A stretch of 64,000 bases of DNA from Roseivirga sp. (GTDB lineage Bacteria; Bacteroidota; Bacteroidia; Cytophagales; Cyclobacteriaceae). Positions 1 to 64,000 of the stretch are shown here, piece by piece (position 1 is the stretch's first letter; every line of letters starts with the position of its first letter). Under the pieces are notes generated by a model that was given only the letters and a program-made list of their open reading frames with translations, was not told the origin of the DNA and ran no database searches. The translations under genes and the position numbers were made by a program. The stretch spans positions 124,001 through 188,000 of the forward strand of contig JAAWWF010000029.1 in assembly GCA_021404565.1 (NCBI GenBank). Reading direction: 5' to 3'.

Positions 1-1168
1 TGCCATCTGCCAGGATCATGGCACGCTCTATGGCATGCTGGAGCTCACGGATATTCCCGGGCCAGTGATAGCGCTTTAGCTTGGCAATGGTATTCTGATC
101 GATCCGCATCTTGGGTTTCTTGTACTTCTTGCCATATATATCCATAAAGTACTTCACCAGCAGGTCCATATCGTCTTTACGCTCTGCCAGGGCCGGCATT
201 TTGAGCTCCACGGTATTGATACGATAAAGCAGGTCTTGCCTGAAAGTACCCTCCTGCACCATATCGTAAAGTGGCATATTGGTAGCACATACCAGCCTGA
301 TATCAATGGGGATTTCTTTGCCCGAGCCCACGCGCCTGACCGTGCGCTGCTGTAAGACGGTGAGTAGCTTGGCTTGAAGTGGCAGTGAGAGATTGCCTAT
401 TTCGTCCAGAAAGAGGGTGCCTCCAGAAGCCAATTCAAACCTGCCGGGTTTGTCTTCTTTGGCATCGGTAAATGCACCACGTACATGGCCAAAGAGCTCA
501 CTCTCGAAGAGGGTTTCGCTGATAGAGCCCAGGTCTACATTGATAAAGACCTCGCGCTTGCGCTCCGAATTGCGATGCAATGCCCGTGCCGCTAGTTCCT
601 TACCCGTGCCGTTTTCTCCCAATACCAGCACATTGGCATCGGTAGGGGCCACCTTTTCGATCATGCTAAAGACCTTCTGAATAGGCAGTGACTCACCGAT
701 GAAGTTTTCAAACTTCTGATCGATGTCGTTTGCGAGGGTTTTTTGCGTGTTTTTGAGTCGGTCAATCTCCAGCTTACTTTGTCTGAGCTGTAGTGCGGAA
801 GTAATGGTACCATAGAGCTTTTCGTTTTTCCAGGGTTTGGCAATAAAGTCTGTAGCTCCGGCCTTTACGGCCTTTACGGCCAGGTCAAGCTCTCCATAGG
901 CGGTGATAAGAATTACAATGGTATTCGGATCAATTTCCAACACAGCATTGAGCCACCTCAACCCGGCTGCACCATCATTTTCACCTTTCTGAAAGTTCAT
1001 GTCGAGCAATACCACATCAAAGCTCTCCCGGTCGAAGTGCAGGGCAATATTCTCAGGGTTGTTCTCTATTTGCACCAGTGTAAACTGCTGCTTGAGGTAC
1101 ATCCTTGCGGTGTTCAGTACGTCTATATCATCGTCTACAACGAGTATTTTGGCTTCCGTTTTGGGCAT
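1..1168 (-). CDS. sigma-54-dependent response regulator, NtrC family (C-terminus off window)
   Basis: The 389 visible residues read in order as a receiver domain and an AAA+ sigma-54 activator domain. In the receiver (about 1-125) the acidic triad is VDDD near 11-14, the likely phospho-acceptor is Asp56 in VVLLDMNF, and the conserved Lys111 sits in AKPW. A linker helix follows (about 130-155). The AAA+ domain (from about 157) shows Walker A GENGTGKE at 184-191, the sigma-54 contact loop as GAFTDA at 231-236 instead of the usual GAFTGA, Walker B GGTLFLDEI at 249-257 and the arginine-finger region FRQDLLYRIN. The reading frame continues past base 1, so the DNA-binding Fis-type HTH is not visible. 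The start is ATG at 1168; no better start lies upstream. It is divergent from the permease array and its start codon abuts the paired upstream sites. I infer that it controls the array. A partner kinase is expected beyond the left edge. Confidence 0.95.
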   Translation of the reverse strand, partial: MPKTEAKILVVDDDIDVLNTARMYLKQQFTLVQIENNPENIALHFDRESFDVVLLDMNFQKGENDGAAGLRWLNAVLEIDPNTIVILITAYGELDLAVKAVKAGATDFIAKPWKNEKLYGTITSALQLRQSKLEIDRLKNTQKTLANDIDQKFENFIGESLPIQKVFSMIEKVAPTDANVLVLGENGTGKELAARALHRNSERKREVFINVDLGSISETLFESELFGHVRGAFTDAKEDKPGRFELASGGTLFLDEIGNLSLPLQAKLLTVLQQRTVRRVGSGKEIPIDIRLVCATNMPLYDMVQEGTFRQDLLYRINTVELKMPALAERKDDMDLLVKYFMDIYGKKYKKPKMRIDQNTIAKLKRYHWPGNIRELQHAIERAMILADG

Positions 1169-1172
1169 CTTG

Positions 1173-1217
1173 AAACTGTATCAAAAACAAACACTTAAAT
1201 GTATTGAAAACAAACGA
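1173..1217 (+). promoter_or_regulatory. paired upstream activator sites, module 1
   Basis: Two direct repeats, TGTATCAAAAACAAAC at 1177-1192 and TGTATTGAAAACAAAC at 1200-1215, have their ACAAAC cores exactly 23 bp apart. The block 1173-1217 aligns without gaps to 22937-22981 (39 of 45 identical by hand, including a 21-base identical run). It sits about 90-130 bp upstream of the predicted transcription start of permease 1, a normal distance for enhancer-type sites of NtrC-family activators. It also begins 5 bp from the start codon of the divergent regulator. That the regulator binds here is inferred from position and duplication. Confidence 0.75.
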
Positions 1218-1277
1218 CAATTGGTGCTCAAAGGATTTGTGTTTGGTGTAACATGCTGAAAATAAGCAAGATAAACT

Positions 1278-1296
1278 TTTGGCACTCCTTTTGGCT
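1278..1296 (+). promoter_or_regulatory. putative sigma-54 (-24/-12) promoter of permease block 1
   Basis: The sequence reads TTTGGCACTCCTTTTGGCT: a strong TTGGCAC -24 element and a TTTTGG -12 element. The two GG doublets start 12 bp apart (1281 and 1293), matching GG..GC spacing, but the -12 box has GG where consensus has GC. The same variant at the same spacing recurs at 23043-23061. Start of transcription would be near 1306 and the ATG is at 1322. Confidence 0.65.
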
Positions 1297-1321
1297 AAGA
1301 AATGTCAAAACAGTATTAGCC

Positions 1322-3748
1322 ATGCTTAAAAATTATTTCAAAACAGCCATCAGGAACTTACGCAGAAACCGTGCATTTGCCCTGATCAATATACTGGGTC
1401 TGGTGCTCGGTATATCCGGTACGATCGTTATCTACCGTATTGTCACATTCGAAAAGAGTTTCGATACCTATCACACAGATGCGGAGTCGGTCTATCGCAT
1501 TAATCTTGTACAAAATGCCGATGGAGATATGCAAAGGGGGGTATCAGTCATGCACCCCTTGCGGGAGGCAGTTCGGGTTGACTTTCCTGATTGGACGGTA
1601 TCAGGTATACACTGGTACGGACCCGGTATTTTCATTGTAGAAAACGATCAGGGAGTAAAGCAAAAGTTCAGAGAAGAGCAGGGAATGGCCTTTGTCGAGC
1701 CGGGTTTCTTCAAAATGTTCGATTACAATATTATTGCGGGCAACGGTGATGGTTTATTGGGGGAACCCAATACCATGGCCATTTCCGCTTCAGCAGCTGA
1801 TAAGCTCTTTGGGTTGAACGGTACCGGATATCAGTCGATCATCGGTCGCACAGTAGGCTTTGAAAACAAGCTTACCATGAAAATAGAAGTGGTATACCAG
1901 GATCCACCAAAGAATACCGACTTCGGTCTGGACTATGCCATGTTCTACGAAGGTGCCAGAATTTACCCCTATGCGGCAGAGCTGAAGGCCTGGCGTACAA
2001 GAAATGGAGATACCCGTCTGTGGATAAAGCTTCCGGCTGGTCAATCGGAAGAGCAGGGAGAGGCTTTGCTAAGACAAGCTTCAAAAAACTACCTGGCCAA
2101 CATAGGTGTTCAGGATGAAAATATATACCTGGCACTGGAACCTTTAACAGGCATTCACCTGGATGAAGAAACCGGACCCGGAGGCCTTATAAGTGAAAGT
2201 ACACTGAACGGACTGCAGGTGATCGCCATCATTCTGGTACTCACGGCTGCCATCAATTTTGTCAACCTTGCCACGGCTCAATCAGTGAAAAGAGCCAAAG
2301 AGATTGGTATCAGAAAGGTGCTGGGTAGTAACAAATCGCATTTGGTGATTCAGTTTCTGGGTGAAGTATTTTTGATCACATCAGCTTCGGTTATTTTATC
2401 ACTCGGCCTGAGTGAAGGAGCCCTGATCAAACTGGAGCCTATACTGGGCTATGATCTCGGACTGAATTTACTGGCAGAACCCGGCATTATCTTCTTCCTG
2501 ATCGGACTTATAGTAGCGGTTACCTTACTTGCCGGTTTTTATCCGGCCATGGTGCTGGCCAATTACAATCCGGTGCATGCTATTAAAAACAGTAGTATGA
2601 ATAGAAATTCTGGTAAAGGGCTTTCGGTCAGACGCTTTTTGGTAGTTGCACAATTCTTTATCTCTCAGATACTTATCATCGGAACCCTGGTGATTGTGTT
2701 CCAGATGAATTTCATCCAGAACAAAGAGTTGGGATTTGATACCGAGGCCATTCTTACTTTTAGTATCCCTGAGCGGACCGATGAAAAAATGGATCTGCTG
2801 AAAACTCGTCTTGCGGCAATATCCGGTGTAGGTGAAACCAGCTTTTACCTTGCTTCTCCGGGAGGAGCCAATACCAATAATATAGATGACATCAAGGACC
2901 CTAATAACGGGGAGGAGAGTTTTAACGCCAATCGCAAAAATGTAGATCACAACTATGGCGAGTTGTTCGATCTGGAGCTATTGGCAGGTGAGTTTTACAG
3001 AGAAGAGGCACCTGACGACAGAGCGGTACTGAACCGTAAATTCACAGAACAGCTTGGATATAACAGTCCGGAAGAGGCTGTAGGACAGCGCTTTGAAACC
3101 CGCTGGGGAAGAACTTATATCATTAATGGTGTGGTTGAGGATTTTCACAATCTGGCACTTTGGTCCGGTATGGAGCCGGTGTATATGATGAGTGGCCCGA
3201 ACCAATATTTTGAGGGAGGTGTGAAGCTCAGAATCGATGATGGTTATAAACAGGCTATCTCACAAATTGAAGCGGTCTGGAGTGATGTGTTTACCGAAGA
3301 TGTATTCACCTATCAGTTTTTAGATGAGCGGATTGCACAGCAGTATGAGAATGAGCAACAGATCTCGGGTTTACTGCAGGTGTTTGCCGGCCTCGCGATT
3401 TTCATCGGTTGTCTGGGACTTTACGGACTGGTGTCTTTTATGGCAAACCAAAAGGTAAAAGAGATAGGCATCCGCAAGGTACTGGGATCCACAGTAGGAG
3501 GGATTATCAGAATCTTCTCCAGAGAGGTGTTGATGCTTTTAGGTATTGCCTTTCTATTGGCAGGACCCTTTGGCTACTATGCCATGAAGACATTCTACCT
3601 TGATGATTATGTCTATAGTATATCCATAGGAGTTCCGGTGTTTCTCGTGGCCATTGTCGCTACTGTGATTATCGCGGCAGGTACTGTTGGCTTCAGGGCC
3701 TTTAAGGCTGCTACAGCCAATCCTATTCAATCATTAAGAGACGACTAA
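1322..3748 (+). CDS. permease 1: duplicated FtsX/MacB-type ABC permease
   Basis: An inner-membrane permease of 808 aa built as two FtsX-type halves. TM1 lies at about 18-41 and is followed by EKSFDTYHTDAESVYRI (44-60). A periplasmic MacB_PCD-like domain runs to about 290, then TM2-4 (296-318, 343-365, 388-414). TM5 (437-461) leads into a second periplasmic domain (to about 680), then TM6-8 (683-707, 736-757, 771-793). The presumed ATPase-docking loops are AKEIGIRKVLGS (about 325-336) and VKEIGIRKVLGS (about 712-723). I start at ATG 1322 rather than 1253. The 23 extra residues are unlike any paralogue, and 1253 lies upstream of the predicted promoter. Substrate unknown; such permeases export or move lipids, peptides or drugs with a MacB/LolD-like ATPase, and none is encoded here. 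First gene of block 1. Confidence 0.93.
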   Translation: MLKNYFKTAIRNLRRNRAFALINILGLVLGISGTIVIYRIVTFEKSFDTYHTDAESVYRINLVQNADGDMQRGVSVMHPLREAVRVDFPDWTVSGIHWYGPGIFIVENDQGVKQKFREEQGMAFVEPGFFKMFDYNIIAGNGDGLLGEPNTMAISASAADKLFGLNGTGYQSIIGRTVGFENKLTMKIEVVYQDPPKNTDFGLDYAMFYEGARIYPYAAELKAWRTRNGDTRLWIKLPAGQSEEQGEALLRQASKNYLANIGVQDENIYLALEPLTGIHLDEETGPGGLISESTLNGLQVIAIILVLTAAINFVNLATAQSVKRAKEIGIRKVLGSNKSHLVIQFLGEVFLITSASVILSLGLSEGALIKLEPILGYDLGLNLLAEPGIIFFLIGLIVAVTLLAGFYPAMVLANYNPVHAIKNSSMNRNSGKGLSVRRFLVVAQFFISQILIIGTLVIVFQMNFIQNKELGFDTEAILTFSIPERTDEKMDLLKTRLAAISGVGETSFYLASPGGANTNNIDDIKDPNNGEESFNANRKNVDHNYGELFDLELLAGEFYREEAPDDRAVLNRKFTEQLGYNSPEEAVGQRFETRWGRTYIINGVVEDFHNLALWSGMEPVYMMSGPNQYFEGGVKLRIDDGYKQAISQIEAVWSDVFTEDVFTYQFLDERIAQQYENEQQISGLLQVFAGLAIFIGCLGLYGLVSFMANQKVKEIGIRKVLGSTVGGIIRIFSREVLMLLGIAFLLAGPFGYYAMKTFYLDDYVYSISIGVPVFLVAIVATVIIAAGTVGFRAFKAATANPIQSLRDD

Positions 3749-3760
3749 AACCACAAAAAA

Positions 3761-6145
3761 ATGATCAGGAATTATCTAATCAGTGCACTGCGTAATATTG
3801 CCAGAAACAAGGCCAATACCGCGATTAACGTATTAGGACTTACCTTGGGTATCACTTGCTCACTGGTATTATTCCTGGTCATTCGTTCTGAGCTCAGCTT
3901 TAATAAACACTTTGCTGATGCCGACAGAATTTACAGGGTAACCTCTGAATATGTGACCGAAGACGGAAAGGGACGAACCGCAAGTATGCAGTTTCCTTTT
4001 GTCAATACTTTTGCCACCGCTTTTCCTGAGGTGCCCATTACCTTTATACATGGCAACATTTCCCCCAAATCGTTTTATGTAACCGACGACGGTGAGAGAA
4101 AGCGCTTTCAGGAATCGAGCAATCACATCGCACTGGTACATCCGTCTTATCCCACCATTTTTTCTCATCAATGGCTGGCGGGAAACCCCGAAATGGCACT
4201 GACACAGGTGAATTCTGTGGTAATGACGAGAACGAAAGCTCAGAAGCTTTTTGGTAAGATTGATGTGGTGGGGCAGGTCATCGGGCATAATGACAAGGCC
4301 GATTTGTTGGTAACCGGGGTCATTGAAGACTACTCAAAAACCACCGACTTTCCCATTGACTTTTTGATCTCTATTGAAACCAATGATCAATATCAGGAAA
4401 ATGTAGTCGATGGTTGGGGAGGAAACTATTCCAGTGTGAATGCTTTCGTTAAACTTCCGGAAGGTATCACGGAAGAAGCCATGGAGGCCCGGCTTGAAGG
4501 TTTTGATGAAACCTATTCAGGTCGTGAGCTGACACGTAAACTGCAACCACTTACTGAGATTCACTACGATGAGGAGTTGAGCAATTACGGAGGGAAGACC
4601 ATGGGTACTACCAAGCTGTGGGCCATTGGCATCATAGGAGCCCTTCTGTTGGTTGCAGCCTGTATCAATTTTGTCAACCTGAATACAGCGCTGGCTGTTC
4701 GCAGGTCGAAAGAGGTAGGCATTCGCAAAGTACTGGGTAGCAGTAGAAAACAGCTTTTACTCCAGTTTATGGGAGAGACTTTTCTTACTACGTTTCTGGC
4801 TTTGCTTATCTCATTCGGAGCCACTGAATTGGCCCTGATCAACCTTAAAACTTATCTCCAGATAGACCTGAATTTTAACATTTTCAGCGATGGTCTGGCA
4901 GCGCTTTTCCTTACAGGTACCTTTCTTTTTGCCGTTATTTTTTCAGGACTATATCCTGCTATCATCCTGGCCTCTTATAAGCCAATAGTAGCCCTGAAAA
5001 ACCGTATAACTGCTGACAGACCTGGTCGCTTTTCGCTGCGCAAGGTGCTCGTCACCAGTCAGCTGATGATTTCTCAGGCGCTGATCATTTGCACTATCAT
5101 TGTGGTAAGGCAGATGGACTATTTCTACAATGCGCCTCTGGGGATCGATAAAGAATCGGTTCTTGAGTTCAGAGCACCGGGAGATGTAGAGACTCACAAG
5201 CTCTTCAAAGAAAGAGCGCTACAGATACCTGGTGTGGAAAGCGTAACCATGGCCAGTACAGGTGCTATCTCGAGCAGCTTATGGGTAGGGCCCTACGAAC
5301 TGACCCTGAATGGAGAATTTATTGAAAGAGGTGGAACCCAGATTAAGTTCGTGGATAAAGATTTTCTGCAAACCTATGGCATAAAACTGCTGATAGGTGA
5401 GGGTATTGTTGAGAGAGACAGCCTACATAACTTTCTGGTTAACGAAAAACTGGTAAAGGACCTGGGCCTTGAAAACTATGCTGACATCTTAGATCAGCCT
5501 ATGACCTTTTGGGGGCGTAAGGGCTTTGTAAAAGGAGTGGTAAGTGATTATAACACACAGTCGCTGCATAGCTCAGTTAGTCCGCTGGTGATGGTTTATG
5601 GAGGAGGCTACTCCACGGCCGCAGTAAGGTTCAATACCTCAGATATCAAACCCATGCTTACGGGGCTGGAAGAGGTTTACGGAAGTGTTTTCCCTGAAAA
5701 CGACTTCAACGCCAATTTTCTTGATGAGACGATTGTCAATTTTTACAAAGAAGAACAGAGCGCCTCTACGCTTTTTCAGATAGCAGCGGGGGTAGCAATA
5801 TTTATAGGTTGCATAGGCATGATCGGACTGATCTCTTATGTGGCCAGCAGAAAGGTTAAAGAAGTGGGGGTACGAAAAGTGCTGGGAGCAAGCGTGGCTA
5901 ATATAATTTTGCTTTTTTCCCGACAGTTTTTCGCCCTCACTTTAATCGGCTTTGTCATAGCCACACCCATCGCCTGGTACATAATGGATGGCTGGCTGCA
6001 AAACTTTGAAAACAGAACCAGCATGGGGGTAGGGGTATTTGCCTTTGGCCTGCTGACAACGGTCGTACTGGTTATACTTTCCACAGGCTATAGAGCCTGG
6101 CATTCGGCCACCGTCAACCCGGCTAAATCACTCAGATCAGAATAA
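3761..6145 (+). CDS. permease 2: duplicated FtsX/MacB-type ABC permease
   Basis: This 794-aa paralogue begins MIRNYLISALRNIARNKA and has ELSFNKHFADADRIYRV after TM1. Docking loops are SKEVGIRKVLGS near residue 316 and VKEVGVRKVLGA near 698; both are intact. The second periplasmic domain keeps the family path LLIGEG...LVNEKLVKDLGL...GVVSDYNTQSL, with Tyr-Asn in place of the usual Phe-His after the Asp. TM6 reads IAAGVAIFIGCIGMIGLISYV, so the CLGLYGL signature is altered. It ends VNPAKSLRSE. It starts 12 bp after gene 1 and is followed by gene 3 after 11 bp, consistent with one transcript. Nothing in it identifies the substrate. Confidence 0.93.
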   Translation: MIRNYLISALRNIARNKANTAINVLGLTLGITCSLVLFLVIRSELSFNKHFADADRIYRVTSEYVTEDGKGRTASMQFPFVNTFATAFPEVPITFIHGNISPKSFYVTDDGERKRFQESSNHIALVHPSYPTIFSHQWLAGNPEMALTQVNSVVMTRTKAQKLFGKIDVVGQVIGHNDKADLLVTGVIEDYSKTTDFPIDFLISIETNDQYQENVVDGWGGNYSSVNAFVKLPEGITEEAMEARLEGFDETYSGRELTRKLQPLTEIHYDEELSNYGGKTMGTTKLWAIGIIGALLLVAACINFVNLNTALAVRRSKEVGIRKVLGSSRKQLLLQFMGETFLTTFLALLISFGATELALINLKTYLQIDLNFNIFSDGLAALFLTGTFLFAVIFSGLYPAIILASYKPIVALKNRITADRPGRFSLRKVLVTSQLMISQALIICTIIVVRQMDYFYNAPLGIDKESVLEFRAPGDVETHKLFKERALQIPGVESVTMASTGAISSSLWVGPYELTLNGEFIERGGTQIKFVDKDFLQTYGIKLLIGEGIVERDSLHNFLVNEKLVKDLGLENYADILDQPMTFWGRKGFVKGVVSDYNTQSLHSSVSPLVMVYGGGYSTAAVRFNTSDIKPMLTGLEEVYGSVFPENDFNANFLDETIVNFYKEEQSASTLFQIAAGVAIFIGCIGMIGLISYVASRKVKEVGVRKVLGASVANIILLFSRQFFALTLIGFVIATPIAWYIMDGWLQNFENRTSMGVGVFAFGLLTTVVLVILSTGYRAWHSATVNPAKSLRSE

Positions 6146-6156
6146 TACAACCGAAA

Positions 6157-8583
6157 ATGTTAAAGAATTATATCACCACTGCCTTCAGAAATTTGCTTCG
6201 TAACAGGTCTTATACCCTGATTAATGTGCTGGGCTTGTCACTCGGTATCGGGGCTGCCCTGGTGCTCTTCAAGATTGTGATCTTTGAAAAGAGCTTTGAC
6301 GAGCATCACAGCAATTACGATCAGATTTACCGCTTTGTAAAGGAGGAGATAAATACGAATGTTACAGAGAAGAAACCTGGGGTTCCCAATCCATTTGCAG
6401 AGGCCTTCAAAAACGACTATCCGGAGTTTGGTCTGCTTGCCAGAACATTCTATGCCGGAGAAGCACAAGTGAGTATAAAAGGGAATAATGGTCAGTTTAA
6501 GCACCTTCAGCTCAATGATGGAGTGACTTTTGCAGACGATGACGTCTTCGATATTTTTGACTTTGATCTGCTGATAGGTGACAAAACAACACCCTTGTCG
6601 AACCCAAAGACAGCCGTTATTTCCGAATCTGAGGCCATGAAACTCTTTGGCCTTGACAAATCAAGACTTGAGAATGTTATAGGGAAGGAGCTGAAAATTG
6701 ACAACGAACTGGTGGTGACCATCACTGCTGTGATGGCCGATCAGCCACAAAATACCATGCTGCCGTTTACCCTGATGATTGAATACGATGCCCTGGACGG
6801 TTTCTTCGATTTCTTCGATAAGGAAAACTGGAATTCTACCAGCTCAAATGCACACTTGTATTTGCTAAAGCCCGAGAATGTTTCTGCTCAACAGATCAGC
6901 GAAGTGCTTCCCGCTTTCGAAGAGAAGTATATGGGGGAAAGTGCTGCGACAACTAACTTCGACCTTCAAAAGTACAGCGATATTCATTTCCAGCCCGAAT
7001 ATGGTGCTTATAATGACCGTGTGGTGGCCGAAGATTTTTTACTGATTCCTTTACTTGTCGCTGTCTTTTTGATCCTGACGGCCTGTGTCAACTTTATCAA
7101 CCTGGCTACAGCGCAGGCAGTGAAAAGATCAAAGGAGGTAGGGATTCGAAAAGTACTGGGCGGACAGAAACAACAGCTGGCACTGCAGTTTATGGGGGAG
7201 ACCTTCTTCCTTACACTGGTTTCCGTGATTCTGGCCCTGGGTATGGCCGAACTAGCATTGAATATGATGCCGGAGATCATCGGTTATGAGCTCTCTCTTG
7301 ATTTAGTGAACGATGCACAATTACTGGGTCTGACAGGCCTTGTTACTCTCGGTGTTACCTTGCTGGCAGGTACATATCCGGCATTGATTTTATCATCTCT
7401 CAAGCCGGCCATGGCACTAAAAGGTAAAGGACAGTCAGCTATGGCGGGAAAAGTCTACCTCAGAAGGGGGTTGGTGGTAGTGCAGTTCTGGATTTCACAG
7501 GTACTGGTGATTTGCACCCTGGTGGTGATTTCTCAAATGGACTACTTTCATAATGCCGACCTTGGTTTCAGACGTACCTCCATTATCAACTTTGATTTGC
7601 CAGAGCCTGACGCTATGAAGGTGAATTTGCTGAAGTCAGAACTTTCTCGCAATGCCCGTATTTCTCACGTCTCTTTTGCCTTTAGTAGTCCCCGAAGCAC
7701 TTCCAACATAGGCTCCAGTTTCAATTATGCTCCATTGAAAAGCGAAAACGACTATGATATGGCTGCGAAGATTATCGATGAAAACTTTGTGCCGCTGTAT
7801 GACATTCAATTGTTGGCTGGCAGAAACCTGACTGCTGGTGATACTACCTTTCAAAATGCGATTGTCTCGGAAACGGTGATCGATATTATGGGTATAAGTG
7901 ACCCGGAAGAAGCCATAGGTGAGTCCATAGAAACAGGCTTTGGCGGTCCCAAACGCATCGTAGGTGTATTCAACGACTTTCATTCAAATTCATTACGCGA
8001 AAGCATGACACCTCTGGTCATGATCAATGCTCCCGACTACTATTATCAGGGTTCTATTCGCTTTGAGGGCGATGAGGAACAAACACAGGATGTTTTGGCG
8101 GCCCTGAAGCAGATTTGGTCGACTCAGTTCCCGGATTTTATTTTTGATCATCAGGTCTATTCGGAGTCACTCAGAGAAGACTATGAAGAAGAGGCCAATA
8201 TGCTGGACTTGTTTAAACTTTTTTCGGGTATCGCTATTGTCATAGGTTGTCTCGGCCTGTACGGACTTATCTCTTTTATGGCCAATCAAAAGACCAAAGA
8301 AATAGGGGTGAGAAAGGTATTGGGAGCCTCAGTGGGACAAATCCTGAAACTATTCTCACATGAGCTGTTAATCCTCATCACCGTGTCCTTTCTGCTGTCG
8401 GTACCCTTTGGTTACTACTTTATGCAAGGCTGGCTTCAGGATTTCGAATACAGCATCGACATCAACATTGGTGTATTTGTAATTGCGGTAGGCTTTACCC
8501 TCGTAGTGAGCGGTATTACCACTGGTTTCCGCTCATTGAAAGCCGCTACGGCCAATCCGGTAGATTCATTAAGGTCTGAATAA
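6157..8583 (+). CDS. permease 3: duplicated FtsX/MacB-type ABC permease
   Basis: An 808-aa permease, the same length as gene 4 and clearly its closest neighbour in sequence. After TM1 both have KSFD.HHSNY..(I/L)YRFV, and both second periplasmic domains carry FSSP/GSPL...N.GS.FNY followed by LLAG.NL. Docking loops are SKEVGIRKVLGG near 323 and TKEIGVRKVLGA near 713. The late periplasmic signature is IVGVFNDFHSNSL, and the protein ends ANPVDSLRSE. It starts 11 bp after gene 2 and 7 bp separate it from gene 4. A recent tandem duplication with gene 4 is inferred from equal length and shared family-specific stretches, not from a computed tree. Confidence 0.93.
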   Translation: MLKNYITTAFRNLLRNRSYTLINVLGLSLGIGAALVLFKIVIFEKSFDEHHSNYDQIYRFVKEEINTNVTEKKPGVPNPFAEAFKNDYPEFGLLARTFYAGEAQVSIKGNNGQFKHLQLNDGVTFADDDVFDIFDFDLLIGDKTTPLSNPKTAVISESEAMKLFGLDKSRLENVIGKELKIDNELVVTITAVMADQPQNTMLPFTLMIEYDALDGFFDFFDKENWNSTSSNAHLYLLKPENVSAQQISEVLPAFEEKYMGESAATTNFDLQKYSDIHFQPEYGAYNDRVVAEDFLLIPLLVAVFLILTACVNFINLATAQAVKRSKEVGIRKVLGGQKQQLALQFMGETFFLTLVSVILALGMAELALNMMPEIIGYELSLDLVNDAQLLGLTGLVTLGVTLLAGTYPALILSSLKPAMALKGKGQSAMAGKVYLRRGLVVVQFWISQVLVICTLVVISQMDYFHNADLGFRRTSIINFDLPEPDAMKVNLLKSELSRNARISHVSFAFSSPRSTSNIGSSFNYAPLKSENDYDMAAKIIDENFVPLYDIQLLAGRNLTAGDTTFQNAIVSETVIDIMGISDPEEAIGESIETGFGGPKRIVGVFNDFHSNSLRESMTPLVMINAPDYYYQGSIRFEGDEEQTQDVLAALKQIWSTQFPDFIFDHQVYSESLREDYEEEANMLDLFKLFSGIAIVIGCLGLYGLISFMANQKTKEIGVRKVLGASVGQILKLFSHELLILITVSFLLSVPFGYYFMQGWLQDFEYSIDINIGVFVIAVGFTLVVSGITTGFRSLKAATANPVDSLRSE

Positions 8584-8590
8584 CAACATT

Positions 8591-11017
8591 ATGCTCAAGA
8601 ACTTTTTCAAAACCGCCTTTCGTAATCTGGTCAGAAATAAGACCTATACTTTCATCAATATTTTTGGTTTAGCACTGGGTATAAGTTCAGCACTGGTGCT
8701 GTTTAAGTTCATCAATTACCACAAAAGTTTTGATACCCATCATAGCAATTACGAGAAGCTCTATCGCTTCGTTAGGCACGAGATTTCAGCGAACAGTGTA
8801 GACCGTGATATGGGGGTAGCAGTGCCTTTTGCTGCCGCTTTTGCCAATGACTATCCTGATGTGGGCAAAGTGGCCATTGTGCAATATGCCAAAGAAGGGC
8901 AATTTACGGTAACCAATGAATTGGGTAACCAGACAAAGTATACCGAAGATGGAGGAGTAGGCTTTGTAGAAAGTTCCTTTCTCGAGCTTTTTGATGTGGC
9001 ATTAATAGCGGGGAATAAAGAAACCGCGCTGGAAAATCCCGGTCATGTTATACTCTCAACCAGCCTGGTGGAGAAGTATTTTGGATACACGGGTACCAAT
9101 GTGGCTACGGCCCTGGGTAAAAAGCTGAGATATGATAACAAGATTGACCTGATCGTATCCGGGGTGATGGAGGATAATCCGAAGAACACGGATATGCCAT
9201 TAAGTGCCCTGGTAACCTTTGCTTCTGCCGATACCATTTTTCCACTTTTTGACAAGAACAACTGGGGCAGCGTGAGCTCAAGCACGAATGTGTATCTGCT
9301 CAAAAACGAAGCTGTGAGTGAAGAAGATATTGAAGCACGACTAGTTGATCTGGTAGCTAAATACCTGCCGGATGAGACGGAAACAGAAGAGATTTACCTC
9401 CAACCGCTTAGTGACATACATTTTAATCAGGCCTATGATACCCAGGGAGGTAATACCATCAGCAGCCAGCTGATGTGGGGTTGTGCCATTACGGGTATCA
9501 TTCTTATACTTACAGCCTGCATCAATTTTATCAACCTGGCTACCGCCCAGGCGGTAAAAAGGGCAAAGGAGGTGGGGGTTCGCAAAGTGATGGGGGGCAG
9601 TAAAGTGCAGCTTACCGCCCAGTTTATGAGCGAAACCTTTTTGATCACGATCATTTCGGTGATTCTCTCGCTCGGAATAGCCGAGCTGGTGCTGAACAGG
9701 CTGGACTGGCTACTGGACTATGAATTGACACTGGATCTGCTGAGTGACCCGATTATGCTGCTTTACCTGGGTATTATCATTGTCACCGTAACCCTGATGG
9801 CAGGCCTTTATCCCTCATTTGTACTTTCCTCATTAAATCCGGTAGCTGCCATGAAACGCAGCAAGATGGCCGGTGTTTCGGGTAAATTCAATTTGCGCAG
9901 AGGGCTGGTCATTGGTCAATTCTTTATTTCTCAATCGCTTATTATCTGCACGCTGGTAGTCATCTCACAGATGAAGCATTTTTACCAGGCAGATATGGGC
10001 TTTACCCGCGAATCTATTGTCAGCTTTAACATGCCGGAGCCCGGTACACGCAGTGGACAGCTTTTGCGTAACAGGCTGATGGCTCTTCCTAATATCGAGG
10101 CCCTCAGCTTCCATGTGGGGTCTCCCTTATCTGAAAACAACCTGGGGTCAAATTTTAACTATGATCCGCTGGCCAATGACACTGATTTTGATGCCCAGTT
10201 TAAAATCATCGATGACCATTATCTCGATTTGTTTGACCTGAAACTGCTTGCCGGACAAAACCTTTCTGCTTCAGATACCATCCTTAAAAAGGCCCTGATT
10301 ACTGAAAAGGTGGTGCGGATGCTGGGTTTTGAAAGCCCGGAAGAGGCTATCGGGGTGAAAGTAAGAACAGGCTTTAATGGAGAAAAGACCATAGTGGGGG
10401 TAGTGAATGACTTTCATGCCTATTCGCTGAAATCGGAGATAGCTCCTTTGTTTCTCATTGGCTATCCGGGGTTCAATTATGAGGGTGCGATTCGCTTTGT
10501 TGGCGATGAAGACAGCTATAAAAGCACCATAGCCGCAGTAGAACGTGAGTGGTATGAGGTTTTTCCCGACTATAACTTCGAACCTTATCTTTTTGAAGAC
10601 AGGATTGCTGAAAAATATGAGCAGGAAGCTGATACGCTCATTCTGTTCCAGGTATTTTCGGGCATAGCCATTTTTATCGGTTGTCTGGGGCTGTATGGGC
10701 TGGTGGCCTTTATGGCAAATCAAAAAAATAAAGAAATAGGGGTGAGAAAGGTGCTGGGCGCATCGGTCATGCAGATTGTGAGCATTTTTTCCAAAGAATT
10801 ATTGCTGCTAATCGCCATTTCATTTCTCTTCGCAGCCCCGCTGGGTTACTATTTTATGAACCAATGGTTGCAGGGTTTTGAGTACAATATTTCTATAGAA
10901 GCCTGGATGTTCCTGGTAGCAATAGCTTTTACATTTTTCATAGGAGGACTGACCACCGGTTTTCGCTCGTTACGGGCAGCCATGGCCAACCCAGTGGACT
11001 CACTCAGAAGTGAATGA
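8591..11017 (+). CDS. permease 4: duplicated FtsX/MacB-type ABC permease
   Basis: An 808-aa partner of gene 3. It starts MLKNFFKTAFRNLVRNKT and has HKSFDTHHSNYEKLYRFV after TM1. Docking loops are AKEVGVRKVMGG near 324 (Met for Leu) and NKEIGVRKVLGA near 712. The second periplasmic domain has LLAGQNLSASDT, then TEKVVRMLGFESPEEAIG and IVGVVNDFHAYSL. TM6 has the standard FIGCLGLYGLVAFMANQ. It ends ANPVDSLRSE, identical to gene 3. Gene 5 follows after 15 bp. No cysteine lipobox or cleavable signal is seen: TM1 is a membrane anchor. Confidence 0.93.
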   Translation: MLKNFFKTAFRNLVRNKTYTFINIFGLALGISSALVLFKFINYHKSFDTHHSNYEKLYRFVRHEISANSVDRDMGVAVPFAAAFANDYPDVGKVAIVQYAKEGQFTVTNELGNQTKYTEDGGVGFVESSFLELFDVALIAGNKETALENPGHVILSTSLVEKYFGYTGTNVATALGKKLRYDNKIDLIVSGVMEDNPKNTDMPLSALVTFASADTIFPLFDKNNWGSVSSSTNVYLLKNEAVSEEDIEARLVDLVAKYLPDETETEEIYLQPLSDIHFNQAYDTQGGNTISSQLMWGCAITGIILILTACINFINLATAQAVKRAKEVGVRKVMGGSKVQLTAQFMSETFLITIISVILSLGIAELVLNRLDWLLDYELTLDLLSDPIMLLYLGIIIVTVTLMAGLYPSFVLSSLNPVAAMKRSKMAGVSGKFNLRRGLVIGQFFISQSLIICTLVVISQMKHFYQADMGFTRESIVSFNMPEPGTRSGQLLRNRLMALPNIEALSFHVGSPLSENNLGSNFNYDPLANDTDFDAQFKIIDDHYLDLFDLKLLAGQNLSASDTILKKALITEKVVRMLGFESPEEAIGVKVRTGFNGEKTIVGVVNDFHAYSLKSEIAPLFLIGYPGFNYEGAIRFVGDEDSYKSTIAAVEREWYEVFPDYNFEPYLFEDRIAEKYEQEADTLILFQVFSGIAIFIGCLGLYGLVAFMANQKNKEIGVRKVLGASVMQIVSIFSKELLLLIAISFLFAAPLGYYFMNQWLQGFEYNISIEAWMFLVAIAFTFFIGGLTTGFRSLRAAMANPVDSLRSE

Positions 11018-11032
11018 ATTTAAATTGATAGG

Positions 11033-13357
11033 ATGAAGATACTGTTCAGGCAATTTTTTAAAAACAAGCTTTTCGCATTCATCAATGTGATCGGCTTGTC
11101 TGTTGGGATGGCGGTTTTCCTGACCATAGCCTTTTTCATAAAGGGTGAGTACAGCTATGATCAATTTCACGAAAATGTAGATCGGATTGCTAAAATGGGC
11201 ATGACAGGGCGGATTGAACAGCCTTTGGTCTTTGGACCCATAGGAGAGCAATTGGCCGGGGCTTTTGATGAGGTAGAGAAGAGTACCCGATATATGGTCA
11301 ACCCTAAGGTACTGATTGAAGCTGGTGAAAGGCGGTTTTACCAGGAGGGGATTGCCAGTGCAGACCCTGATTTTCTGGATATTTTCACCTTCAGCAAAGC
11401 GGATTATACATTGGTGAATCCGCTTAGAGAGCCTAACAGTTTTGTGATTACTCAATCGTTAAAAGAGAAGTGTTTTGGTCAGGAAAATGCAATTGGAGAA
11501 TCAATTAAGATATCAGGAGAAACATACCTCATTACTGAGGTAATCCCGGATGTACCTTCTAATTCCACCTTGAAGTTTTCAGGCCTGAGATCTTTCAAGC
11601 CAGATGAGCTTATGTGGTTTATGCCCACTGAAGGATATTTTCTTTTGAATGAACATACCGCTAAAGCCGGGTTTGCCGATAAGCTTGAGAGCATGGACCT
11701 GGACAGGTTTGGAATTCCTAAACCCAGGAGTGGGAGCTATAAGGTGGTAATGAGTGCTTTTTCAGAAGTACACCTGCTGGAGTCCAGCGCTACGTCTAAG
11801 GCCAGTATCTACTACGTGAGAATTTTTATGGCTATTGGCATTGTGGTGCTTTTGATTGCGTGCGTCAATTACATCAATATGGCTGTGGCCAAATCATATG
11901 GAAGGTCGAAAGAGGCTGGTATCAGGAAAGTGCTGGGAGCGGGGAAATCTCACCTTATTTCACGTTTTCTTCAAGAAACACTGCTATTCTCCCTTATCTC
12001 CGGAATCATCTCCATTGCCCTGGTAGAGCGGTTGAGTATCTATTTCAGGTCTTTAACCCAGCTTGATTTATTACCAAATGATAGCTGGCCTTTTGTATTG
12101 ATAACGCTGGTGGTAGTTATCACCCTGATCGGTCTGATAAGCGGCCTTTATCCCGCCCTGAAGCTCAGTCGGATCTCAATGATTAAAGGAGGAAAATCCT
12201 TTCAGGATCAAAAGAAAGGGACCAGGCGCAGAAATCTCCTGTTGGGATTCCAATTCGCAGTTTCCCTTTCTCTGATACTGGTCACCCTGGCGGTCGCATA
12301 CCAGTTGACTTACCTCCGTACATCGGACCTTGGCTTTGATAAAAACGCCAAATTGATCATAAGGGGTAAAGAGGGTATCTCAGAAAAATCTATAGCGCTG
12401 AAGGCCGAGCTTCTTAAGGTAGCAGGAGTAGAATCAGTAAGCTATGCAAAGTGGGTACCCGGCAGCTATTCTCTCACCATGCTACAAGGCAAGAACATTG
12501 AGGCATACGCGGGTGACCCGGATGAGCAATTACGTTTGTATCACTCTCTTTCAGATGTGAACCTGAAGGAGGCCCTGAGCCTCAATATGGTGGAAGGAAA
12601 CTGGTTTGGTGAAGCCTCATCCGTATCGGCTAAGGAAGTGATCATCAATGAAACCACCAGGGCATTGATTGACAAAGAGAATGTACTGGGAGCACAGATT
12701 GTTTATAACCAGGATACGCTGAAGGTAATCGGGGTAGTGGCTAACTTAAAAACAGAGTCATTCAGATCAGCTGTAGAGCCGGCAATTTTTATGGCAGATG
12801 CCGGGATGAGCTTGAGCGCGACCGATTATGCAGTGGTAAGTCTTTCTGATGGAAATCTTGAAAAGCAAATGACTGACATAGAGGCGGCCTGGTCAGAATT
12901 AATTCCTGAATTTCCCCTTGACTATAGCTTTTTGGAAGATAAGATGGCGGAACGGCATCAAAAAGAGACTGAGCTCAATCAGGTATTTGTTGGCTTCTCC
13001 ATCGTTTCTGTTATTCTCTGTTTGCTGGGCTTACTAGGCCTTTCTTCCTATATGCAGGAGACCAGGCAAAAAGAGTTCTCCATCCACAAGGTGCTGGGTG
13101 CAAAAATATCGCGACTCATAGGCATGGTCATTTACGATTACCTGAAGGTGATTTTGATCAGCCTTACCATTGCTGTTCCCGTGGCATATTATGCCTCACA
13201 GGCCTGGTTACAATCATTTGTTTACCGATTTGAATTCAACCTGCTAGGCTTTTCATGGCCCTTGCTAGTCATCATTGGCCTGTGTTTGGGTGCCTCTCTT
13301 ATATACATCTTAAAACTGGCCAGGGTCAACCCGGCCGAGACCCTTAGAAGCGAATAA
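11033..13357 (+). CDS. permease 5: divergent, shortest FtsX/MacB-type permease of the array
   Basis: At 774 aa this is the shortest and most divergent member. The N-terminus is trimmed to MKILFRQFFKNKLFAFIN, and the post-TM1 motif is EYSYDQFHENVDRIAKM, without the usual IYR. The first periplasmic domain is short, with EVHLLESSATSKASIYYVR just before TM2. The first docking loop is normal (SKEAGIRKVLGA, near 291), but the second reads KEFSIHKVLGAK (near 677), with His where nearly all other members have Arg. The late signature is VIGVVANLKTESF, lacking the DFH. TM6 has LCLLGLLGLSSYM. It is still an intact frame ending VNPAETLRSE, so it is not a pseudogene by sequence. It may pair differently with the ATPase. 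Confidence 0.9.
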   Translation: MKILFRQFFKNKLFAFINVIGLSVGMAVFLTIAFFIKGEYSYDQFHENVDRIAKMGMTGRIEQPLVFGPIGEQLAGAFDEVEKSTRYMVNPKVLIEAGERRFYQEGIASADPDFLDIFTFSKADYTLVNPLREPNSFVITQSLKEKCFGQENAIGESIKISGETYLITEVIPDVPSNSTLKFSGLRSFKPDELMWFMPTEGYFLLNEHTAKAGFADKLESMDLDRFGIPKPRSGSYKVVMSAFSEVHLLESSATSKASIYYVRIFMAIGIVVLLIACVNYINMAVAKSYGRSKEAGIRKVLGAGKSHLISRFLQETLLFSLISGIISIALVERLSIYFRSLTQLDLLPNDSWPFVLITLVVVITLIGLISGLYPALKLSRISMIKGGKSFQDQKKGTRRRNLLLGFQFAVSLSLILVTLAVAYQLTYLRTSDLGFDKNAKLIIRGKEGISEKSIALKAELLKVAGVESVSYAKWVPGSYSLTMLQGKNIEAYAGDPDEQLRLYHSLSDVNLKEALSLNMVEGNWFGEASSVSAKEVIINETTRALIDKENVLGAQIVYNQDTLKVIGVVANLKTESFRSAVEPAIFMADAGMSLSATDYAVVSLSDGNLEKQMTDIEAAWSELIPEFPLDYSFLEDKMAERHQKETELNQVFVGFSIVSVILCLLGLLGLSSYMQETRQKEFSIHKVLGAKISRLIGMVIYDYLKVILISLTIAVPVAYYASQAWLQSFVYRFEFNLLGFSWPLLVIIGLCLGASLIYILKLARVNPAETLRSE

Positions 13358-13367
13358 ACAAACAGTT

Positions 13368-15755
13368 ATGCTCAAAAATCATATTAAATCCATACTAAGA
13401 AACCTCGGACGCAACAAGGGTTATGCTACGATCAATATCACCGGTCTGGCCATTGGTTTTGCTTCTGCAGCACTGATCGCCATCTATGTCTTTCAGGAGT
13501 TTACTTATGATAAGTATTACAAAGATCATGAGCGCATTTACCGGCTGAGTGCACGCAGTTTTGCCTTGTCATCTACTGCCCATTTAAACCTTTTGAAGTC
13601 TAATGTTGCCGGGGTAGAGGCTACGGTGAACATAATGCCAAACAATTCAGGTACACTCAAATTTGAAAGGGCCAGTTTTATTGATGACGGAGTTTATTAT
13701 GGCTCAGAAGATTATCTGAGAGTATTCGATCAGCAGTTCATTTATGGAAACCCGGAAACAGCTTTTGATGCCCCGAATGCCATACTCCTGAATGCTACTG
13801 TAGCCCAAAAGGTATTTGGCAATCAAAATCCGGTAGGGCAGTCAATTCAGCTCTCCACCCAGATTTCGACCGATAGCTATCAGGTAACCGGGGTAGTCAG
13901 GGACCTTCCGAACAACGTGCATTTAAAGTGGAATGTGCTTGCCAGGGTTCCAAAGGAATTTGCAGACTGGACCAGGGACAATTTTTCATTCACTACTGGC
14001 TATAGCTATTTCAAATTGCAGGCGGCCCTTGAGGTTAGTGATATTCAGGAACGAAGCGATCAGGTCTTTGCAAGGCATCAGTATGAATCGAGTAGCAATG
14101 AAACTCCTTTTGACGAATTCCTTGAAAAACGAAGAAACAACCTGCCCTGGGTACTGAACCTGGCAGATGTTCATCTTGGCTCTGATACCCAGTTTGAGGC
14201 AGAACCACCGGGAAAGGCCAGCTACCTGTACATCTTTATGGGGATTGCCATATTTATCATTCTGCTGGCAGCCATTAATTACGTCAACCTGGCTACTGCT
14301 CAGGCCTCCAAACGAGCTAAAGAAGTTGGAATCAGGAAAGTGCTTGGCTCGGTGAGAGGGAACCTCATTTCGCGGTTTCTGACCGAATCTACCTTGTTGA
14401 CACTTTCTTCCGTAATCCTGGGATTGGGGCTTGCCGAGGCAGCATTGCAGATCCTTAGAAATGTAGGTTTCAGCAATTTCAATATCAATGTGTATGATTT
14501 TCCACAGTTGGTGATGCTCATATTGGGAGTGGCGCTGGTTACAGGTTTACTCGCTGGAATTTACCCCGCCTTCTATCTCACTTCCTTCCGACCTTCTTCT
14601 GTGCTTAAGGGTGATTTTAAAGGGGCTGGACAAAGTAAATGGTTCAGAAATACATTGGTGCTCTTTCAATACGTGGTATCACTCACGCTGACGGTATTTT
14701 CAGTTTTCATTTATCAGCAATTGAACTACAGCCTGGAGAAAGACCTGGGTTTTGATAAGGAGAACGTATTGGTTATTGACAATTCCAAGAATCAACTGGG
14801 GGAGGAAGATGAGCAGGTGGAGCCTTTGCGAAATGCGTTGCTTAATATTCCGGCCGTGGTGAATGCCTCATTTGGCTATCACAGTATGGTGGATCAACTA
14901 CCGCTGTCCAGCATTTCTCAGAAAAATGAAGAGCAGACTGGTTTCCGCATTCAGTATAAGTATACCGATGATCAGTTTGTCTCTACTATGGGCTTCCGCT
15001 TGCTGGACGGGAGAGACTTTGATAAGAACCTTGACGGAGAGCGTACAGCCATAATCATTAATGAAACTTTTGCGAAACAGCTGGGAACGGATGCTTTGGG
15101 TGCTCGATTTAACGCAGGAGTAAACGGCAAGGATGTAGAAGTAGTAGGGGTGGTAGAAGACTATCACTATGAAGACATGAGCAGCGCCATAGGGCCTACT
15201 GCATTCTTTTACAGGCCTTATCCATCCCAGATCAACGTAAGAATCTCAGGCCAGAATGTGGCCGAGACTTTGAAAACGTTGGAAGCTACCTATGCCAGGT
15301 TTTCCAACGAACCCCTGGACTATTACTTTTTCGATCAGCAGTTTGATCAGCTTTTTAACCGGGAGAAAACCCTGGGCCAAATCGTGACTATTTTCACCGG
15401 CCTGGCAGTATTCGTAGCCATGTTGGGTTTGATCGGCCTCATAAGCTATAAGCTCGACCAGCGGATCAAAGAGATTGGTATTCGCAAAGTGCTGGGCGCT
15501 TCAGTCAGCCAGATTGTGGCCCTGTTTTCCAAAGAACTTACCTGGCTGATATCAGTGGCCTTTTTGGTCACCATACCACTCAGCTTTTACATAACCTCAG
15601 AGTGGCTCAGTTCATTCGCTTATCATATTGACATTCAATGGCTGCCCTTTGTGGTTGTCGGTATTGCAGGTGTTTCCATTACCCTGATGATTGTGGTTCT
15701 CAGAACCATTAAGACAGCATTACTCAATCCTACAGTCGCCCTTAGAAGTGAATAG
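13368..15755 (+). CDS. permease 6: duplicated FtsX/MacB-type ABC permease
   Basis: A 795-aa permease with EFTYDKYYKDHERIYRLS after TM1, two Tyr replacing the FH pair common in the family. Docking loops are AKEVGIRKVLGS near 316 and IKEIGIRKVLGA near 699, preceded by KLDQR rather than MANQK. The second periplasmic domain carries LLDGRDFDKNLDGERTA, IINETFAKQLG and VVGVVEDYHYEDM. It ends LNPTVALRSE. Ten bases separate it from gene 5. The gap bases AAACAAACAGTT resemble the upstream-site core, but there is no second site or -24/-12 element at the right distance. It is separated from gene 7 by 3 bp. Confidence 0.92.
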   Translation: MLKNHIKSILRNLGRNKGYATINITGLAIGFASAALIAIYVFQEFTYDKYYKDHERIYRLSARSFALSSTAHLNLLKSNVAGVEATVNIMPNNSGTLKFERASFIDDGVYYGSEDYLRVFDQQFIYGNPETAFDAPNAILLNATVAQKVFGNQNPVGQSIQLSTQISTDSYQVTGVVRDLPNNVHLKWNVLARVPKEFADWTRDNFSFTTGYSYFKLQAALEVSDIQERSDQVFARHQYESSSNETPFDEFLEKRRNNLPWVLNLADVHLGSDTQFEAEPPGKASYLYIFMGIAIFIILLAAINYVNLATAQASKRAKEVGIRKVLGSVRGNLISRFLTESTLLTLSSVILGLGLAEAALQILRNVGFSNFNINVYDFPQLVMLILGVALVTGLLAGIYPAFYLTSFRPSSVLKGDFKGAGQSKWFRNTLVLFQYVVSLTLTVFSVFIYQQLNYSLEKDLGFDKENVLVIDNSKNQLGEEDEQVEPLRNALLNIPAVVNASFGYHSMVDQLPLSSISQKNEEQTGFRIQYKYTDDQFVSTMGFRLLDGRDFDKNLDGERTAIIINETFAKQLGTDALGARFNAGVNGKDVEVVGVVEDYHYEDMSSAIGPTAFFYRPYPSQINVRISGQNVAETLKTLEATYARFSNEPLDYYFFDQQFDQLFNREKTLGQIVTIFTGLAVFVAMLGLIGLISYKLDQRIKEIGIRKVLGASVSQIVALFSKELTWLISVAFLVTIPLSFYITSEWLSSFAYHIDIQWLPFVVVGIAGVSITLMIVVLRTIKTALLNPTVALRSE

Positions 15756-15758
15756 ATC

Positions 15759-18104
15759 ATGTTAAAGAATTACATCAAAGTATTGTTTCGGGGAGCTAAA
15801 AAGCAATGGGGCTACCTCTTTATCAATGTGGCAGGCCTGGCCACCGGCATTGCCTGCTTTATCCTGATAGCTCTGTTTGTAAGGGATGAACTGACCTTTG
15901 ACGGCTTTCATGAAAAGGGAGATAGGATTCATCGTGTACTGGCCGAGGTAGAAAACCCGCAAATTACCGTACAACCTCCCAATGGCCTGGCCCAGGTGCT
16001 GCTGGACGAATTCCCGGCTGTGGAAAATGTAGTCCGTTTGGGATATGAGAAAAAGGCCATCAGCTACAAAGAGCAGCTGATTTACGAAGACAACTTCTTT
16101 TATGCCGATAATTCGCTCTTTGAGGTTTTTGACTACAATCTAGCCCTGGGCAACCCTGCCAATGCCCTGGAGTCTGCCTATGACCTGGTGCTGTCTGAGG
16201 ATATGGCGGCAAAATACTTTCCAGATCAGAACCCTGTGGGAGAAATCTTAAGATTCGCGGGAGATTCAGTCGATTATAAAATCACGGGAGTGCTGGAGGA
16301 GTTTCCTGCCAACTCCCGCTTTAAGTTTAAATTTATAGCATCTTTCAAAACACCTTCAGAACCCAATTTTGATGTTAATTCATGGCGATCCAGCGATGCT
16401 GTACACTATGTGCTTTTCAAGGAGGGATTTGATGATTACGAAGGCTTTCTTGCCCAGGTCAAGGCGGAGTATGAAGAAAGAGACCTGACCTATAAGGGCG
16501 TCATTGAGCCTTTTGAAGGGCTGTATCTGGATGCTGATTATTCCTTTACCATGGAAGGCATATCCGGAGACAGGAAAACGGTTATTACTTTTTCGGTAAT
16601 AGGCATTCTGATTCTGCTGCTTGCCTGTATCAATTATGTAAATCTTACTACGGCTAAAATGACGGTGCGTTCTTCGGAGATTGGTCTTCGGAAAGTTCTG
16701 GGAGCCGACAGAAGACAAATCAGGCATCAGTTTTTTGGTGAGACCATGATTTATGTATTAATGGCCGTTTTAATTGCTGCCGGGCTCGTAGAATACTTTC
16801 TGCCCAGGGTCAACGCGCTTACCAACAAAGGTATGACGTTGGACTATTGGAGCAATCCCTGGATTCTGATGTTTTTCATAGGCTTGATTCCGGTTATAGG
16901 GATTTTGGCGGGGCTCTATCCCGCTTTGATTGTCTCTGTGTTACAGCCTGCTCAGTCTCTGAAGTCCTCAGCCCTCACTAATGGTAAATCATATTTTAGA
17001 AAGGTCCTGGTTACTATTCAGTTTGCCATCACACTCACGCTCATCATTACCTCTGTAGTGATGAAAAAGCAGTTTGATCACTTTATGGATTTCAAAGGAG
17101 GCCTGGATAAAGATCAGGTAGTACTCATGGGCAGTGGCCAGATCATCAAAGAGAAATACGACCTTTTAAAATCTGAATTCGGCAAAGTACCCGGTGTGGC
17201 TAGTATCATTGGTGGCCCCTTTGCCTCTACGGGTGGTTATTTTCCGCTGCAACCCGATGTGACAAAAGATGAAAACATCTTTATCAACGCTATGTGGGTT
17301 ACGCCCAACTATATAAGCACAATGGGGATAGAATTAGTGGCCGGCCGGGATTTTATCGAGGGCAGTGAACCGGATTTTCAAACAGCTTTAATCATCAATG
17401 AGGCCCTGGTAAAGGAGTTACAGCTGGAAAACCCCATAGGTACCAAGGTGAAAACCGTCAACGATCAGTTTCAGTTTACAGAGCGAACCATCATAGGCGT
17501 AGCGAAGGATTTTACCTTCAATGCCAAAAGAGGTAAGGAGCTGGTATTACTTCAGCCATCCCGTGGTTTCTACGAAATGTCAGTCAAGATTGGCGGAACA
17601 GATATAAGCAAAACACTGGATGGGTTGCGGGATGCCTGGGCTGGTATTAATCCAGACAAGCCTTTTGAACCCAGATTTTTGGATGAGCGGGTTGCTAACT
17701 TCTACAACAAGGAATCACGCCTTAGCCAGCTCTTTGGAATTTTCTCTGGCCTGGCAGTATTGATAGCCGCCCTGGGGCTTATTGGTCTGAGCACCTATAC
17801 GGCAGCGCGCAAGTCTAAAGAAATAGGGGTGAGAAAGGTATTGGGGGCAACCCTATACCAGGTGCTTCGGGTGTTGAGCCAGGGGTACATGGTCCTGGTG
17901 GCCATCGCCTTTCTGGTGGCGGCCCCGGTAAGCTACTTTTTTGTACGCAACTGGCTGGATGATTTTCCGAACAGAATCAATATCTCGGTGACCCATTTTG
18001 GCACGAGCATACTCATCACCATACTCGTAGTAATCGTGGCCATATCGCTGCAATCTATCAAGGCAGCACGGCAGAGTCCGGTAGATTTACTAAGGGATGA
18101 ATAA
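15759..18104 (+). CDS. permease 7: duplicated FtsX/MacB-type ABC permease
   Basis: A 781-aa permease, the same length as gene 8 and sharing family-specific stretches with it: GIACFILI(A/S)LFVRDEL after TM1, PANSRF(K/Q)F in the first periplasmic domain, and RTI.GV......FNAK in the second. Docking loops are SSEIGLRKVLGA near 302 (Ser-Ser replaces the usual basic-Lys pair) and SKEIGVRKVLGA near 685. TM6 reads AVLIAALGLIGLSTYTAARK. It ends QSPVDLLRDE, with Ser where others have Asn-Pro. The start is 3 bp after the gene 6 stop. A 39-bp gap without recognisable signals precedes gene 8. Confidence 0.92.
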   Translation: MLKNYIKVLFRGAKKQWGYLFINVAGLATGIACFILIALFVRDELTFDGFHEKGDRIHRVLAEVENPQITVQPPNGLAQVLLDEFPAVENVVRLGYEKKAISYKEQLIYEDNFFYADNSLFEVFDYNLALGNPANALESAYDLVLSEDMAAKYFPDQNPVGEILRFAGDSVDYKITGVLEEFPANSRFKFKFIASFKTPSEPNFDVNSWRSSDAVHYVLFKEGFDDYEGFLAQVKAEYEERDLTYKGVIEPFEGLYLDADYSFTMEGISGDRKTVITFSVIGILILLLACINYVNLTTAKMTVRSSEIGLRKVLGADRRQIRHQFFGETMIYVLMAVLIAAGLVEYFLPRVNALTNKGMTLDYWSNPWILMFFIGLIPVIGILAGLYPALIVSVLQPAQSLKSSALTNGKSYFRKVLVTIQFAITLTLIITSVVMKKQFDHFMDFKGGLDKDQVVLMGSGQIIKEKYDLLKSEFGKVPGVASIIGGPFASTGGYFPLQPDVTKDENIFINAMWVTPNYISTMGIELVAGRDFIEGSEPDFQTALIINEALVKELQLENPIGTKVKTVNDQFQFTERTIIGVAKDFTFNAKRGKELVLLQPSRGFYEMSVKIGGTDISKTLDGLRDAWAGINPDKPFEPRFLDERVANFYNKESRLSQLFGIFSGLAVLIAALGLIGLSTYTAARKSKEIGVRKVLGATLYQVLRVLSQGYMVLVAIAFLVAAPVSYFFVRNWLDDFPNRINISVTHFGTSILITILVVIVAISLQSIKAARQSPVDLLRDE

Positions 18105-18143
18105 GCAATAATACTGTCTTTAAACTCAAAACACTCAAATGTC

Positions 18144-20489
18144 ATGATTAAGAACTATTTCAAAACAGCCATCAGGTCACTTAGAAAACAAGGCATTTTT
18201 GCAGTAACGAATGTCATAGGTTTGGCTACAGGTATCGCTTGTTTCATTCTCATTTCTCTCTTCGTACGCGATGAGCTTACCTACGATAAATTTCATAAGA
18301 ATGCTGATCGTATTTACCGGGGAATCTCTGAATACAAACAGGGCTTTGTTACCGGCTTTCCCGACTACATGGTGGAGCTTATGAAAGAGCAAATGCCAGA
18401 AGTAGAGAGCGCTACCAGAATTGATTTTGGAGCTCGCGCTATCATGAAGTATCAGGACAAGCTGATCTTCGAGAACGAGTATTACCATGTAGATCCTGAA
18501 ATCTTCGATATTTTCGATTTTTCCCTTTTGTATGGCGATGAAAAAGAGGCCCTGGTAGGAGAGAGGAGCATTGTCATCTCTCAGTACATTATGAACAAGT
18601 ATTTTGACGGGGAAAACCCGGTGGGAGAGTTTCTGGAAATGAATAATGAAACAGAACCTTATCTGATCACTGGGGTGCTCAATGAAATTCCTGCCAACTC
18701 CCGGTTTCAGTTTAACTTTTTGGCCCCTGCTGCCAAACCATCTTTTGAAACGGAACGGGCGAAATGGCAGCCCTCAGGTTTGCTCTATGTATTACTAAAA
18801 CCCGGGACTCAGCAGGATGACTTTGAATCTGCTATTGCCAAAATGGCCGAGATTAACGGTTACCCAAGCTTGAAACACGTTGACTTTCTCATAGAGGGTT
18901 ATGGTGACTTGTATTTAGAAAGTCAGTATTCATTTACGGCCCAGGGTGTATCAGGAGATAAACAATTTATCTGGATTTTTGGAGCTATCGGGCTCGTGTT
19001 GCTATTGATTGCCTGTATTAATTATATCAACTCATCTACCGCCCGGGCGCTCAATCGCAATAAGGAAATTGGTGTAAGAAGAACCATCGGTGCCAGTGGA
19101 AAACAGATTCGATATCAGTTCCTGGCCGAAACACTCTTCACCACAATACTGGCGGTTTTACTCTCAGCGGGTCTGGTTGAGTTGCTCTTGCCTGTGCTCA
19201 ACGGACTGGCCGAAAAGCAGTTGAGTATGGACTACTTTACTGATCCCTATACACTGCCTTTTTTACTGTTAATGGTGCCTTTGGTTACCATGCTGGCCGG
19301 TGTTTATCCTGCCTTTTTTTCAAGCCGTATCAGGGCGCTCGACCTGTTTAGCAAAAATGGTAAGGTAGGCAAGGGGCAGCTTAGAAATTACCTGGTTGTA
19401 TTTCAGTTCGTCATCACGCTCACCCTGATTTTTGCCACTCAGATTATCGTGAAGCAGGTAGATAAGCTACAAAGTGCTGAAATTGGTTTAAACAGTAGCA
19501 ATGTCGTTTCGCCCAGCTTGCCCTGGCAGTCAGATTTTGATCTCTTCAAAAATACTCTGGAGAAAGTGGCAGGCGTAGAAGCGGTCACCTCAACTCCTTT
19601 CCCCAACCCTCATGGTTCTCAACTTAAAATTAAGTTTGAGCATGAGGGCAAGCCAGACTCGCTTAATATCTATTACTATCGGGTCACAGCCAATACTCCC
19701 GAAGTCTTTGACATGACCATGGTTCAGGGGGTATCGTTTGATCAGTCAGCTGAGTCATTATATGAGAAACAGGTATTGATCAGTCAGACAGTAGCGAGCC
19801 GACTGCCTTACGAAAACCCGATAGGAAGAGAGTTGACCATCAAAAATGATGACTATGCCCCTGAGAAGAGAACCATTGTAGGCGTGTATCAAAACCTGAA
19901 TTTCAATGCCAAGGGAAGTGACCTGCCAAGTATCATGATTACCACTAAAAAGCGGTATAACATGAACCTTAAACTTACGGCTGAAAATCAGGAGAATATC
20001 ATGCTGAACCTCACAAATGCCTGGGCTGAAGTGGCCCCGGATCAGCCATTTGAGTATCGCTTTTTAGACGACCGCATCGCCTCTTACTATGAGAAGGAGC
20101 GCAAATTTGGACAGATATTCAAATACTTTGCCGGTATAGCCATACTTATCGCAGCACTGGGCTTGCTTGGGCTGAGTGCTTTCACCGTCATCCAGAAGTA
20201 CAAAGAGATTGGTATCCGCAAGGTTCTGGGGGCTACGGTGTCAGGCATCACCCTTGGATTGATGAGAAAGTACGTATCGCTAATTCTTATAGCCACCGTG
20301 CTGGCCACACCCCTGGCTTATTTTCTAATGAATAACTGGTTGGATGATTTTGCCACCAGAATCTCTATGTCAGCGGGTATCTTCTTATTGGGCTTCATCA
20401 TGGCTGTGGGTGTTCTGGTGCTCACGGTGGGCTATCAAACCATCCGGGCAGCCCTTTTGAATCCGGTTGTTGTACTTAAAGACGAATAA
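18144..20489 (+). CDS. permease 8: duplicated FtsX/MacB-type ABC permease
   Basis: This 781-aa partner of gene 7 starts MIKNYFKTAIRSLRKQG and has ELTYDKFHKNADRIYRG after TM1. Its first docking loop is unusual, NKEIGVRRTIGA near 304 (RRTIG for RKVLG), while the second, YKEIGIRKVLGA near 685, is standard. TM2 ends INYINSSTARALNRN. The second periplasmic domain is shortened around VFDMTMVQGVSFDQ and ends TIVGVYQNLNFNAK. The protein ends LNPVVVLKDE. One base separates its stop from the ATG of gene 9, so translation is probably coupled. Confidence 0.92.
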   Translation: MIKNYFKTAIRSLRKQGIFAVTNVIGLATGIACFILISLFVRDELTYDKFHKNADRIYRGISEYKQGFVTGFPDYMVELMKEQMPEVESATRIDFGARAIMKYQDKLIFENEYYHVDPEIFDIFDFSLLYGDEKEALVGERSIVISQYIMNKYFDGENPVGEFLEMNNETEPYLITGVLNEIPANSRFQFNFLAPAAKPSFETERAKWQPSGLLYVLLKPGTQQDDFESAIAKMAEINGYPSLKHVDFLIEGYGDLYLESQYSFTAQGVSGDKQFIWIFGAIGLVLLLIACINYINSSTARALNRNKEIGVRRTIGASGKQIRYQFLAETLFTTILAVLLSAGLVELLLPVLNGLAEKQLSMDYFTDPYTLPFLLLMVPLVTMLAGVYPAFFSSRIRALDLFSKNGKVGKGQLRNYLVVFQFVITLTLIFATQIIVKQVDKLQSAEIGLNSSNVVSPSLPWQSDFDLFKNTLEKVAGVEAVTSTPFPNPHGSQLKIKFEHEGKPDSLNIYYYRVTANTPEVFDMTMVQGVSFDQSAESLYEKQVLISQTVASRLPYENPIGRELTIKNDDYAPEKRTIVGVYQNLNFNAKGSDLPSIMITTKKRYNMNLKLTAENQENIMLNLTNAWAEVAPDQPFEYRFLDDRIASYYEKERKFGQIFKYFAGIAILIAALGLLGLSAFTVIQKYKEIGIRKVLGATVSGITLGLMRKYVSLILIATVLATPLAYFLMNNWLDDFATRISMSAGIFLLGFIMAVGVLVLTVGYQTIRAALLNPVVVLKDE

Positions 20490-20490
20490 G

Positions 20491-22890
20491 ATGTTTACGA
20501 ACTATCTGAAACTCGCCCTGAGAAGACTGCAAAGAGAGAAACTCTTTACGGTACTCAATGTAACAGGACTTACAGTGGGAATTGCCGCTTTTATACTCCT
20601 CTTTGTTTATGTGAGACACGAGTTAAGCTATGATAAATTTCACAGCCAGTTGGACAGAACTCACGTTATTGGCTGGAACATGAATGCCAGAGATGGTTTA
20701 ACCCACTCGGAAGGCTTCAGTATCAAGGGAGCGAGGCTTATGATGGATCGCATTCCTGAAATAGAGTTGATGACCCAGGTGAGCGGCCTTATGGAAGAAA
20801 GACTCATCACGATTGGTGAGTTGGCCTATTATGAAGGGGGGCTGCTTCTGACAGATGATAATTTTCTGAAGATTTTTGATTTTGAAATTCTGCAGGGCAC
20901 CGACAGACTGGGAGAACCAGCCACTGCCATGATTACCAGTGAGTTGGCTCGAAAATACTTCAACGAGCGAAACCCTATAGGGGAGTTGATGAAGATAGAC
21001 GGTGAGGGTGAGTTTGAAATTACAGCTGTTATTACTGAGCCCCCCACCAATTCTCATTTACAGTTTGACATCATTCTGTCTAACCTCAACAGGCTAAAGA
21101 GAGGGGTGGATAACCCTAAGGAGCAATACCCCTGGGGCCAGTTTGCCAGCAACTATGTGCTCTTGTCAGATGGAGCTGATCCGGGACTTATCCAACAGAA
21201 AATAGATGAGCTTAGCGCGGCTGAATTTCCTGGGCACCTGACCCGTAAAAATGAAGAAGGTATAACGGTGAGTAGCAACTATCTTTTGCCCTTTGCCGAT
21301 ATTCATCTGAAGTCAGGTTTCTCCCGTGCATTGAGTCCCGTAAGCGATATTCTGTACGTATACATCTTTTCTTCCATTGGCGTGCTCATCCTGTTTATTG
21401 CTTGTTTTAACTACATCAATCTGATTACCGCCAGATCGATGAGGAAAGCAAAAGAGATAGGTTTAAGGAAAGTAATTGGTGCCAGGCGCCAGGAGATCAT
21501 TGTTCAGCAGATTGTAGAGGCAGGCCTATTCACCTTTATATCTGTCATGCTGGCTTTTGCCCTTTCTGAGCGATCTTTGCCTTACTTCAACAACCTGATA
21601 GGTACAGAGCTGCAGCTTAGCTACTGGAGTCTCGATTTTGTAGTACTTATTTCAGGACTAACCGTTACCGTGGCATTTATAGCCGGATATTACCCGGCCT
21701 TCAAGCTGAGTAAATTCTTACCTGTAAGTGTGTTAAGAGGGGGAGGGACTCCTAAAGGAAAGTCAGGTATGAGACGCGGACTGGTTTTCTTTCAGTTCTT
21801 TATTACCCAGGTATTGATCATCTGTACTTTCATAATTCAGTCTCAACTGAGTTATCTGCAGAATAAGTCTCTGGGTTATAACAGGGAGCAAACCCTATTC
21901 ATAGAGACTCATGCCGAATTAAAGAACAGGGGAGAAGTCTTCAAGGCCGGACTTGAGCGCTTGCCCGGAGTTCAGTCAGTATCTATGAGCGAATCCATGT
22001 TTGACTGGAATGCCATTGTGTTCATTCCTTTTCAGAGTCTTGAGGGATTCGAAGATAGTAAGCCCAATGATATTTTCGTACCAAGTGTTTTCAATGTGGA
22101 TGGTTCCTTTGTTGAAACAATGGGAATGACCACCGTGGCGGGCAAGGCATTCCATGAATTGGAGAATCCAGAAACCAGTCATATCATGATTAATGAAACA
22201 GCTGCCAAACAGCTTGGCTGGGACGAGCCCTTAGGGAAGGAAATGACCATTTGGGAAGAAAAAAGAACGGTGGTTGGTGTGATCAGGGACTTTCATGATG
22301 AGTCACTGAAGGTAGTAGTAAAGCCGGCCATTCTTACTTTCGCAGAAAACCCCACGGCCTTTGTAAATATCAGACTCAATGCTTCAAATATTAGCGAGAC
22401 CATGCATGCTATAGAAGCTGAATGGGATGCTTTGGTGTCAGACAGGCCTTTCAGTTATCAGTTTTATGATGCGTTCTATGATGCTCAATACAAAAAGGAA
22501 GGCCGATTGGGGAACATCTTCAATGCCTTCTCCATCATCGCCATAAGTATCTCTATTCTGGGGCTGATTGGTTTAACCACTTTCTCGGCACAGCAAAGGT
22601 TGAAAGAGTTTGGTGTAAGAAAGGTACTGGGAGCCAGGGTAATTCAATTGATGACGCTTCTGTCTAAGGAATTCGTATGGTTGCTCGTGATTTCGTTTGT
22701 GCTGGCAGCTCCGATCACTTACTACTTTATGAGTGATTGGCTTACCGAGTTTGTCTACCGCATTGATATTGGTGTAGCGGTGTATTTGCTCGCTGTGCTG
22801 GCTACTTTGATGATATGCATGCTTACAGTAGGCCTTCAAAGCTATAAGGTATCACGGTTCAATCCCGCTGAGGTGTTGAGGAGTGAATAA
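20491..22890 (+). CDS. permease 9: duplicated FtsX/MacB-type ABC permease, last of block 1
   Basis: 799 aa from ATG 20491, one base after the gene 8 stop; the longer frame from 20467 would overlap gene 8 and add residues no paralogue has. After TM1 it reads ELSYDKFHSQLDRTHVI, so the IYR motif is lost. Docking loops are AKEIGLRKVIGA near 318 and LKEFGVRKVLGA near 705. The second periplasmic domain has TTVAGKAFHELENPETSH, NETAAKQLGW and VVGVIRDFHDESL. It ends FNPAEVLRSE. A 205-bp non-coding gap follows, the only long one in the array. It carries a hairpin and the second control module. Confidence 0.92.
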   Translation: MFTNYLKLALRRLQREKLFTVLNVTGLTVGIAAFILLFVYVRHELSYDKFHSQLDRTHVIGWNMNARDGLTHSEGFSIKGARLMMDRIPEIELMTQVSGLMEERLITIGELAYYEGGLLLTDDNFLKIFDFEILQGTDRLGEPATAMITSELARKYFNERNPIGELMKIDGEGEFEITAVITEPPTNSHLQFDIILSNLNRLKRGVDNPKEQYPWGQFASNYVLLSDGADPGLIQQKIDELSAAEFPGHLTRKNEEGITVSSNYLLPFADIHLKSGFSRALSPVSDILYVYIFSSIGVLILFIACFNYINLITARSMRKAKEIGLRKVIGARRQEIIVQQIVEAGLFTFISVMLAFALSERSLPYFNNLIGTELQLSYWSLDFVVLISGLTVTVAFIAGYYPAFKLSKFLPVSVLRGGGTPKGKSGMRRGLVFFQFFITQVLIICTFIIQSQLSYLQNKSLGYNREQTLFIETHAELKNRGEVFKAGLERLPGVQSVSMSESMFDWNAIVFIPFQSLEGFEDSKPNDIFVPSVFNVDGSFVETMGMTTVAGKAFHELENPETSHIMINETAAKQLGWDEPLGKEMTIWEEKRTVVGVIRDFHDESLKVVVKPAILTFAENPTAFVNIRLNASNISETMHAIEAEWDALVSDRPFSYQFYDAFYDAQYKKEGRLGNIFNAFSIIAISISILGLIGLTTFSAQQRLKEFGVRKVLGARVIQLMTLLSKEFVWLLVISFVLAAPITYYFMSDWLTEFVYRIDIGVAVYLLAVLATLMICMLTVGLQSYKVSRFNPAEVLRSE

Positions 22891-22936
22891 TCGAGGTTCT
22901 CTCACGCTCCTTTAACAATTAAAAACCTCCTTCTCA

Positions 22937-22981
22937 AAACTGTATCAAAAACAAACAGTTTACTGTTATAAAAACAAACGA
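22937..22981 (+). promoter_or_regulatory. paired upstream activator sites, module 2
   Basis: Sites TGTATCAAAAACAAAC (22941-22956) and TGTTATAAAAACAAAC (22964-22979) are the counterpart of 1173-1217, again with cores 23 bp apart. Here the first site is also a dyad: AAACTGT at 22938-22944 and its exact reverse complement ACAGTTT at 22955-22961, 10 bp between the arms. This suggests a dimeric binding protein. It lies in the only long gap of the permease array. Confidence 0.75.
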
Positions 22982-23007
22982 TTTCTACCCAGTGGAAATC
23001 GTTTTTT
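22976..23007 (+). terminator. hairpin plus T-run between permease blocks
   Basis: AAACGATTTC (22976-22985) pairs perfectly with GAAATCGTTT (22995-23004) across a 9-base loop, followed by a T-run at 23002-23007. This fits an intrinsic terminator about 85 bp after gene 9. The stem is AT-rich, so strength is uncertain. The left arm overlaps the second upstream site, and the whole hairpin lies between the upstream sites and the promoter of block 2. Confidence 0.6.
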
Positions 23008-23042
23008 GTATTTATATAGCTGACTATTAGGTTGTTATGAGC

Positions 23043-23061
23043 TTGGCATCTATTTTGGATA
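23043..23061 (+). promoter_or_regulatory. putative sigma-54 (-24/-12) promoter of permease block 2
   Basis: TTGGCATCTATTTTGGATA matches the element at 1279-1297 in TTGGCA, TTTTGG and TA. The GG at 23045 is 93 bp from the first ACAAAC core (22952), exactly as in module 1 (1281 and 1188). The -12 box again has GG instead of GC. Predicted transcription start is near 23070; the ATG of permease 10 is at 23096. Confidence 0.65.
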
Positions 23062-23095
23062 GCATTTCAGTGAAAACTCAATTCAACAACCAGCC

Positions 23096-25498
23096 ATGCT
23101 TAAAAGCTACCTTAAAGTACTCTTTAGAAATTTCGCCAGAAACAAATCATTCACACTGATCAATATCAGCGGCCTGACACTGGGCATTACCTGTAGTCTG
23201 GTCATGTTTCTCATTGTCAAACAAGAGCTCAGCTTCAATACCTATCACAGTAATGTCGACAGCATCTATCGAATTGGTCACATAGATGTCGTAGACGGTC
23301 GTGAATATACTCAGGGTGGAGTGCCGTTGGTCATGCCCCCGGCTGTGAAAGAAGACATAGTTGGGGTGAAAGATATCACACTGGTTTCGCACGATGGCTA
23401 TGGCCTTATTTCTATAAGGGAAGCTGGTGGCAAGATGAAGTACTATGAAGAGAATCCTGAGCTGGTCTTTATTGAGCCCAACTTCTTCGAAATCTTCGAT
23501 TGGAAGCTATTGGAAGGTTCTATTGACGAAGGATTGGATCAGCCCAATATGGTAGCACTGAATGAAACCCTGGCCGAGAAGTACTTTCCAAACGAGTCGG
23601 CTGTGGGCCAGACCATACGCCTGAATAAGCGAACAGATTTGCAGGTAATTGCGGTGCTGGAAGATGCCCCGGAAAACTCCGATTTTCCTTTTGGTTTATT
23701 TATCTCCATGGAAACTAAGAAAAACCAGACTCCCCGGGATTTCAACAATTGGGGTAGTATTTCAAGTAGCAATGTGGCTTTTATTCAGGTAGAGACCAAT
23801 GTAACCCAAGAATCAATCGAAGCGCAGTTTCCCGCCTTTATAGAAAAACACTGGGACAAAGAAACGAGTGAAGAGCGCAGCTTTGTGCTATCTCCTCTAT
23901 CCGAATACCATTTTGACGATCGTTTTGGTACTTTCAGTGGTCGTGAGGTACCCAAGGTGATTCTGTTTACATATTCCATTGTAGGCTTGCTGCTTATCGT
24001 GACGGCTTGCTTTAACTTCATCAACATGTCTACCGCAATGGCTGTAAAACGTGCCAAAGAGGTGGGAATGCGTAAGGTGCTTGGCAGTAGCAGAAAGCAA
24101 CTGGTCATGAGGTTCATTGGTGAAACCTTCGTAATCACCCTTATTTCGGTTCTCCTTTCCATGGGGCTTGCCGAAAGATTGCTGCCAATGGTCATCAATG
24201 ATTTTGTGGGAATCGAGATTCCGTTCAACCCCATAACCGACCTAACCCTACTCCTTTACCTGGTAGGTACGCTGGTCTCAGTTTCTGTACTGGCTGGACT
24301 CTACCCGGCCCTGGCTCTTTCCAGAGCTCAGCCTATCAGTGCCCTGAAGGGTGCTATGAGTAAGGGGAAAGGAAATATGTTTTTCAGAAGATTCCTGGTC
24401 TTTATGCAGTTCTTCCTTTGCCAGATTTTGATTTTCGGCACAGTTGTCGCCAGTCGTCAGATGAACTTCTTCTTGTCGGCAGATATGGGCTATGATCAGG
24501 AATGGATTCTGAATATTAATATGCGCGACAGGAGTGAAGGAGCACAAAAGCTCTGGGCATCAAAACTGGACAACCTTCCGGGTGTTCAAAACTACAGCTT
24601 CAGCTATCGCCCACCTTTTTCAGGTTCAGTTTCCTCTACCAACGGCTATTTCTACACCTCCGATACCTCTCGAATAGAAATCAATACGCAGATCAAGATG
24701 GCCGATCACAAATATGCCGAAACCTATGGCATTGAGCTGCTTGCTGGTGATTGGCTAAGTAAAGGGGATACCACAACACAATATGTAGTCAATGAGGAGT
24801 TCTTGAGCAAGGCAGGTATTGATAACCCGATAGATGCCTTGGGTCGAATTGCCAATGTATGGGGTATTCGAGCACCGATAGTGGGTGTGGTGAAAGATTA
24901 TCATACCGGCAGACTCGATGATAAGATTGAGCCTGTGGCCATGTTTAACGCCACTCGAGATTACAGAACTATTGGTATGCGCGTAGTAGCCGCCAATGCT
25001 GATGACGTAATTGAGAGCCTGGAGGAGATCTGGTATCAGGTAAACGAAGAGTATGAGTTCAGCTATAGCTTTCTGGATGAAGAAGTAAAACAGTTTTATG
25101 AAGGAGAGAAGAAGATGTCTCAACTGCTTACGGTTTTTGCCGGCATAGCCATCTTTATAGGCTGTCTCGGTCTGTATGGTCTGGTAGCCTTTATGGCCAA
25201 TCAGAAAGCCAAAGAGATTGGAATCAGAAAAGTATTGGGAGCTACAGTAGCTAATGTCATGAGAAAATTTTCTCAGGAATTCCTCTTCCTGGTTTTGATT
25301 GCTTTCCCTTTTGCGGCTGTCCTGGGCTATTTCGGTATGAATAGCTGGCTGCAGCAATATGAATACCGGATCCCCATTGGACCGGCCATTTTCATTATCA
25401 GCATAGGAGCTTCGGTCTTTATCGCCATGATGACCACCGGCTATCGTTCCATGCGCGCGGCTACTGCAAATCCTGTTAATTCTTTAAGAGACGAATAA
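23096..25498 (+). CDS. permease 10: duplicated FtsX/MacB-type ABC permease, first of block 2
   Basis: An 800-aa permease starting MLKSYLKVLFRNFARNKS. It shares INISGLT(L/I)GITCSLVMFLIVK with gene 11 over TM1, and both first periplasmic domains go FFE/KMFDW. Docking loops are AKEVGMRKVLGS near 318 and AKEIGIRKVLGA near 703. The second periplasmic domain has LLAGDWLSKGDTTTQ, then NPIDALGR and IVGVVKDYHTGRL. TM6 is FIGCLGLYGLVAFMANQ. It ends ANPVNSLRDE. It resembles gene 1, the first gene of the other block, in the FMANQK.KEIGIRKVLG segment. Gene 11 begins one base after its stop. Confidence 0.93.
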   Translation: MLKSYLKVLFRNFARNKSFTLINISGLTLGITCSLVMFLIVKQELSFNTYHSNVDSIYRIGHIDVVDGREYTQGGVPLVMPPAVKEDIVGVKDITLVSHDGYGLISIREAGGKMKYYEENPELVFIEPNFFEIFDWKLLEGSIDEGLDQPNMVALNETLAEKYFPNESAVGQTIRLNKRTDLQVIAVLEDAPENSDFPFGLFISMETKKNQTPRDFNNWGSISSSNVAFIQVETNVTQESIEAQFPAFIEKHWDKETSEERSFVLSPLSEYHFDDRFGTFSGREVPKVILFTYSIVGLLLIVTACFNFINMSTAMAVKRAKEVGMRKVLGSSRKQLVMRFIGETFVITLISVLLSMGLAERLLPMVINDFVGIEIPFNPITDLTLLLYLVGTLVSVSVLAGLYPALALSRAQPISALKGAMSKGKGNMFFRRFLVFMQFFLCQILIFGTVVASRQMNFFLSADMGYDQEWILNINMRDRSEGAQKLWASKLDNLPGVQNYSFSYRPPFSGSVSSTNGYFYTSDTSRIEINTQIKMADHKYAETYGIELLAGDWLSKGDTTTQYVVNEEFLSKAGIDNPIDALGRIANVWGIRAPIVGVVKDYHTGRLDDKIEPVAMFNATRDYRTIGMRVVAANADDVIESLEEIWYQVNEEYEFSYSFLDEEVKQFYEGEKKMSQLLTVFAGIAIFIGCLGLYGLVAFMANQKAKEIGIRKVLGATVANVMRKFSQEFLFLVLIAFPFAAVLGYFGMNSWLQQYEYRIPIGPAIFIISIGASVFIAMMTTGYRSMRAATANPVNSLRDE

Positions 25499-25499
25499 G

Positions 25500-27881
25500 A
25501 TGAAGAAGTATTTCGTAGGCCTCTGGCGTCATTTAAAAAGAAATAAAGCGTTTGCCCTGATCAATATCAGTGGGTTGACCATTGGCATCACCTGCTCCCT
25601 GGTCATGTTTCTCATAGTGAAGTATGAACTCGGCTATGATAAATTCCATAAGAATTACGATAACCTTTACCGGGTTACAAGCACTCGCCAGACTTACGAA
25701 ACCACCAGCTATAGCATTGGGGTGCCAAAACCCCTGCCTCAAGCCCTCAAAGAAGACATTGCAGGACTTGAAGAGTCTGCCTTTTTCAGCCATGCGCGTT
25801 TCGGACAATTCGTGGTAAAAGACAAAAACGGGCAGGAGAAAGAGTTTATAGAAACCAGTGGATTGGTCTACACTGAGCCATCTTTCTTTAAGATGTTTGA
25901 CTGGCAGTGGGTAGAGGGAAATGCCGAATCTCTGGCAGAGCCCAATACGGTAGTATTAGATGACGTTACAGCCGAACGCTATTTTCCTGATGGGGATGCG
26001 CTGGGGCAGGTAATGAATATGAATGGTAGTACGGACCTGAAAGTGGTTGGTATTGTCAAAGAACGTCCAAAGCAATCAGATTTCCCTTTTTCTGTCATTG
26101 TTTCATTGACCACAATCAATAGCTCTGACGACTTCACAAACTGGTACAGTACCAACAGCAATGATCGATGCTATGTGCTGATAAACAGTAATACCGAGCT
26201 AAGCTCCATTACCAGTCAATTTGAGGCCTTTGTAGACAAATATCATGGCGAAAAGAGCACAGTAACCTATGACCTGCAGGGCCTGTCAGAAGTGCATTTT
26301 GACAAGCAATATGGTAACCTCAACTATCGAGGTATTTCCTGGGACATGATCTACACCTTGTCAGGTGTGAGCTTGCTGATGATTTTGACCGCATGTTTCA
26401 ATTTCATCAACATGTCTACGGCTGTGGCCCTGAAAAGAGCCAGAGAAGTGGGTATTAAAAAAGTACTGGGGAGTACCAGGCTTCAACTGGTCTACGCATT
26501 TCTGCTGGAGACTTTTGCTATTACTTTGGTTTCCATGTGCGGATCGCTGGCATTGGCTGAAAGGCTGTTACCGGGGATCGTAAGCGATTTTGTGAGAATC
26601 GAGCTTAAGCTGAATCTATGGTCTGACCCGATCCTGATGGTGTATTTGGTAGTCCTGCTGGTGTTTATCACTTCGCTTGCGGGCCTTTATCCGGCCTGGT
26701 TGATATCAGGTTTTAAACCATCCAATGTACTTAAGAGTAACACCGCTGGGATGGGCGGCAAGAGCCTGAATCTCAGAAGAGTGCTGGTTGTTTTCCAGTT
26801 TTCACTTTCTCAGGTTTTTATTGTAGGCACCTTGATCGCCCTCTATCAAATGAACTATGTGAAGAATGCAGACCTTGGTTTCAACCAGGATCAGGTGGTA
26901 ACCCTGAACCTGCCACAGGGAAATGCACAGCAAGATGTCTGGCAATCGGTACTCGAGTCCAACACCGGGGTTAAAGACTTTTCTTTTGCCATGTCTGCAC
27001 CCTTTTCTGGTATGTCGTCCAGCACAGATGCAGAGTTTACCCAGGACACGACCAAGCAAAGGTTTACCACTTTTCTGAAACCAGCTGACGCGGGTTATAT
27101 CGACACCTATAAGCTGGAGCTGCTTGAGGGGGAGGGACTCCTTGATTCCGATAAGGCTAATCGCTATGTAATCAACGAGGCTTTCCTGCATAAAATGGGA
27201 TTTCAGAACCCGGCTGATGCCCTTGGTACCATGCTCAAGGTGGGGGGCAGAGAAGCCTATCCCATATCAGGTGTGGTTAAAGACTTTAACATGACCAGCT
27301 TAAAAATCGCAATCAAGCCTGCCGTGATTTTCAGTGATAAAGCCTATTACTCTAACCTGGGGCTTAAGCTCACGGGAAATGATACACAGGCCACTCTGGA
27401 TAAAATCGAGATTACCTGGAAGGAGCTTTACCCTGATCAGGATTTCAATCCATCCTTTATGGATGAATACATTGTTAATTACTATCAGGCGGATAAGAAG
27501 TATTCTGAAATGCTGATGACTTTTTCAGTGGTTGCCATTCTTATCAGCTGCCTTGGTTTGTATGGAATGATCTCTTATATGGCCAATCAGCGGGTAAAAG
27601 AAATTGGCATCAGAAAAGTGCTGGGAGCCAGTGTGCAGCAAATTTTACTGCTCTTTTCAAAGGAATTTACAAGACTGGCGATTATTGCCTTTCTGATAGC
27701 AGCGCCATTGGCTTATTGGGGCATGCTGGATTGGCTCAACAACTTTGTTTATAAAATATCCATAGGGCCATCGGTATTTGTAGCGGGTATCGCTACCTCA
27801 TTGGCCATTACGCTGCTTACCATAGGCTATCGGGCGCTAAGAGCAGGAAATGTCAATCCTGTGGAATCATTAAGAGACTAA
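25500..27881 (+). CDS. permease 11: duplicated FtsX/MacB-type ABC permease
   Basis: This 793-aa partner of gene 10 begins MKKYFVGLWRHLKRNKA and has ELGYDKFHKNYDNLYRV after TM1. The first docking loop carries conservative swaps, AREVGIKKVLGS near 313; the second is VKEIGIRKVLGA near 698. The second periplasmic domain has LLEGEGLLDSDKANR, NPADALGT and ISGVVKDFNMTSL. It ends NPVESLRD and so lacks the final acidic residue (Glu or Asp) that the sixteen other members carry after LRx/LKx. Its ATG starts one base after the gene 10 stop, suggesting translational coupling; a 12-bp gap precedes gene 12. Confidence 0.93.
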   Translation: MKKYFVGLWRHLKRNKAFALINISGLTIGITCSLVMFLIVKYELGYDKFHKNYDNLYRVTSTRQTYETTSYSIGVPKPLPQALKEDIAGLEESAFFSHARFGQFVVKDKNGQEKEFIETSGLVYTEPSFFKMFDWQWVEGNAESLAEPNTVVLDDVTAERYFPDGDALGQVMNMNGSTDLKVVGIVKERPKQSDFPFSVIVSLTTINSSDDFTNWYSTNSNDRCYVLINSNTELSSITSQFEAFVDKYHGEKSTVTYDLQGLSEVHFDKQYGNLNYRGISWDMIYTLSGVSLLMILTACFNFINMSTAVALKRAREVGIKKVLGSTRLQLVYAFLLETFAITLVSMCGSLALAERLLPGIVSDFVRIELKLNLWSDPILMVYLVVLLVFITSLAGLYPAWLISGFKPSNVLKSNTAGMGGKSLNLRRVLVVFQFSLSQVFIVGTLIALYQMNYVKNADLGFNQDQVVTLNLPQGNAQQDVWQSVLESNTGVKDFSFAMSAPFSGMSSSTDAEFTQDTTKQRFTTFLKPADAGYIDTYKLELLEGEGLLDSDKANRYVINEAFLHKMGFQNPADALGTMLKVGGREAYPISGVVKDFNMTSLKIAIKPAVIFSDKAYYSNLGLKLTGNDTQATLDKIEITWKELYPDQDFNPSFMDEYIVNYYQADKKYSEMLMTFSVVAILISCLGLYGMISYMANQRVKEIGIRKVLGASVQQILLLFSKEFTRLAIIAFLIAAPLAYWGMLDWLNNFVYKISIGPSVFVAGIATSLAITLLTIGYRALRAGNVNPVESLRD

Positions 27882-27893
27882 TGGAATAATATT

Positions 27894-30287
27894 ATGCTTA
27901 AAAGCTACTTCAAATCTACTTTTCGCAAACTTGTCAAAGACAAGCAGTATACTTTCATAAACATCATAGGGCTATCCACGGGATTTGCCCTCTTTCTCAT
28001 TATTGCACTCTACATTCAGCGTGAGCTGGCGGTAGATGCACATCATCAGAATGCCGATAACGTTTATCGTGTCAATACAGAAAGCACCAGTGAGGACGGT
28101 AATACCAACGCTTATGCGCTGAGCTATCACCCCATGGCCACGGCAATGACACAGGAGATACCCGAAGTAGCCAGTGCCACCAGCTTTTTTGCCCCTGCCG
28201 CTCAGCTTTCCTTCAGAGCAGGCGATAACCTCATCTCGGTAGATGAAATTTACTATACAGACCAATCTTTTTTCAATGTCTTTACACTCGACTGGGAGCA
28301 GAAAGGTGAGTTACTGAATGAACCCAACACTGTCGTGATTTCAGATGAACTCGCAGTCAGATATTTTGGTAATCAAAACCCAATGGGACAGAGCCTGGTC
28401 TATGAAAACCAGGGTCTCCGACACAGCCTGACCGTGACTGGTGTATACCGCCAAACAAACTTGCCCAGCCATTTCAGCTATGATATGCTGATCAACCATG
28501 ATGCAGGAGTCAACTTTTGGAAAAGTGGACTAGATGGCAACTGGGGACTGCTCTTTGTCTATACTTACTTCAGAACAGAAGGAACAGTGGCTAAATCTGT
28601 GCTTGATCAAAAAATCAACGGTTTAAGAACTAAATATCAGGAGGGTAGAGATGGACTGAATTACAAGGCGCAAAATCTTAGAGATGTATACTGGGACGAT
28701 GGCAATCAGTACGAGCCGGGTACCAATGGAAATTATGCCTATATCTATGTCTTTGGTGCTTTTGGACTGACCGTACTCATACTCGCACTGGTTAACTTTG
28801 TAAACCTGATGACAGCCCGTTCTATCAGGCGGTCAAAAGAGGTGGCTGTAAGAAAAATCGTAGGTGCCAGCAGAGGTGGTTTAATCATGCAGTTTCTTAC
28901 CGAATCGGTGGTACTCTCTGCACTGGCCATGATGCTGGGCGCGGTGGCCGTGGAAAGGTTGATTGGCCCTATTAACTCCAGCCTCGATTTAGGCCTGAGC
29001 TTCAGCATCTTTAGCAATCACGTCTTATTGACTTTGATTGTTACCATGCCCTTACTTATCGGATTATTCAGTGGTATTTATCCGGCCCTGATGCTTTCTT
29101 CACTGAGTGCCGGTCATCTCATTCAGCAGCGTACCCGATGGAATATCTCCCATGATCAGCTCAGGCAAGGACTTTTGGTGTTTCAGTTTGCCATTTCTGT
29201 ATTGGTGATATCTGGCGTCATGGTCATTGGCCGGCAGATGGACTTTATCAAATCCGAAGGCCTGGGGTTTACCAGTGATCCTGTCATTGTATTACCTCGC
29301 ATCAGCAATGAATCCAATTACCTGATGAGGCAGGAACTGGCCGCAACCCCATCTGTAAAAGGCATTGCATCACTCTCCAGCATTCCGGGTTATCGCAGCC
29401 CCAGGCAGAGAAATGTAAAGGAGGCCGGAACTGAAGGAGAGGGCATCAGAATGAATGGTATTTGGGTATCAGAGCAGTATGCAGATATCCTCGAACTGGA
29501 TTTTGTAGCTGGTAGAAACTTCACTTTGGAAGATCAGGAAAATGCCATGGTATTAAATGAAAAGGCAGTGGCGGATCTTGGCCTCAGCCCTGAAGAGGTT
29601 GTGGGCAGACAATTGGTCATGACAGGCCGCAATGGCTTTGGCGACACACAGTATATCATCATCGGAGTCACTAAGGATTATTACTATCAGTCTTTGTATG
29701 AAAGAGTAGAGCCCCTTTTTCTGATGAATAATAGCAAATCACGCTCTGGCGGAGACGCTTCTATTGTACAGCTTAGTGGAGGTAATATAGAAGAGGGGCT
29801 GACTCAACTCGCAGCTGTCTGGACCGATATTGAGAAAGGTGAGGGTTTTGATTATTATTTTCTGGATGATGCCGTAAATGAGGTATATCAACGAGAAGTC
29901 AAGCTCTCGAATACAGTCAACTATGTTTCAGCCATATCCATTCTTATCTGCTTGCTGGGGCTGTACGGACAAGTATCACTCAATTTACAATCACGAAAGA
30001 AAGAGATTGGTATCAGAAAGGTATTGGGAGCCTCAACCGATACAATTATCCGGTTGTTCGCCAAAAGATACGTCTGGATGATAGGCCTGAGTATCCTGAT
30101 TGGTTTGCCTGTTTCCTATCGCTTGCTGCAACTGTGGCTTGCCAATTTTGAGTACAGTATCAGCTATTCCTTCCCGCTTTACTTTCTGGTGGGTATTTGC
30201 CTGATGATAGCCAGTCTTGTACTGATTGGCATCCAATCACAAATTGCTTCGCGCATGAACCCTGTAGACACTCTGAGAAATGAATAA
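27894..30287 (+). CDS. permease 12: duplicated FtsX/MacB-type ABC permease
   Basis: A 797-aa permease with ELAVDAHHQNADNVYRV after TM1, where the usual Ser-Phe/Tyr-Asp is altered. The first docking loop is SKEVAVRKIVGA near 314, sharing the EVAV form with genes 15 and 16; the second is KKEIGIRKVLGA near 702. TM6-loop reads CLLGLYGQVSLNLQSRK, with a polar Gln in the normally hydrophobic signature. The second periplasmic domain has FVAGRNFTLEDQENAM, LNEKAVADLG and IIGVTKDYYYQSL. It ends MNPVDTLRNE. Its last bases overlap the start of gene 13 by 8 bp. Confidence 0.92.
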   Translation: MLKSYFKSTFRKLVKDKQYTFINIIGLSTGFALFLIIALYIQRELAVDAHHQNADNVYRVNTESTSEDGNTNAYALSYHPMATAMTQEIPEVASATSFFAPAAQLSFRAGDNLISVDEIYYTDQSFFNVFTLDWEQKGELLNEPNTVVISDELAVRYFGNQNPMGQSLVYENQGLRHSLTVTGVYRQTNLPSHFSYDMLINHDAGVNFWKSGLDGNWGLLFVYTYFRTEGTVAKSVLDQKINGLRTKYQEGRDGLNYKAQNLRDVYWDDGNQYEPGTNGNYAYIYVFGAFGLTVLILALVNFVNLMTARSIRRSKEVAVRKIVGASRGGLIMQFLTESVVLSALAMMLGAVAVERLIGPINSSLDLGLSFSIFSNHVLLTLIVTMPLLIGLFSGIYPALMLSSLSAGHLIQQRTRWNISHDQLRQGLLVFQFAISVLVISGVMVIGRQMDFIKSEGLGFTSDPVIVLPRISNESNYLMRQELAATPSVKGIASLSSIPGYRSPRQRNVKEAGTEGEGIRMNGIWVSEQYADILELDFVAGRNFTLEDQENAMVLNEKAVADLGLSPEEVVGRQLVMTGRNGFGDTQYIIIGVTKDYYYQSLYERVEPLFLMNNSKSRSGGDASIVQLSGGNIEEGLTQLAAVWTDIEKGEGFDYYFLDDAVNEVYQREVKLSNTVNYVSAISILICLLGLYGQVSLNLQSRKKEIGIRKVLGASTDTIIRLFAKRYVWMIGLSILIGLPVSYRLLQLWLANFEYSISYSFPLYFLVGICLMIASLVLIGIQSQIASRMNPVDTLRNE

Positions 30288-32730
30288 TCTTCTGATCAAT
30301 AACCTCAAGACGGCTTTCCGAAGCCTTAAGAAGCATCGGCTGTCGGCTGTGATCAACATAGCTGGCCTGGCATTGGGTATGGCAGCCTGCCTGATCATTA
30401 CCTTCTATGTGCAGGAAGAAATGAGCTATGATGCTTTTTACAAAGATTCACAGCGTGTGTTCAGGCTCAATACCTACTGGAAACAAGTAGAAGCAGACGA
30501 GAAGTTTGCCACAACACCGCCACCTCTGGCACCAGCTCTCGCTGGCCTTTCGCCCGATGTGGAGGCTTTTGTGAGACTCAGTAAACGCTCTGATTTTACC
30601 ATGAGACCAGACCACGATTTTGAGCGTCCATACAGAGAAACGAACGCCTGGACGGCCGATAAAGATTTTATTCAGGTATTGGATAACGGGTTACTGGCAG
30701 GTGATCCTGAAACCATGCTGGCCCAACCCAGAAGTGTGGTAATGCCTGTGAAAACGGCTATTCGCTATTTTGGTCAGGAGGCTTTTGACGAAGGTAATAT
30801 TGTTGGAAGACAACTCGGTGGAGGAGGCGATGGGGGTACCAAATGGCTGGTGACAGGAGTTATTGAAGATCAGCCAGAGCAAAGCCACTTTCAGTTTGAT
30901 ATGTTGCTCTCAAAGGAGAACCCAAATGGTCCGGGTGAGCATATCTGGGGTTGGCTGGCCTACTACTCTTACATTAAGCTTAAAGACAACAAACCTGAAA
31001 CACTAGCCCGTGTAGAGCAACAACTTGAATCCATTGTAGCCAACCATGCCGTACAGGATGTCGGTATGACGCTTGAACAGCTTCGTGCATCTGGTATGGA
31101 TATTCAATACCTGTTGCAGCCCATTGAGAGTATCCATTTGAAATCGGCACTTCTTCGTGAGATGGGACCTAATGGTAGCCTTACTTATGTGCGTTCCATG
31201 ATTATCGTGGCACTTTTTATCATCGTGCTGGCCTGCGTGAACTTTGTGAACCTCACCACGGCCAAATCCACCCTCAGAGCTAAAGAAATTGGTGTCAGGA
31301 AAGTGTTGGGTTCTGAGCGTGGTCAATTGATCGCTAAGTTCCTGACCGAATCTCTCGTCATGACCTTCATTGCCTTACTCATTGCACTCGGATTGGTTGA
31401 GTTTTTCACCAATGTGATCAGAACGGGTTTCGACTGGGAGATCAGTACTGCATTTATCCGTGAGCCACTCGTACTACTGATTGTGGTAGCCGTGACCGCG
31501 TTTATCGGCATACTGGCAGGTTTGTATCCCGCGATCTACCTCACAGGCTTTCAGCCAGTGAATGTGCTCAAAGGGAAATCTCCTAAAGGAAAAGGAGAAA
31601 AGGGCATTCGCAATGGACTGGTGATTTCGCAATTCGTTATTTCCATTGGTTTGATCATCGCTACCCTGATCATCAATCAGCAGGTAGATTACATCCGACA
31701 GAAAGACCTGGGTTTTGACAAAGAAAATGTGCTGGTCATTCAGAATGACCGGGAGATTGACGAGAGACGTGAGGAGTTTAAGACTTTCATCAGACCTAAC
31801 AGCCACATCACGGAGGTAGGGTTTAGCACAGGAATCCCCGGCTTGCCACAATACATGCGCAGAGACTTTAGCATGAGTGGGCGTGATGGTAGCATGGGCT
31901 TGAACTGGTTTCAGGCCGATGATTCTTTTCTGAGTACTATGGACGTGACTGTCATAAATGGCAGGGGGTTTAACAAAGAAATAACCTCCGATTCCAGCGG
32001 ACTGCTGCTCAATGAAACAGCTGTAAAGGAATTGGGACTGGAAAACCCGATAGGCACTTATCTGACCATCAACCGTGGAGCCAATGACGACCACCGGGTG
32101 CAGGTAATAGGGGTGGTGGAAGATTTCAATTTGCATTCCTTCGAGCGCAAAATCGGAGCCCTGGCCATAGAATACCTTGACGATTACGATTTCAAAGACT
32201 ATATCACTATTCGCCTCGCACCTGGAAACCCGGAAGAGGCAATTAAGGCTGTAGAGGCCGCCTGGAAAGAATTTGAGCCGAATGTACCCGTGGTGTATAG
32301 CTTTCTTGACAGTGATTTCGATCGTCTTTTTAAGTCAGAGAAGCGCCTGAGTAAAGTCTTCAATGCCTTTACAGGTTTGGCCATCTTTATCGCCTGTCTC
32401 GGATTGTTCGGTCTGGCGGCTTATACCAATGAGCAACGGACTCGTGAAATCAGCATCCGCAAAGTGCTGGGGGCTTCCGTAGGTTCATTGCTGAGCCTCT
32501 TGTATCAGAGTTATTTCAAACTCATCATGATTTCGTTCATCATTGCCGCCATTGTGGCCTATCTCTTCGCTCAGGAGTGGTTGTCGAACTTCGTTTATCG
32601 AACAGAAATCAGCTACAAGCCCTTTGTACTGGCATTGTTGGGCACCATCATCATTGCCGCAGCCACTGTCGTTTATCAATCATTAAAAACAGTATTACGC
32701 AACCCGGTCGATACGTTAAAAAGTGAATAA
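30280..32730 (+). CDS. permease 13: duplicated FtsX/MacB-type ABC permease, longest member
   Basis: At 816 aa this is the longest member. The start ATG at 30280 lies inside the end of gene 12 (ATGAATAA), an 8-bp overlap typical of coupled translation. After TM1 it reads EMSYDAFYKDSQRVFRL. The first periplasmic domain has extra glycine-rich sequence (GGGGDGGTKW), which accounts for part of the added length. Docking loops are AKEIGVRKVLGS near 333 and TREISIRKVLGA near 722. The second periplasmic domain has VINGRGFNKEITSDSSG, LNETAVKELGLENPIG and VIGVVEDFNLHSF. It ends RNPVDTLKSE. Gene 14 starts one base after its stop. Confidence 0.93.
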   Translation: MNNLLINNLKTAFRSLKKHRLSAVINIAGLALGMAACLIITFYVQEEMSYDAFYKDSQRVFRLNTYWKQVEADEKFATTPPPLAPALAGLSPDVEAFVRLSKRSDFTMRPDHDFERPYRETNAWTADKDFIQVLDNGLLAGDPETMLAQPRSVVMPVKTAIRYFGQEAFDEGNIVGRQLGGGGDGGTKWLVTGVIEDQPEQSHFQFDMLLSKENPNGPGEHIWGWLAYYSYIKLKDNKPETLARVEQQLESIVANHAVQDVGMTLEQLRASGMDIQYLLQPIESIHLKSALLREMGPNGSLTYVRSMIIVALFIIVLACVNFVNLTTAKSTLRAKEIGVRKVLGSERGQLIAKFLTESLVMTFIALLIALGLVEFFTNVIRTGFDWEISTAFIREPLVLLIVVAVTAFIGILAGLYPAIYLTGFQPVNVLKGKSPKGKGEKGIRNGLVISQFVISIGLIIATLIINQQVDYIRQKDLGFDKENVLVIQNDREIDERREEFKTFIRPNSHITEVGFSTGIPGLPQYMRRDFSMSGRDGSMGLNWFQADDSFLSTMDVTVINGRGFNKEITSDSSGLLLNETAVKELGLENPIGTYLTINRGANDDHRVQVIGVVEDFNLHSFERKIGALAIEYLDDYDFKDYITIRLAPGNPEEAIKAVEAAWKEFEPNVPVVYSFLDSDFDRLFKSEKRLSKVFNAFTGLAIFIACLGLFGLAAYTNEQRTREISIRKVLGASVGSLLSLLYQSYFKLIMISFIIAAIVAYLFAQEWLSNFVYRTEISYKPFVLALLGTIIIAAATVVYQSLKTVLRNPVDTLKSE

Positions 32731-32731
32731 T

Positions 32732-35110
32732 ATGATCCGACATTTCTTAAAAATCGCTTATCGAAATGGCAGAAAGAAAACTTTGTTTTCCGTTTTGAAT
32801 ATTGCCGGTCTGAGCATCGGCATTGCCTCCTTTCTGGTCATCACGCTGTATGTCTTTCAGGAGACCTCCTACGAAAAGGGGTTTGCCGATCATGAGAGAA
32901 CCTATCGTCTGGAAAAGCATCTCCTCAGCATGGGCAGAGTGGCCTGGAGCGGTTCGAACCTGCAGTTTGTATTGGATGAGGTTCCTGAAATAGAAGCTCA
33001 TGCGAGAATCCAGGTCAGTTATGGTATGGAAATCGTTGAGGACGAAAACTATTATGAGACTGACAAGACCATTTGGACAGACAATAAGTTCTTTGATGTC
33101 TTCGACTATAAAGTAATACTGGGTAATCCTGAAGCTCCACTTACAGGACCCGGATCGGTAGTATTGACCAGGGTAATGGCCGAAAAGGTATTTGGAAGTA
33201 CAGATGTAATTGGTAAGGAGCTGAAGTTGAACAGAAGCAGAGTTTATTTAATCAGCGCAGTCATTGAGAAGCCACTGATTAAATCTCATTTGGACTTCGA
33301 TATGCTCATCCACCGTCAGAATGAAGAGGCATTCTCGCCCGGAGCATGGTATAGTGTAGGAGGATATACCTACGCAAAACTCGCTGAAGGTATGACACAG
33401 GCCTCTCTGGATGAAAAGCTTACAGAAATAGCAAAGGCAAAGATTTTTCCGGTGGTAACGGGACAGGAAGAGGGCTTGAGCTTTGATGATTGGATAAGTC
33501 AGGAAGACCGTATTTCCTATTTTTCACAACCCATCGATGATATTCATCTGGAATCAAAGTTGAATTACGAAATTGATGCCGGTGGAGACAAGCAGGCACT
33601 GCTGACACTCGGGTTAATAGCCCTGTTCATCTTGATTATTGCCAGTATCAATTTTATGAACCTGACCACTGCCAGATCGTCCACCCGTACCAAAGAAATC
33701 GGTATCAGAAAGGTTTTGGGAACCAGAAAGAAGGGCTTGATAATTCAGTTTCTTACCGAAACGATGCTGCTTACTGTTGTGGCCACGGTGATAGGGGCAG
33801 CATTGGCCGAAGGAACGGTTTATCTGATTAACCAGGAGTTTGGAAATGTCTTGGGGATTTCCCTGACTAAATATCCCTCCTTGCTCCTGAATGTTGGTAT
33901 TGGCGTAGTTCTGCTGGGTCTGATTTCCGGGCTTTATCCCGCTTTTTATCTGTCTTCAGCCCGAATCATTCCATTGCTCAAAGGAATGAAGCTTTCCAGG
34001 GTGCTCAACCTGAATTTAGCCAAAGGCCTTAGAAACGGACTGGTGGTGGTGCAGTTCACCCTTTCGACAGGATTAATCATCGCGTCACTTTTTATATATA
34101 ATCAGCTGATTTTCCTGCAGAACAAAGACCTGGGCTTTGATATGGAGCAGTCCATAGTCATCGGCAATGTAGATGATTTGAAGATGAATAAGCTGGCATT
34201 TAAAAACGAAATTCTCAATATCCCCGGAGTGGAAGGAGCCTCTTTCACACAACGCGTACCAGGAGACGACTTTAATGGTACTCATTCTGTGAAGTTGGAT
34301 TTCGATAGGAGTGTGGTCATGTCCACATTTGTTTCAGACCTGGACCTCTTTGAAACCCTGGGACTGGAGCTGGCTGATGGAGACTGGTTCTCTCCTGAGC
34401 TGGTGAAAACAGATTCTAATGTAGTACTGAACGAGGCTGCGGCCTTGGCCATCGGCATCGAAGATCCTGTAGGCAAACTCTTCGGTAACTATTATCGCAT
34501 TGTCGGGGTGGTAAAAGATTTTAATTACGGTTCATACAAAGAGGGAGTAGGTCCTGCCATATTTAGCTATTCGCAAGATAATGGCAACCGCCTGGTGATA
34601 AGACTGGATACAGAACAAGCTCCTATGGAGCAAATCAAAGAGGTATGGAGCAAGTTTACTTCAGAAAGAATAGCGACACACTGGGTACAGCAAAACTTTG
34701 AAAATCTGCTCGAAAAGGAGAATCAAATGGCCAACATTGTAGCCGTTTTCACTACACTGGCCATCCTTATCTCCTGCATTGGACTGTTTGGACTCGCGGC
34801 TTTTACCGCAGATCAGCGCTTGCATGAGTTCGGCATTCGAAAAGTATTGGGAGCTACCGTCAATGATGTTGTGAGGCATTTCAGCTTTGATTTTCTAAGG
34901 CTGATTATGATCGCTTTCCTCATTTCAATCCCTTTGTCTGTCTGGGGTGTCGATGCCTGGCTGCAGGGCTATGCCGATCGCATTTCCTTAAGGGTAGATG
35001 TTTTTATACTTGCGGGTATTCTGGCATTTGCCATTGCCTTCTTTACCATTCTTTTTCAATCAATTAAAACCGGAAGACTCAACCCTGTAGATACCATTAA
35101 GAACGAATAA
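32732..35110 (+). CDS. permease 14: duplicated FtsX/MacB-type ABC permease
   Basis: 792 aa from ATG 32732; a GTG three codons upstream would overlap gene 13 and is less likely. Genes 14-16 form a subgroup. After TM1 they have (F/Y)QE.SYE..F..R/H...YQ/R, then a (G/R)..AW/R...N..(F/H)VL.(E/D)(V/I)P stretch, and in the second half DQR..EFGIRKVLGA. Docking loops here are TKEIGIRKVLGT near 319 and LHEFGIRKVLGA near 698. The second periplasmic domain is compact: LADGDWFSPELVKTDS, IGIEDPVGK and IVGVVKDFNYGSY. It ends LNPVDTIKNE. Gene 15 follows after 11 bp. Confidence 0.92.
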   Translation: MIRHFLKIAYRNGRKKTLFSVLNIAGLSIGIASFLVITLYVFQETSYEKGFADHERTYRLEKHLLSMGRVAWSGSNLQFVLDEVPEIEAHARIQVSYGMEIVEDENYYETDKTIWTDNKFFDVFDYKVILGNPEAPLTGPGSVVLTRVMAEKVFGSTDVIGKELKLNRSRVYLISAVIEKPLIKSHLDFDMLIHRQNEEAFSPGAWYSVGGYTYAKLAEGMTQASLDEKLTEIAKAKIFPVVTGQEEGLSFDDWISQEDRISYFSQPIDDIHLESKLNYEIDAGGDKQALLTLGLIALFILIIASINFMNLTTARSSTRTKEIGIRKVLGTRKKGLIIQFLTETMLLTVVATVIGAALAEGTVYLINQEFGNVLGISLTKYPSLLLNVGIGVVLLGLISGLYPAFYLSSARIIPLLKGMKLSRVLNLNLAKGLRNGLVVVQFTLSTGLIIASLFIYNQLIFLQNKDLGFDMEQSIVIGNVDDLKMNKLAFKNEILNIPGVEGASFTQRVPGDDFNGTHSVKLDFDRSVVMSTFVSDLDLFETLGLELADGDWFSPELVKTDSNVVLNEAAALAIGIEDPVGKLFGNYYRIVGVVKDFNYGSYKEGVGPAIFSYSQDNGNRLVIRLDTEQAPMEQIKEVWSKFTSERIATHWVQQNFENLLEKENQMANIVAVFTTLAILISCIGLFGLAAFTADQRLHEFGIRKVLGATVNDVVRHFSFDFLRLIMIAFLISIPLSVWGVDAWLQGYADRISLRVDVFILAGILAFAIAFFTILFQSIKTGRLNPVDTIKNE

Positions 35111-35121
35111 CGATCAAGATC

Positions 35122-37533
35122 ATGCTTAGAAAAACTTTCATATTCGCTATCCGCAGTTTTAGAAAATCTGCCTTGATGAATTTCGTAAATATTACGAGCC
35201 TCACGCTCGGACTTTCTGTCTTTTTCCTCATTTCTCTGTTTCTGTACCAGGAGACGTCTTACGAAAAGGATTTTTCTCAGAGAGATAACATATATCAGGT
35301 CAGTACACATTTCTATAACAATGGTGATTTGGCATGGACTCCCAATAACTTAAGACATGTGTTGAGCGAAGTTCCTTCCGTAAACATATTCACTGTTTTT
35401 GAACGAAGATCGACAAAGGTTTACCAGGAGAATCAGGTTTTTGAAGGAATGAAAGTACTGTTGTCAGATTCATCATTCTTTCAGGTTTTCGATTATCAAC
35501 TAATATCCGGAGAGCCCACCTCGGTGCTCAACAAGCCTAATACGGTCGTGATTACAGAGAATGCTGCAATCAAAATGTTTGGAAGCACGGATGTTGTAGG
35601 AGCAACAATTTATGTAAATAAAGACCAACCACTCATTATTAACGGTGTAAGCAAGGTTGGACATTTTAAGTCCCAACTGGACTTTGATCTGGTAATCTCT
35701 CAACCTTATTCTTCAGGGATTAATGAAACTGGCTGGGGAAGCGTAGGTTCTTATACCTATGTGTTAGCCCACAACAACATCGAGCTGGATGATTTGAACT
35801 ATCAATTGGAATCCATCAGTGAGCGATATATCTACCCACTTTTTGCAAAAAGCAACAGTAGTATATCTTCATTTGATCAATGGAAAACGGAAGAATCCTA
35901 CCTTGGTTTTTTTGCTGAACCTTTGATGAGTCTGAGGACATCTTCAGAAACATTGAATTTAATGGCGCCTCAACTCAATCGATCTCAATTCAACACCCTG
36001 ATGATAATAAGCCTGGCAGCCTTGCTCATTTCGGTAATCAATTTTATCAATATTTCCACTGCCAAAGCTTCTATTCGCATGGGTGAGGTAGCCGTAAAAA
36101 GAATATTGGGCTCCTCACGAGGCTGGCTTGTGTTACAGTTTATGATGGAGTCTTTCCTGCTCATTTTATTGTCGGCATTGCTCGCACTCGCTTTGGTAGA
36201 AGGAATCGTCAGACTTAACCCGGTTGGCCTGGCAGGCATTGTTGGGTATTCTGTTATTCATTCAGGTGAATGGTTGCTGGCTTTGTCAACATTTTTGATC
36301 CTTTTGACTTTTATATCCGGTATTTATCCTGCCTTATACCTTTCAAGCGGAAAGTTTACCAACTTTCTTCGTCATGGCGCACTGAAAAACGGATTCAGTC
36401 TCTTCAATGCTGTTCTATTCCGAAAGGTCGCCACGGTTGTCCAGTTCGTTCTTTCAATAACACTCATTGCCGGTGTCATTACCATGTTCCAGCAATTGAA
36501 TTATCTCCATGAAAAAGACCTTGGATATGAGACAGAAGGCGTTTTTGTCCTCGATAACACATATAAATTAAAGACATCGACTGAAGCATTCAGAGACGAA
36601 TTGATGAAGCAGAGCTTTGTCGAATCGGCAGCATATGCAGACCATTTTCCTAATCAACCCGATCTTGTAGTATTGGACCTGATTGTTAAATCGGAAGAGG
36701 GGATAGAAACTGCGGTAACGAGTTATCGGGCAGATCCCACCTTTTTTGAAGCCATGAGTATGAAATTCACCATGGGTGAAGCATTTCCAGAATATGTACC
36801 CAGTCCTAAAGGAAAAGAGAATACAGCCACAACTTATCCTGTCGTGATCAATGAGGCCGCGGTGAAAGCATTGCAATTGAAAGAACCTATCGGAAGTATT
36901 ATAGATAATGACAGACGTATTGTTGGGGTGGTTAATGATTTTGTTTTCAGCGGCTTAAGGCAATCAATAGGTCCGGTTATGATCGGACAAAAAAACGTGC
37001 GTCCGTATTATAAATTGGCCGTTAAAATGACTCCGGGCAATTTTGACATTGAACGTATTAATGAAGTATGGTCGGGATTTAGTGATGAAAAACTAAAATG
37101 GTACACATTGAGTAACAACTATGACAGGCTTATTAACGAAGAGAAAAGTACATTCAACTCAGTAGTAATCTTCTCAATTTTCACCATAGCCATATCATGT
37201 CTGGGCTTATTCGGATTAGCCGTTTTCACTATGGATCAACGGGTCAAGGAGTTCGGTATCAGAAAAGTTCTTGGAGCAACAATCAGTGATATAGTACGCC
37301 TGTTTGGCCTGAATTTTCTAAAGCTTATTTTATTGGCCTTTTTGATAGCCATCCCCATTTCTATTTATGGCTTGAATTTATGGTTAACTGACTTCTCTGA
37401 TAGAATATCACTTTCACCCCAGGTATATCTAATCACCGGAGCACTTACACTCCTGATTGTTTTTTCTACCATTGCGATTCAATCCCTCAAAGCCGGCAAA
37501 CTCAATCCTGTAGACACACTACGGAGCGAATAG
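35122..37533 (+). CDS. permease 15: duplicated FtsX/MacB-type ABC permease, AT-rich
   Basis: An 803-aa member of the 14-16 subgroup, starting MLRKTFIFAIRSFRKSALM. The first docking loop departs from the norm, GEVAVKRILGS near 321, and the second is VKEFGIRKVLGA near 708. The second periplasmic domain carries an insert, EYVPSPKGKENTATTYP, before VINEAAVKALQLKEPIG, and ends IVGVVNDFVFSGL. It ends LNPVDTLRSE. Hand counts in three 60-base lines gave 32-37% G+C, against 48-55% in two lines of gene 16. The base composition therefore looks lower than its neighbour's, although the lines were not chosen at random. The frame is intact. Confidence 0.92.
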   Translation: MLRKTFIFAIRSFRKSALMNFVNITSLTLGLSVFFLISLFLYQETSYEKDFSQRDNIYQVSTHFYNNGDLAWTPNNLRHVLSEVPSVNIFTVFERRSTKVYQENQVFEGMKVLLSDSSFFQVFDYQLISGEPTSVLNKPNTVVITENAAIKMFGSTDVVGATIYVNKDQPLIINGVSKVGHFKSQLDFDLVISQPYSSGINETGWGSVGSYTYVLAHNNIELDDLNYQLESISERYIYPLFAKSNSSISSFDQWKTEESYLGFFAEPLMSLRTSSETLNLMAPQLNRSQFNTLMIISLAALLISVINFINISTAKASIRMGEVAVKRILGSSRGWLVLQFMMESFLLILLSALLALALVEGIVRLNPVGLAGIVGYSVIHSGEWLLALSTFLILLTFISGIYPALYLSSGKFTNFLRHGALKNGFSLFNAVLFRKVATVVQFVLSITLIAGVITMFQQLNYLHEKDLGYETEGVFVLDNTYKLKTSTEAFRDELMKQSFVESAAYADHFPNQPDLVVLDLIVKSEEGIETAVTSYRADPTFFEAMSMKFTMGEAFPEYVPSPKGKENTATTYPVVINEAAVKALQLKEPIGSIIDNDRRIVGVVNDFVFSGLRQSIGPVMIGQKNVRPYYKLAVKMTPGNFDIERINEVWSGFSDEKLKWYTLSNNYDRLINEEKSTFNSVVIFSIFTIAISCLGLFGLAVFTMDQRVKEFGIRKVLGATISDIVRLFGLNFLKLILLAFLIAIPISIYGLNLWLTDFSDRISLSPQVYLITGALTLLIVFSTIAIQSLKAGKLNPVDTLRSE

Positions 37534-37562
37534 AAACCCAAAAACCCTGGCCTCCCCCGACC

Positions 37563-40010
37563 ATGCTAAAACAACTGTTAATTTTTGCCATAAGAAGCTT
37601 TCGCAAGTCAGTAATGACCAGCGGACTGAATGTGGCAGGGCTCACGCTGGGCCTTTCAGTCTTTTTCCTCACTTCTCTTTTTGTATATCAGGAGCAAAGC
37701 TACGAGCATGACTTCAGTAAGCGGGAGCGTACATACCAAATTGGTATCGACTTTTTCGATTTGGGTAAGATGGCGCGCACTTCTTCCAATTTATCTCATG
37801 TGCTCTCCGATATTCCCGAAGTAGCATTACATACATCTTTCTGGAACCTGGAGAAGAACAAAATCTTTATGGAGGGTAGCGATTACCAGGAGAGGAGGGT
37901 AATTAAAGCCGATTCAAATTTCCTCAGTGTTTTTGAATTCAAACTTGTATCGGGTGATGTCAATACTGTTTTAAGCCAGCCCGGTCAGGTGGTGATCAAT
38001 GAGCAGGTGGCTATGGAGATATTTGGTACTACTGATGTTTTGGGTAGAGAACTCAAGATAGGTACCTACCTCTTCAACTACGAAACAGCAATCATCAAAG
38101 GAGTCAGTAAATCACCTGAATTCAAAACGCAGCTGGACTTCGACATACTGCTCTCACGAAACAGAACAGCCATACAGGCCGAGAGTTGGGCCTCCTTCGG
38201 GCCTTATGTATATGCAGTATTGAAAGACGGAGTTGATAAGGCGCAACTGGATGAAAAGCTGGTAGCTATGAACAAGCGCGTGTTATATCCGAAATACGGT
38301 CAGGAGCGGGGTGGACAAGGCTATGAAGAGTGGCTTGCTGGTGAAGACTACATCGGTTTTTTTGCAGAATCTCTCAGGGAGCTCAGGTACGAATCCGATG
38401 CAGGGGGCTCTATGATGCCGCAGGCAGATAAAAGCCGAACCAATACCCTGATCATTGTAGGATTGGCTGCTTTGCTGATCTCCATCATCAATTTTATCAA
38501 CCTGTTTACCGCCCGGGCATCGATGCGCATGAAGGAAGTGGCGGTGAAAAGAATTATGGGTTCAGCCCGCAAATGGCTCATTGCACAGTTTATGCTGGAG
38601 GCTTTTATCCTCATTAGCCTGTCTTCCGTATTGGCACTTGCCAGTGTGGAGGCCTTTATTAACTGGCAGCCGGCCGCATTCAATGGTTTTATAGAGTATT
38701 CAGTGCTACAGTCGGGGGAGTGGATTTTGCTGGTGCTCATTTTTATAGTCGCTTTGAGCCTGCTTTCAGGTGTTTACCCTGCTCTTTACCTGTCTAGCGG
38801 TAATGTGGTGACGATTCTGAAAAACGGCCTGTCAAAAGGAAGCTTCAGCCTTTTTAATGCCACGCTCTTGCGCAAAGGAGCCATAGTCCTTCAGTTTATC
38901 TGCTCCATTGGCCTCATTGGCTCGGTAATCACCATGTTCCTGCAAATCGATCACTTGAGAGACAGAGACCTGGGCTATGAAGCCAGTGATGTATTGGTGA
39001 TTGATAACATCCATGATTTGGATAAAAATGTAGATGTTTTCAGACAGGGACTTTTGAAAATACCGGCAGTCGCATCCAGCAGTTATGCCAACAGTCTGCC
39101 GGCTGAGAGTAATCATAGGCAGGCACCTACTGAGCTGACAGACGAATCAGGCCGCGTGCATTTTGTTACCTATCTGGGAGTGGAGAGCTCATTTTTCGAA
39201 ACCATGGACCTGGAAATACTCTCGGGAAAAGGTTTTGATACAGAAATAGGTCAACCACTGCTTCAGAGTGGCACTAAGAAAAGAAATGGAGGTCAGCGGC
39301 CTGTTGTATTGAACGAGATGGCGGTGAGAACACTCGAGCTGGAAAACCCGGTCGGAACCCTGTTTAATAATATGCTTGTAGTAGGAGTGGTGGAGAACTT
39401 TATGTTCAAAGATCTCAATACCACCATAGAACCACTGATCCTTACAGAAATGTCTCCCGGTGAGGTAAGCTCTTTTTTTTACAACCCGCTGTTTGTCGAG
39501 CTTAATGTCTATTCAGCCGAAAACCGGGGAGAAGTAGAGGCCCTTTGGGCGAGTCTCACTGATCGACCTATAAAGAGCTTTCCTATGACGGCTACATATG
39601 ACCGATTGATCAAGATTGAAAGGGCATCATTCAACGCCATATTGATTTTCTCTGTTTTTGCCGTGCTTGTGTCCTGCATCGGTCTGTTTGGACTGGCGGT
39701 GTTTACCGTAGATCAGCGCCTGAAAGAATTCGGTATCCGAAAGGTGCTGGGAGCTAATGTTCAGGATATCATCAGGTTGTTTAGCTGGGATTTTATCAAG
39801 CTGGTGCTTTTGGCATTTCTGGTGGCCATGCCTATCGCCATGTATACCATCAACCTGTGGCTCGATGGCTTTGCAAGCCGGATCAACATATCTTATTCCA
39901 TAGTGCTGATTACGGGCCTGATCGCAGGTTTTATTGCCATTGCTACAGTGCTCTTTCAATCCATAAAAGCAGGCAGATTAAACCCTGTAGATACGCTCAG
40001 AAACGAATAA
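37563..40010 (+). CDS. permease 16: duplicated FtsX/MacB-type ABC permease
   Basis: An 815-aa member closely resembling gene 15. Both share FAIRSFRKS at the N-terminus, LTLGLSVFFL over TM1, a KEVAVKRIMGS-type first docking loop (near 322) and FSLFNA.L(F/L)RK before TM5. The second docking loop is LKEFGIRKVLGA near 719. The second periplasmic domain has an insert, GQPLLQSGTKKRNGGQRP, at the same place as in gene 15 but of unrelated sequence, then LNEMAVRTLELENPVG and VVGVVENFMFKDL. It ends LNPVDTLRNE. The 29-bp gap before it holds a C-rich run and no recognisable signal. Confidence 0.92.
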   Translation: MLKQLLIFAIRSFRKSVMTSGLNVAGLTLGLSVFFLTSLFVYQEQSYEHDFSKRERTYQIGIDFFDLGKMARTSSNLSHVLSDIPEVALHTSFWNLEKNKIFMEGSDYQERRVIKADSNFLSVFEFKLVSGDVNTVLSQPGQVVINEQVAMEIFGTTDVLGRELKIGTYLFNYETAIIKGVSKSPEFKTQLDFDILLSRNRTAIQAESWASFGPYVYAVLKDGVDKAQLDEKLVAMNKRVLYPKYGQERGGQGYEEWLAGEDYIGFFAESLRELRYESDAGGSMMPQADKSRTNTLIIVGLAALLISIINFINLFTARASMRMKEVAVKRIMGSARKWLIAQFMLEAFILISLSSVLALASVEAFINWQPAAFNGFIEYSVLQSGEWILLVLIFIVALSLLSGVYPALYLSSGNVVTILKNGLSKGSFSLFNATLLRKGAIVLQFICSIGLIGSVITMFLQIDHLRDRDLGYEASDVLVIDNIHDLDKNVDVFRQGLLKIPAVASSSYANSLPAESNHRQAPTELTDESGRVHFVTYLGVESSFFETMDLEILSGKGFDTEIGQPLLQSGTKKRNGGQRPVVLNEMAVRTLELENPVGTLFNNMLVVGVVENFMFKDLNTTIEPLILTEMSPGEVSSFFYNPLFVELNVYSAENRGEVEALWASLTDRPIKSFPMTATYDRLIKIERASFNAILIFSVFAVLVSCIGLFGLAVFTVDQRLKEFGIRKVLGANVQDIIRLFSWDFIKLVLLAFLVAMPIAMYTINLWLDGFASRINISYSIVLITGLIAGFIAIATVLFQSIKAGRLNPVDTLRNE

Positions 40011-40019
40011 AAGAAAACC

Positions 40020-42389
40020 ATGTTCAGAAATCATCTTAAGGTCATATTCAGAAAGCTGAGAAAGGAGAGGCTTTATTCATTCGTTAATATTCTAGGGTTG
40101 ACAATCGGTCTGATGACCGTTTTGCTCATTGCCCTTTATGTAAAGGATGAATTCAGCTTTGATCAGTTTCATAGCGATCAGGAGGTTACATATCGTATAA
40201 CAACCGATCATCAACGCTTTGGGTATAGAGGAGCAGTTGTCAGCGACTATGTGGAGCTGATCAGCCCCGATATCCCCCAAATAATCTCCTATAGCCGAAT
40301 GGGCTCGGTTGGTGGTGCCCTATCCTTAATCCAGCATAAAGAGGACAAACTGAATACAGAAGGAGTCTTTTATGTGGATGCCAACTTCTTTGAATTTTTT
40401 GACTTTCCGATGCTAAGTACAAGTCCATCCGGAGGGATTTATGGAGACTATCAGGCTATAATTAGCACTGAGCTGAAGCAGAAGTTCTTTGGAGAGAGGG
40501 AGGCAGTAGGAGCCGAAATTAAGGTCAATAAAGGTGACAAATACACGATCGTGGGGGTAACGGATAAAATCCCCAAGAATAGTACCATACAGTTTAATCT
40601 GGTGCTTTACAAACCAGATTATTTTAAAAATGACTTTGAGCGAAACTATGGAGTAAATACCTGTATTACTTATGTTAAAACGGAGCCTGGAGCAGACATA
40701 GAAAACCTCGCAAAACTGATCAATCAGTCAAAGGAGAAGCCCAATTACAGGATGCTCCTCAAAGATGATTTATTTGGCCTCTTGCCATTAACCGATCAAA
40801 GGTTACATGCTCCTTATGAACGAGATTTCTTTTCAAAAAACAGCATCAGTTATGTTCTGCTATTCTCTGGCATTGGTGTCATAATCTTATTTCTGGCGCT
40901 AATCAATTATGTAAATCTTGTTACGGCCCAGTCCATCAATAAAATGAAGGAAGTAGGCTTGAGAAAGGTTATAGGTGCCAGCAGAAGGCAGCTGATGTAT
41001 TACCAGCTGCTGGAATCTGTGATTTTGACAACGGTCTCCTTTATCCTGGCATTTGCTCTGGCGGAAAGAGTCCTGCCGATTTTTAATGAGCTCTTGGGCA
41101 AGGACATCGTGCTCAACTTCTTTAGCAGAGATTTTTTAGTCTGGGTATTGCTTTCAGGTATACAGCTGGGTCTGATAGCAGGTGTTTACCCGGCTTTCTT
41201 TATTTCCCGCTATAAGGCACTTTCCCTGATCAGTAACCATACCACCGGGGTATCTGGAAAGGGATGGTTGCGAAAAGGCCTGGTGCTTTTTCAATTTGCA
41301 ACTTCAGCTGTTCTCATTATTGCCCTGGTGGTAATGATGAATCAAATGAATTACCTGAAAGAAAAAGAGCTGGGTTATAATCCTGAACTTTTGCTGAGGA
41401 TACCGCTCCACAGTGAGTCTAAGCATCTCTATGCGGCATTCAAGAGCGACATGGCCACTATCAGTGGGGTGAAGTCTACCAGCCTCAATGGCTTCAAACT
41501 TGGTAGAGGAATGGTTGCCGGTATAATGGATGCCCCTAATGAGGACGGGGAGGGGGCGAATTCGGTTGCAGAGCAAGTCGTTTTTGGAGACAAGGATTTT
41601 TTAGAAACGCTCGAAATGGATATCATCTGGACCTCCACTCAGTTTGACAAAGATAAATTTGAGCCCGGTCAGGTAATGATCAACTATTCCTTTGCAAAAA
41701 AGATGGGCTGGACAAATGGAGCTGAAGGTAAAAAGCTCTATGGTTGGAATGATAAGGTTGGAGCAAAGGTGGTGGCAATTGTCAGTGATTTTCATTCAAA
41801 TACGCTGAAGGAGGCAATAAAACCCATGCTGATCAAGCCCTTGGGTAGTTGGGGAACCAACCAATTATTCCTGAGAATGGAAGGTGTAGAGAGTGCTCAG
41901 GTGCTCAAAGAAGCCGGAAAGGTTTATGAATCCTTCTTCGACAGACCTTTTGAGTATAATTTTTTCGATGACGAAATGGCTGCATTTTACAAGAAAGAAG
42001 CTGGGCAGTTTAAACTGTTTCAGGTATTTTCTTTCCTGGCTGTATTCATTTCACTGCTTGGCCTTTTGGCTCTAACTGTTTATATGGTAGAGCAGCGCAG
42101 AAAAGAGGTGAGTATCAGGAAGGTGCTCGGTGCTTCTCTGAAGAGCCTCATTGTCATGCTTAATAAGGAGTACACCTTATTGGTTGCCGGAGCTTTTTTG
42201 ATCGCCAGTCCTCTGGCATACTATGCAATGCAAGACTGGCTGGAGAGTTTTAAGTACAGAATAGAAGTAAATCCGCTGTTGTTTTTTGCCGCTTTCGGAG
42301 CCTTTTTACTGCTTAGTTGGTCTATCACAGTGCTTCAGTCCTGGAGGGTTTCAGGAGAAAACCCTGCAGACGTGCTGAGGCAGGATTGA
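40020..42389 (+). CDS. permease 17: duplicated FtsX/MacB-type ABC permease, last of array
   Basis: 789 aa, starting MFRNHLKVIFRKLRKERL, with EFSFDQFHSDQEVTYRI after TM1. Docking loops are MKEVGLRKVIGA near 308 and RKEVSIRKVLGA near 693. The second periplasmic domain is unusual: after the TLEMDII strand it has WTSTQFDKDKFEPG instead of the LLAGR..F pattern, then INYSFAKKMGW and VVAIVSDFHSNTL. It ends ENPADVLRQD. It closes the array; its stop is 4 bp from the convergent stop of the next minus-strand gene, and no hairpin terminator is visible there. Confidence 0.92.
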   Translation: MFRNHLKVIFRKLRKERLYSFVNILGLTIGLMTVLLIALYVKDEFSFDQFHSDQEVTYRITTDHQRFGYRGAVVSDYVELISPDIPQIISYSRMGSVGGALSLIQHKEDKLNTEGVFYVDANFFEFFDFPMLSTSPSGGIYGDYQAIISTELKQKFFGEREAVGAEIKVNKGDKYTIVGVTDKIPKNSTIQFNLVLYKPDYFKNDFERNYGVNTCITYVKTEPGADIENLAKLINQSKEKPNYRMLLKDDLFGLLPLTDQRLHAPYERDFFSKNSISYVLLFSGIGVIILFLALINYVNLVTAQSINKMKEVGLRKVIGASRRQLMYYQLLESVILTTVSFILAFALAERVLPIFNELLGKDIVLNFFSRDFLVWVLLSGIQLGLIAGVYPAFFISRYKALSLISNHTTGVSGKGWLRKGLVLFQFATSAVLIIALVVMMNQMNYLKEKELGYNPELLLRIPLHSESKHLYAAFKSDMATISGVKSTSLNGFKLGRGMVAGIMDAPNEDGEGANSVAEQVVFGDKDFLETLEMDIIWTSTQFDKDKFEPGQVMINYSFAKKMGWTNGAEGKKLYGWNDKVGAKVVAIVSDFHSNTLKEAIKPMLIKPLGSWGTNQLFLRMEGVESAQVLKEAGKVYESFFDRPFEYNFFDDEMAAFYKKEAGQFKLFQVFSFLAVFISLLGLLALTVYMVEQRRKEVSIRKVLGASLKSLIVMLNKEYTLLVAGAFLIASPLAYYAMQDWLESFKYRIEVNPLLFFAAFGAFLLLSWSITVLQSWRVSGENPADVLRQD

Positions 42390-42393
42390 ACTG

Positions 42394-42855
42394 CTAAAAA
42401 TCCAGGTTCAGCTCAAAGGGCTCTTCATAAATTGATTCGTACTTGACACTAACATTGACACCGAGTGATTTTCTGTGCACACTGTCACTACGATCGAGGT
42501 GAAGAAACAAGGAGGCTCTGCCGACTGAATAAGGTGATTCTCCGTTGAAATTGGTCGAATTAATCCGCTTACCCATCATGTCCATGGCTCTTAACAAGTC
42601 GTCAATTTGATGGTGGGTTACTCCTTTGTAAGTATAGTCGACCCGGGTAATGATGGCAGGACCAACCCCTTCATTGAACATTTGCACCTGCCAGGTACCG
42701 TCATTCCAGCTTGTAAAAAAGTAAAGATAAGGTCTCACGCTAAGCTTATTATGTTCCTGGGAAGTACGTACCTGCCATACTGATACGACCAATGCTGAGA
42801 CTGCCACGACCATTATGGAATAATGAGAAAGCTTTTCGGTTTTATTCATTGACAT
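42394..42855 (-). CDS. small membrane-anchored protein, paralogue A
   Basis: Unrecognised 153-aa protein. It has a short cytoplasmic N-terminus (MSMNKTEKLSHYS), one hydrophobic segment at about 14-29 (IMVVAVSALVVSVWQ), then a soluble, probably beta-rich domain. It shares with its neighbour at 42882 the order EKLSHY/ERLSHY, VSVWQ.R.SQ, HNKLSVRPYL, a GVGPAII / GYGPAVV segment followed by a YK pair, and KYESIYEE / KYRSIYQE near the end. That is a tandem duplication. Such HNKL..RPYL proteins occur in many genomes without a known function. It lies 26 bp after the upstream paralogue, so co-transcription is likely. Confidence 0.85.
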   Translation of the reverse strand: MSMNKTEKLSHYSIMVVAVSALVVSVWQVRTSQEHNKLSVRPYLYFFTSWNDGTWQVQMFNEGVGPAIITRVDYTYKGVTHHQIDDLLRAMDMMGKRINSTNFNGESPYSVGRASLFLHLDRSDSVHRKSLGVNVSVKYESIYEEPFELNLDF

Positions 42856-42881
42856 GGCTGAGAATACTTAATGACGAGTTA

Positions 42882-43358
42882 TTAGAAATTAATAGAGGTG
42901 GAGTCTAGCTCCTGATAAATAGATCTGTACTTAATCAGCACGGAGATGCCTTTAGTCACATTCTCCGACTTGAGTCTCAGAATTGTTCTGTCTGTGCCTG
43001 GAGCCACTACAGAACCTTGACTGTAATTGTAAATCTGCCGGATATTATTACTTTCATTGGCAGCATCCAATACAGGGTTCCAGGCATCGTACTGCTTGTT
43101 TTTATAGCTTATTAACAGGCTTTCAACCACGGCCGGACCATAGCCCTGGTTGCCAATGTGGATTTCCATTAGATTGTTGGCGCCATCTATGTTTTTGACA
43201 AATTCAAGGTAGGGCCTTACGGTAAGCTTGTTGTGCTCCAGGGCTATCTCTAACTGTCGCTGAGAAAGCCTGCCTTGCCAAACGGAAACCACAACTGCCG
43301 TAAGCGCAATGATGAGAACCCCGTAATGGGAGAGTCTTTCGGGTTTGCTGAGTGCCAT
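42882..43358 (-). CDS. small membrane-anchored protein, paralogue B
   Basis: Unrecognised 158-aa protein, paralogous to the 42394 product. A single TM at about 13-28 (VLIIALTAVVVSVWQG) is followed by a short heptad-like stretch (RLSQRQLEIALEHNKL) absent in the shorter paralogue. The outer domain carries VRPYLEF, GNQGYGPAVV and IKYRSIYQE. It begins with ATG at 43358 and is probably the first gene of a two-gene operon. A perfect palindrome, arms CTGAATTTG and CAAATTCAG, sits 12 bp upstream of the start. Confidence 0.85.
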   Translation of the reverse strand: MALSKPERLSHYGVLIIALTAVVVSVWQGRLSQRQLEIALEHNKLTVRPYLEFVKNIDGANNLMEIHIGNQGYGPAVVESLLISYKNKQYDAWNPVLDAANESNNIRQIYNYSQGSVVAPGTDRTILRLKSENVTKGISVLIKYRSIYQELDSTSINF

Positions 43359-43370
43359 AGCTGAATTTGG

Positions 43371-43390
43371 GCAAATTCAGAGACATTTAA
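43371..43390. promoter_or_regulatory. 20-bp palindrome upstream of the paralogue pair
   Basis: Nine-base arms CTGAATTTG and CAAATTCAG flank a 2-base GG centre. There is no T-run on either side, so a terminator is unlikely. The position, 12-32 bp before the start codon at 43358, fits a repressor operator. The binding protein is unknown. Confidence 0.5.
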
Positions 43391-43439
43391 AAACAGAAGA
43401 GGCGCTATGGTTGTGAATGATACCTTATTTGAAGTGAAT

Positions 43440-43742
43440 TCAACTTCCATCGGTATCATCTACCACCTCGGCATCCGGGCCTTTACGAAACATCTTTTGA
43501 AAGGCCTTATTCATTTCTTCCATGGCTGTTCTGAGATGCACTTTGGCTTCCTGCACCTTGGGCTCATTCTTGGTTTTTACGTCCTTCATCTTCTCCTCGA
43601 ACTTATCCCGTTGCTTCTTTAGTGCTTCAATGGCCTCGTCAAGGTCCTCACGCATATCACCGCTCGAGTCTTTAGCCCTGTCGATGAGCTCTTCAATTTT
43701 ACTTCCGAAATCTCTAAGAATTTTTTCTGCTTCAGTTGCCAT
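43440..43742 (-). CDS. small charged coiled-coil protein
   Basis: Unrecognised 100-aa cytoplasmic protein, almost entirely helical and highly charged. A heptad-like region spans about 8-90 (KILRDFGSKIEELIDRAK, then EAIEALKKQRDKFEEKMK), and an acidic tail ends VVDDTDGS. There is no signal peptide or TM. The composition recalls stress-related or phasin-like helical proteins, but no family motif is visible, so no function is assigned. It precedes the membrane paralogue pair on the same strand with an 81-bp gap. Confidence 0.8.
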   Translation of the reverse strand: MATEAEKILRDFGSKIEELIDRAKDSSGDMREDLDEAIEALKKQRDKFEEKMKDVKTKNEPKVQEAKVHLRTAMEEMNKAFQKMFRKGPDAEVVDDTDGS

Positions 43743-43913
43743 TAATATTTGTTGTTATAGAGTTGTATTGCCAATGTTGAACCTGCGATTTACGGCTGCA
43801 TTGCCGATCTATCATCTATCTACGACTTTGGCAGGTTTCCGGTCAAAAAATGAAAACCTAAATTGGTCGAGGGTGCGTATAAGCAGGTAATCAGCACTCA
43901 AATATAAAAATCC

Positions 43914-44792
43914 TTGTCAGTACTCACAGGCATAACATTCAATACAGCTGGCGAAATCAAACTTACAAGGCGTCTTACCCTTGTCTGTGTAGGTACCTTT
44001 CTGATCATAGGCATTGTGCTGTTTCTTCCCGAGTGGTTTTATATGCTGGCCAACGAAATTGATTACCCATGGCATTTTGGTCTCTTCAGCAAGCTGATTA
44101 AAATTGTCTCCATTTCGTTCTTTATTCCTCCCATATTTGCCGTTGTCAATCGTACTGTCAGGGATAATAACAGACTGTTTGTGAGTGTCTTAGTTGTATT
44201 ATTGACCTTGTTGATTGCTGTATTCAGTCATTTGATTCTCAATGAGTTTTTACAAAGCCTAGCCGGATTCAGACCTCCCAATCGCAGCTTATTTGAATTG
44301 GTGATTTATACCACAGGTAGGGGGTTGGAGGCTCAGTTTTTCTCCTTCATTTTTCCGGTGCTCATCGTCTTTGGCTTTACCAGAATCAATTTGAATAAAG
44401 AGGAAAAAACCGCACCCGGAAGCCCTGTTTTTAATGGCTTTGAGGTAAAGAGGAGAGGGCTTAGAACGATCGTAAGATCAGAGGAAGTTTTATACCTGGA
44501 ATCTGATGGTAACTATGTGAAATTATATCTCGAAAAAGGCGGCTATGATTTGATAAGAAACACTCTGGGGAGTATAGAACCTGAATTAGCCCCGGACTTT
44601 CTCAGAATTCACAGATCTCTGATGGTGAACCTGAAATATGTCACGGGCATTCACAAAGAGAAGCATGGATCAAATAAGGTTTTGATGACTGACGGACAAG
44701 TGCTAAACATAAGCCGTAGCAGGGTAGCTGAGGTAAACAAGCGTATAAGTCAGACGCTGCTGTCTGGTGCCATTTCCAATCACACCAAATAA
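43914..44792 (+). CDS. membrane-anchored LytTR-domain transcriptional regulator
   Basis: 292 aa. The N-terminal half has four hydrophobic segments (about 21-43, 59-77, 86-108 and 139-158). The C-terminal third is a LytTR DNA-binding domain (about 185-285), with RTIVRSEEVLYLESDGNYVK, FLRIHRSLMVNLKYV and LNISRSRV, all typical of the family. It is a one-component regulator rather than a two-component one: no receiver domain precedes LytTR. The start is TTG at 43914. An in-frame TAA lies three codons upstream, and the next in-frame ATG would delete the first TM. It reads toward the yceI-like gene 75 bp downstream, but a terminator separates them. Target genes are unknown. Confidence 0.9.
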   Translation: MSVLTGITFNTAGEIKLTRRLTLVCVGTFLIIGIVLFLPEWFYMLANEIDYPWHFGLFSKLIKIVSISFFIPPIFAVVNRTVRDNNRLFVSVLVVLLTLLIAVFSHLILNEFLQSLAGFRPPNRSLFELVIYTTGRGLEAQFFSFIFPVLIVFGFTRINLNKEEKTAPGSPVFNGFEVKRRGLRTIVRSEEVLYLESDGNYVKLYLEKGGYDLIRNTLGSIEPELAPDFLRIHRSLMVNLKYVTGIHKEKHGSNKVLMTDGQVLNISRSRVAEVNKRISQTLLSGAISNHTK

Positions 44793-44801
44793 ACGACAGC
44801 T

Positions 44802-44832
44802 CAGCCCATTTTGAACATTCAGGGCTGTTTTT
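44802..44832 (+). terminator. intrinsic terminator after LytTR gene
   Basis: CAGCCC (44802-44807) pairs with GGGCTG (44822-44827), with an internal TGAA/TTCA pairing, followed by five T. It lies 10 bp after the LytTR stop. Confidence 0.65.
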
Positions 44833-44867
44833 CGATTCTTTTCCAATAGGATTGGGCAAAAACAATC

Positions 44868-45851
44868 ATGAAAAGCTTTGCCTTAATCGCAGTCATATTT
44901 ATTTGTACTACCAGCTCCCAATCTTTTGGCCAGGAAATATTCCTACTGCTGGACAAGCATCATTCTCATATTCAGTTCGAGGCCGGCTACCTGGGACTAA
45001 TGAAGCAGAGAGGGAACTTCAATAAATTCGACTGTATCATAAGATATGACGCAAGTCTGACGCAAGCCTTGGTTTCCCTGACCGTGATGATTGACCTGAG
45101 GACGATTGATACCAACAATCGTATTCGCGATAAGCACCTGAAGAGCCCCGACTTTCTGGATGCCACTGAGCATCCCTATGCTGTTTTTCAGAGTAGCACT
45201 ATGAGCGAAGTACAACCCGGTAAATTTCTGGTCACAGGCCTCTTAAAGCTGAAGGGGGTACAGAAAGAGATGACAATTGAGGTGCAACAAGAATATCCCT
45301 TAACCAAAGACAGAAATAAAAACCTAAGGATTGGCTTTACCGGTGAATTCCAGATTGACAGAAGGGAATTCAATATCCTGGGCGGGAATGCACATAATGA
45401 TCGCTTTGACGTGCGTGAGCAAGTGATTGACAACCTTATTACCATTCAGTTCAGTATTCAGAGTTTAAGGCAAGTAAGCGCTGACTGGCCTCCGGTGGTT
45501 AAGATGATAAAAGCCTATCAGGAGACATCAGCAGAAGAGCTCTTTGAGCAATATGAAACTGCATTAAAACTGGTCAATAATCAACCAGAACAGGCATCAG
45601 AAACCAGTGTTGAAAATGTCATTGCTTTAATTGAGTTGTCAAATCTGCTTGTCTATCAAAGGCAAAGTGAATCAGCGCTCAAACTGCTTTCTCCACTGAC
45701 AGACATAAAAAATCCCCTTACAAAGAAGGGGATCAATATTCGATTAGAAGGTCTTTATCAATCTGGTAAGAAAGCTGACCTGCAAAAACTTTTAGACCAA
45801 CTGTTGGAACAGGGCATTATCAACGCTCTGTCTCTTGAACTTTCCCGATAG
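44868..45851 (+). CDS. secreted YceI-like protein with C-terminal helical extension
   Basis: 327 aa with a signal peptide (MKSFALIAVIFICTTSSQSFG, cleavage near 21). The YceI-like lipocalin fold spans about 22-200: HSHIQFEAGYLGLMKQRGNF, the conserved RDKHLKSPDFLDATEHPYAVF, LKGVQKEMTIEV and a final DNLITIQFSIQ strand. YceI proteins bind polyisoprenoid or amide lipids in the periplasm. Residues 205-327 form an additional region rich in Leu, Glu and Gln (ELFEQYETALKLV, LIELSNLLVYQRQSESALKL) that looks like TPR-type helices and is not part of a standard YceI protein of about 190 aa. The 3' end is convergent with the next gene, with one base between the stops. Confidence 0.88.
   Translation: MKSFALIAVIFICTTSSQSFGQEIFLLLDKHHSHIQFEAGYLGLMKQRGNFNKFDCIIRYDASLTQALVSLTVMIDLRTIDTNNRIRDKHLKSPDFLDATEHPYAVFQSSTMSEVQPGKFLVTGLLKLKGVQKEMTIEVQQEYPLTKDRNKNLRIGFTGEFQIDRREFNILGGNAHNDRFDVREQVIDNLITIQFSIQSLRQVSADWPPVVKMIKAYQETSAEELFEQYETALKLVNNQPEQASETSVENVIALIELSNLLVYQRQSESALKLLSPLTDIKNPLTKKGINIRLEGLYQSGKKADLQKLLDQLLEQGIINALSLELSR
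45707..45733 (-). terminator. intrinsic terminator for minus-strand TPR gene, inside yceI-like CDS
   Basis: On the minus strand, ATCCCCTT pairs perfectly with AAGGGGAT across a 6-base loop and is followed by six T. It lies 120 bp after the stop at 45853, within the opposite-strand coding sequence. Confidence 0.7.
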
Positions 45852-45852
45852 C

Positions 45853-47169
45853 CTAGTTGTCACTCGGGCGGGTTCTGATGGTCGTGTTGACCTGAATCCA
45901 GCAACCTACTTTGATGGCATCTCCCTCTTTTTTGTTGGCCGTAAATACATCCGATACGGTAGGGAATTGTGCTTTCGCGTTGTTCATTCCGGCAGAGTCA
46001 CCTGCCCTCTGATACATATCATATGCTGCCATGAATATAGCACGATCATCAATCTGACTCTGCTTTTTCGCACAGTCGTTGAAGCTGCCCATATATAAGC
46101 CTGCTATAAAGCCATAAGCCTCTTTCGAAAGTTCGTTGTCCAGTTTGGCTGCCTCCAGGGCCGCAGTCCTGGCTTTGGCTTTATCACCTTGTTGTGCATA
46201 GATCTTAGACATATCCAGCTGCAACTGAGCCTTTTTATCATCGTCTGAAGACAGTTCCAGAGCCGAGGCATAAAACTCCATCGCTTTATCGTAATCTTTG
46301 GCAGCGACAAAACGCTGTGCCATTACTTTCGCCAAACCTTCAGTAGGCTCTTCTTTTTGAATAATGCCGGCAGCCTTCATAAAGTAGGGGCTGTCTCCAC
46401 ATTCGCGACTTAGCAATAATCCAAACACCTTTTTAGCCAGTTTCAGGTCTTCTTTTTGATCAAGGCCGGGAGCCAGGTTTTCATTGATGAACTCACAGTT
46501 CAGCTTGTCCTCACCTACAGTTTGAATCAGCAGACCTGTGAGGGCCTCCCGGTATCTGTCAAACTTGGCATGATCTGCATTGGCATCGTCTTTAATATCT
46601 ACTACTTCATTAATCTGAAAATAGACTTCAATGGCCATATCAGCAGAAATATCATTGCCATAGGCTTTGGCCCTTCTCAGCATATCCATATAGGAGACCA
46701 GGTTGTTGTTGATTATCTGGTTGGGCTTAAAAGTATAGGCCTTTTCATAGGTCTTAATACCTTCCATGATTTTGGACTTGTCCTTTTTCCAATATTTGTA
46801 ATAACGGTAAGCGAGGTTATTCTGCTCCCTTGCATTCAGCTGGTAAAGCTCATCTTTGAGCCCGTAACAAATGACCATGGAATCAAGCAAAGCTTCTTTT
46901 TCATCTCCAGAGGCAGCTTTGGCCAGTTCCTCATACGCTTTGTAGCCATTGACATAAAGACCGTCATACAAACCGGGGGCGTTCCTCATAAGCCAGTTGA
47001 TGGAATTAGCTGCGCCACGATATTCTTTGATTGCTATATTATCCACTGCCAGGGCGAATTGCCTCCTGGCTTCAGAAGCCAGTTCGGGGTCTTCTGGTAG
47101 CTTTAAGTCCTGTGCGTAGCTACCAATGGCTACCATCAGGCTTAGAAAAATTATGATTAGTCTGTTCAT
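45853..47169 (-). CDS. secreted TPR-like protein, paralogue 1
   Basis: 438 aa. A signal peptide (MNRLIIIFLSLMVAIGSYAQ, cleavage after about 19) is followed by helical repeats of TPR character, such as FALAVDNIAIKEYRGAANSI, RFVAAKDYDKAMEFYASAL and QLDMSKIYAQQGDKAKARTA. It is paralogous to the 47467 product along its length. Both share SINWLMRNAPG / SLHWLMTNAPE, NNLAYRYYKYW / NNLAFRYYKYF, INNNLVSYM, SQIDDRAIF.AAYD and a C-terminal VGCW...RTRPS. Four cysteines recur at similar places. It is probably a periplasmic or outer-membrane-associated scaffold; no enzymatic motif is seen. No close name is known to me. Confidence 0.88.
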   Translation of the reverse strand: MNRLIIIFLSLMVAIGSYAQDLKLPEDPELASEARRQFALAVDNIAIKEYRGAANSINWLMRNAPGLYDGLYVNGYKAYEELAKAASGDEKEALLDSMVICYGLKDELYQLNAREQNNLAYRYYKYWKKDKSKIMEGIKTYEKAYTFKPNQIINNNLVSYMDMLRRAKAYGNDISADMAIEVYFQINEVVDIKDDANADHAKFDRYREALTGLLIQTVGEDKLNCEFINENLAPGLDQKEDLKLAKKVFGLLLSRECGDSPYFMKAAGIIQKEEPTEGLAKVMAQRFVAAKDYDKAMEFYASALELSSDDDKKAQLQLDMSKIYAQQGDKAKARTAALEAAKLDNELSKEAYGFIAGLYMGSFNDCAKKQSQIDDRAIFMAAYDMYQRAGDSAGMNNAKAQFPTVSDVFTANKKEGDAIKVGCWIQVNTTIRTRPSDN

Positions 47170-47391
47170 CTCAAAAACTTTAAAGTCACGAAATTAGCGA
47201 ATTTAGAAATTAGGGATTTAAGCGGGCTTTATCAAATGATTAAGATTCAAACCAGGCTGCAAACGCTTGCACTCGTCCCTTATTCCGCTTCTTTCAAATG
47301 TTGTTTGCACTAATAGTGCCAATTAACGCGGAGCAGCAAATGAAGTTGTTAAATCTGACATTCAATTTTTTGAGACTGGTATATTAAAAAA

Positions 47392-47436
47392 CACTTCCCT
47401 CTGCCGACTCAAAATTGAGAATGGCAAAAGGAAGTG
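47392..47436 (-). terminator. terminator after TPR paralogue 2
   Basis: On the minus strand a nested hairpin forms. CACTTCC pairs with GGAAGTG, TGCC with GGCA and CTCAA with TTGAG, and a T-run follows (complement of A at 47386-47391). It begins about 30 bp after the stop at 47467. The rest of the 297-bp gap 47170-47466 shows no other clear signal. Confidence 0.65.
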
Positions 47437-47466
47437 AGATTAAATGAATAGTAAATTCCTATAGAC

Positions 47467-48750
47467 TTAGTTACTCGGACGGGTTCTGAGCTTCACTTTT
47501 ACATTCACCCAGCATCCTACATCAATGATGTCACCTTCGTCATAGGTGGCTGTAAAGGCCTGTTCTTTTGTTGGAAATTGCTCCCTGGCCGCTTGCATAC
47601 CAGCAGTGTCTCCGGCCTTTTCAAAAAGGTCGTAAGCTGCAATAAAAATGGCACGGTCGTCTATCTGGCTATATTTTTCAGCACATTCTTCAAAGCTGCT
47701 CATATATAGGTTAGCCACAAATGACAGGGCTCTGGCAGCTTCTCCCGCATCAAGGTCAGCCGATTTGAAAGCGGCAGCACGTGCTTTGCTCTTATCTTTT
47801 TGCAGTAAATATACTCTGGCCATGTCCATGTGAATACCGGCTCTCTTTTCATCATTTTCCCAGTGCGGAAGTGATTTAGTGTACCAGTCGATTGCCTCGT
47901 CATACTTCTCTGCCGCCACAGCTTTTTGGGCCAGCAATTTTAAAATACCAGCGTTCGCTGTTTCAGGGTTGTTAGCCATTATCGTTACTAATCCAACAAA
48001 AAAGTCTTCATTGCTACAGCCAAACTCAAGGCTCCAGGCAAAAATCATTTTGGTATATTCTATATCATTTTCGCCACCCGTGGTTGCCAGCTCTTTGATC
48101 GCATCACAGTTAAGCACGGGCTTGACCGTTTGAAAGAATATCTGATCCACCGCATCGGTATATTTCTTAATCTTGGTAGCATCTCCACCAGCCGCTTTTT
48201 TCATATCAATCACCTTCGATACCTGGGTGTGAATGGCCATGAGCTCTTTCACATCAAAAGCCTTGGTTTTGGATTGGTAGGCACGAACGATTGACATATA
48301 AGAAACCAGGTTATTGTTTATCACGGTCTCCGGAGACTTATAGATTTCCTGGTAAGCACTGATGGCTTCATCGTACTTCGAAGCATCCTTTCTGAAGTAT
48401 TTGTAATAGCGGAATGCCAGGTTGTTTTTTTCCAGTTCTGTCAAACCGAACTGCTTTTCTTTCAGTCGGTAGGAGAGCATCATAGAGTCGAGCAGTACTA
48501 CTTTTTCGGCTTTATCGGTGCTGGCTGTTGCAGCTTTCTCATAGGCTTTATACGCCATGATATAGATAGACTTACTATGCTCAGGAGCATTGGTCATTAA
48601 CCAGTGAAGTGAATGGGTCGCTGCACGATAGTTTTTCAACCTCATGTCGTCCTGTGCCAGAACAAGCTTAGTATCCAGTTGGGGAGTTTGGGCAAATACG
48701 CTGAAACATGCGCATAGCATCAGCAGTACGGAAATGGTATTAGTTCTCAT
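47467..48750 (-). CDS. secreted TPR-like protein, paralogue 2
   Basis: 427 aa with a signal peptide (MRTNTISVLLMLCACFSVFAQ) and the same repeat architecture as its neighbour. Helical pairs include LVLAQDDMRLKNYRAATHSL and KAVAAEKYDEAIDWYTKSL, then MDMARVYLLQKDKSKARAAA. Conserved cysteines are in LNCDAIKE, FGCSNEDFF, FEECAEKY and VGCW. It ends VKLRTRPSN, close to the partner's TIRTRPSDN, which suggests a functional C-terminus. The two genes are 297 bp apart with a terminator between, so each probably has its own promoter. Function is unknown; the Cys pattern would allow disulphides in the periplasm. Confidence 0.87.
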   Translation of the reverse strand: MRTNTISVLLMLCACFSVFAQTPQLDTKLVLAQDDMRLKNYRAATHSLHWLMTNAPEHSKSIYIMAYKAYEKAATASTDKAEKVVLLDSMMLSYRLKEKQFGLTELEKNNLAFRYYKYFRKDASKYDEAISAYQEIYKSPETVINNNLVSYMSIVRAYQSKTKAFDVKELMAIHTQVSKVIDMKKAAGGDATKIKKYTDAVDQIFFQTVKPVLNCDAIKELATTGGENDIEYTKMIFAWSLEFGCSNEDFFVGLVTIMANNPETANAGILKLLAQKAVAAEKYDEAIDWYTKSLPHWENDEKRAGIHMDMARVYLLQKDKSKARAAAFKSADLDAGEAARALSFVANLYMSSFEECAEKYSQIDDRAIFIAAYDLFEKAGDTAGMQAAREQFPTKEQAFTATYDEGDIIDVGCWVNVKVKLRTRPSN

Positions 48751-48941
48751 GTTAGCAGTTTAGTTTAGTGATGCACTTATCATGCCAACCGTTACATTCA
48801 GCCCTTTGATGCCTCTGAGAGTCGATTTTGACACAAACCAACAGCTAAAAACATCCGGAGCCAATCCCTCATAACAGAAAGAGGCAGGATAAGACCTAAA
48901 AATTTAGTCAACTTTTGAGCCTTTGCCAAACTTGCCCGGAT

Positions 48942-50567
48942 TTAATCGACAAACAACGACTTAAACTCGAAGTTCTCCCCATCAAAGAGTCCTAAGTCAC
49001 TCAGTTTCAATGCGGGAATTACCAGAAGGGCCATAAAGGAAAGCGACATAAACGGAGAGACCAGCTCACTGCCCATTTGCTTTGAAAGTGCATCTATTTT
49101 GGAGTAGGCTTCGGCCACCTTATATCCATCATCAGCAGACATAATGCCCGCTACTGGAAGCGCCACCAATTGCTGCTCTCTTGACGAGACCGCACTTACG
49201 CCTCCTTCAGCTTCAATAATCATATTGATGGCCTCTGTTATCGATTCATCATCGACTCCCACAGCAATGATATTGTGCGAATCATGCCCTACGCAGGAAG
49301 CGATGGCTCCTTCTTTCAGACCAAAACTCTTGATAAAAGCGATGGCGGGCGGGGCAGGGGCATATCGATTCACGACCACCATTTTCAATATGTCAGTCTC
49401 TGTATTTGAAATCGCATTTCCATCCTTGTCCACAGTAACGGGCTCTCTGAGGCAGTTGGTAATCAGCTGACCGTCCATGGCCTCTATAACATGAAGCTCA
49501 TTGGCCGTGGCTTCGATTTTCAACTGGTCACTAGTGACTGGGGCACAGTCGAAATTATTAATGACCTTGTTTGTTACTCTGGGAATAAGACTTCGACTGC
49601 CATCAGAAACCTGCTTACCATTGATAAAGGTGGCTTTTACATTAAATTCCTCAGGGTTGTCAATCAGGATGAAGTCTGCAAAATCACCTTCTTTAAGGGT
49701 ACCCACATCGAGATTATAGTGTTCTACCGGGTTGATACAGGCGGCCTGCAGGATATGGAACAAATCATGCCCTTTGGCTAAAGCCCGCTTTACCAGCTCA
49801 TTAATGTGTCCTTCCACCAGGTTATCGGGGTGCTTATCATCAGAGCAAAACATGATCATGTCAGAATGGTCAGCAAGCAAGGGAATCAATGCTTCAAAGT
49901 TTTTGGCAGCGGAGCCTTCCCTGATGGCTATTTTCATACCATGCTTTAATTTATCCAAAGCCTCTTCTTTGGTAAAACACTCATGGTCGGTGGAAATGCC
50001 GGCCTTGATATAATTCTCAGCCTGCTCGCCTCTGAGTCCCGGAGCATGTCCGTCAATTGGTTTCCCCAGCTTTTTGGCGATGGCCAGTTTTTCATATACC
50101 ACCGGGTCATTGTACAACACACCGGGCCAATTCATCATTTCGGCCAGGTATTTTACCTCAGGTTTGCGCAGCAGGTATTCCACTTCGGCAGGGGTAATCT
50201 CAGCACCGGCTGTTTCAAAGGTGGTGGCTGGTACACACGAAGGCGCCCCGAAATTGAATTTAAAATTGACCTGATTGCCATTGTCAATCATATACTCAAC
50301 TCCCTTAACACCCAATACGTTGCCAATTTCATGGGGGTCGGATATGGTAGAAACCGTACCGTGGACCACGGCCATTCTTGCAAACTCAGAAGGTACTACC
50401 ATTGAGCTTTCGACATGTACATGCGCATCCACAAAGCCCGGCAAGATATACTGATCATCAACATCTTGCTTTTCGGCAATGGCCACAATGCTATCTCCTT
50501 CGATGGTTATTTCTCCATCAAAGAATTTCCTGTTTCTTATGTCTATAATATGACCGCTGATTTTCAT
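48942..50567 (-). CDS. ade: adenine deaminase
   Basis: 541 aa, the usual length for this amidohydrolase, which converts adenine to hypoxanthine and ammonia in purine salvage. Visible family signatures are the metal ligands H49/H51 in DAHVHVESS, SDPHEIGNV at about 76-83, GHAPGL, the TDHECFTKEEA segment and the FCSDDKHPDNL segment with the second metal ligands. The C-terminal Ade domain carries CVGHDSHNIIAVG. It is cytoplasmic, with no signal. ATG 50567 gives the normal N-terminus with KISGHIIDIRNRKFFDGEI. A candidate promoter lies about 20 bp upstream. Neighbouring genes have no purine link, so it looks like a single-gene unit. Confidence 0.96.
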   Translation of the reverse strand: MKISGHIIDIRNRKFFDGEITIEGDSIVAIAEKQDVDDQYILPGFVDAHVHVESSMVVPSEFARMAVVHGTVSTISDPHEIGNVLGVKGVEYMIDNGNQVNFKFNFGAPSCVPATTFETAGAEITPAEVEYLLRKPEVKYLAEMMNWPGVLYNDPVVYEKLAIAKKLGKPIDGHAPGLRGEQAENYIKAGISTDHECFTKEEALDKLKHGMKIAIREGSAAKNFEALIPLLADHSDMIMFCSDDKHPDNLVEGHINELVKRALAKGHDLFHILQAACINPVEHYNLDVGTLKEGDFADFILIDNPEEFNVKATFINGKQVSDGSRSLIPRVTNKVINNFDCAPVTSDQLKIEATANELHVIEAMDGQLITNCLREPVTVDKDGNAISNTETDILKMVVVNRYAPAPPAIAFIKSFGLKEGAIASCVGHDSHNIIAVGVDDESITEAINMIIEAEGGVSAVSSREQQLVALPVAGIMSADDGYKVAEAYSKIDALSKQMGSELVSPFMSLSFMALLVIPALKLSDLGLFDGENFEFKSLFVD

Positions 50568-50587
50568 ACAGTTGAGATTTAGGGTCC

Positions 50588-50619
50588 CAAATTAAGTCTT
50601 TGCAAGTACTCTTGCCAAT
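50588..50619 (-). promoter_or_regulatory. candidate Bacteroidota promoter for ade
   Basis: On the minus strand, ATTG, 20 bp, then TTAATTTG: each box is one base from the TTTG / TAnnTTTG consensus. This would give a leader of about 15 bases. Confidence 0.35.
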
Positions 50620-50683
50620 AAAACCTCAGGGCCTTGAGTCAGGACTTGATAGTGGGTTAGCTACGATACGGAAGTGCAGCGTA

Positions 50684-50920
50684 TTATCGTACTAAGTGTC
50701 TGTTAAAGGCTGGTTTGAAAACTCTTCGCTTTTGGGTGGTAAACCGCTTTCTTAGCTGGAAGTACAGGATTGAACCGATGGTGGGAAAAAAGAGCACAAT
50801 AAGCAACCAGCCTGTTCTTTGACTCGCACTGTTAAACCTGGAACGGGTAATGTCAGTAATGGCCCAAAACCAAAGTACCAGAGAGGATACTATTAAAATG
50901 CCAAATAAAGTAGCTTCCAT
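50684..50920 (-). CDS. small PLDc_N-like membrane protein
   Basis: 78 aa from ATG 50920. The longer 91-residue frame from 50959 adds 13 residues that do not fit the family. Two TM segments lie at about 5-22 (LFGILIVSSLVLWFWAI) and 38-56 (TGWLLIVLFFPTIGSILYF), the second ending in the PTIGSILYF(Q)LRKR pattern of PLDc_N domains, the short N-terminal module of cardiolipin synthases. No HKD catalytic motif is present, so it is a stand-alone membrane module, with no enzymatic role to assign. The tail is basic. Confidence 0.75.
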   Translation of the reverse strand: MEATLFGILIVSSLVLWFWAITDITRSRFNSASQRTGWLLIVLFFPTIGSILYFQLRKRFTTQKRRVFKPAFNRHLVR

Positions 50921-50995
50921 AATTCTTAAATCTAATGTTAAGATAATAAAAGCACTCATCCGTTATCAGGACTTGTCGCTAAACGGTTTTAGAAT

Positions 50996-51028
50996 AAAAT
51001 GGCTGGTGTCTGGTGATATTGACCAGCC
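50996..51028 (-). terminator. probable terminator after isomerase-like lipoprotein gene
   Basis: On the minus strand, GGCTGGT pairs with ACCAGCC across 14 bases and is followed by ATTTTATT. It lies 95 bp after the stop at 51123. Confidence 0.5.
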
Positions 51029-51122
51029 ACTCGATCTGAAAAGTACAATGATTATTTAAAACTCTGGTTTTATAGAACGGATGATTTCCTTTTTACCAAT
51101 GCCCAAATGACCAATGGCTACC

Positions 51123-52145
51123 TTAGTCCAGCTGCGCAAAAACCTTTTCCAGCAATGCTTTGGTGGCTTTGATGCCCTCGTCCTCTGAAAGCTGTTTGCC
51201 TTCGTATTCAATCCCTACATGTCCTTTAAAACCGGCAGCTTTCACAATTTTCATAATGCGGGAAAAATCTGAGTTCACTTCATTGCCTTGTTCATCAAAC
51301 ATATGGGCCTTGGCACTTACTGCTTTGGCATAGGGCATCAGTTCTTCTATGCCTTTATAGCGGTCATATTCATTTACGCAACCATCAGGTCCGTTTTCGA
51401 TACAGAAGTTGCCAAAGTCAGGCAATGTGCCCACGTTATCCATATTAACCCTCTTCATCACGTCCGCGAGCCAGGCGCCATCAGAAGAGTAGCCACCGTG
51501 GTTTTCAACCACAACATTGATACCTTGGGAGGCACCATACTCACCTAGTTTTGAGAGGCCATCCACAGCATTGCTGGCAACTTCTTCCGCTGTACCTGAT
51601 CCTGCCGCATTTACGCGTATGGTATGTGCACCCAGGTATTTGGCGATGTCTATCCAGGCATGATGGTTTTGCACTGCAGCGGCACGAGCGGCATCATCCG
51701 CATTCCCCAGGTCTCCCAGGGCATCGCACATAATAAGCCCGACACTGACTCCGGCTTCATCACATTTTTGTTTAAAGGCCTTCCAGTACTCCATGTCATT
51801 GGCTTTGCCATAATAGAATGTATTCACGAGTTCAATGGAATTGACCCCATAGCTGGCTGCCAGGGCAGGGAAGTCCATAGGATCTTCACCCTCCTGAATA
51901 AGCGCATCGGGATTTTCTCTGAGTGTTTTGCCAAACCATTGCCAACCGCCCCGGGCCTGCAGGTCGCCAAAGTATTTGCGATGGAGTGACCACTGGGCCA
52001 GTGAGATTTGAAAGTCGGGTGCTTCTGAAGCCACACTTTCACTTTCAGCGGCTGATTTGGAGCCAGAACCGCAGGCGTAGAGTGAGAAAAAGAGAAATAA
52101 GGCAGCGATGGCCTTAACTGTCAATAAAGATGCGCGTTTCTTCAT
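51123..52145 (-). CDS. sugar phosphate isomerase/epimerase-like TIM-barrel lipoprotein
   Basis: 340 aa. The N-terminus is a lipoprotein signal with lipobox LYAC (Cys25), then a Ser/Glu-rich linker and a xylose-isomerase-like TIM barrel (about 45-338). Presumed metal ligands follow the family order: Glu in VVVENHGG, Asp in TLPDFGN, His in SAKAHMFD and Glu in HVGIEYEG. Such exported or lipid-anchored relatives are common in Bacteroidota and are thought to act on sugars in the periplasm; the substrate cannot be told from sequence. The gene is followed by the glycosidase-like gene on the same strand upstream (gap 132 bp), which fits a role in carbohydrate use. Confidence 0.88.
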   Translation of the reverse strand: MKKRASLLTVKAIAALFLFFSLYACGSGSKSAAESESVASEAPDFQISLAQWSLHRKYFGDLQARGGWQWFGKTLRENPDALIQEGEDPMDFPALAASYGVNSIELVNTFYYGKANDMEYWKAFKQKCDEAGVSVGLIMCDALGDLGNADDAARAAAVQNHHAWIDIAKYLGAHTIRVNAAGSGTAEEVASNAVDGLSKLGEYGASQGINVVVENHGGYSSDGAWLADVMKRVNMDNVGTLPDFGNFCIENGPDGCVNEYDRYKGIEELMPYAKAVSAKAHMFDEQGNEVNSDFSRIMKIVKAAGFKGHVGIEYEGKQLSEDEGIKATKALLEKVFAQLD

Positions 52146-52277
52146 TAGTTGAGGGTTTAGGTTAAAAACAGTCTTGAAATTGCCGAAAACTTAGGGAAGA
52201 AGCAAAAGTTAGATGTGTTTGCAGGAAGGTTTGGACAATGAGATTTTATTTGACTTAAGGCTCTTTTCAGAGAAGGA

Positions 52278-53744
52278 CTACTTCTCAGTGGATACACTAA
52301 CAACTTCTCCCGGGCTAACCTTAATAGATTGATAAGTATACCATTGGTCATTTTCCTGAATTTGAGAACCAGGCTTTTGTTCACCATTTACAAAGAGATA
52401 TTCATGCTGTCCCGCCATTCTCGCATGCCAAAACAAAGCAGGACCAGACTGATTGGTGAATACAGTTTTGTGACTCCCAAGGTGAATAACTGAGATTTTA
52501 TTGGATAGAAGAGATACATTTTCCATTTCCACCCGGTTTTGTTCTTTTTCAAGCCTCGAAAATGTCGAAACCATGTTTTCCGGAGCACTCACGTTGATGC
52601 CCATCAGACCTCTTGTAATATGCTCAATTACGGTAAAGGAGTTTTCTGGATAGTCCCTCCTCGGATTTTTAGCACTACAAAGATCCAGAATCATTTTAGT
52701 GGCAATGTCTGAGTGACCATTCTCGTAAAAGATAATCGGTAGGTATGATTTCAGCTCTACAATCAGTTTGTCAAAGTGAGTAACATAGAGCTCAGTAATG
52801 TCTTTTATCTTTTTAGGATCCGATATAGCATCAAAATAGAGCAGATAGTGAAGAAAAGCTTGATTGTCACCGACCATGAAATAGTCAAAGTTTCTGTCGG
52901 AGTATTGTATGGAACGATAGGCCTGCCGTTCATTGTCCCACCAAAAGTCATCAAGGAATTTTTGCTCTCTTGTGGCTTTTTTCAAATACTTTTTACTTTC
53001 GTCTATTCTCCCTGATAGACCCAAAATCTCCGCATACGCTTTATAAGCAGCTACTATAGACGCAGACATGTCAATACCCAGATAAGCTTCTCCGCGACCA
53101 CCCTCATTATATGTTGGAATACCCCGGTTTCCACCAAACCTGCTCTTGGCATTGTCCTTAATCTGGTGCATAGATCGCTTACGATGGGTAATCTCTCCAA
53201 AACTTAGATCCCAGTGATTGATATATTGATTCATAGTCAATTGGTAGAAATTCAAAAAATCGGGGTTATCCAAATAGGCCTTGTTGCCCGACCAGGTATA
53301 CAACCGATGAGCACTGTAAAGCATATCAAAGTTTGCCGGTAGGTTATACCAGAAGTCTTTGTCATTTTCGTAGTCTACGGGGGCAGGTTTATCATATCGG
53401 TTGATCTCCCAGTAGGAGCAATAGTCCTTATCTGCACTAATGTTTTGGGCAAACTTGAGGAACATATTAAAGTTATGTTGACTGAGTCCCAGAATTTCTG
53501 CGCCAATGCTCTGATGTGAAACATCCCTCATGCAGAAAGCTTCCCTGTTGGGCAAGGCTGCCTCATACCAATGGCCTACCAGGTCAGAACCGTCATGAGC
53601 ATAGGAGAGAGCTTTATTTCTGGCCCATTTAAATGCCTTATTTAACTCCTTATTATCACTTTTGAAACTTAGTTCTGTTTGAGCCCATGCATAACAGGTT
53701 GTTAAGAAAAGCAACAGAACAATCATCTTGACTCTTCTGATCAT
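52278..53744 (-). CDS. secreted six-hairpin glycosidase-like protein
   Basis: 488 aa with a signal peptide (MIRRVKMIVLLLFLTTCYAWAQ). The body has the helix-rich pattern of an (alpha/alpha)6-barrel glycosidase: WYEAALPNREAFCMRDVSHQ near 60-80, then WYNLPANFDMLYSAHRLYTW, EGGRGEAYLGIDMSASIVAA and FWWDNERQAYRS. Candidate acidic catalytic residues would be in CMRDVSH or EGGRGEA, but I cannot assign them. About 60 C-terminal residues look like a beta-rich cap (WHARMAGQHEYLFVNGEQ, VSPGEVVSVSTEK). It is probably exported to the periplasm to act on an oligosaccharide, next to the TIM-barrel lipoprotein. The exact glycoside hydrolase family is not identified. Confidence 0.75.
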   Translation of the reverse strand: MIRRVKMIVLLLFLTTCYAWAQTELSFKSDNKELNKAFKWARNKALSYAHDGSDLVGHWYEAALPNREAFCMRDVSHQSIGAEILGLSQHNFNMFLKFAQNISADKDYCSYWEINRYDKPAPVDYENDKDFWYNLPANFDMLYSAHRLYTWSGNKAYLDNPDFLNFYQLTMNQYINHWDLSFGEITHRKRSMHQIKDNAKSRFGGNRGIPTYNEGGRGEAYLGIDMSASIVAAYKAYAEILGLSGRIDESKKYLKKATREQKFLDDFWWDNERQAYRSIQYSDRNFDYFMVGDNQAFLHYLLYFDAISDPKKIKDITELYVTHFDKLIVELKSYLPIIFYENGHSDIATKMILDLCSAKNPRRDYPENSFTVIEHITRGLMGINVSAPENMVSTFSRLEKEQNRVEMENVSLLSNKISVIHLGSHKTVFTNQSGPALFWHARMAGQHEYLFVNGEQKPGSQIQENDQWYTYQSIKVSPGEVVSVSTEK

Positions 53745-53867
53745 GTGTTCAATTTCAAAAAACTCTTCATCCGAGACAAGCTCTGTTTTTTTGTTTGCCT
53801 GTGGTTTGGCAAATTCTAACGTCTATAATCTGGCGTCTGTCATCTCAACAATTACCTTTGCAGCCAA

Positions 53868-54548
53868 ATGAAGAAAATCAATATCGCCATCGATGGTTTT
53901 TCTGGTTGTGGTAAGAGCAGTACGGCCAAAGCAGTAGCCAGGGTACTCGACTATAAGTTTATAGATACAGGGGCCATGTACAGGGCGGTAACCCTCTACT
54001 TCCTGAGAAATAAGGTTGACCTTAATGATCCGGCACAGGTTGTTGATGCCCTCAGTGAGATCACAATCGACTTCAGGCCCAACAAAGAACTGGGAAAAAG
54101 CGAAACCTTTTTGAATCAACAGAATGTTGAGGAAGAGATCAGAAAAATGTACGTGTCTGAGATGGTGAGCCCGGTGTCGGCCATAAAGGCTGTGAGGGTA
54201 GCCATGGTAGCTCAGCAGCAGGAAATGGGCAAAGACAGGGGAGTGGTAATGGATGGAAGAGACATCGCTTCGGTGGTTTTTCCGGATGCAGAGCTTAAGG
54301 TATTTATGAAAGCCAGCGATGAAGCGAGGGCAAAGCGGAGGCTGAAAGAGTTGGAGGAGAAGGGCGAGAGGGTTTCGCTTGATGAAATTGCGCGGAATTT
54401 CAGAGAACGGGATGAGCAGGACAGTACCCGCAAGGAGAGTCCTTTGATTCAGGTGCCTGAAGCCGTTGTGATCGATACCTCTGACCTGGAATTTGAAGAT
54501 CAAGTGCAAAAAGTATTAGCTTTGGCACAGGAAAGAATGACTGAGTAA
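53868..54548 (+). CDS. cmk: cytidylate kinase
   Basis: 226 aa, the normal size. It phosphorylates CMP and dCMP with ATP in the cytoplasm. The P-loop GFSGCGKSS is at about 10-18, the NMP-binding DTGAMYRAVT follows at about 33-42, and VMDGRDIASVVFP and the LID-region ARAKRRLKELE are present. The start ATG 53868 places the P-loop as usual. ispH follows 21 bp downstream, so the two probably share a transcript. Confidence 0.97.
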   Translation: MKKINIAIDGFSGCGKSSTAKAVARVLDYKFIDTGAMYRAVTLYFLRNKVDLNDPAQVVDALSEITIDFRPNKELGKSETFLNQQNVEEEIRKMYVSEMVSPVSAIKAVRVAMVAQQQEMGKDRGVVMDGRDIASVVFPDAELKVFMKASDEARAKRRLKELEEKGERVSLDEIARNFRERDEQDSTRKESPLIQVPEAVVIDTSDLEFEDQVQKVLALAQERMTE

Positions 54549-54569
54549 AGTGTTAGTGTTGGAGAAACT

Positions 54570-55463
54570 ATGGATGTCACGATAGATAAAAATTCGGGTT
54601 ATTGCTTCGGGGTTGAGTTCGCCATTCAGATGGCTGAAGACGAGATGGAAGATGGCAAGCTCTATTGCCTGGGTGATATCGTACATAATAGTATGGAGGT
54701 AAAACGCCTCAATGCCAAAGGGCTGGAGGTGATTGACCGGGAACAGCTTGAAAATATTCGTGATTCCAAAGTACTCATCAGGGCCCATGGCGAGCCACCG
54801 GAAACCTATGAGCTGGCCTTGCGTAACAATATTGAATTAGTCGATGCCTCTTGTCCTGTGGTGCTCAAGCTGCAAAACAGGGTAAAGCTGGCCCACGATA
54901 AAATGACCCGGGCGAACGGACAGATCGTGATCTATGGTAAAACCGGCCATGCCGAGGTGATAGGACTTACGGGTCAAACCAAAAATGAAGCGATTATTGT
55001 GATGGACGATGATGATCTTGAAAAGATCGATTATACACGTCCCGTTACTCTATTCAGCCAGACCACAAAAAGCACCTCAGGCTTTTATCGTATCAGAGAA
55101 ATGATTCAGGAACGGATCAGAGAGGCCAAAGGCACATTGGAAGAACTGGACTTCAACGCCAATGACAGCATTTGCCGTCAGGTGTCTAACCGAGAGCCTC
55201 AGCTTCAGCGATTTTCCGAAGAAAAAGATGTGATCATTTTCGTGAGTGGGAAGAAGAGCTCTAACGGCAAAGCACTCTATGGTGTCTGTAAGCGTCAGAA
55301 TGAGCGAAGTTACTTTGTTGAAAATGAAGAGGAGGTGGATTTGTCCTGGTTTAAGTCAACGGACACCATCGGTATTTGTGGTGCTACTTCTACCCCGATG
55401 TGGCTTATGGAAAATGTCGCTACATACATCCGAAATTCCTTCACAGAAGCACCTATTGCATAA
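54570..55463 (+). CDS. ispH: 4-hydroxy-3-methylbut-2-enyl diphosphate reductase
   Basis: 297 aa, the last enzyme of the MEP isoprenoid pathway, which makes IPP and DMAPP from HMBPP. The three Fe-S cluster cysteines are Cys12 (GYCFGV), Cys95 (DASCPVV) and Cys202 (SICRQVSNR). The substrate histidines are in DIVHN (39), RAHGEP (73) and KTGHAEV (127). The C-terminal ICGATSTP segment replaces the common TAGASTP. It is cytoplasmic. It lies 21 bp after cmk, so co-transcription is likely. Confidence 0.97.
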   Translation: MDVTIDKNSGYCFGVEFAIQMAEDEMEDGKLYCLGDIVHNSMEVKRLNAKGLEVIDREQLENIRDSKVLIRAHGEPPETYELALRNNIELVDASCPVVLKLQNRVKLAHDKMTRANGQIVIYGKTGHAEVIGLTGQTKNEAIIVMDDDDLEKIDYTRPVTLFSQTTKSTSGFYRIREMIQERIREAKGTLEELDFNANDSICRQVSNREPQLQRFSEEKDVIIFVSGKKSSNGKALYGVCKRQNERSYFVENEEEVDLSWFKSTDTIGICGATSTPMWLMENVATYIRNSFTEAPIA

Positions 55464-55533
55464 ATATCCAATAAGTATTTCCAACTTCATTTTTTTAGGG
55501 CTAAATTCACCACCCGAAAGCCGCGAAATTGCT

Positions 55534-55562
55534 TTTGATTGAGGCAGATTGTGTTAATTTTG
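55534..55562 (+). promoter_or_regulatory. Bacteroidota-type promoter of the nqr operon
   Basis: TTTG (55534-55537), 17 bp, then TAATTTTG (55555-55562), a perfect TAnnTTTG. This predicts a start near 55568 and a leader of about 36 bases before nqrA. Confidence 0.6.
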
Positions 55563-55604
55563 CCTCGATTTTGATCAACCTTATTGATTCGCAATAAAAA
55601 GAGT

Positions 55605-56972
55605 ATGTCTAAGATTCTAAAGCTTAAAAAAGGCTTTGATATTAACCTCGCAGGAAAGGCAGAAAAGACGATCGCAGATTCCCCTCTATCGGAAACGTTT
55701 GCACTCAAACCCACCGACTTTATTGGCATGAAAAGACCCAAGCTTTTAGTAGCTGAGGGTGACAACGTTAAAGCAGGAACTCCTGTTTTATACGACAAAA
55801 TGCAGGAAGATGTGATGTACTGTTCTCCAGTTAGTGGTGAGATAGTCGAAGTAAAAAGAGGAGCCAAACGGAAAATCCTCGAGATTAAAATTCTTGCCGA
55901 CAAGGAGATCGAGTACGAAACGTTTGAAAGCTTCAACGTTTCTGACCTCACTGCAATGTCCAGAGAAGACGCACAGGCTCATATGCTGAAAGGCGGAGTC
56001 TGGCCGAATATCATCCAACGTCCTTACGGAGTGGTGGCCAATGAAAATGATTCGCCTAAAGCGATCTTCATTTCCACCTTCGACACCCATCCACTGGCAG
56101 CTGATCAGGCTTTCACCCTTAATGGTGAAGCAGAGGCCTTCCAGACAGGGGTGAGCATCCTTAAGAAATTTACGGAAGGTGATGTGCACGTCAATCATAA
56201 CTCTGATGCTGAAGTTTCTGCCACCTTTGGAGGTGCGGACAACGCACAGCACAATAAGGTATCAGGTCCGCACCCTGCCGGAAACGTAGGTGTGCAGATT
56301 CACCACATCGACCCTATTAACAAGGGAGATATGGTCTGGACTGTATCGCCTTACGGAGTTGTTCAGATTGGTAAGCTCTTCAATTCAGGTAAATACGATG
56401 CTTCAAGGCTTGTGGCTTTAGCCGGGTCTGAAGTAAGCGCTCCAAAATATTATAAAACTTATTCAGGTGCTGCAATCAGCAAACTGGTGGCCGGTAACCT
56501 GAAACAGGATCATGTTCGCTATATCTCTGGTAACCCTCTAACGGGAAGCCAGATAGAAGCAGACAGCTACCTGGGCTTTTATGATAATCTTTTAAGTGTA
56601 TTGCCAGAGGGAGATCATGCTGATTTTCTTGGGTGGATCTTACCTAAAAAGAATGTACTGAGCTTTCACAGGGCATGGGGCTTGTTCTCCTTCCTTAATG
56701 GAAAGGATAAAGAATATGTACTCGATACCAATACCAACGGTGAAGAACGTGCTTTTGTACAGACAGGTACTTTCGAGAAAGTGGTACCCATGGATATCTA
56801 CCCTACTTATCTGATCAAAGCCATCATGTCAGAAGATTTTGACAATATGGAGGCACTGGGCATTTATGAGGTCATTGAAGAAGATCTCGCACTTTGTGAA
56901 TACATCGATGTGTCTAAGCACGATATTCAGGAGATAGTAAGAGAAGGTTTGGAATTAATGCAAAACGGATAA
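55605..56972 (+). CDS. nqrA: Na+-translocating NADH:quinone reductase subunit A
   Basis: 455 aa from ATG 55605. The earlier ATG at 55584 adds seven residues (MIRNKKS) that fall in the leader. NqrA is the cytoplasm-facing subunit of Na+-NQR, which couples NADH oxidation and quinone reduction to Na+ export. Family features include the N-terminal KLKKGFDINLAGKA, KPTDFIGMKRPKLLVAEGD, the barrel-sandwich segment YCSPVSGEIVEVKRGAKRK, then HPAGNVGVQIHHIDPIN and SGNPLTGSQ. It is the first gene of the nqrABCDE operon, with a consensus promoter just upstream. Confidence 0.96.
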   Translation: MSKILKLKKGFDINLAGKAEKTIADSPLSETFALKPTDFIGMKRPKLLVAEGDNVKAGTPVLYDKMQEDVMYCSPVSGEIVEVKRGAKRKILEIKILADKEIEYETFESFNVSDLTAMSREDAQAHMLKGGVWPNIIQRPYGVVANENDSPKAIFISTFDTHPLAADQAFTLNGEAEAFQTGVSILKKFTEGDVHVNHNSDAEVSATFGGADNAQHNKVSGPHPAGNVGVQIHHIDPINKGDMVWTVSPYGVVQIGKLFNSGKYDASRLVALAGSEVSAPKYYKTYSGAAISKLVAGNLKQDHVRYISGNPLTGSQIEADSYLGFYDNLLSVLPEGDHADFLGWILPKKNVLSFHRAWGLFSFLNGKDKEYVLDTNTNGEERAFVQTGTFEKVVPMDIYPTYLIKAIMSEDFDNMEALGIYEVIEEDLALCEYIDVSKHDIQEIVREGLELMQNG

Positions 56973-56978
56973 GTTGGC

Positions 56979-58163
56979 ATGAAGTTTTTACATAAACTAT
57001 TAGAAAAACAGCGCCCTATGTTTGAAAAGGGCGGTAAGCTGGAGAAACTGTATTACCTGTTTGAAGCAGGTGAGACATTCATGTTCTCTCCCGCATCTAC
57101 GGCAAAGAAAACCGGTGTGCAGATTCGTGATGCTATCGATTTGAAGCGTATGATGATGACCGTGGTGATCGCCATGGTACCTTGTTTGGTATGGGGTATT
57201 TTCAACGTAGGTTACCAGCATCACCTTGCGGTGGGGCAGGTTACCAGCTTCTTCTCAGTAGACAACCTGCTGTTCGGTGCCCGTTGGGTAATTCCAATCG
57301 TGCTGGTGTCTTATATAGCTGGTGGTGTGGCAGAAGGTATTTTTGCTGTCATCAGAAGTCACCCATTGAATGAAGGCTTCCTGGTAACAGGGATGTTGAT
57401 TCCGTTGATCGTTCCTCCAACCATTCCATTATGGCAAGTAGCTTTGGCTACCATTTTTGGTGTGGTAGTAGGTAAAGAGATTTTTGGTGGTACCGGTATG
57501 AATGTGCTCAACGTAGCCATGACAGCCCGTGCCTTCTTATACTTCGCTTATCCTTCTCAAATTTCAGGTGAGGTTTGGACCCAAATGGCTGGAGAAACTG
57601 CAGTAGATGCATATTCAGGTGCTACGGCACTGGCGATTGCACAGGAGACTGTCACTTCAGGAGGGAGTGATGTAGTGGCCGCTTTAGGTGACTTCTTTAG
57701 CTTTGATAATATGCTCTGGGGTTATATTCCCGGTTCAATAGGAGAGACCTCTACGATCATGGCCCTGGCTGGAGCGCTGATTTTGATTGCTACCGGTGTT
57801 GGTAGCTGGAAAATCATTGTGAGTGTCTTTGCCGGTGCATTTGCTATGGGAACAATTTTCAACCTTGCAGGTGCCAATGCTTTCATGGATTTACCCGCTC
57901 ATTACCATCTGGTAATTGGTGGTTTGGCCTTCGGTGCGGTGTTTATGGCTACTGACCCTGTGTCGGCAGCGCAAACCGAAACCGGTAAATGGATATATGG
58001 AATTTTGATAGGTATGATCACAGTGTTGATCAGAGTGGTGAACCCGGCTTATCCGGAGGGCATTATGCTGGCGGTGTTATTTATGAATGTATTTGCTCCG
58101 CTTATCGATTATTACGTAGTAGAAGCAAACAAGAAAAGGAGGTTATCTCGTGCAACAGTCTAA
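56979..58163 (+). CDS. nqrB: Na+-translocating NADH:quinone reductase subunit B
   Basis: 394-aa polytopic membrane subunit that carries covalent FMN and lines the Na+ path. The FMN attachment motif SGAT is at 213-216 (Thr216) in DAYSGATALA. Further signatures are GKEIFGGTGMNVLNVAMTAR (about 166-184) and FMATDPVSAAQTETGKWIYG near the C-terminus. The hydrophobic N-terminal stretch starts at about 58 after a 55-residue cytoplasmic arm. It is 6 bp from nqrA, and its 3' end overlaps nqrC by 14 bp. Confidence 0.96.
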   Translation: MKFLHKLLEKQRPMFEKGGKLEKLYYLFEAGETFMFSPASTAKKTGVQIRDAIDLKRMMMTVVIAMVPCLVWGIFNVGYQHHLAVGQVTSFFSVDNLLFGARWVIPIVLVSYIAGGVAEGIFAVIRSHPLNEGFLVTGMLIPLIVPPTIPLWQVALATIFGVVVGKEIFGGTGMNVLNVAMTARAFLYFAYPSQISGEVWTQMAGETAVDAYSGATALAIAQETVTSGGSDVVAALGDFFSFDNMLWGYIPGSIGETSTIMALAGALILIATGVGSWKIIVSVFAGAFAMGTIFNLAGANAFMDLPAHYHLVIGGLAFGAVFMATDPVSAAQTETGKWIYGILIGMITVLIRVVNPAYPEGIMLAVLFMNVFAPLIDYYVVEANKKRRLSRATV

Positions 58164-58917
58164 TTCATACATAATCATCTTTGCCCTGGTGCTGACCGTC
58201 ATTTTAGGTGGACTGTTGTCAGGTGTAGCGCAGGTATTGGGGCCAACTCAGAAAAAGGCCATTGACCTGGATACCAAAAAGCAGATTCTGGGAGCAATAC
58301 CCAGTGAAAAACTGGCTTTAGAGGGTATGGAGGCCGATGCCGTACTCGACAGGTACAAGGCGGTAATTACTTCGGTAGTAACTGATTACGAAGGCAACCT
58401 GATTGACACCAATGAAAAGGGTGGACCAATGGTAGCTGAAGAAGTAAACATTGAGAAGAACTACAAGAAAGCGCTTGAAGATCGTCAGTATCCGGTATTT
58501 AAGTATACCTCTGGCGGTGAGACCACCTACATTCTGCCAACCTTTGGAGCAGGCCTGTGGGATGCTATCTGGGGCTTTGTGGCCGTGTCTGAAGACTTTA
58601 CAACTGTAAAGGGGATTAGCCTGGCACACAGGGGAGAGACTCCTGGTCTGGGAGCTCGTATTACAGAAACGGAAGTTCAGGCTCGCTATGTGAATAAGAG
58701 CATTGTAGATGCCAGCGGAGAGCTGGTAGCAATCACCATGATCAAAGGAGAGAAAAATCCTGAGTCGAAGCTGGGACCTACCAAGGTAGATGGAATGGCA
58801 GGAGCCACACTTACAGCTGTGGGGGTGAATAAGATGCTTTTGGCATACCTGGATTGCTACAAGAACTATTTTGAGAAGAACGTGAAAGGTGCTAGTGCGC
58901 TTTCAATGAACCAATAA
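58150..58917 (+). CDS. nqrC: Na+-translocating NADH:quinone reductase subunit C
   Basis: 255 aa with one N-terminal TM (about 8-30) and a periplasmic FMN-binding domain. The covalent FMN motif is AGAT at 217-220 (Thr220) in VDGMAGATLTAVGVN, an Ala variant of SGAT. Other signatures are GLWDAIWGFVAV and HRGETPGLGARI. The start is GTG at 58150, inside the end of nqrB. It is supported by AGGAGG at 58137-58142, seven bases before it, and by the lack of an in-frame ATG that keeps the TM. Confidence 0.95.
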   Translation: MQQSNSYIIIFALVLTVILGGLLSGVAQVLGPTQKKAIDLDTKKQILGAIPSEKLALEGMEADAVLDRYKAVITSVVTDYEGNLIDTNEKGGPMVAEEVNIEKNYKKALEDRQYPVFKYTSGGETTYILPTFGAGLWDAIWGFVAVSEDFTTVKGISLAHRGETPGLGARITETEVQARYVNKSIVDASGELVAITMIKGEKNPESKLGPTKVDGMAGATLTAVGVNKMLLAYLDCYKNYFEKNVKGASALSMNQ

Positions 58918-58936
58918 ACTTAAAGAACAAGTATAA

Positions 58937-59599
58937 ATGAGTACTGAAACTTTAGAAGCACCGGTAGTAAAGAAGAAAGAAGCTTTACTGTCGAAAAGAA
59001 GAAAGAAGTTTGTTACCGATCCATTGAATGACGACAATCCGGTTACCGTACAGGTATTGGGTATCTGTTCTGCACTGGCCGTAACCACACAGATGAAGCC
59101 TACCTTTATCATGGCCGTATCTGTGATCTTCGTATTGATCGCCTCCAACCTGACCATCTCTCTGATGAGAAACCTGGTTCCGGGTCGTATCCGAATCATT
59201 GTTCAGCTGGCTGTAGTGGCTACGCTGGTAACACTGGTGAGTGAGGTTTTGAAAGCATACTCTTACGATATGTATAAGACCCTGTCGGTTTTCATTGGTC
59301 TGATCATTACCAACTGTATTGTAATGGGACGCCTGGAAGCTTTTGCTTTAGGTAATAAGCCTTACGATTCTGTACTGGATGGCCTCGGTTCTGGTCTGGG
59401 TTATTCCTGGATTATCCTGGCTGTGGCTTTCTTCAGAGAAATCCTCGGTTCAGGTAAAGTATTCGGTTATGCCCTTTTTGATGAAATGGGTATCGACTTC
59501 ACCACCAATGGTTTGATGGTGACTCCGGTAGGAGCCTTTATCGTACTTGGCTTTATCATCTGGGTACAGAGAACAAAAACGGGTTACGTAGAACACTAA
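58937..59599 (+). CDS. nqrD: Na+-translocating NADH:quinone reductase subunit D
   Basis: 220-aa membrane subunit with six hydrophobic segments after a basic N-terminal arm (about 1-30). Its conserved cysteines, in [10 protein letters not shown] and TNCIVMGR, are expected to ligate the Fe-S centre shared with Nqr[15 protein letters not shown] is the typical loop. It is homologous to NqrE and RnfA/E. It is 19 bp downstream of nqrC and 13 bp upstream of nqrE. Confidence 0.96.
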
Positions 59600-59612
59600 A
59601 ACACAGAAGATC

Positions 59613-60224
59613 ATGGATTTAGTAAACTTAGGAATTAAGTCAATTTTCATAGAGAACATGGTGTTTGCCTACTTTCTGGGCATGTGTTCTTTCCTGGCGG
59701 TATCTAAAAAGGTATCCACAGCATTTGGTTTGGGACTGGCCGTAGTATTCGTACTGGGTATGACAGTACCTATGAACTGGTTGCTCAACGAATTTATTTT
59801 AAAAGAAGGAGCCCTCTCCTGGTTAGGTGGTGATATGGCTACCATGGACCTCTCTTTCCTGCGCTTTATCATGTTTATCGCCATTATTGCGGCCATGGTA
59901 CAGCTGGTAGAGATGACCATTGAGAAGTTTTCTCCATCTCTGTATGGCTCACTTGGTATTTTCCTTCCGCTGATCGCGGTAAACTGTGCTATCCTGGGTT
60001 CTTCCCTGTTTATGGCACAGAGAGATTATACTTTAGGTGAGGCTACTGTATTTGGCTTTAGCTCTGGTTTTGGTTTCTTCCTCGCTATTATTGCGCTGGC
60101 AGCCATTCGTGAGAAACTGAGATATTCAAATGTACCTGATGGCCTGAAAGGTCTTGGTATCACCATGTTTATCACCGGACTGATGGGTATTGCTTTTATG
60201 AGCTTTATGGGTATTTCTATCTAA
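59613..60224 (+). CDS. nqrE: Na+-translocating NADH:quinone reductase subunit E
   Basis: 203-aa membrane subunit with six hydrophobic segments. The conserved cysteines are in [11 protein letters not shown] and AVNCAILGS, matching the pair in Nqr[21 protein letters not shown] is the typical loop before the last helix. It is the last gene of this operon: a strong terminator starts 24 bp after its stop. The NADH-oxidising subunit nqrF, usually next, is absent here. Confidence 0.96.
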
Positions 60225-60247
60225 AGAAAGACTCTTAATGATATTTG

Positions 60248-60279
60248 AAAAGCCCAGGCGGAAACGTTTGGGCTTTTTT
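60248..60279 (+). terminator. intrinsic terminator of the nqr operon
   Basis: AGCCCAGGCG pairs with CGTTTGGGCT (two G-U pairs) around a GAAA tetraloop, with an A-run before and six T after. It is the clearest terminator in the window. Confidence 0.85.
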
Positions 60280-60379
60280 GTTTGGATTGGCTGCTGTTTC
60301 CGATTGGGCTTAAGGACAGAAATTTATACTGATTTACCTTTACACATATCGAAATGGCAGAAGGTGGTGTTATTATATC

Positions 60380-60955
60380 ATGAAGGTGAAATTCAAACGA
60401 TACTTCGCTCTTATCCTGATTGTACTATTGAGCGGATGTCCTCCTCTTTCTAAAACCTACCAATTAGTAGTATCCGATGATCAGGTTAACAGCATAATGC
60501 CCCGTGAGTCATCGGACTCTTACTGGATGTGTTATGATGACTCCTGTGATCTGAAGTTCTCGTTCGACATGGTATCGAAGAAATTGGGGAGAAAGTATTG
60601 GCTTGAAGTCGTGTTTGAGTATGACGATGAGCTGAAGCAGCCTGTTTTTTTCCTCTTGGACTCCATAACGTTAGAATCAACACTGTTTGATTACAAATTC
60701 AACGGTGAAGCATCTTCCGAAAATATTGAGATTCGGAAAAATTCGTGGGAAGAATTCGTTGGGATGTCACCTCAAAACATGAGAGTGTTAAGATTCAGGG
60801 CTTTCCCCAACGATCGGAAGAAGGTTAATGGCGATACACTGAGGCTCTCAGATGCACAAATTTATTTCGGTGATAGCACTTATTCAGTGCTTCCTGAATT
60901 GAAATTTGTGATGAACGAGACACAATCATATTTTTTGGGAAAGAGGCCTAAGTAG
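60380..60955 (+). CDS. hypothetical lipoprotein
   Basis: Unrecognised 191-aa protein. The N-terminus MKVKFKRYFALILIVLLSGC is a lipoprotein signal with lipobox LLSGC (Cys20). The mature part is probably beta-rich and contains a cysteine pair (WMCYDDSCDLKFSF). No domain is recognised. It stands alone after the nqr terminator and is convergent with the next gene, 9 bp between stops. Confidence 0.8.
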   Translation: MKVKFKRYFALILIVLLSGCPPLSKTYQLVVSDDQVNSIMPRESSDSYWMCYDDSCDLKFSFDMVSKKLGRKYWLEVVFEYDDELKQPVFFLLDSITLESTLFDYKFNGEASSENIEIRKNSWEEFVGMSPQNMRVLRFRAFPNDRKKVNGDTLRLSDAQIYFGDSTYSVLPELKFVMNETQSYFLGKRPK

Positions 60956-60964
60956 GTGCCTCAG

Positions 60965-61498
60965 TCAGAAGAATGCCCTGTCATCTTTAGGCAAGGCCTG
61001 AATTTCCGCAGAGGCATCTAGCAACTCATCCAGGTGGTCAAAAAAATGTCTAAGCCTTTTGGCTCTTTTTGTCGAAGAGTAAACATTCTCTTTCCAGTTG
61101 ATTCTCTTCCTGACTCCTCTTATTTGTACTTCCAGATAAAAACCGGAGGAGGGTAACACCTCCATTGTTGTGGGTGGCTCAAAATCCTCAGGGTAGCCAA
61201 AAACATCTATATCTTTTACGATTTGATAGATTTTCGCCTTCTGAGTTTTGGTAAGGGTAAATGATATGGTAGTATCACTGTCATAAGAAATAGCCTGCCG
61301 AAAAGTGCCTTCAGAACTATCAATTACCGATCCCTCGAAATGCCAGATAGCTTTAAACTCGAAATCTTCAGGAAGATCTTTCGGGTAGTCAAAACCACTA
61401 TGGGAGTCGCAACTGCATATGGCAACTATGAAAGAGATGTATAGACAAACCTTCAGGTTTCCAGGACTTTTTAAATACTGAAATGGTAGAGCCTTCAT
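60965..61498 (-). CDS. hypothetical lipoprotein
   Basis: Unrecognised 177-aa protein. It has a hydrophobic segment at about 16-29 and a lipobox-like ICSC; the lipidated Cys would be about residue 30. The mature part begins DSHSGFDYPKDLPEDFEFK. It contains the pattern LTKTQKAKIYQIVKDIDVFGYPEDF and IRGVRKRINWKENVY, reminiscent of small secreted proteins of unknown role in this phylum. The start may be the ATG at 61498. Confidence 0.75.
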   Translation of the reverse strand: MKALPFQYLKSPGNLKVCLYISFIVAICSCDSHSGFDYPKDLPEDFEFKAIWHFEGSVIDSSEGTFRQAISYDSDTTISFTLTKTQKAKIYQIVKDIDVFGYPEDFEPPTTMEVLPSSGFYLEVQIRGVRKRINWKENVYSSTKRAKRLRHFFDHLDELLDASAEIQALPKDDRAFF

Positions 61499-61683
61499 AG
61501 GCGATCGGGGCTATTTTCTCTATCACATCCCAATGATCTGCAAGTTTGCCGTTTTTGTACCGGATCGTCCATTATTTCCATTTACTTCCAATTTAAGCAA
61601 GAAGTTCGAAGCTTCCCTTACAACTGTGTATTGCTCCTGAATCGGCATGTTAACACAATCTAATAGCTGTAGGAGCCGTATTT

Positions 61684-61711
61684 GATTGGTTAACAATCGT
61701 AATTACCTACC
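61684..61711 (+). promoter_or_regulatory. inverted-repeat element, copy 1
   Basis: A perfect inverted repeat, GATTG-GTTAA-CAATC (61684-61698), is followed by GTAATTACCTACC. The 28 bases match 62825-62852 at 21 positions. It lies 55 bp upstream of the AraC-type regulator start. The rest of the gap 61499-61765 shows no clear promoter. It is a candidate operator, perhaps for the adjacent regulator. Confidence 0.5.
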
Positions 61712-61765
61712 TCTTTGTCCTTCAGGTTTGAAGATAATCTGCCCGTGATTACTTTTATTGGAAAG

Positions 61766-62830
61766 ATGAGTTTGATCGAGGTCTTAACCTTAATTGGTCT
61801 GGTGCAGGGTGTAATGCTATCGGTGGGACTGGTGGTAAGAAATAAGGGTAAGAAGAACCAGAACTACTATTTCATTCTGTTGATTACCGGAATCTCATTG
61901 GCCCTTCTCGCCAAGCTGCTGTTTTCTGCTGAACGCTATAGTCAATTACCACAGATTTGGTTTGTGGCCGATACAATGGCTTATCTGATTGGGCCTTTAT
62001 GGTACCTGACCATAAAACGAAGTACGGAACCGAAGATCAAATTTTCCTGGGTAGATGGGATGTTATTATTACCCATACTGTATCACTTCGGCTTTCTGAT
62101 TAAGATTTTCACCATGTCAGTGGAAGCCTTTGCTGTTTATGAGTCTGGGGCTGACTTTATCCAGAGTTTCTATTGGTTTTCCCTAAGTGTGATCGCAGTG
62201 AATGGTGGTTTTCTTTTACGGTCTTATTTTTTTCTCAAGCACTTTAAGGGTAGCTCCTTTCCCCAAACACTTGTCAAAGGGCAGCAGGCTTTGATTACGG
62301 TGACGGCATTTTGGTTGGGGAGTTTTATATGGAATGTTTTTGGTGATGGTTCGTTAAACACACAGGCCTATGATGCTGCCTTTATATCCTTATCACTTTT
62401 TACTTTTGGTATGGCATTCATGGGCATAGTCAAGCCGGCCTCGTTTTATTTTCTCACCCAAACCTACAATGCCAGCGAAGAATATGCTTTGGAAAAGCTG
62501 GCAAAGGATATTCAAAAGCACCTGGAGGAATATCAGAGTTATCTGGCCTCTGACTTTAGCCTGCAACAGCTGGCAACAGATATTAACGCCAATACTGTGT
62601 TGACCAGCAAGGCAATCAACAGAAGTCTGAAGACCTCATTTTCAGACCTGGTAAACGAGTATAGGGTCAAGCACTTTCTGGAACTTGTAAAGTCTGATAA
62701 GTCCAAAAAATATACACACTGGGCTTTGGCTCAGGAAGCTGGTTTTGGTAATAAAGTGAGTTTCTATAATGCCTTTAAGAAACTGATGGGTACCACACCC
62801 AAGGTTTACGTGGAAAGGCAATTCAATTAG
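61766..62830 (+). CDS. membrane-anchored AraC-family transcriptional regulator
   Basis: 354 aa from ATG 61766. A longer frame from TTG 61715 adds 17 mostly polar residues before the first TM and is less likely. The N-terminal two-thirds hold about seven hydrophobic segments, starting LIEVLTLIGLVQGVMLSVGL and including MAYLIGPLWYLTI, as in the 7TM-HTH regulators of Bacteroidota. The C-terminal 100 residues are an AraC/XylS double HTH, with DFSLQQLATDINANTVLTSK for the first helix-turn-helix and FGNKVSFYNAFKKLMGTTP for the second. It probably senses a membrane or periplasmic signal directly. The gene downstream carries the same inverted repeat upstream and may be its target. Confidence 0.9.
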   Translation: MSLIEVLTLIGLVQGVMLSVGLVVRNKGKKNQNYYFILLITGISLALLAKLLFSAERYSQLPQIWFVADTMAYLIGPLWYLTIKRSTEPKIKFSWVDGMLLLPILYHFGFLIKIFTMSVEAFAVYESGADFIQSFYWFSLSVIAVNGGFLLRSYFFLKHFKGSSFPQTLVKGQQALITVTAFWLGSFIWNVFGDGSLNTQAYDAAFISLSLFTFGMAFMGIVKPASFYFLTQTYNASEEYALEKLAKDIQKHLEEYQSYLASDFSLQQLATDINANTVLTSKAINRSLKTSFSDLVNEYRVKHFLELVKSDKSKKYTHWALAQEAGFGNKVSFYNAFKKLMGTTPKVYVERQFN

Positions 62831-62852
62831 TTAATAATTGTAATGACTAACC
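62825..62852 (+). promoter_or_regulatory. inverted-repeat element, copy 2
   Basis: CAATTA-GTTAA-TAATTG (62824-62840) is a perfect dyad with 6-bp arms, followed by TAATGACTAACC. It matches copy 1 at 21 of 28 positions, and two of the differing pairs are compensatory. It overlaps the stop of the AraC-type gene and lies 68 bp before the next start. Confidence 0.5.
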
Positions 62853-62919
62853 CATGCGCCTCATTTTCGATGCTTTTTCTCAGGTAATTAGCCTCTCTTT
62901 GAGAAACCAATCTGACAAA

Positions 62920-63459
62920 ATGCGAACAGTTTACTATTCAATTCTTATGCTCCTGGTGATGACTTCCGGTCTGTCAGCTCAAGACCTGACTTCCGGAGTA
63001 GCCCCCTACAAATACCTTTTGGGAACCTTTAAGGTGACAGTTTACCTGCCTGATGGAAATGGCGATTGGAATGCAGGGGGAGGAGGCACTGCTGACTTTA
63101 TTACTACACTGAGCGGTACCTTTATTGAAGAAAACATAGCCACAAGTATCGGCTCTTCCACCTTGACCATGAAAAATACCATTGGTGTAGATGGCAGATC
63201 AAAAAATCTGAGACTGATCGCCATGGATAAAGAATACAGTACCATGGATGTATATCATGGTAAGTCAGATAATAAGACACTGGTATTTACCAACCTGAAA
63301 TCGGATGAGGCCTTTGAAACACAGAATGGAGAGTCTTTGTCTTTCAGGCTTACCTATCGCCAACTGTCAGCTAGCAAAAACTCATTGCTTGTAGAATTTA
63401 CGAAAGATAAAGGCAAGAATTGGTCTCCCTATGCCCGACAGGAATACCTTAGAAAGTAG
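62920..63459 (+). CDS. small secreted protein, lipocalin/DUF1579-like
   Basis: 179 aa from ATG 62920, which gives a clean signal peptide (MRTVYYSILMLLVMTSGLSAQ). The longer frame from 62854 adds 22 polar residues and hides it. The mature part looks like an antiparallel beta barrel: KYLLGTFKVTVYLPDGNGDW near the N-terminus, then FIEENIATSIGSSTLTMKN, RLIAMDKEYSTMDVYHG and SLLVEFTKDKGKNWSPY. This order (LLGTFKV..., then a W-containing strand and a final KDGK.W) recalls DUF1579-like secreted proteins, a tentative match. It lies 89 bp after the AraC-type gene, with the shared inverted repeat between. Confidence 0.75.
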   Translation: MRTVYYSILMLLVMTSGLSAQDLTSGVAPYKYLLGTFKVTVYLPDGNGDWNAGGGGTADFITTLSGTFIEENIATSIGSSTLTMKNTIGVDGRSKNLRLIAMDKEYSTMDVYHGKSDNKTLVFTNLKSDEAFETQNGESLSFRLTYRQLSASKNSLLVEFTKDKGKNWSPYARQEYLRK

Positions 63460-63466
63460 AGATGTG

Positions 63467-64000
63467 TTAGCCTATGGTATAGGTGTACTTCAATGCCAGC
63501 ACATGGGTGATTTCATCAATGGGGGTGCCCAGGGTAGTTTCATAGCGGTAGAAGATACCAAACTCACCCACCTTTTTATACTTGCGCTCTGTGCCGAAAG
63601 TAAACCGGATGGAATTTTCAATGCCTGCTGCATCTTTGTTCAGGCCCAGAAAGTACTCTGCGTTGAACTGAGGATCGTACTTCCAGTTTTTAATTTTATA
63701 GGTAGCACCGGATCTCCAGCGGAAAAACCTCCGTGAAATATCACCATCTGCCTCTGAAAGCCCCACTTCATTGCGGTGCTGATAGAGCAGGCGATGTTTG
63801 AGCTCAAAGCGGTCCATGTCATGTTTGGCACTAAGTCCCAGTTGATATCGGAAATGATCTTCAAAACCCTGTCTGTTACCGCGATTATCATTTCGGGTGA
63901 TGTAACGTGTGGTTAATAAAAGGTCCAGAAATTTATTCAGTTCAAACTTGATACCCAGCTCGCTATGATAGTTTTTAAGTGCATTGGCGTCATCGTCAAA
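63467..64000 (-). CDS. DUF2490-like outer-membrane beta-barrel protein (N-terminus off window)
   Basis: The visible 177 codons run in frame from the right edge to the stop at 63467, so the N-terminus and any signal peptide are not seen. Alternating strands with aromatic girdles read FELNKFLDLLLTTRYITR, HFRYQLGLSAKHD, FELKHRLLYQHRNEVG, FFRWRSGATYKIKNW, FNAEYFLGLNKD, SIRFTFGTERKYKK, VGEFGIFYRYET and THVLALKYTYTIG. This fits DUF2490 family proteins, predicted porin-like barrels. Its stop is 7 bp from the convergent stop of the preceding gene. Confidence 0.8.
   Translation of the reverse strand, partial: FDDDANALKNYHSELGIKFELNKFLDLLLTTRYITRNDNRGNRQGFEDHFRYQLGLSAKHDMDRFELKHRLLYQHRNEVGLSEADGDISRRFFRWRSGATYKIKNWKYDPQFNAEYFLGLNKDAAGIENSIRFTFGTERKYKKVGEFGIFYRYETTLGTPIDEITHVLALKYTYTIG

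Follow-up and report, generated by a model that had tools for sequence, protein, structure and literature searches.

Two candidate sigma-54 enhancer-promoter modules of the same geometry precede two blocks of MacB-like permease genes in Roseivirga

Introduction

In the 64,000-nucleotide stretch of Roseivirga sp. DNA analyzed here (the window), each of two blocks of permease genes is preceded by a pair of similar sites and a -24/-12-like element, set out at the same distances. Is this spacing a trace of copying, or is it kept by selection, as might be expected of enhancers acting on sigma-54 RNA polymerase? And which regulator would read the sites? NtrC-type sigma-54 promoters with paired upstream activating sites are a known class, and the window resembles them in placing putative dyads, for an AAA+ activator of the response-regulator type, some 100 bp ahead of a -24/-12 element. 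The modules are very probably two sigma-54 enhancer-promoter units under a divergently encoded NtrC-type regulator, driving two MacB-like permease blocks: a known kind of system (sigma-54, NtrC-type paired enhancer) with an unusually clear geometric constraint. The argument is built from the sequence, its geometry and conservation, the gene context, and the presence of rpoN and of the regulator gene. On this reading the 17 genes of the permease array would gain an assigned regulator, together with its sites and two promoters.

Layout of the two modules

The first-pass annotation of this DNA had reported that the paired sites and -24/-12-like element of module 1 recur without gaps as module 2. 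Direct reading bears this out, each element lying at a constant offset of 21,764 from its counterpart (whole-module spans 1177-1295 and 22941-23059). The features are as follows.

1-1168, minus strand: gene of a divergently transcribed NtrC-type sigma-54 response regulator (457 aa), truncated at the window start and complete in L058:13796-15169
1177-1193, plus strand: module 1 site 1, TGTATCAAAAACAAACA, presumed regulator dimer site from direct sequence reading and conservation
1200-1216, plus strand: module 1 site 2, TGTATTGAAAACAAACG, presumed regulator dimer site
1249-1273, no strand assigned: IHF-like third element of module 1, differing from WATCARNNNNTTR by a single base on the minus strand (by eye)
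1279-1295, plus strand: module 1 -24/-12 element, TTGGCACTCCTTTTGGC (TTGGCA 1279-1284, -12 TTGGC 1291-1295), predicted start about 1306
1322-22890, plus strand: permease block 1, made up of nine MacB-like permease genes, each about 800 codons long
22941-22957, plus strand: module 2 site 1, TGTATCAAAAACAAACA, the same letters as module 1 site 1
22964-22980, plus strand: module 2 site 2, TGTTATAAAAACAAACG
22976-23004, plus strand: intrinsic terminator hairpin, 13 pairs and a T tail, overlapping the end of module 2 site 2
23013-23037, no strand assigned: IHF-like third element of module 2, differing from WATCARNNNNTTR by a single base at 23025-23037 of the plus strand (by eye)
23043-23059, plus strand: module 2 -24/-12 element, TTGGCATCTATTTTGGA (TTGGCA 23043-23048, -12 TTGGA 23055-23059), predicted start about 23070
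23096-42389, plus strand: permease block 2, made up of eight MacB-like permease genes

FtsX and MacB_PCD domains are present in each of the three permeases searched for domains, namely the two that open the blocks and the final one of block 2. The sites are 17 bp long and 23 bp apart in both modules, so that the coordinates confirm the spacing earlier given for the cores. The 93 bp given from core to GG holds when counted from the CAAAC inside site 1 (1188) to the GG (1281); counted from the start of site 1, as is done below, both modules have 104 bp to the -24 GG. The modules are identical over their first 21 bases (from 1173 and 22937), and site 2 of module 2 has two mismatches to the core first proposed. 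Symmetry within the modules' sites is partial (3-4 of 8 pairs); paralogue sites are more symmetric. Both -24/-12 elements have the canonical GG-N10-G spacing, and the last base of the -12 element is mostly G, not C, across modules, ending GG or GA in the window.

Single elements are near chance level in the window: the core at up to three mismatches has 11 matches against 9.7 expected, and TTGGCA-N6-TTTTGG has 117 against 94, and single matches of either kind were rejected as evidence. The bare core pair, at up to three mismatches, is modestly enriched genome-wide (41 places, against 29 for a reversed control). At zero mismatches, a genome scan for 23-bp core pairs, as the first-pass annotation had proposed, found the pair in exactly 2 places in 8,573,991 bases (8.57 Mb), solely at modules 1 and 2.

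How might such a locus work? The two dyads, spaced by 23 bp, would each take up a dimer of the divergently encoded NtrC-type response regulator; once phosphorylated, the dimers would assemble an AAA+ oligomer and, by looping, contact sigma-54 RNA polymerase at the -24/-12 element, from which transcription would start. A DNA-bending protein of the HU/IHF family may occupy the third element just upstream of -24. Module 1 would drive block 1, ending at the terminator within module 2, and module 2 would restart transcription for block 2 under the same control as block 1, which would make the two blocks co-regulated. Site 2 of module 1 would probably also cover the regulator's own promoter, leading to autorepression.

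Conservation in relatives

With the regulator as query, 39 genomes were searched, 19 of them in the genus Roseivirga. An orthologue is present in 17 of the 19 (78-100% identity); the two genus genomes without one are 80 and 84% complete. The paired-site pattern, in a longer form and at up to three mismatches, occurs in 16 of 19, with 0 matches for a reversed control, and a second module in ten of 19. Nine of these ten have it 5-22 kb downstream; in the tenth it is on a different contig. In the seventeenth orthologous locus (G018, L080) site 1 is rearranged and more symmetric; this is the exception among the 16 aligned module-1 rows, the other 15 of which keep site 1. The distance from site 2 to the GG is identical in all 16 rows, L080 included, and the GG-N10-G falls in the same column in each, though the rows of one genus share ancestry and such counts are not independent trials. 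L077 is absent from this alignment and present in the 58-module set described below. Among module-2 rows, site 1 to GG measures 104 bp in nine of ten and 105 bp in one; for these rows, as for the 58 modules, the promoter was first sought only at 98-109 bp and the search was then repeated freely.

A scan of one genome per species gave 17 stretches with an exact pair match, largely from the same genomes as the 19-genome count and so not independent of it. A free promoter search at 40-220 bp placed the best sigma-54-like score at 104 in 15 of these and at 105 in one. An exact match in Echinicola was rejected as chance (no promoter at 104, no regulator beside the pair); the scan found nothing else of the same kind elsewhere.

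Paralogous regulator families

Is the same layout found beside related regulators? The survey covered 115 regulator genes from seven families, and their upstream regions were searched with a general TGT/ACA dyad score that allowed spacings of 17-45 bp. The best spacing was 23 bp in 45 of the 115, the next values having seven regions each; with one composition-keeping shuffle per region the largest count at any single spacing was seven. The 23-bp spacing is best in 16 of 18 regions of the window regulator's family, nine of nine in family C72 and 12 of 16 in C81a. By the same score it is best in only one of seven C34 regions, and the rule is not followed in C61 (3/21), C8 (4/31) or C81b (0/13), whose layout was viewed by eye only, with an anchor that used the third element and is thus biased. 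Each paralogous family has its own type of site beside its own regulator: TGTTCC or TGTTTC with GGAACA or GAAACA in C72, TGTnTC-N5-GAnACA in C81a, and TGTTCTAGGTTGGAACA in most C34 loci.

A set of 58 modules was assembled from 17 of the window family, ten second modules, 16 from C81a, nine from C72 and six from C34. The paralogue site patterns were written after viewing the sequences, so that these modules are selected for having sites; two loci, L081 and L187, did not match the hand-made patterns and lie outside the set. In a free search at 45-220 bp the promoter falls uniquely at 102-105 in 54 of the 58; the other four comprise two ties and two placed elsewhere, including the C81a locus of the window's own genome.

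Outside the genus, 61 upstream regions comprise 36 without a strong promoter, 20 with a promoter and no strong pair, and five with both. The five all have 23-bp spacing, with the GG at 103, 104, 105, 105 and 93 (two, L152 and L195, were already in the 115-region set). The step from 104 to 93 bp is about one helical turn and thus fits a face-of-helix constraint, in three cases (the one here and the two own-genome permease promoters described below), which are few.

One may venture, with somewhat less than even confidence, that the frame itself is inherited: paralogues would rewrite the recognition bases and keep the dyads 23 bp apart, the GG at about 103-105 bp (or 93) and a symmetrised IHF-like element fixed close to the promoter, and new permease operons would arise through insertion of an entire module, even around a terminator. 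If this were true, these enhancers would be locked in position rather than position-tolerant. The modules also form a natural collection of putative paralogous enhancers whose spacing is preserved and whose sequence is not, making the dependence of sigma-54 activation on helical phase and distance testable.

The third element

Column conservation across modules picks out a further block about 15-34 bp upstream of the GG; weak in itself, it is conserved across relatives and lies close to the promoter. Of the 58 spacers, 25 contain an exact match to the E. coli IHF consensus, WATCARNNNNTTR as given in the parts covered of two papers (PMC3897727, PMC7962754); shuffled spacers average 1.0 such matches and never exceed 5. 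Counted from the GG, most matches sit at -32/-33 (minus strand) or at -20/-21 (plus strand). Allowing one mismatch raises the count to 53 of the 58 spacers, against 15.6 in shuffles (maximum 29); shuffles here and in the dyad-spacing survey kept base composition only. A PF00216 search of the genome gave a single match and no gene for a second IHF subunit. The element was for this reason rejected as a proven IHF site, and is named IHF-like only.

What else might it be? Relative to the predicted start the third element occupies roughly -32 to -57, a region in which upstream-promoter elements are located. It is also partly palindromic, with matches on both strands at mirrored positions. Together with the single PF00216 gene, these features make it a serious possibility, though one we would put somewhat short of even, that the alpha subunit of RNA polymerase contacts it as an upstream-promoter element, or that an unknown dimeric factor binds it, and that it is not a site for IHF or HU. 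The excess of exact consensus matches at two fixed positions speaks against this, as do the IHF sites described at -42 and -43 at the orp sigma-54 promoters of D. vulgaris, of which, in the parts of the paper covered, the orp1 -42 site is not the functional one (PMC3897727).

The element has also yielded a search rule. Scanned together with the promoter at up to two mismatches, it occurs in 32 places in the genome, against 11 for the control, and led to permease promoters unlinked to the window in the same genome. Among the 11 of these 32 places that were examined, five are followed by permease genes, two by efflux-adaptor-like genes and two by short ORFs; the other two (L226, L227) fall inside long ORFs and are probably chance. 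At L222 (G000:C77:110115) a perfect match to the third element and promoter lies near a gene for a PAS-type activator and is followed by a short ORF; the usual type of dyad pair was not seen there.

Spacer sequence and the origin of module 2

The sites of 16 module-1 rows (with L077 and without L080) have a mean pairwise identity of 0.96, the promoter one of 0.72 and the third element one of 0.57; in spacer columns 42-69 the value falls to 0.36. Between module 1 and module 2 spacer identity is 0.33, equal to the chance value from composition. Substitution in the spacer is thus saturated with almost no change in length, as predicted by selection on distance.

The earlier description of the bases between sites and promoter as unrelated stands for the two spacers compared with each other, which are at chance level (23 of 62 positions identical); it does not stand for the third element, which is conserved across relatives, or for the terminator hairpin in the module 2 spacer. 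Selection on enhancer-promoter geometry, which had been proposed on the grounds that spacing is kept and sequence is not, as expected for sigma-54 activation, finds support here: the distances hold despite a saturated spacer, and three paralogous families keep them. Fixed distances across DNA that has changed almost wholly suggest that the spacing itself matters.

Could module 2 be a mere copy, carried along in duplication of the permease genes, its equal spacing inherited and uninformative on selection? The first 21 bases of the modules are identical and both modules lie within one array of related genes; however, the spacers have kept their length at chance identity, a second module is found in ten of the 19 genomes, and module 2 is conserved as a type of its own, with its own terminator, so that we consider this unlikely. 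Common descent of the two modules is compatible with the data; recent common descent is excluded, and recent copying as the source of the equal spacing was rejected on the chance-level identity of the spacers.

Terminator and the regulator's own promoter

A terminator search of the module 2 spacer found one hairpin, against 0.1 in shuffles (fold z -5.09). Terminator-like hairpins occur in eight of ten module-2 spacers, seven of them scoring at least 12; the other 48 spacers include 16 with such a hairpin, scoring at most 11, among them seven of the 17 module-1 spacers, scoring at most 8. The hairpin suggests that block 1 probably ends at the terminator inside module 2 and that transcription of block 2 begins anew.

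In module 1 it is the bases between the two sites that are additionally conserved: TAAATGTAT is present in all 17 module-1 rows and in none of ten module-2 rows. Read on the minus strand it is TACATTTA, fitting five of the six specified bases of TAnnTTTG, the -7 box of Bacteroidota according to the parts covered of PMC7366714. The regulator's own promoter is probably located under site 2 of module 1, on the minus strand, with the site covering the putative -7 box TACATTTA; no -33 element was identified for this predicted promoter. Autorepression of the regulator through site 2 would follow from such an arrangement.

The regulator and its kinase

The divergent regulator has an AAA+ domain (PF00158, 6.6e-66), this being its Pfam match; its receiver aspartate, Walker A and B motifs and C-terminal Fis-type region are visible in the sequence, the receiver and Fis-type parts having been identified by inspection. 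PF00158 has 19 matches in the genome, 12 of them strong (1.1e-58 or better). Each regulator's predicted sites were assigned from their neighborhood, which leaves room for the paired sites to belong to some regulator other than the divergent one. This we regard as very unlikely: 16 of the 17 exact-pair stretches from the scan of one genome per species lie within this type of gene cluster, in the ten of those stretches with module 1 matched the divergent regulator begins 15-18 bases before the site, and the paralogous families have their own site types adjoining their own regulators.

A kinase gene adjoins the regulator in five of six record loci examined (one of them cut by the end of the stretch) and is absent beside it in L205; the coordinates given for this sensor kinase are L058:12458-13796. 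In the window's own genome the kinase is not beside the regulator in the locus inspected, and a kinase 80% identical to the neighbor kinase is found on another contig (G000:C26:14896-16245).

Sigma-54 dependence

With the sites given to the divergent regulator, does it act through sigma-54? The genome has a single rpoN match (PF04552, 1.4e-55). The sigma-54 contact loop of the regulator reads GAFTDA, not GAFTGA, in 17 of 17 orthologues. Published examples of the variant point both ways in the parts covered: in one paper GAFTDA is listed as an active variant, for DVU2106 and its sigma-54 target operons (PMC4641369); in the other, a pull-down with VfmH of Dickeya, which also has GAFTDA, did not recover sigma-54 (PMC10714721). 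GAFTDA is also found in five paralogues in the window's own genome, a sixth having GSFTDA, and three PAS-type activators keep GAFTGA. Points against the reading as a whole are the loop variant, a -12 end that is not GC, the partial symmetry of the sites, the three families that depart from the 23-bp rule, the single PF00216 gene, the lack of an adjoining kinase and the shared ancestry of rows from one genus.

That the GG elements are not sigma-54 promoters, the operons being started instead by another sigma factor or at a housekeeping promoter (TAnnTTTG) while the regulator acts otherwise from the paired sites, would accord with the loop variant, the -12 end and a module 1 sequence, TCCTTTTG, that fits TAnnTTTG at five of six specified bases (by eye), but is highly improbable given that rpoN is present, that GG, CA, T and G at positions 0, 1, 2-3, 10 and 12 rank next to the sites in conservation across the 58 modules (though these were chosen by a score rewarding them), that the same bases are conserved in the unscored module-1 alignment, and that no E. 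coli-type sigma-70 promoter is found at 22850-23150 (the scan model does not cover Bacteroidota promoters).

Relation to known systems

Usual enhancer distances are quoted as 100-150 bp and 100-140 bp (PMC7057263 and PMC7962754, respectively); in their parts covered these reviews give ranges and not fixed values, whereas the distance here is nearly invariant in the genus and across three paralogous families. The orp operons of D. vulgaris and their activator DVU2106 are alike in having a GAFTDA activator, palindromic sites, divergent operons and IHF sites between the activator sites and the sigma-54 promoters, one at -43. They are unlike in that DVU2106 is a single-component regulator with cell-division targets and an identified IHF heterodimer, against one PF00216 gene here (both comparisons from the parts covered of PMC3897727 and PMC4641369). 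Desulfovibrio likewise has many paralogous sigma-54 response regulators, every one with a motif of its own close to its operons; common fixed distances are not stated in the parts covered of that mapping study (PMC3333781). In a survey of Bacteroidia, COG0577, the permease part of ABC-type antimicrobial peptide transport, is enriched among predicted sigma-54 targets; the survey consists of promoter predictions only and, in its parts covered, names no regulator, site pair or geometry (PMC12316311).

A literature search found, among the matches listed, no prior description of the twin-module system. New here are the IHF-like third element, the terminator in module 2, the same frame in three other regulator families, and the 93-bp members.

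Other permease loci

At two unlinked permease promoters, L220 (G000:C15:213828) and L228 (G000:C1:154170), C81a-type dyads lie 21 bp apart (by eye), with the GG at 93 bp. Another permease cluster, L057 (G000:C72:2690, 7642 and 7839), has three TGTTCC/GGAACA pairs, two of them in tandem before one gene, and in this own-genome C72 cluster the best promoter for the three pairs is at 103, 105 and 106. Back in the window, the ORF list for 1322-42389 has no same-strand ORF of at least 90 aa other than the 17 permeases, so that no ATP-binding partner is visible there. Read in frame within 3761-42389, 16 of the permeases have a C-terminal tail in common: NP (15) or SP (one), about five residues and an acidic end, for example NPVDSLRSE.
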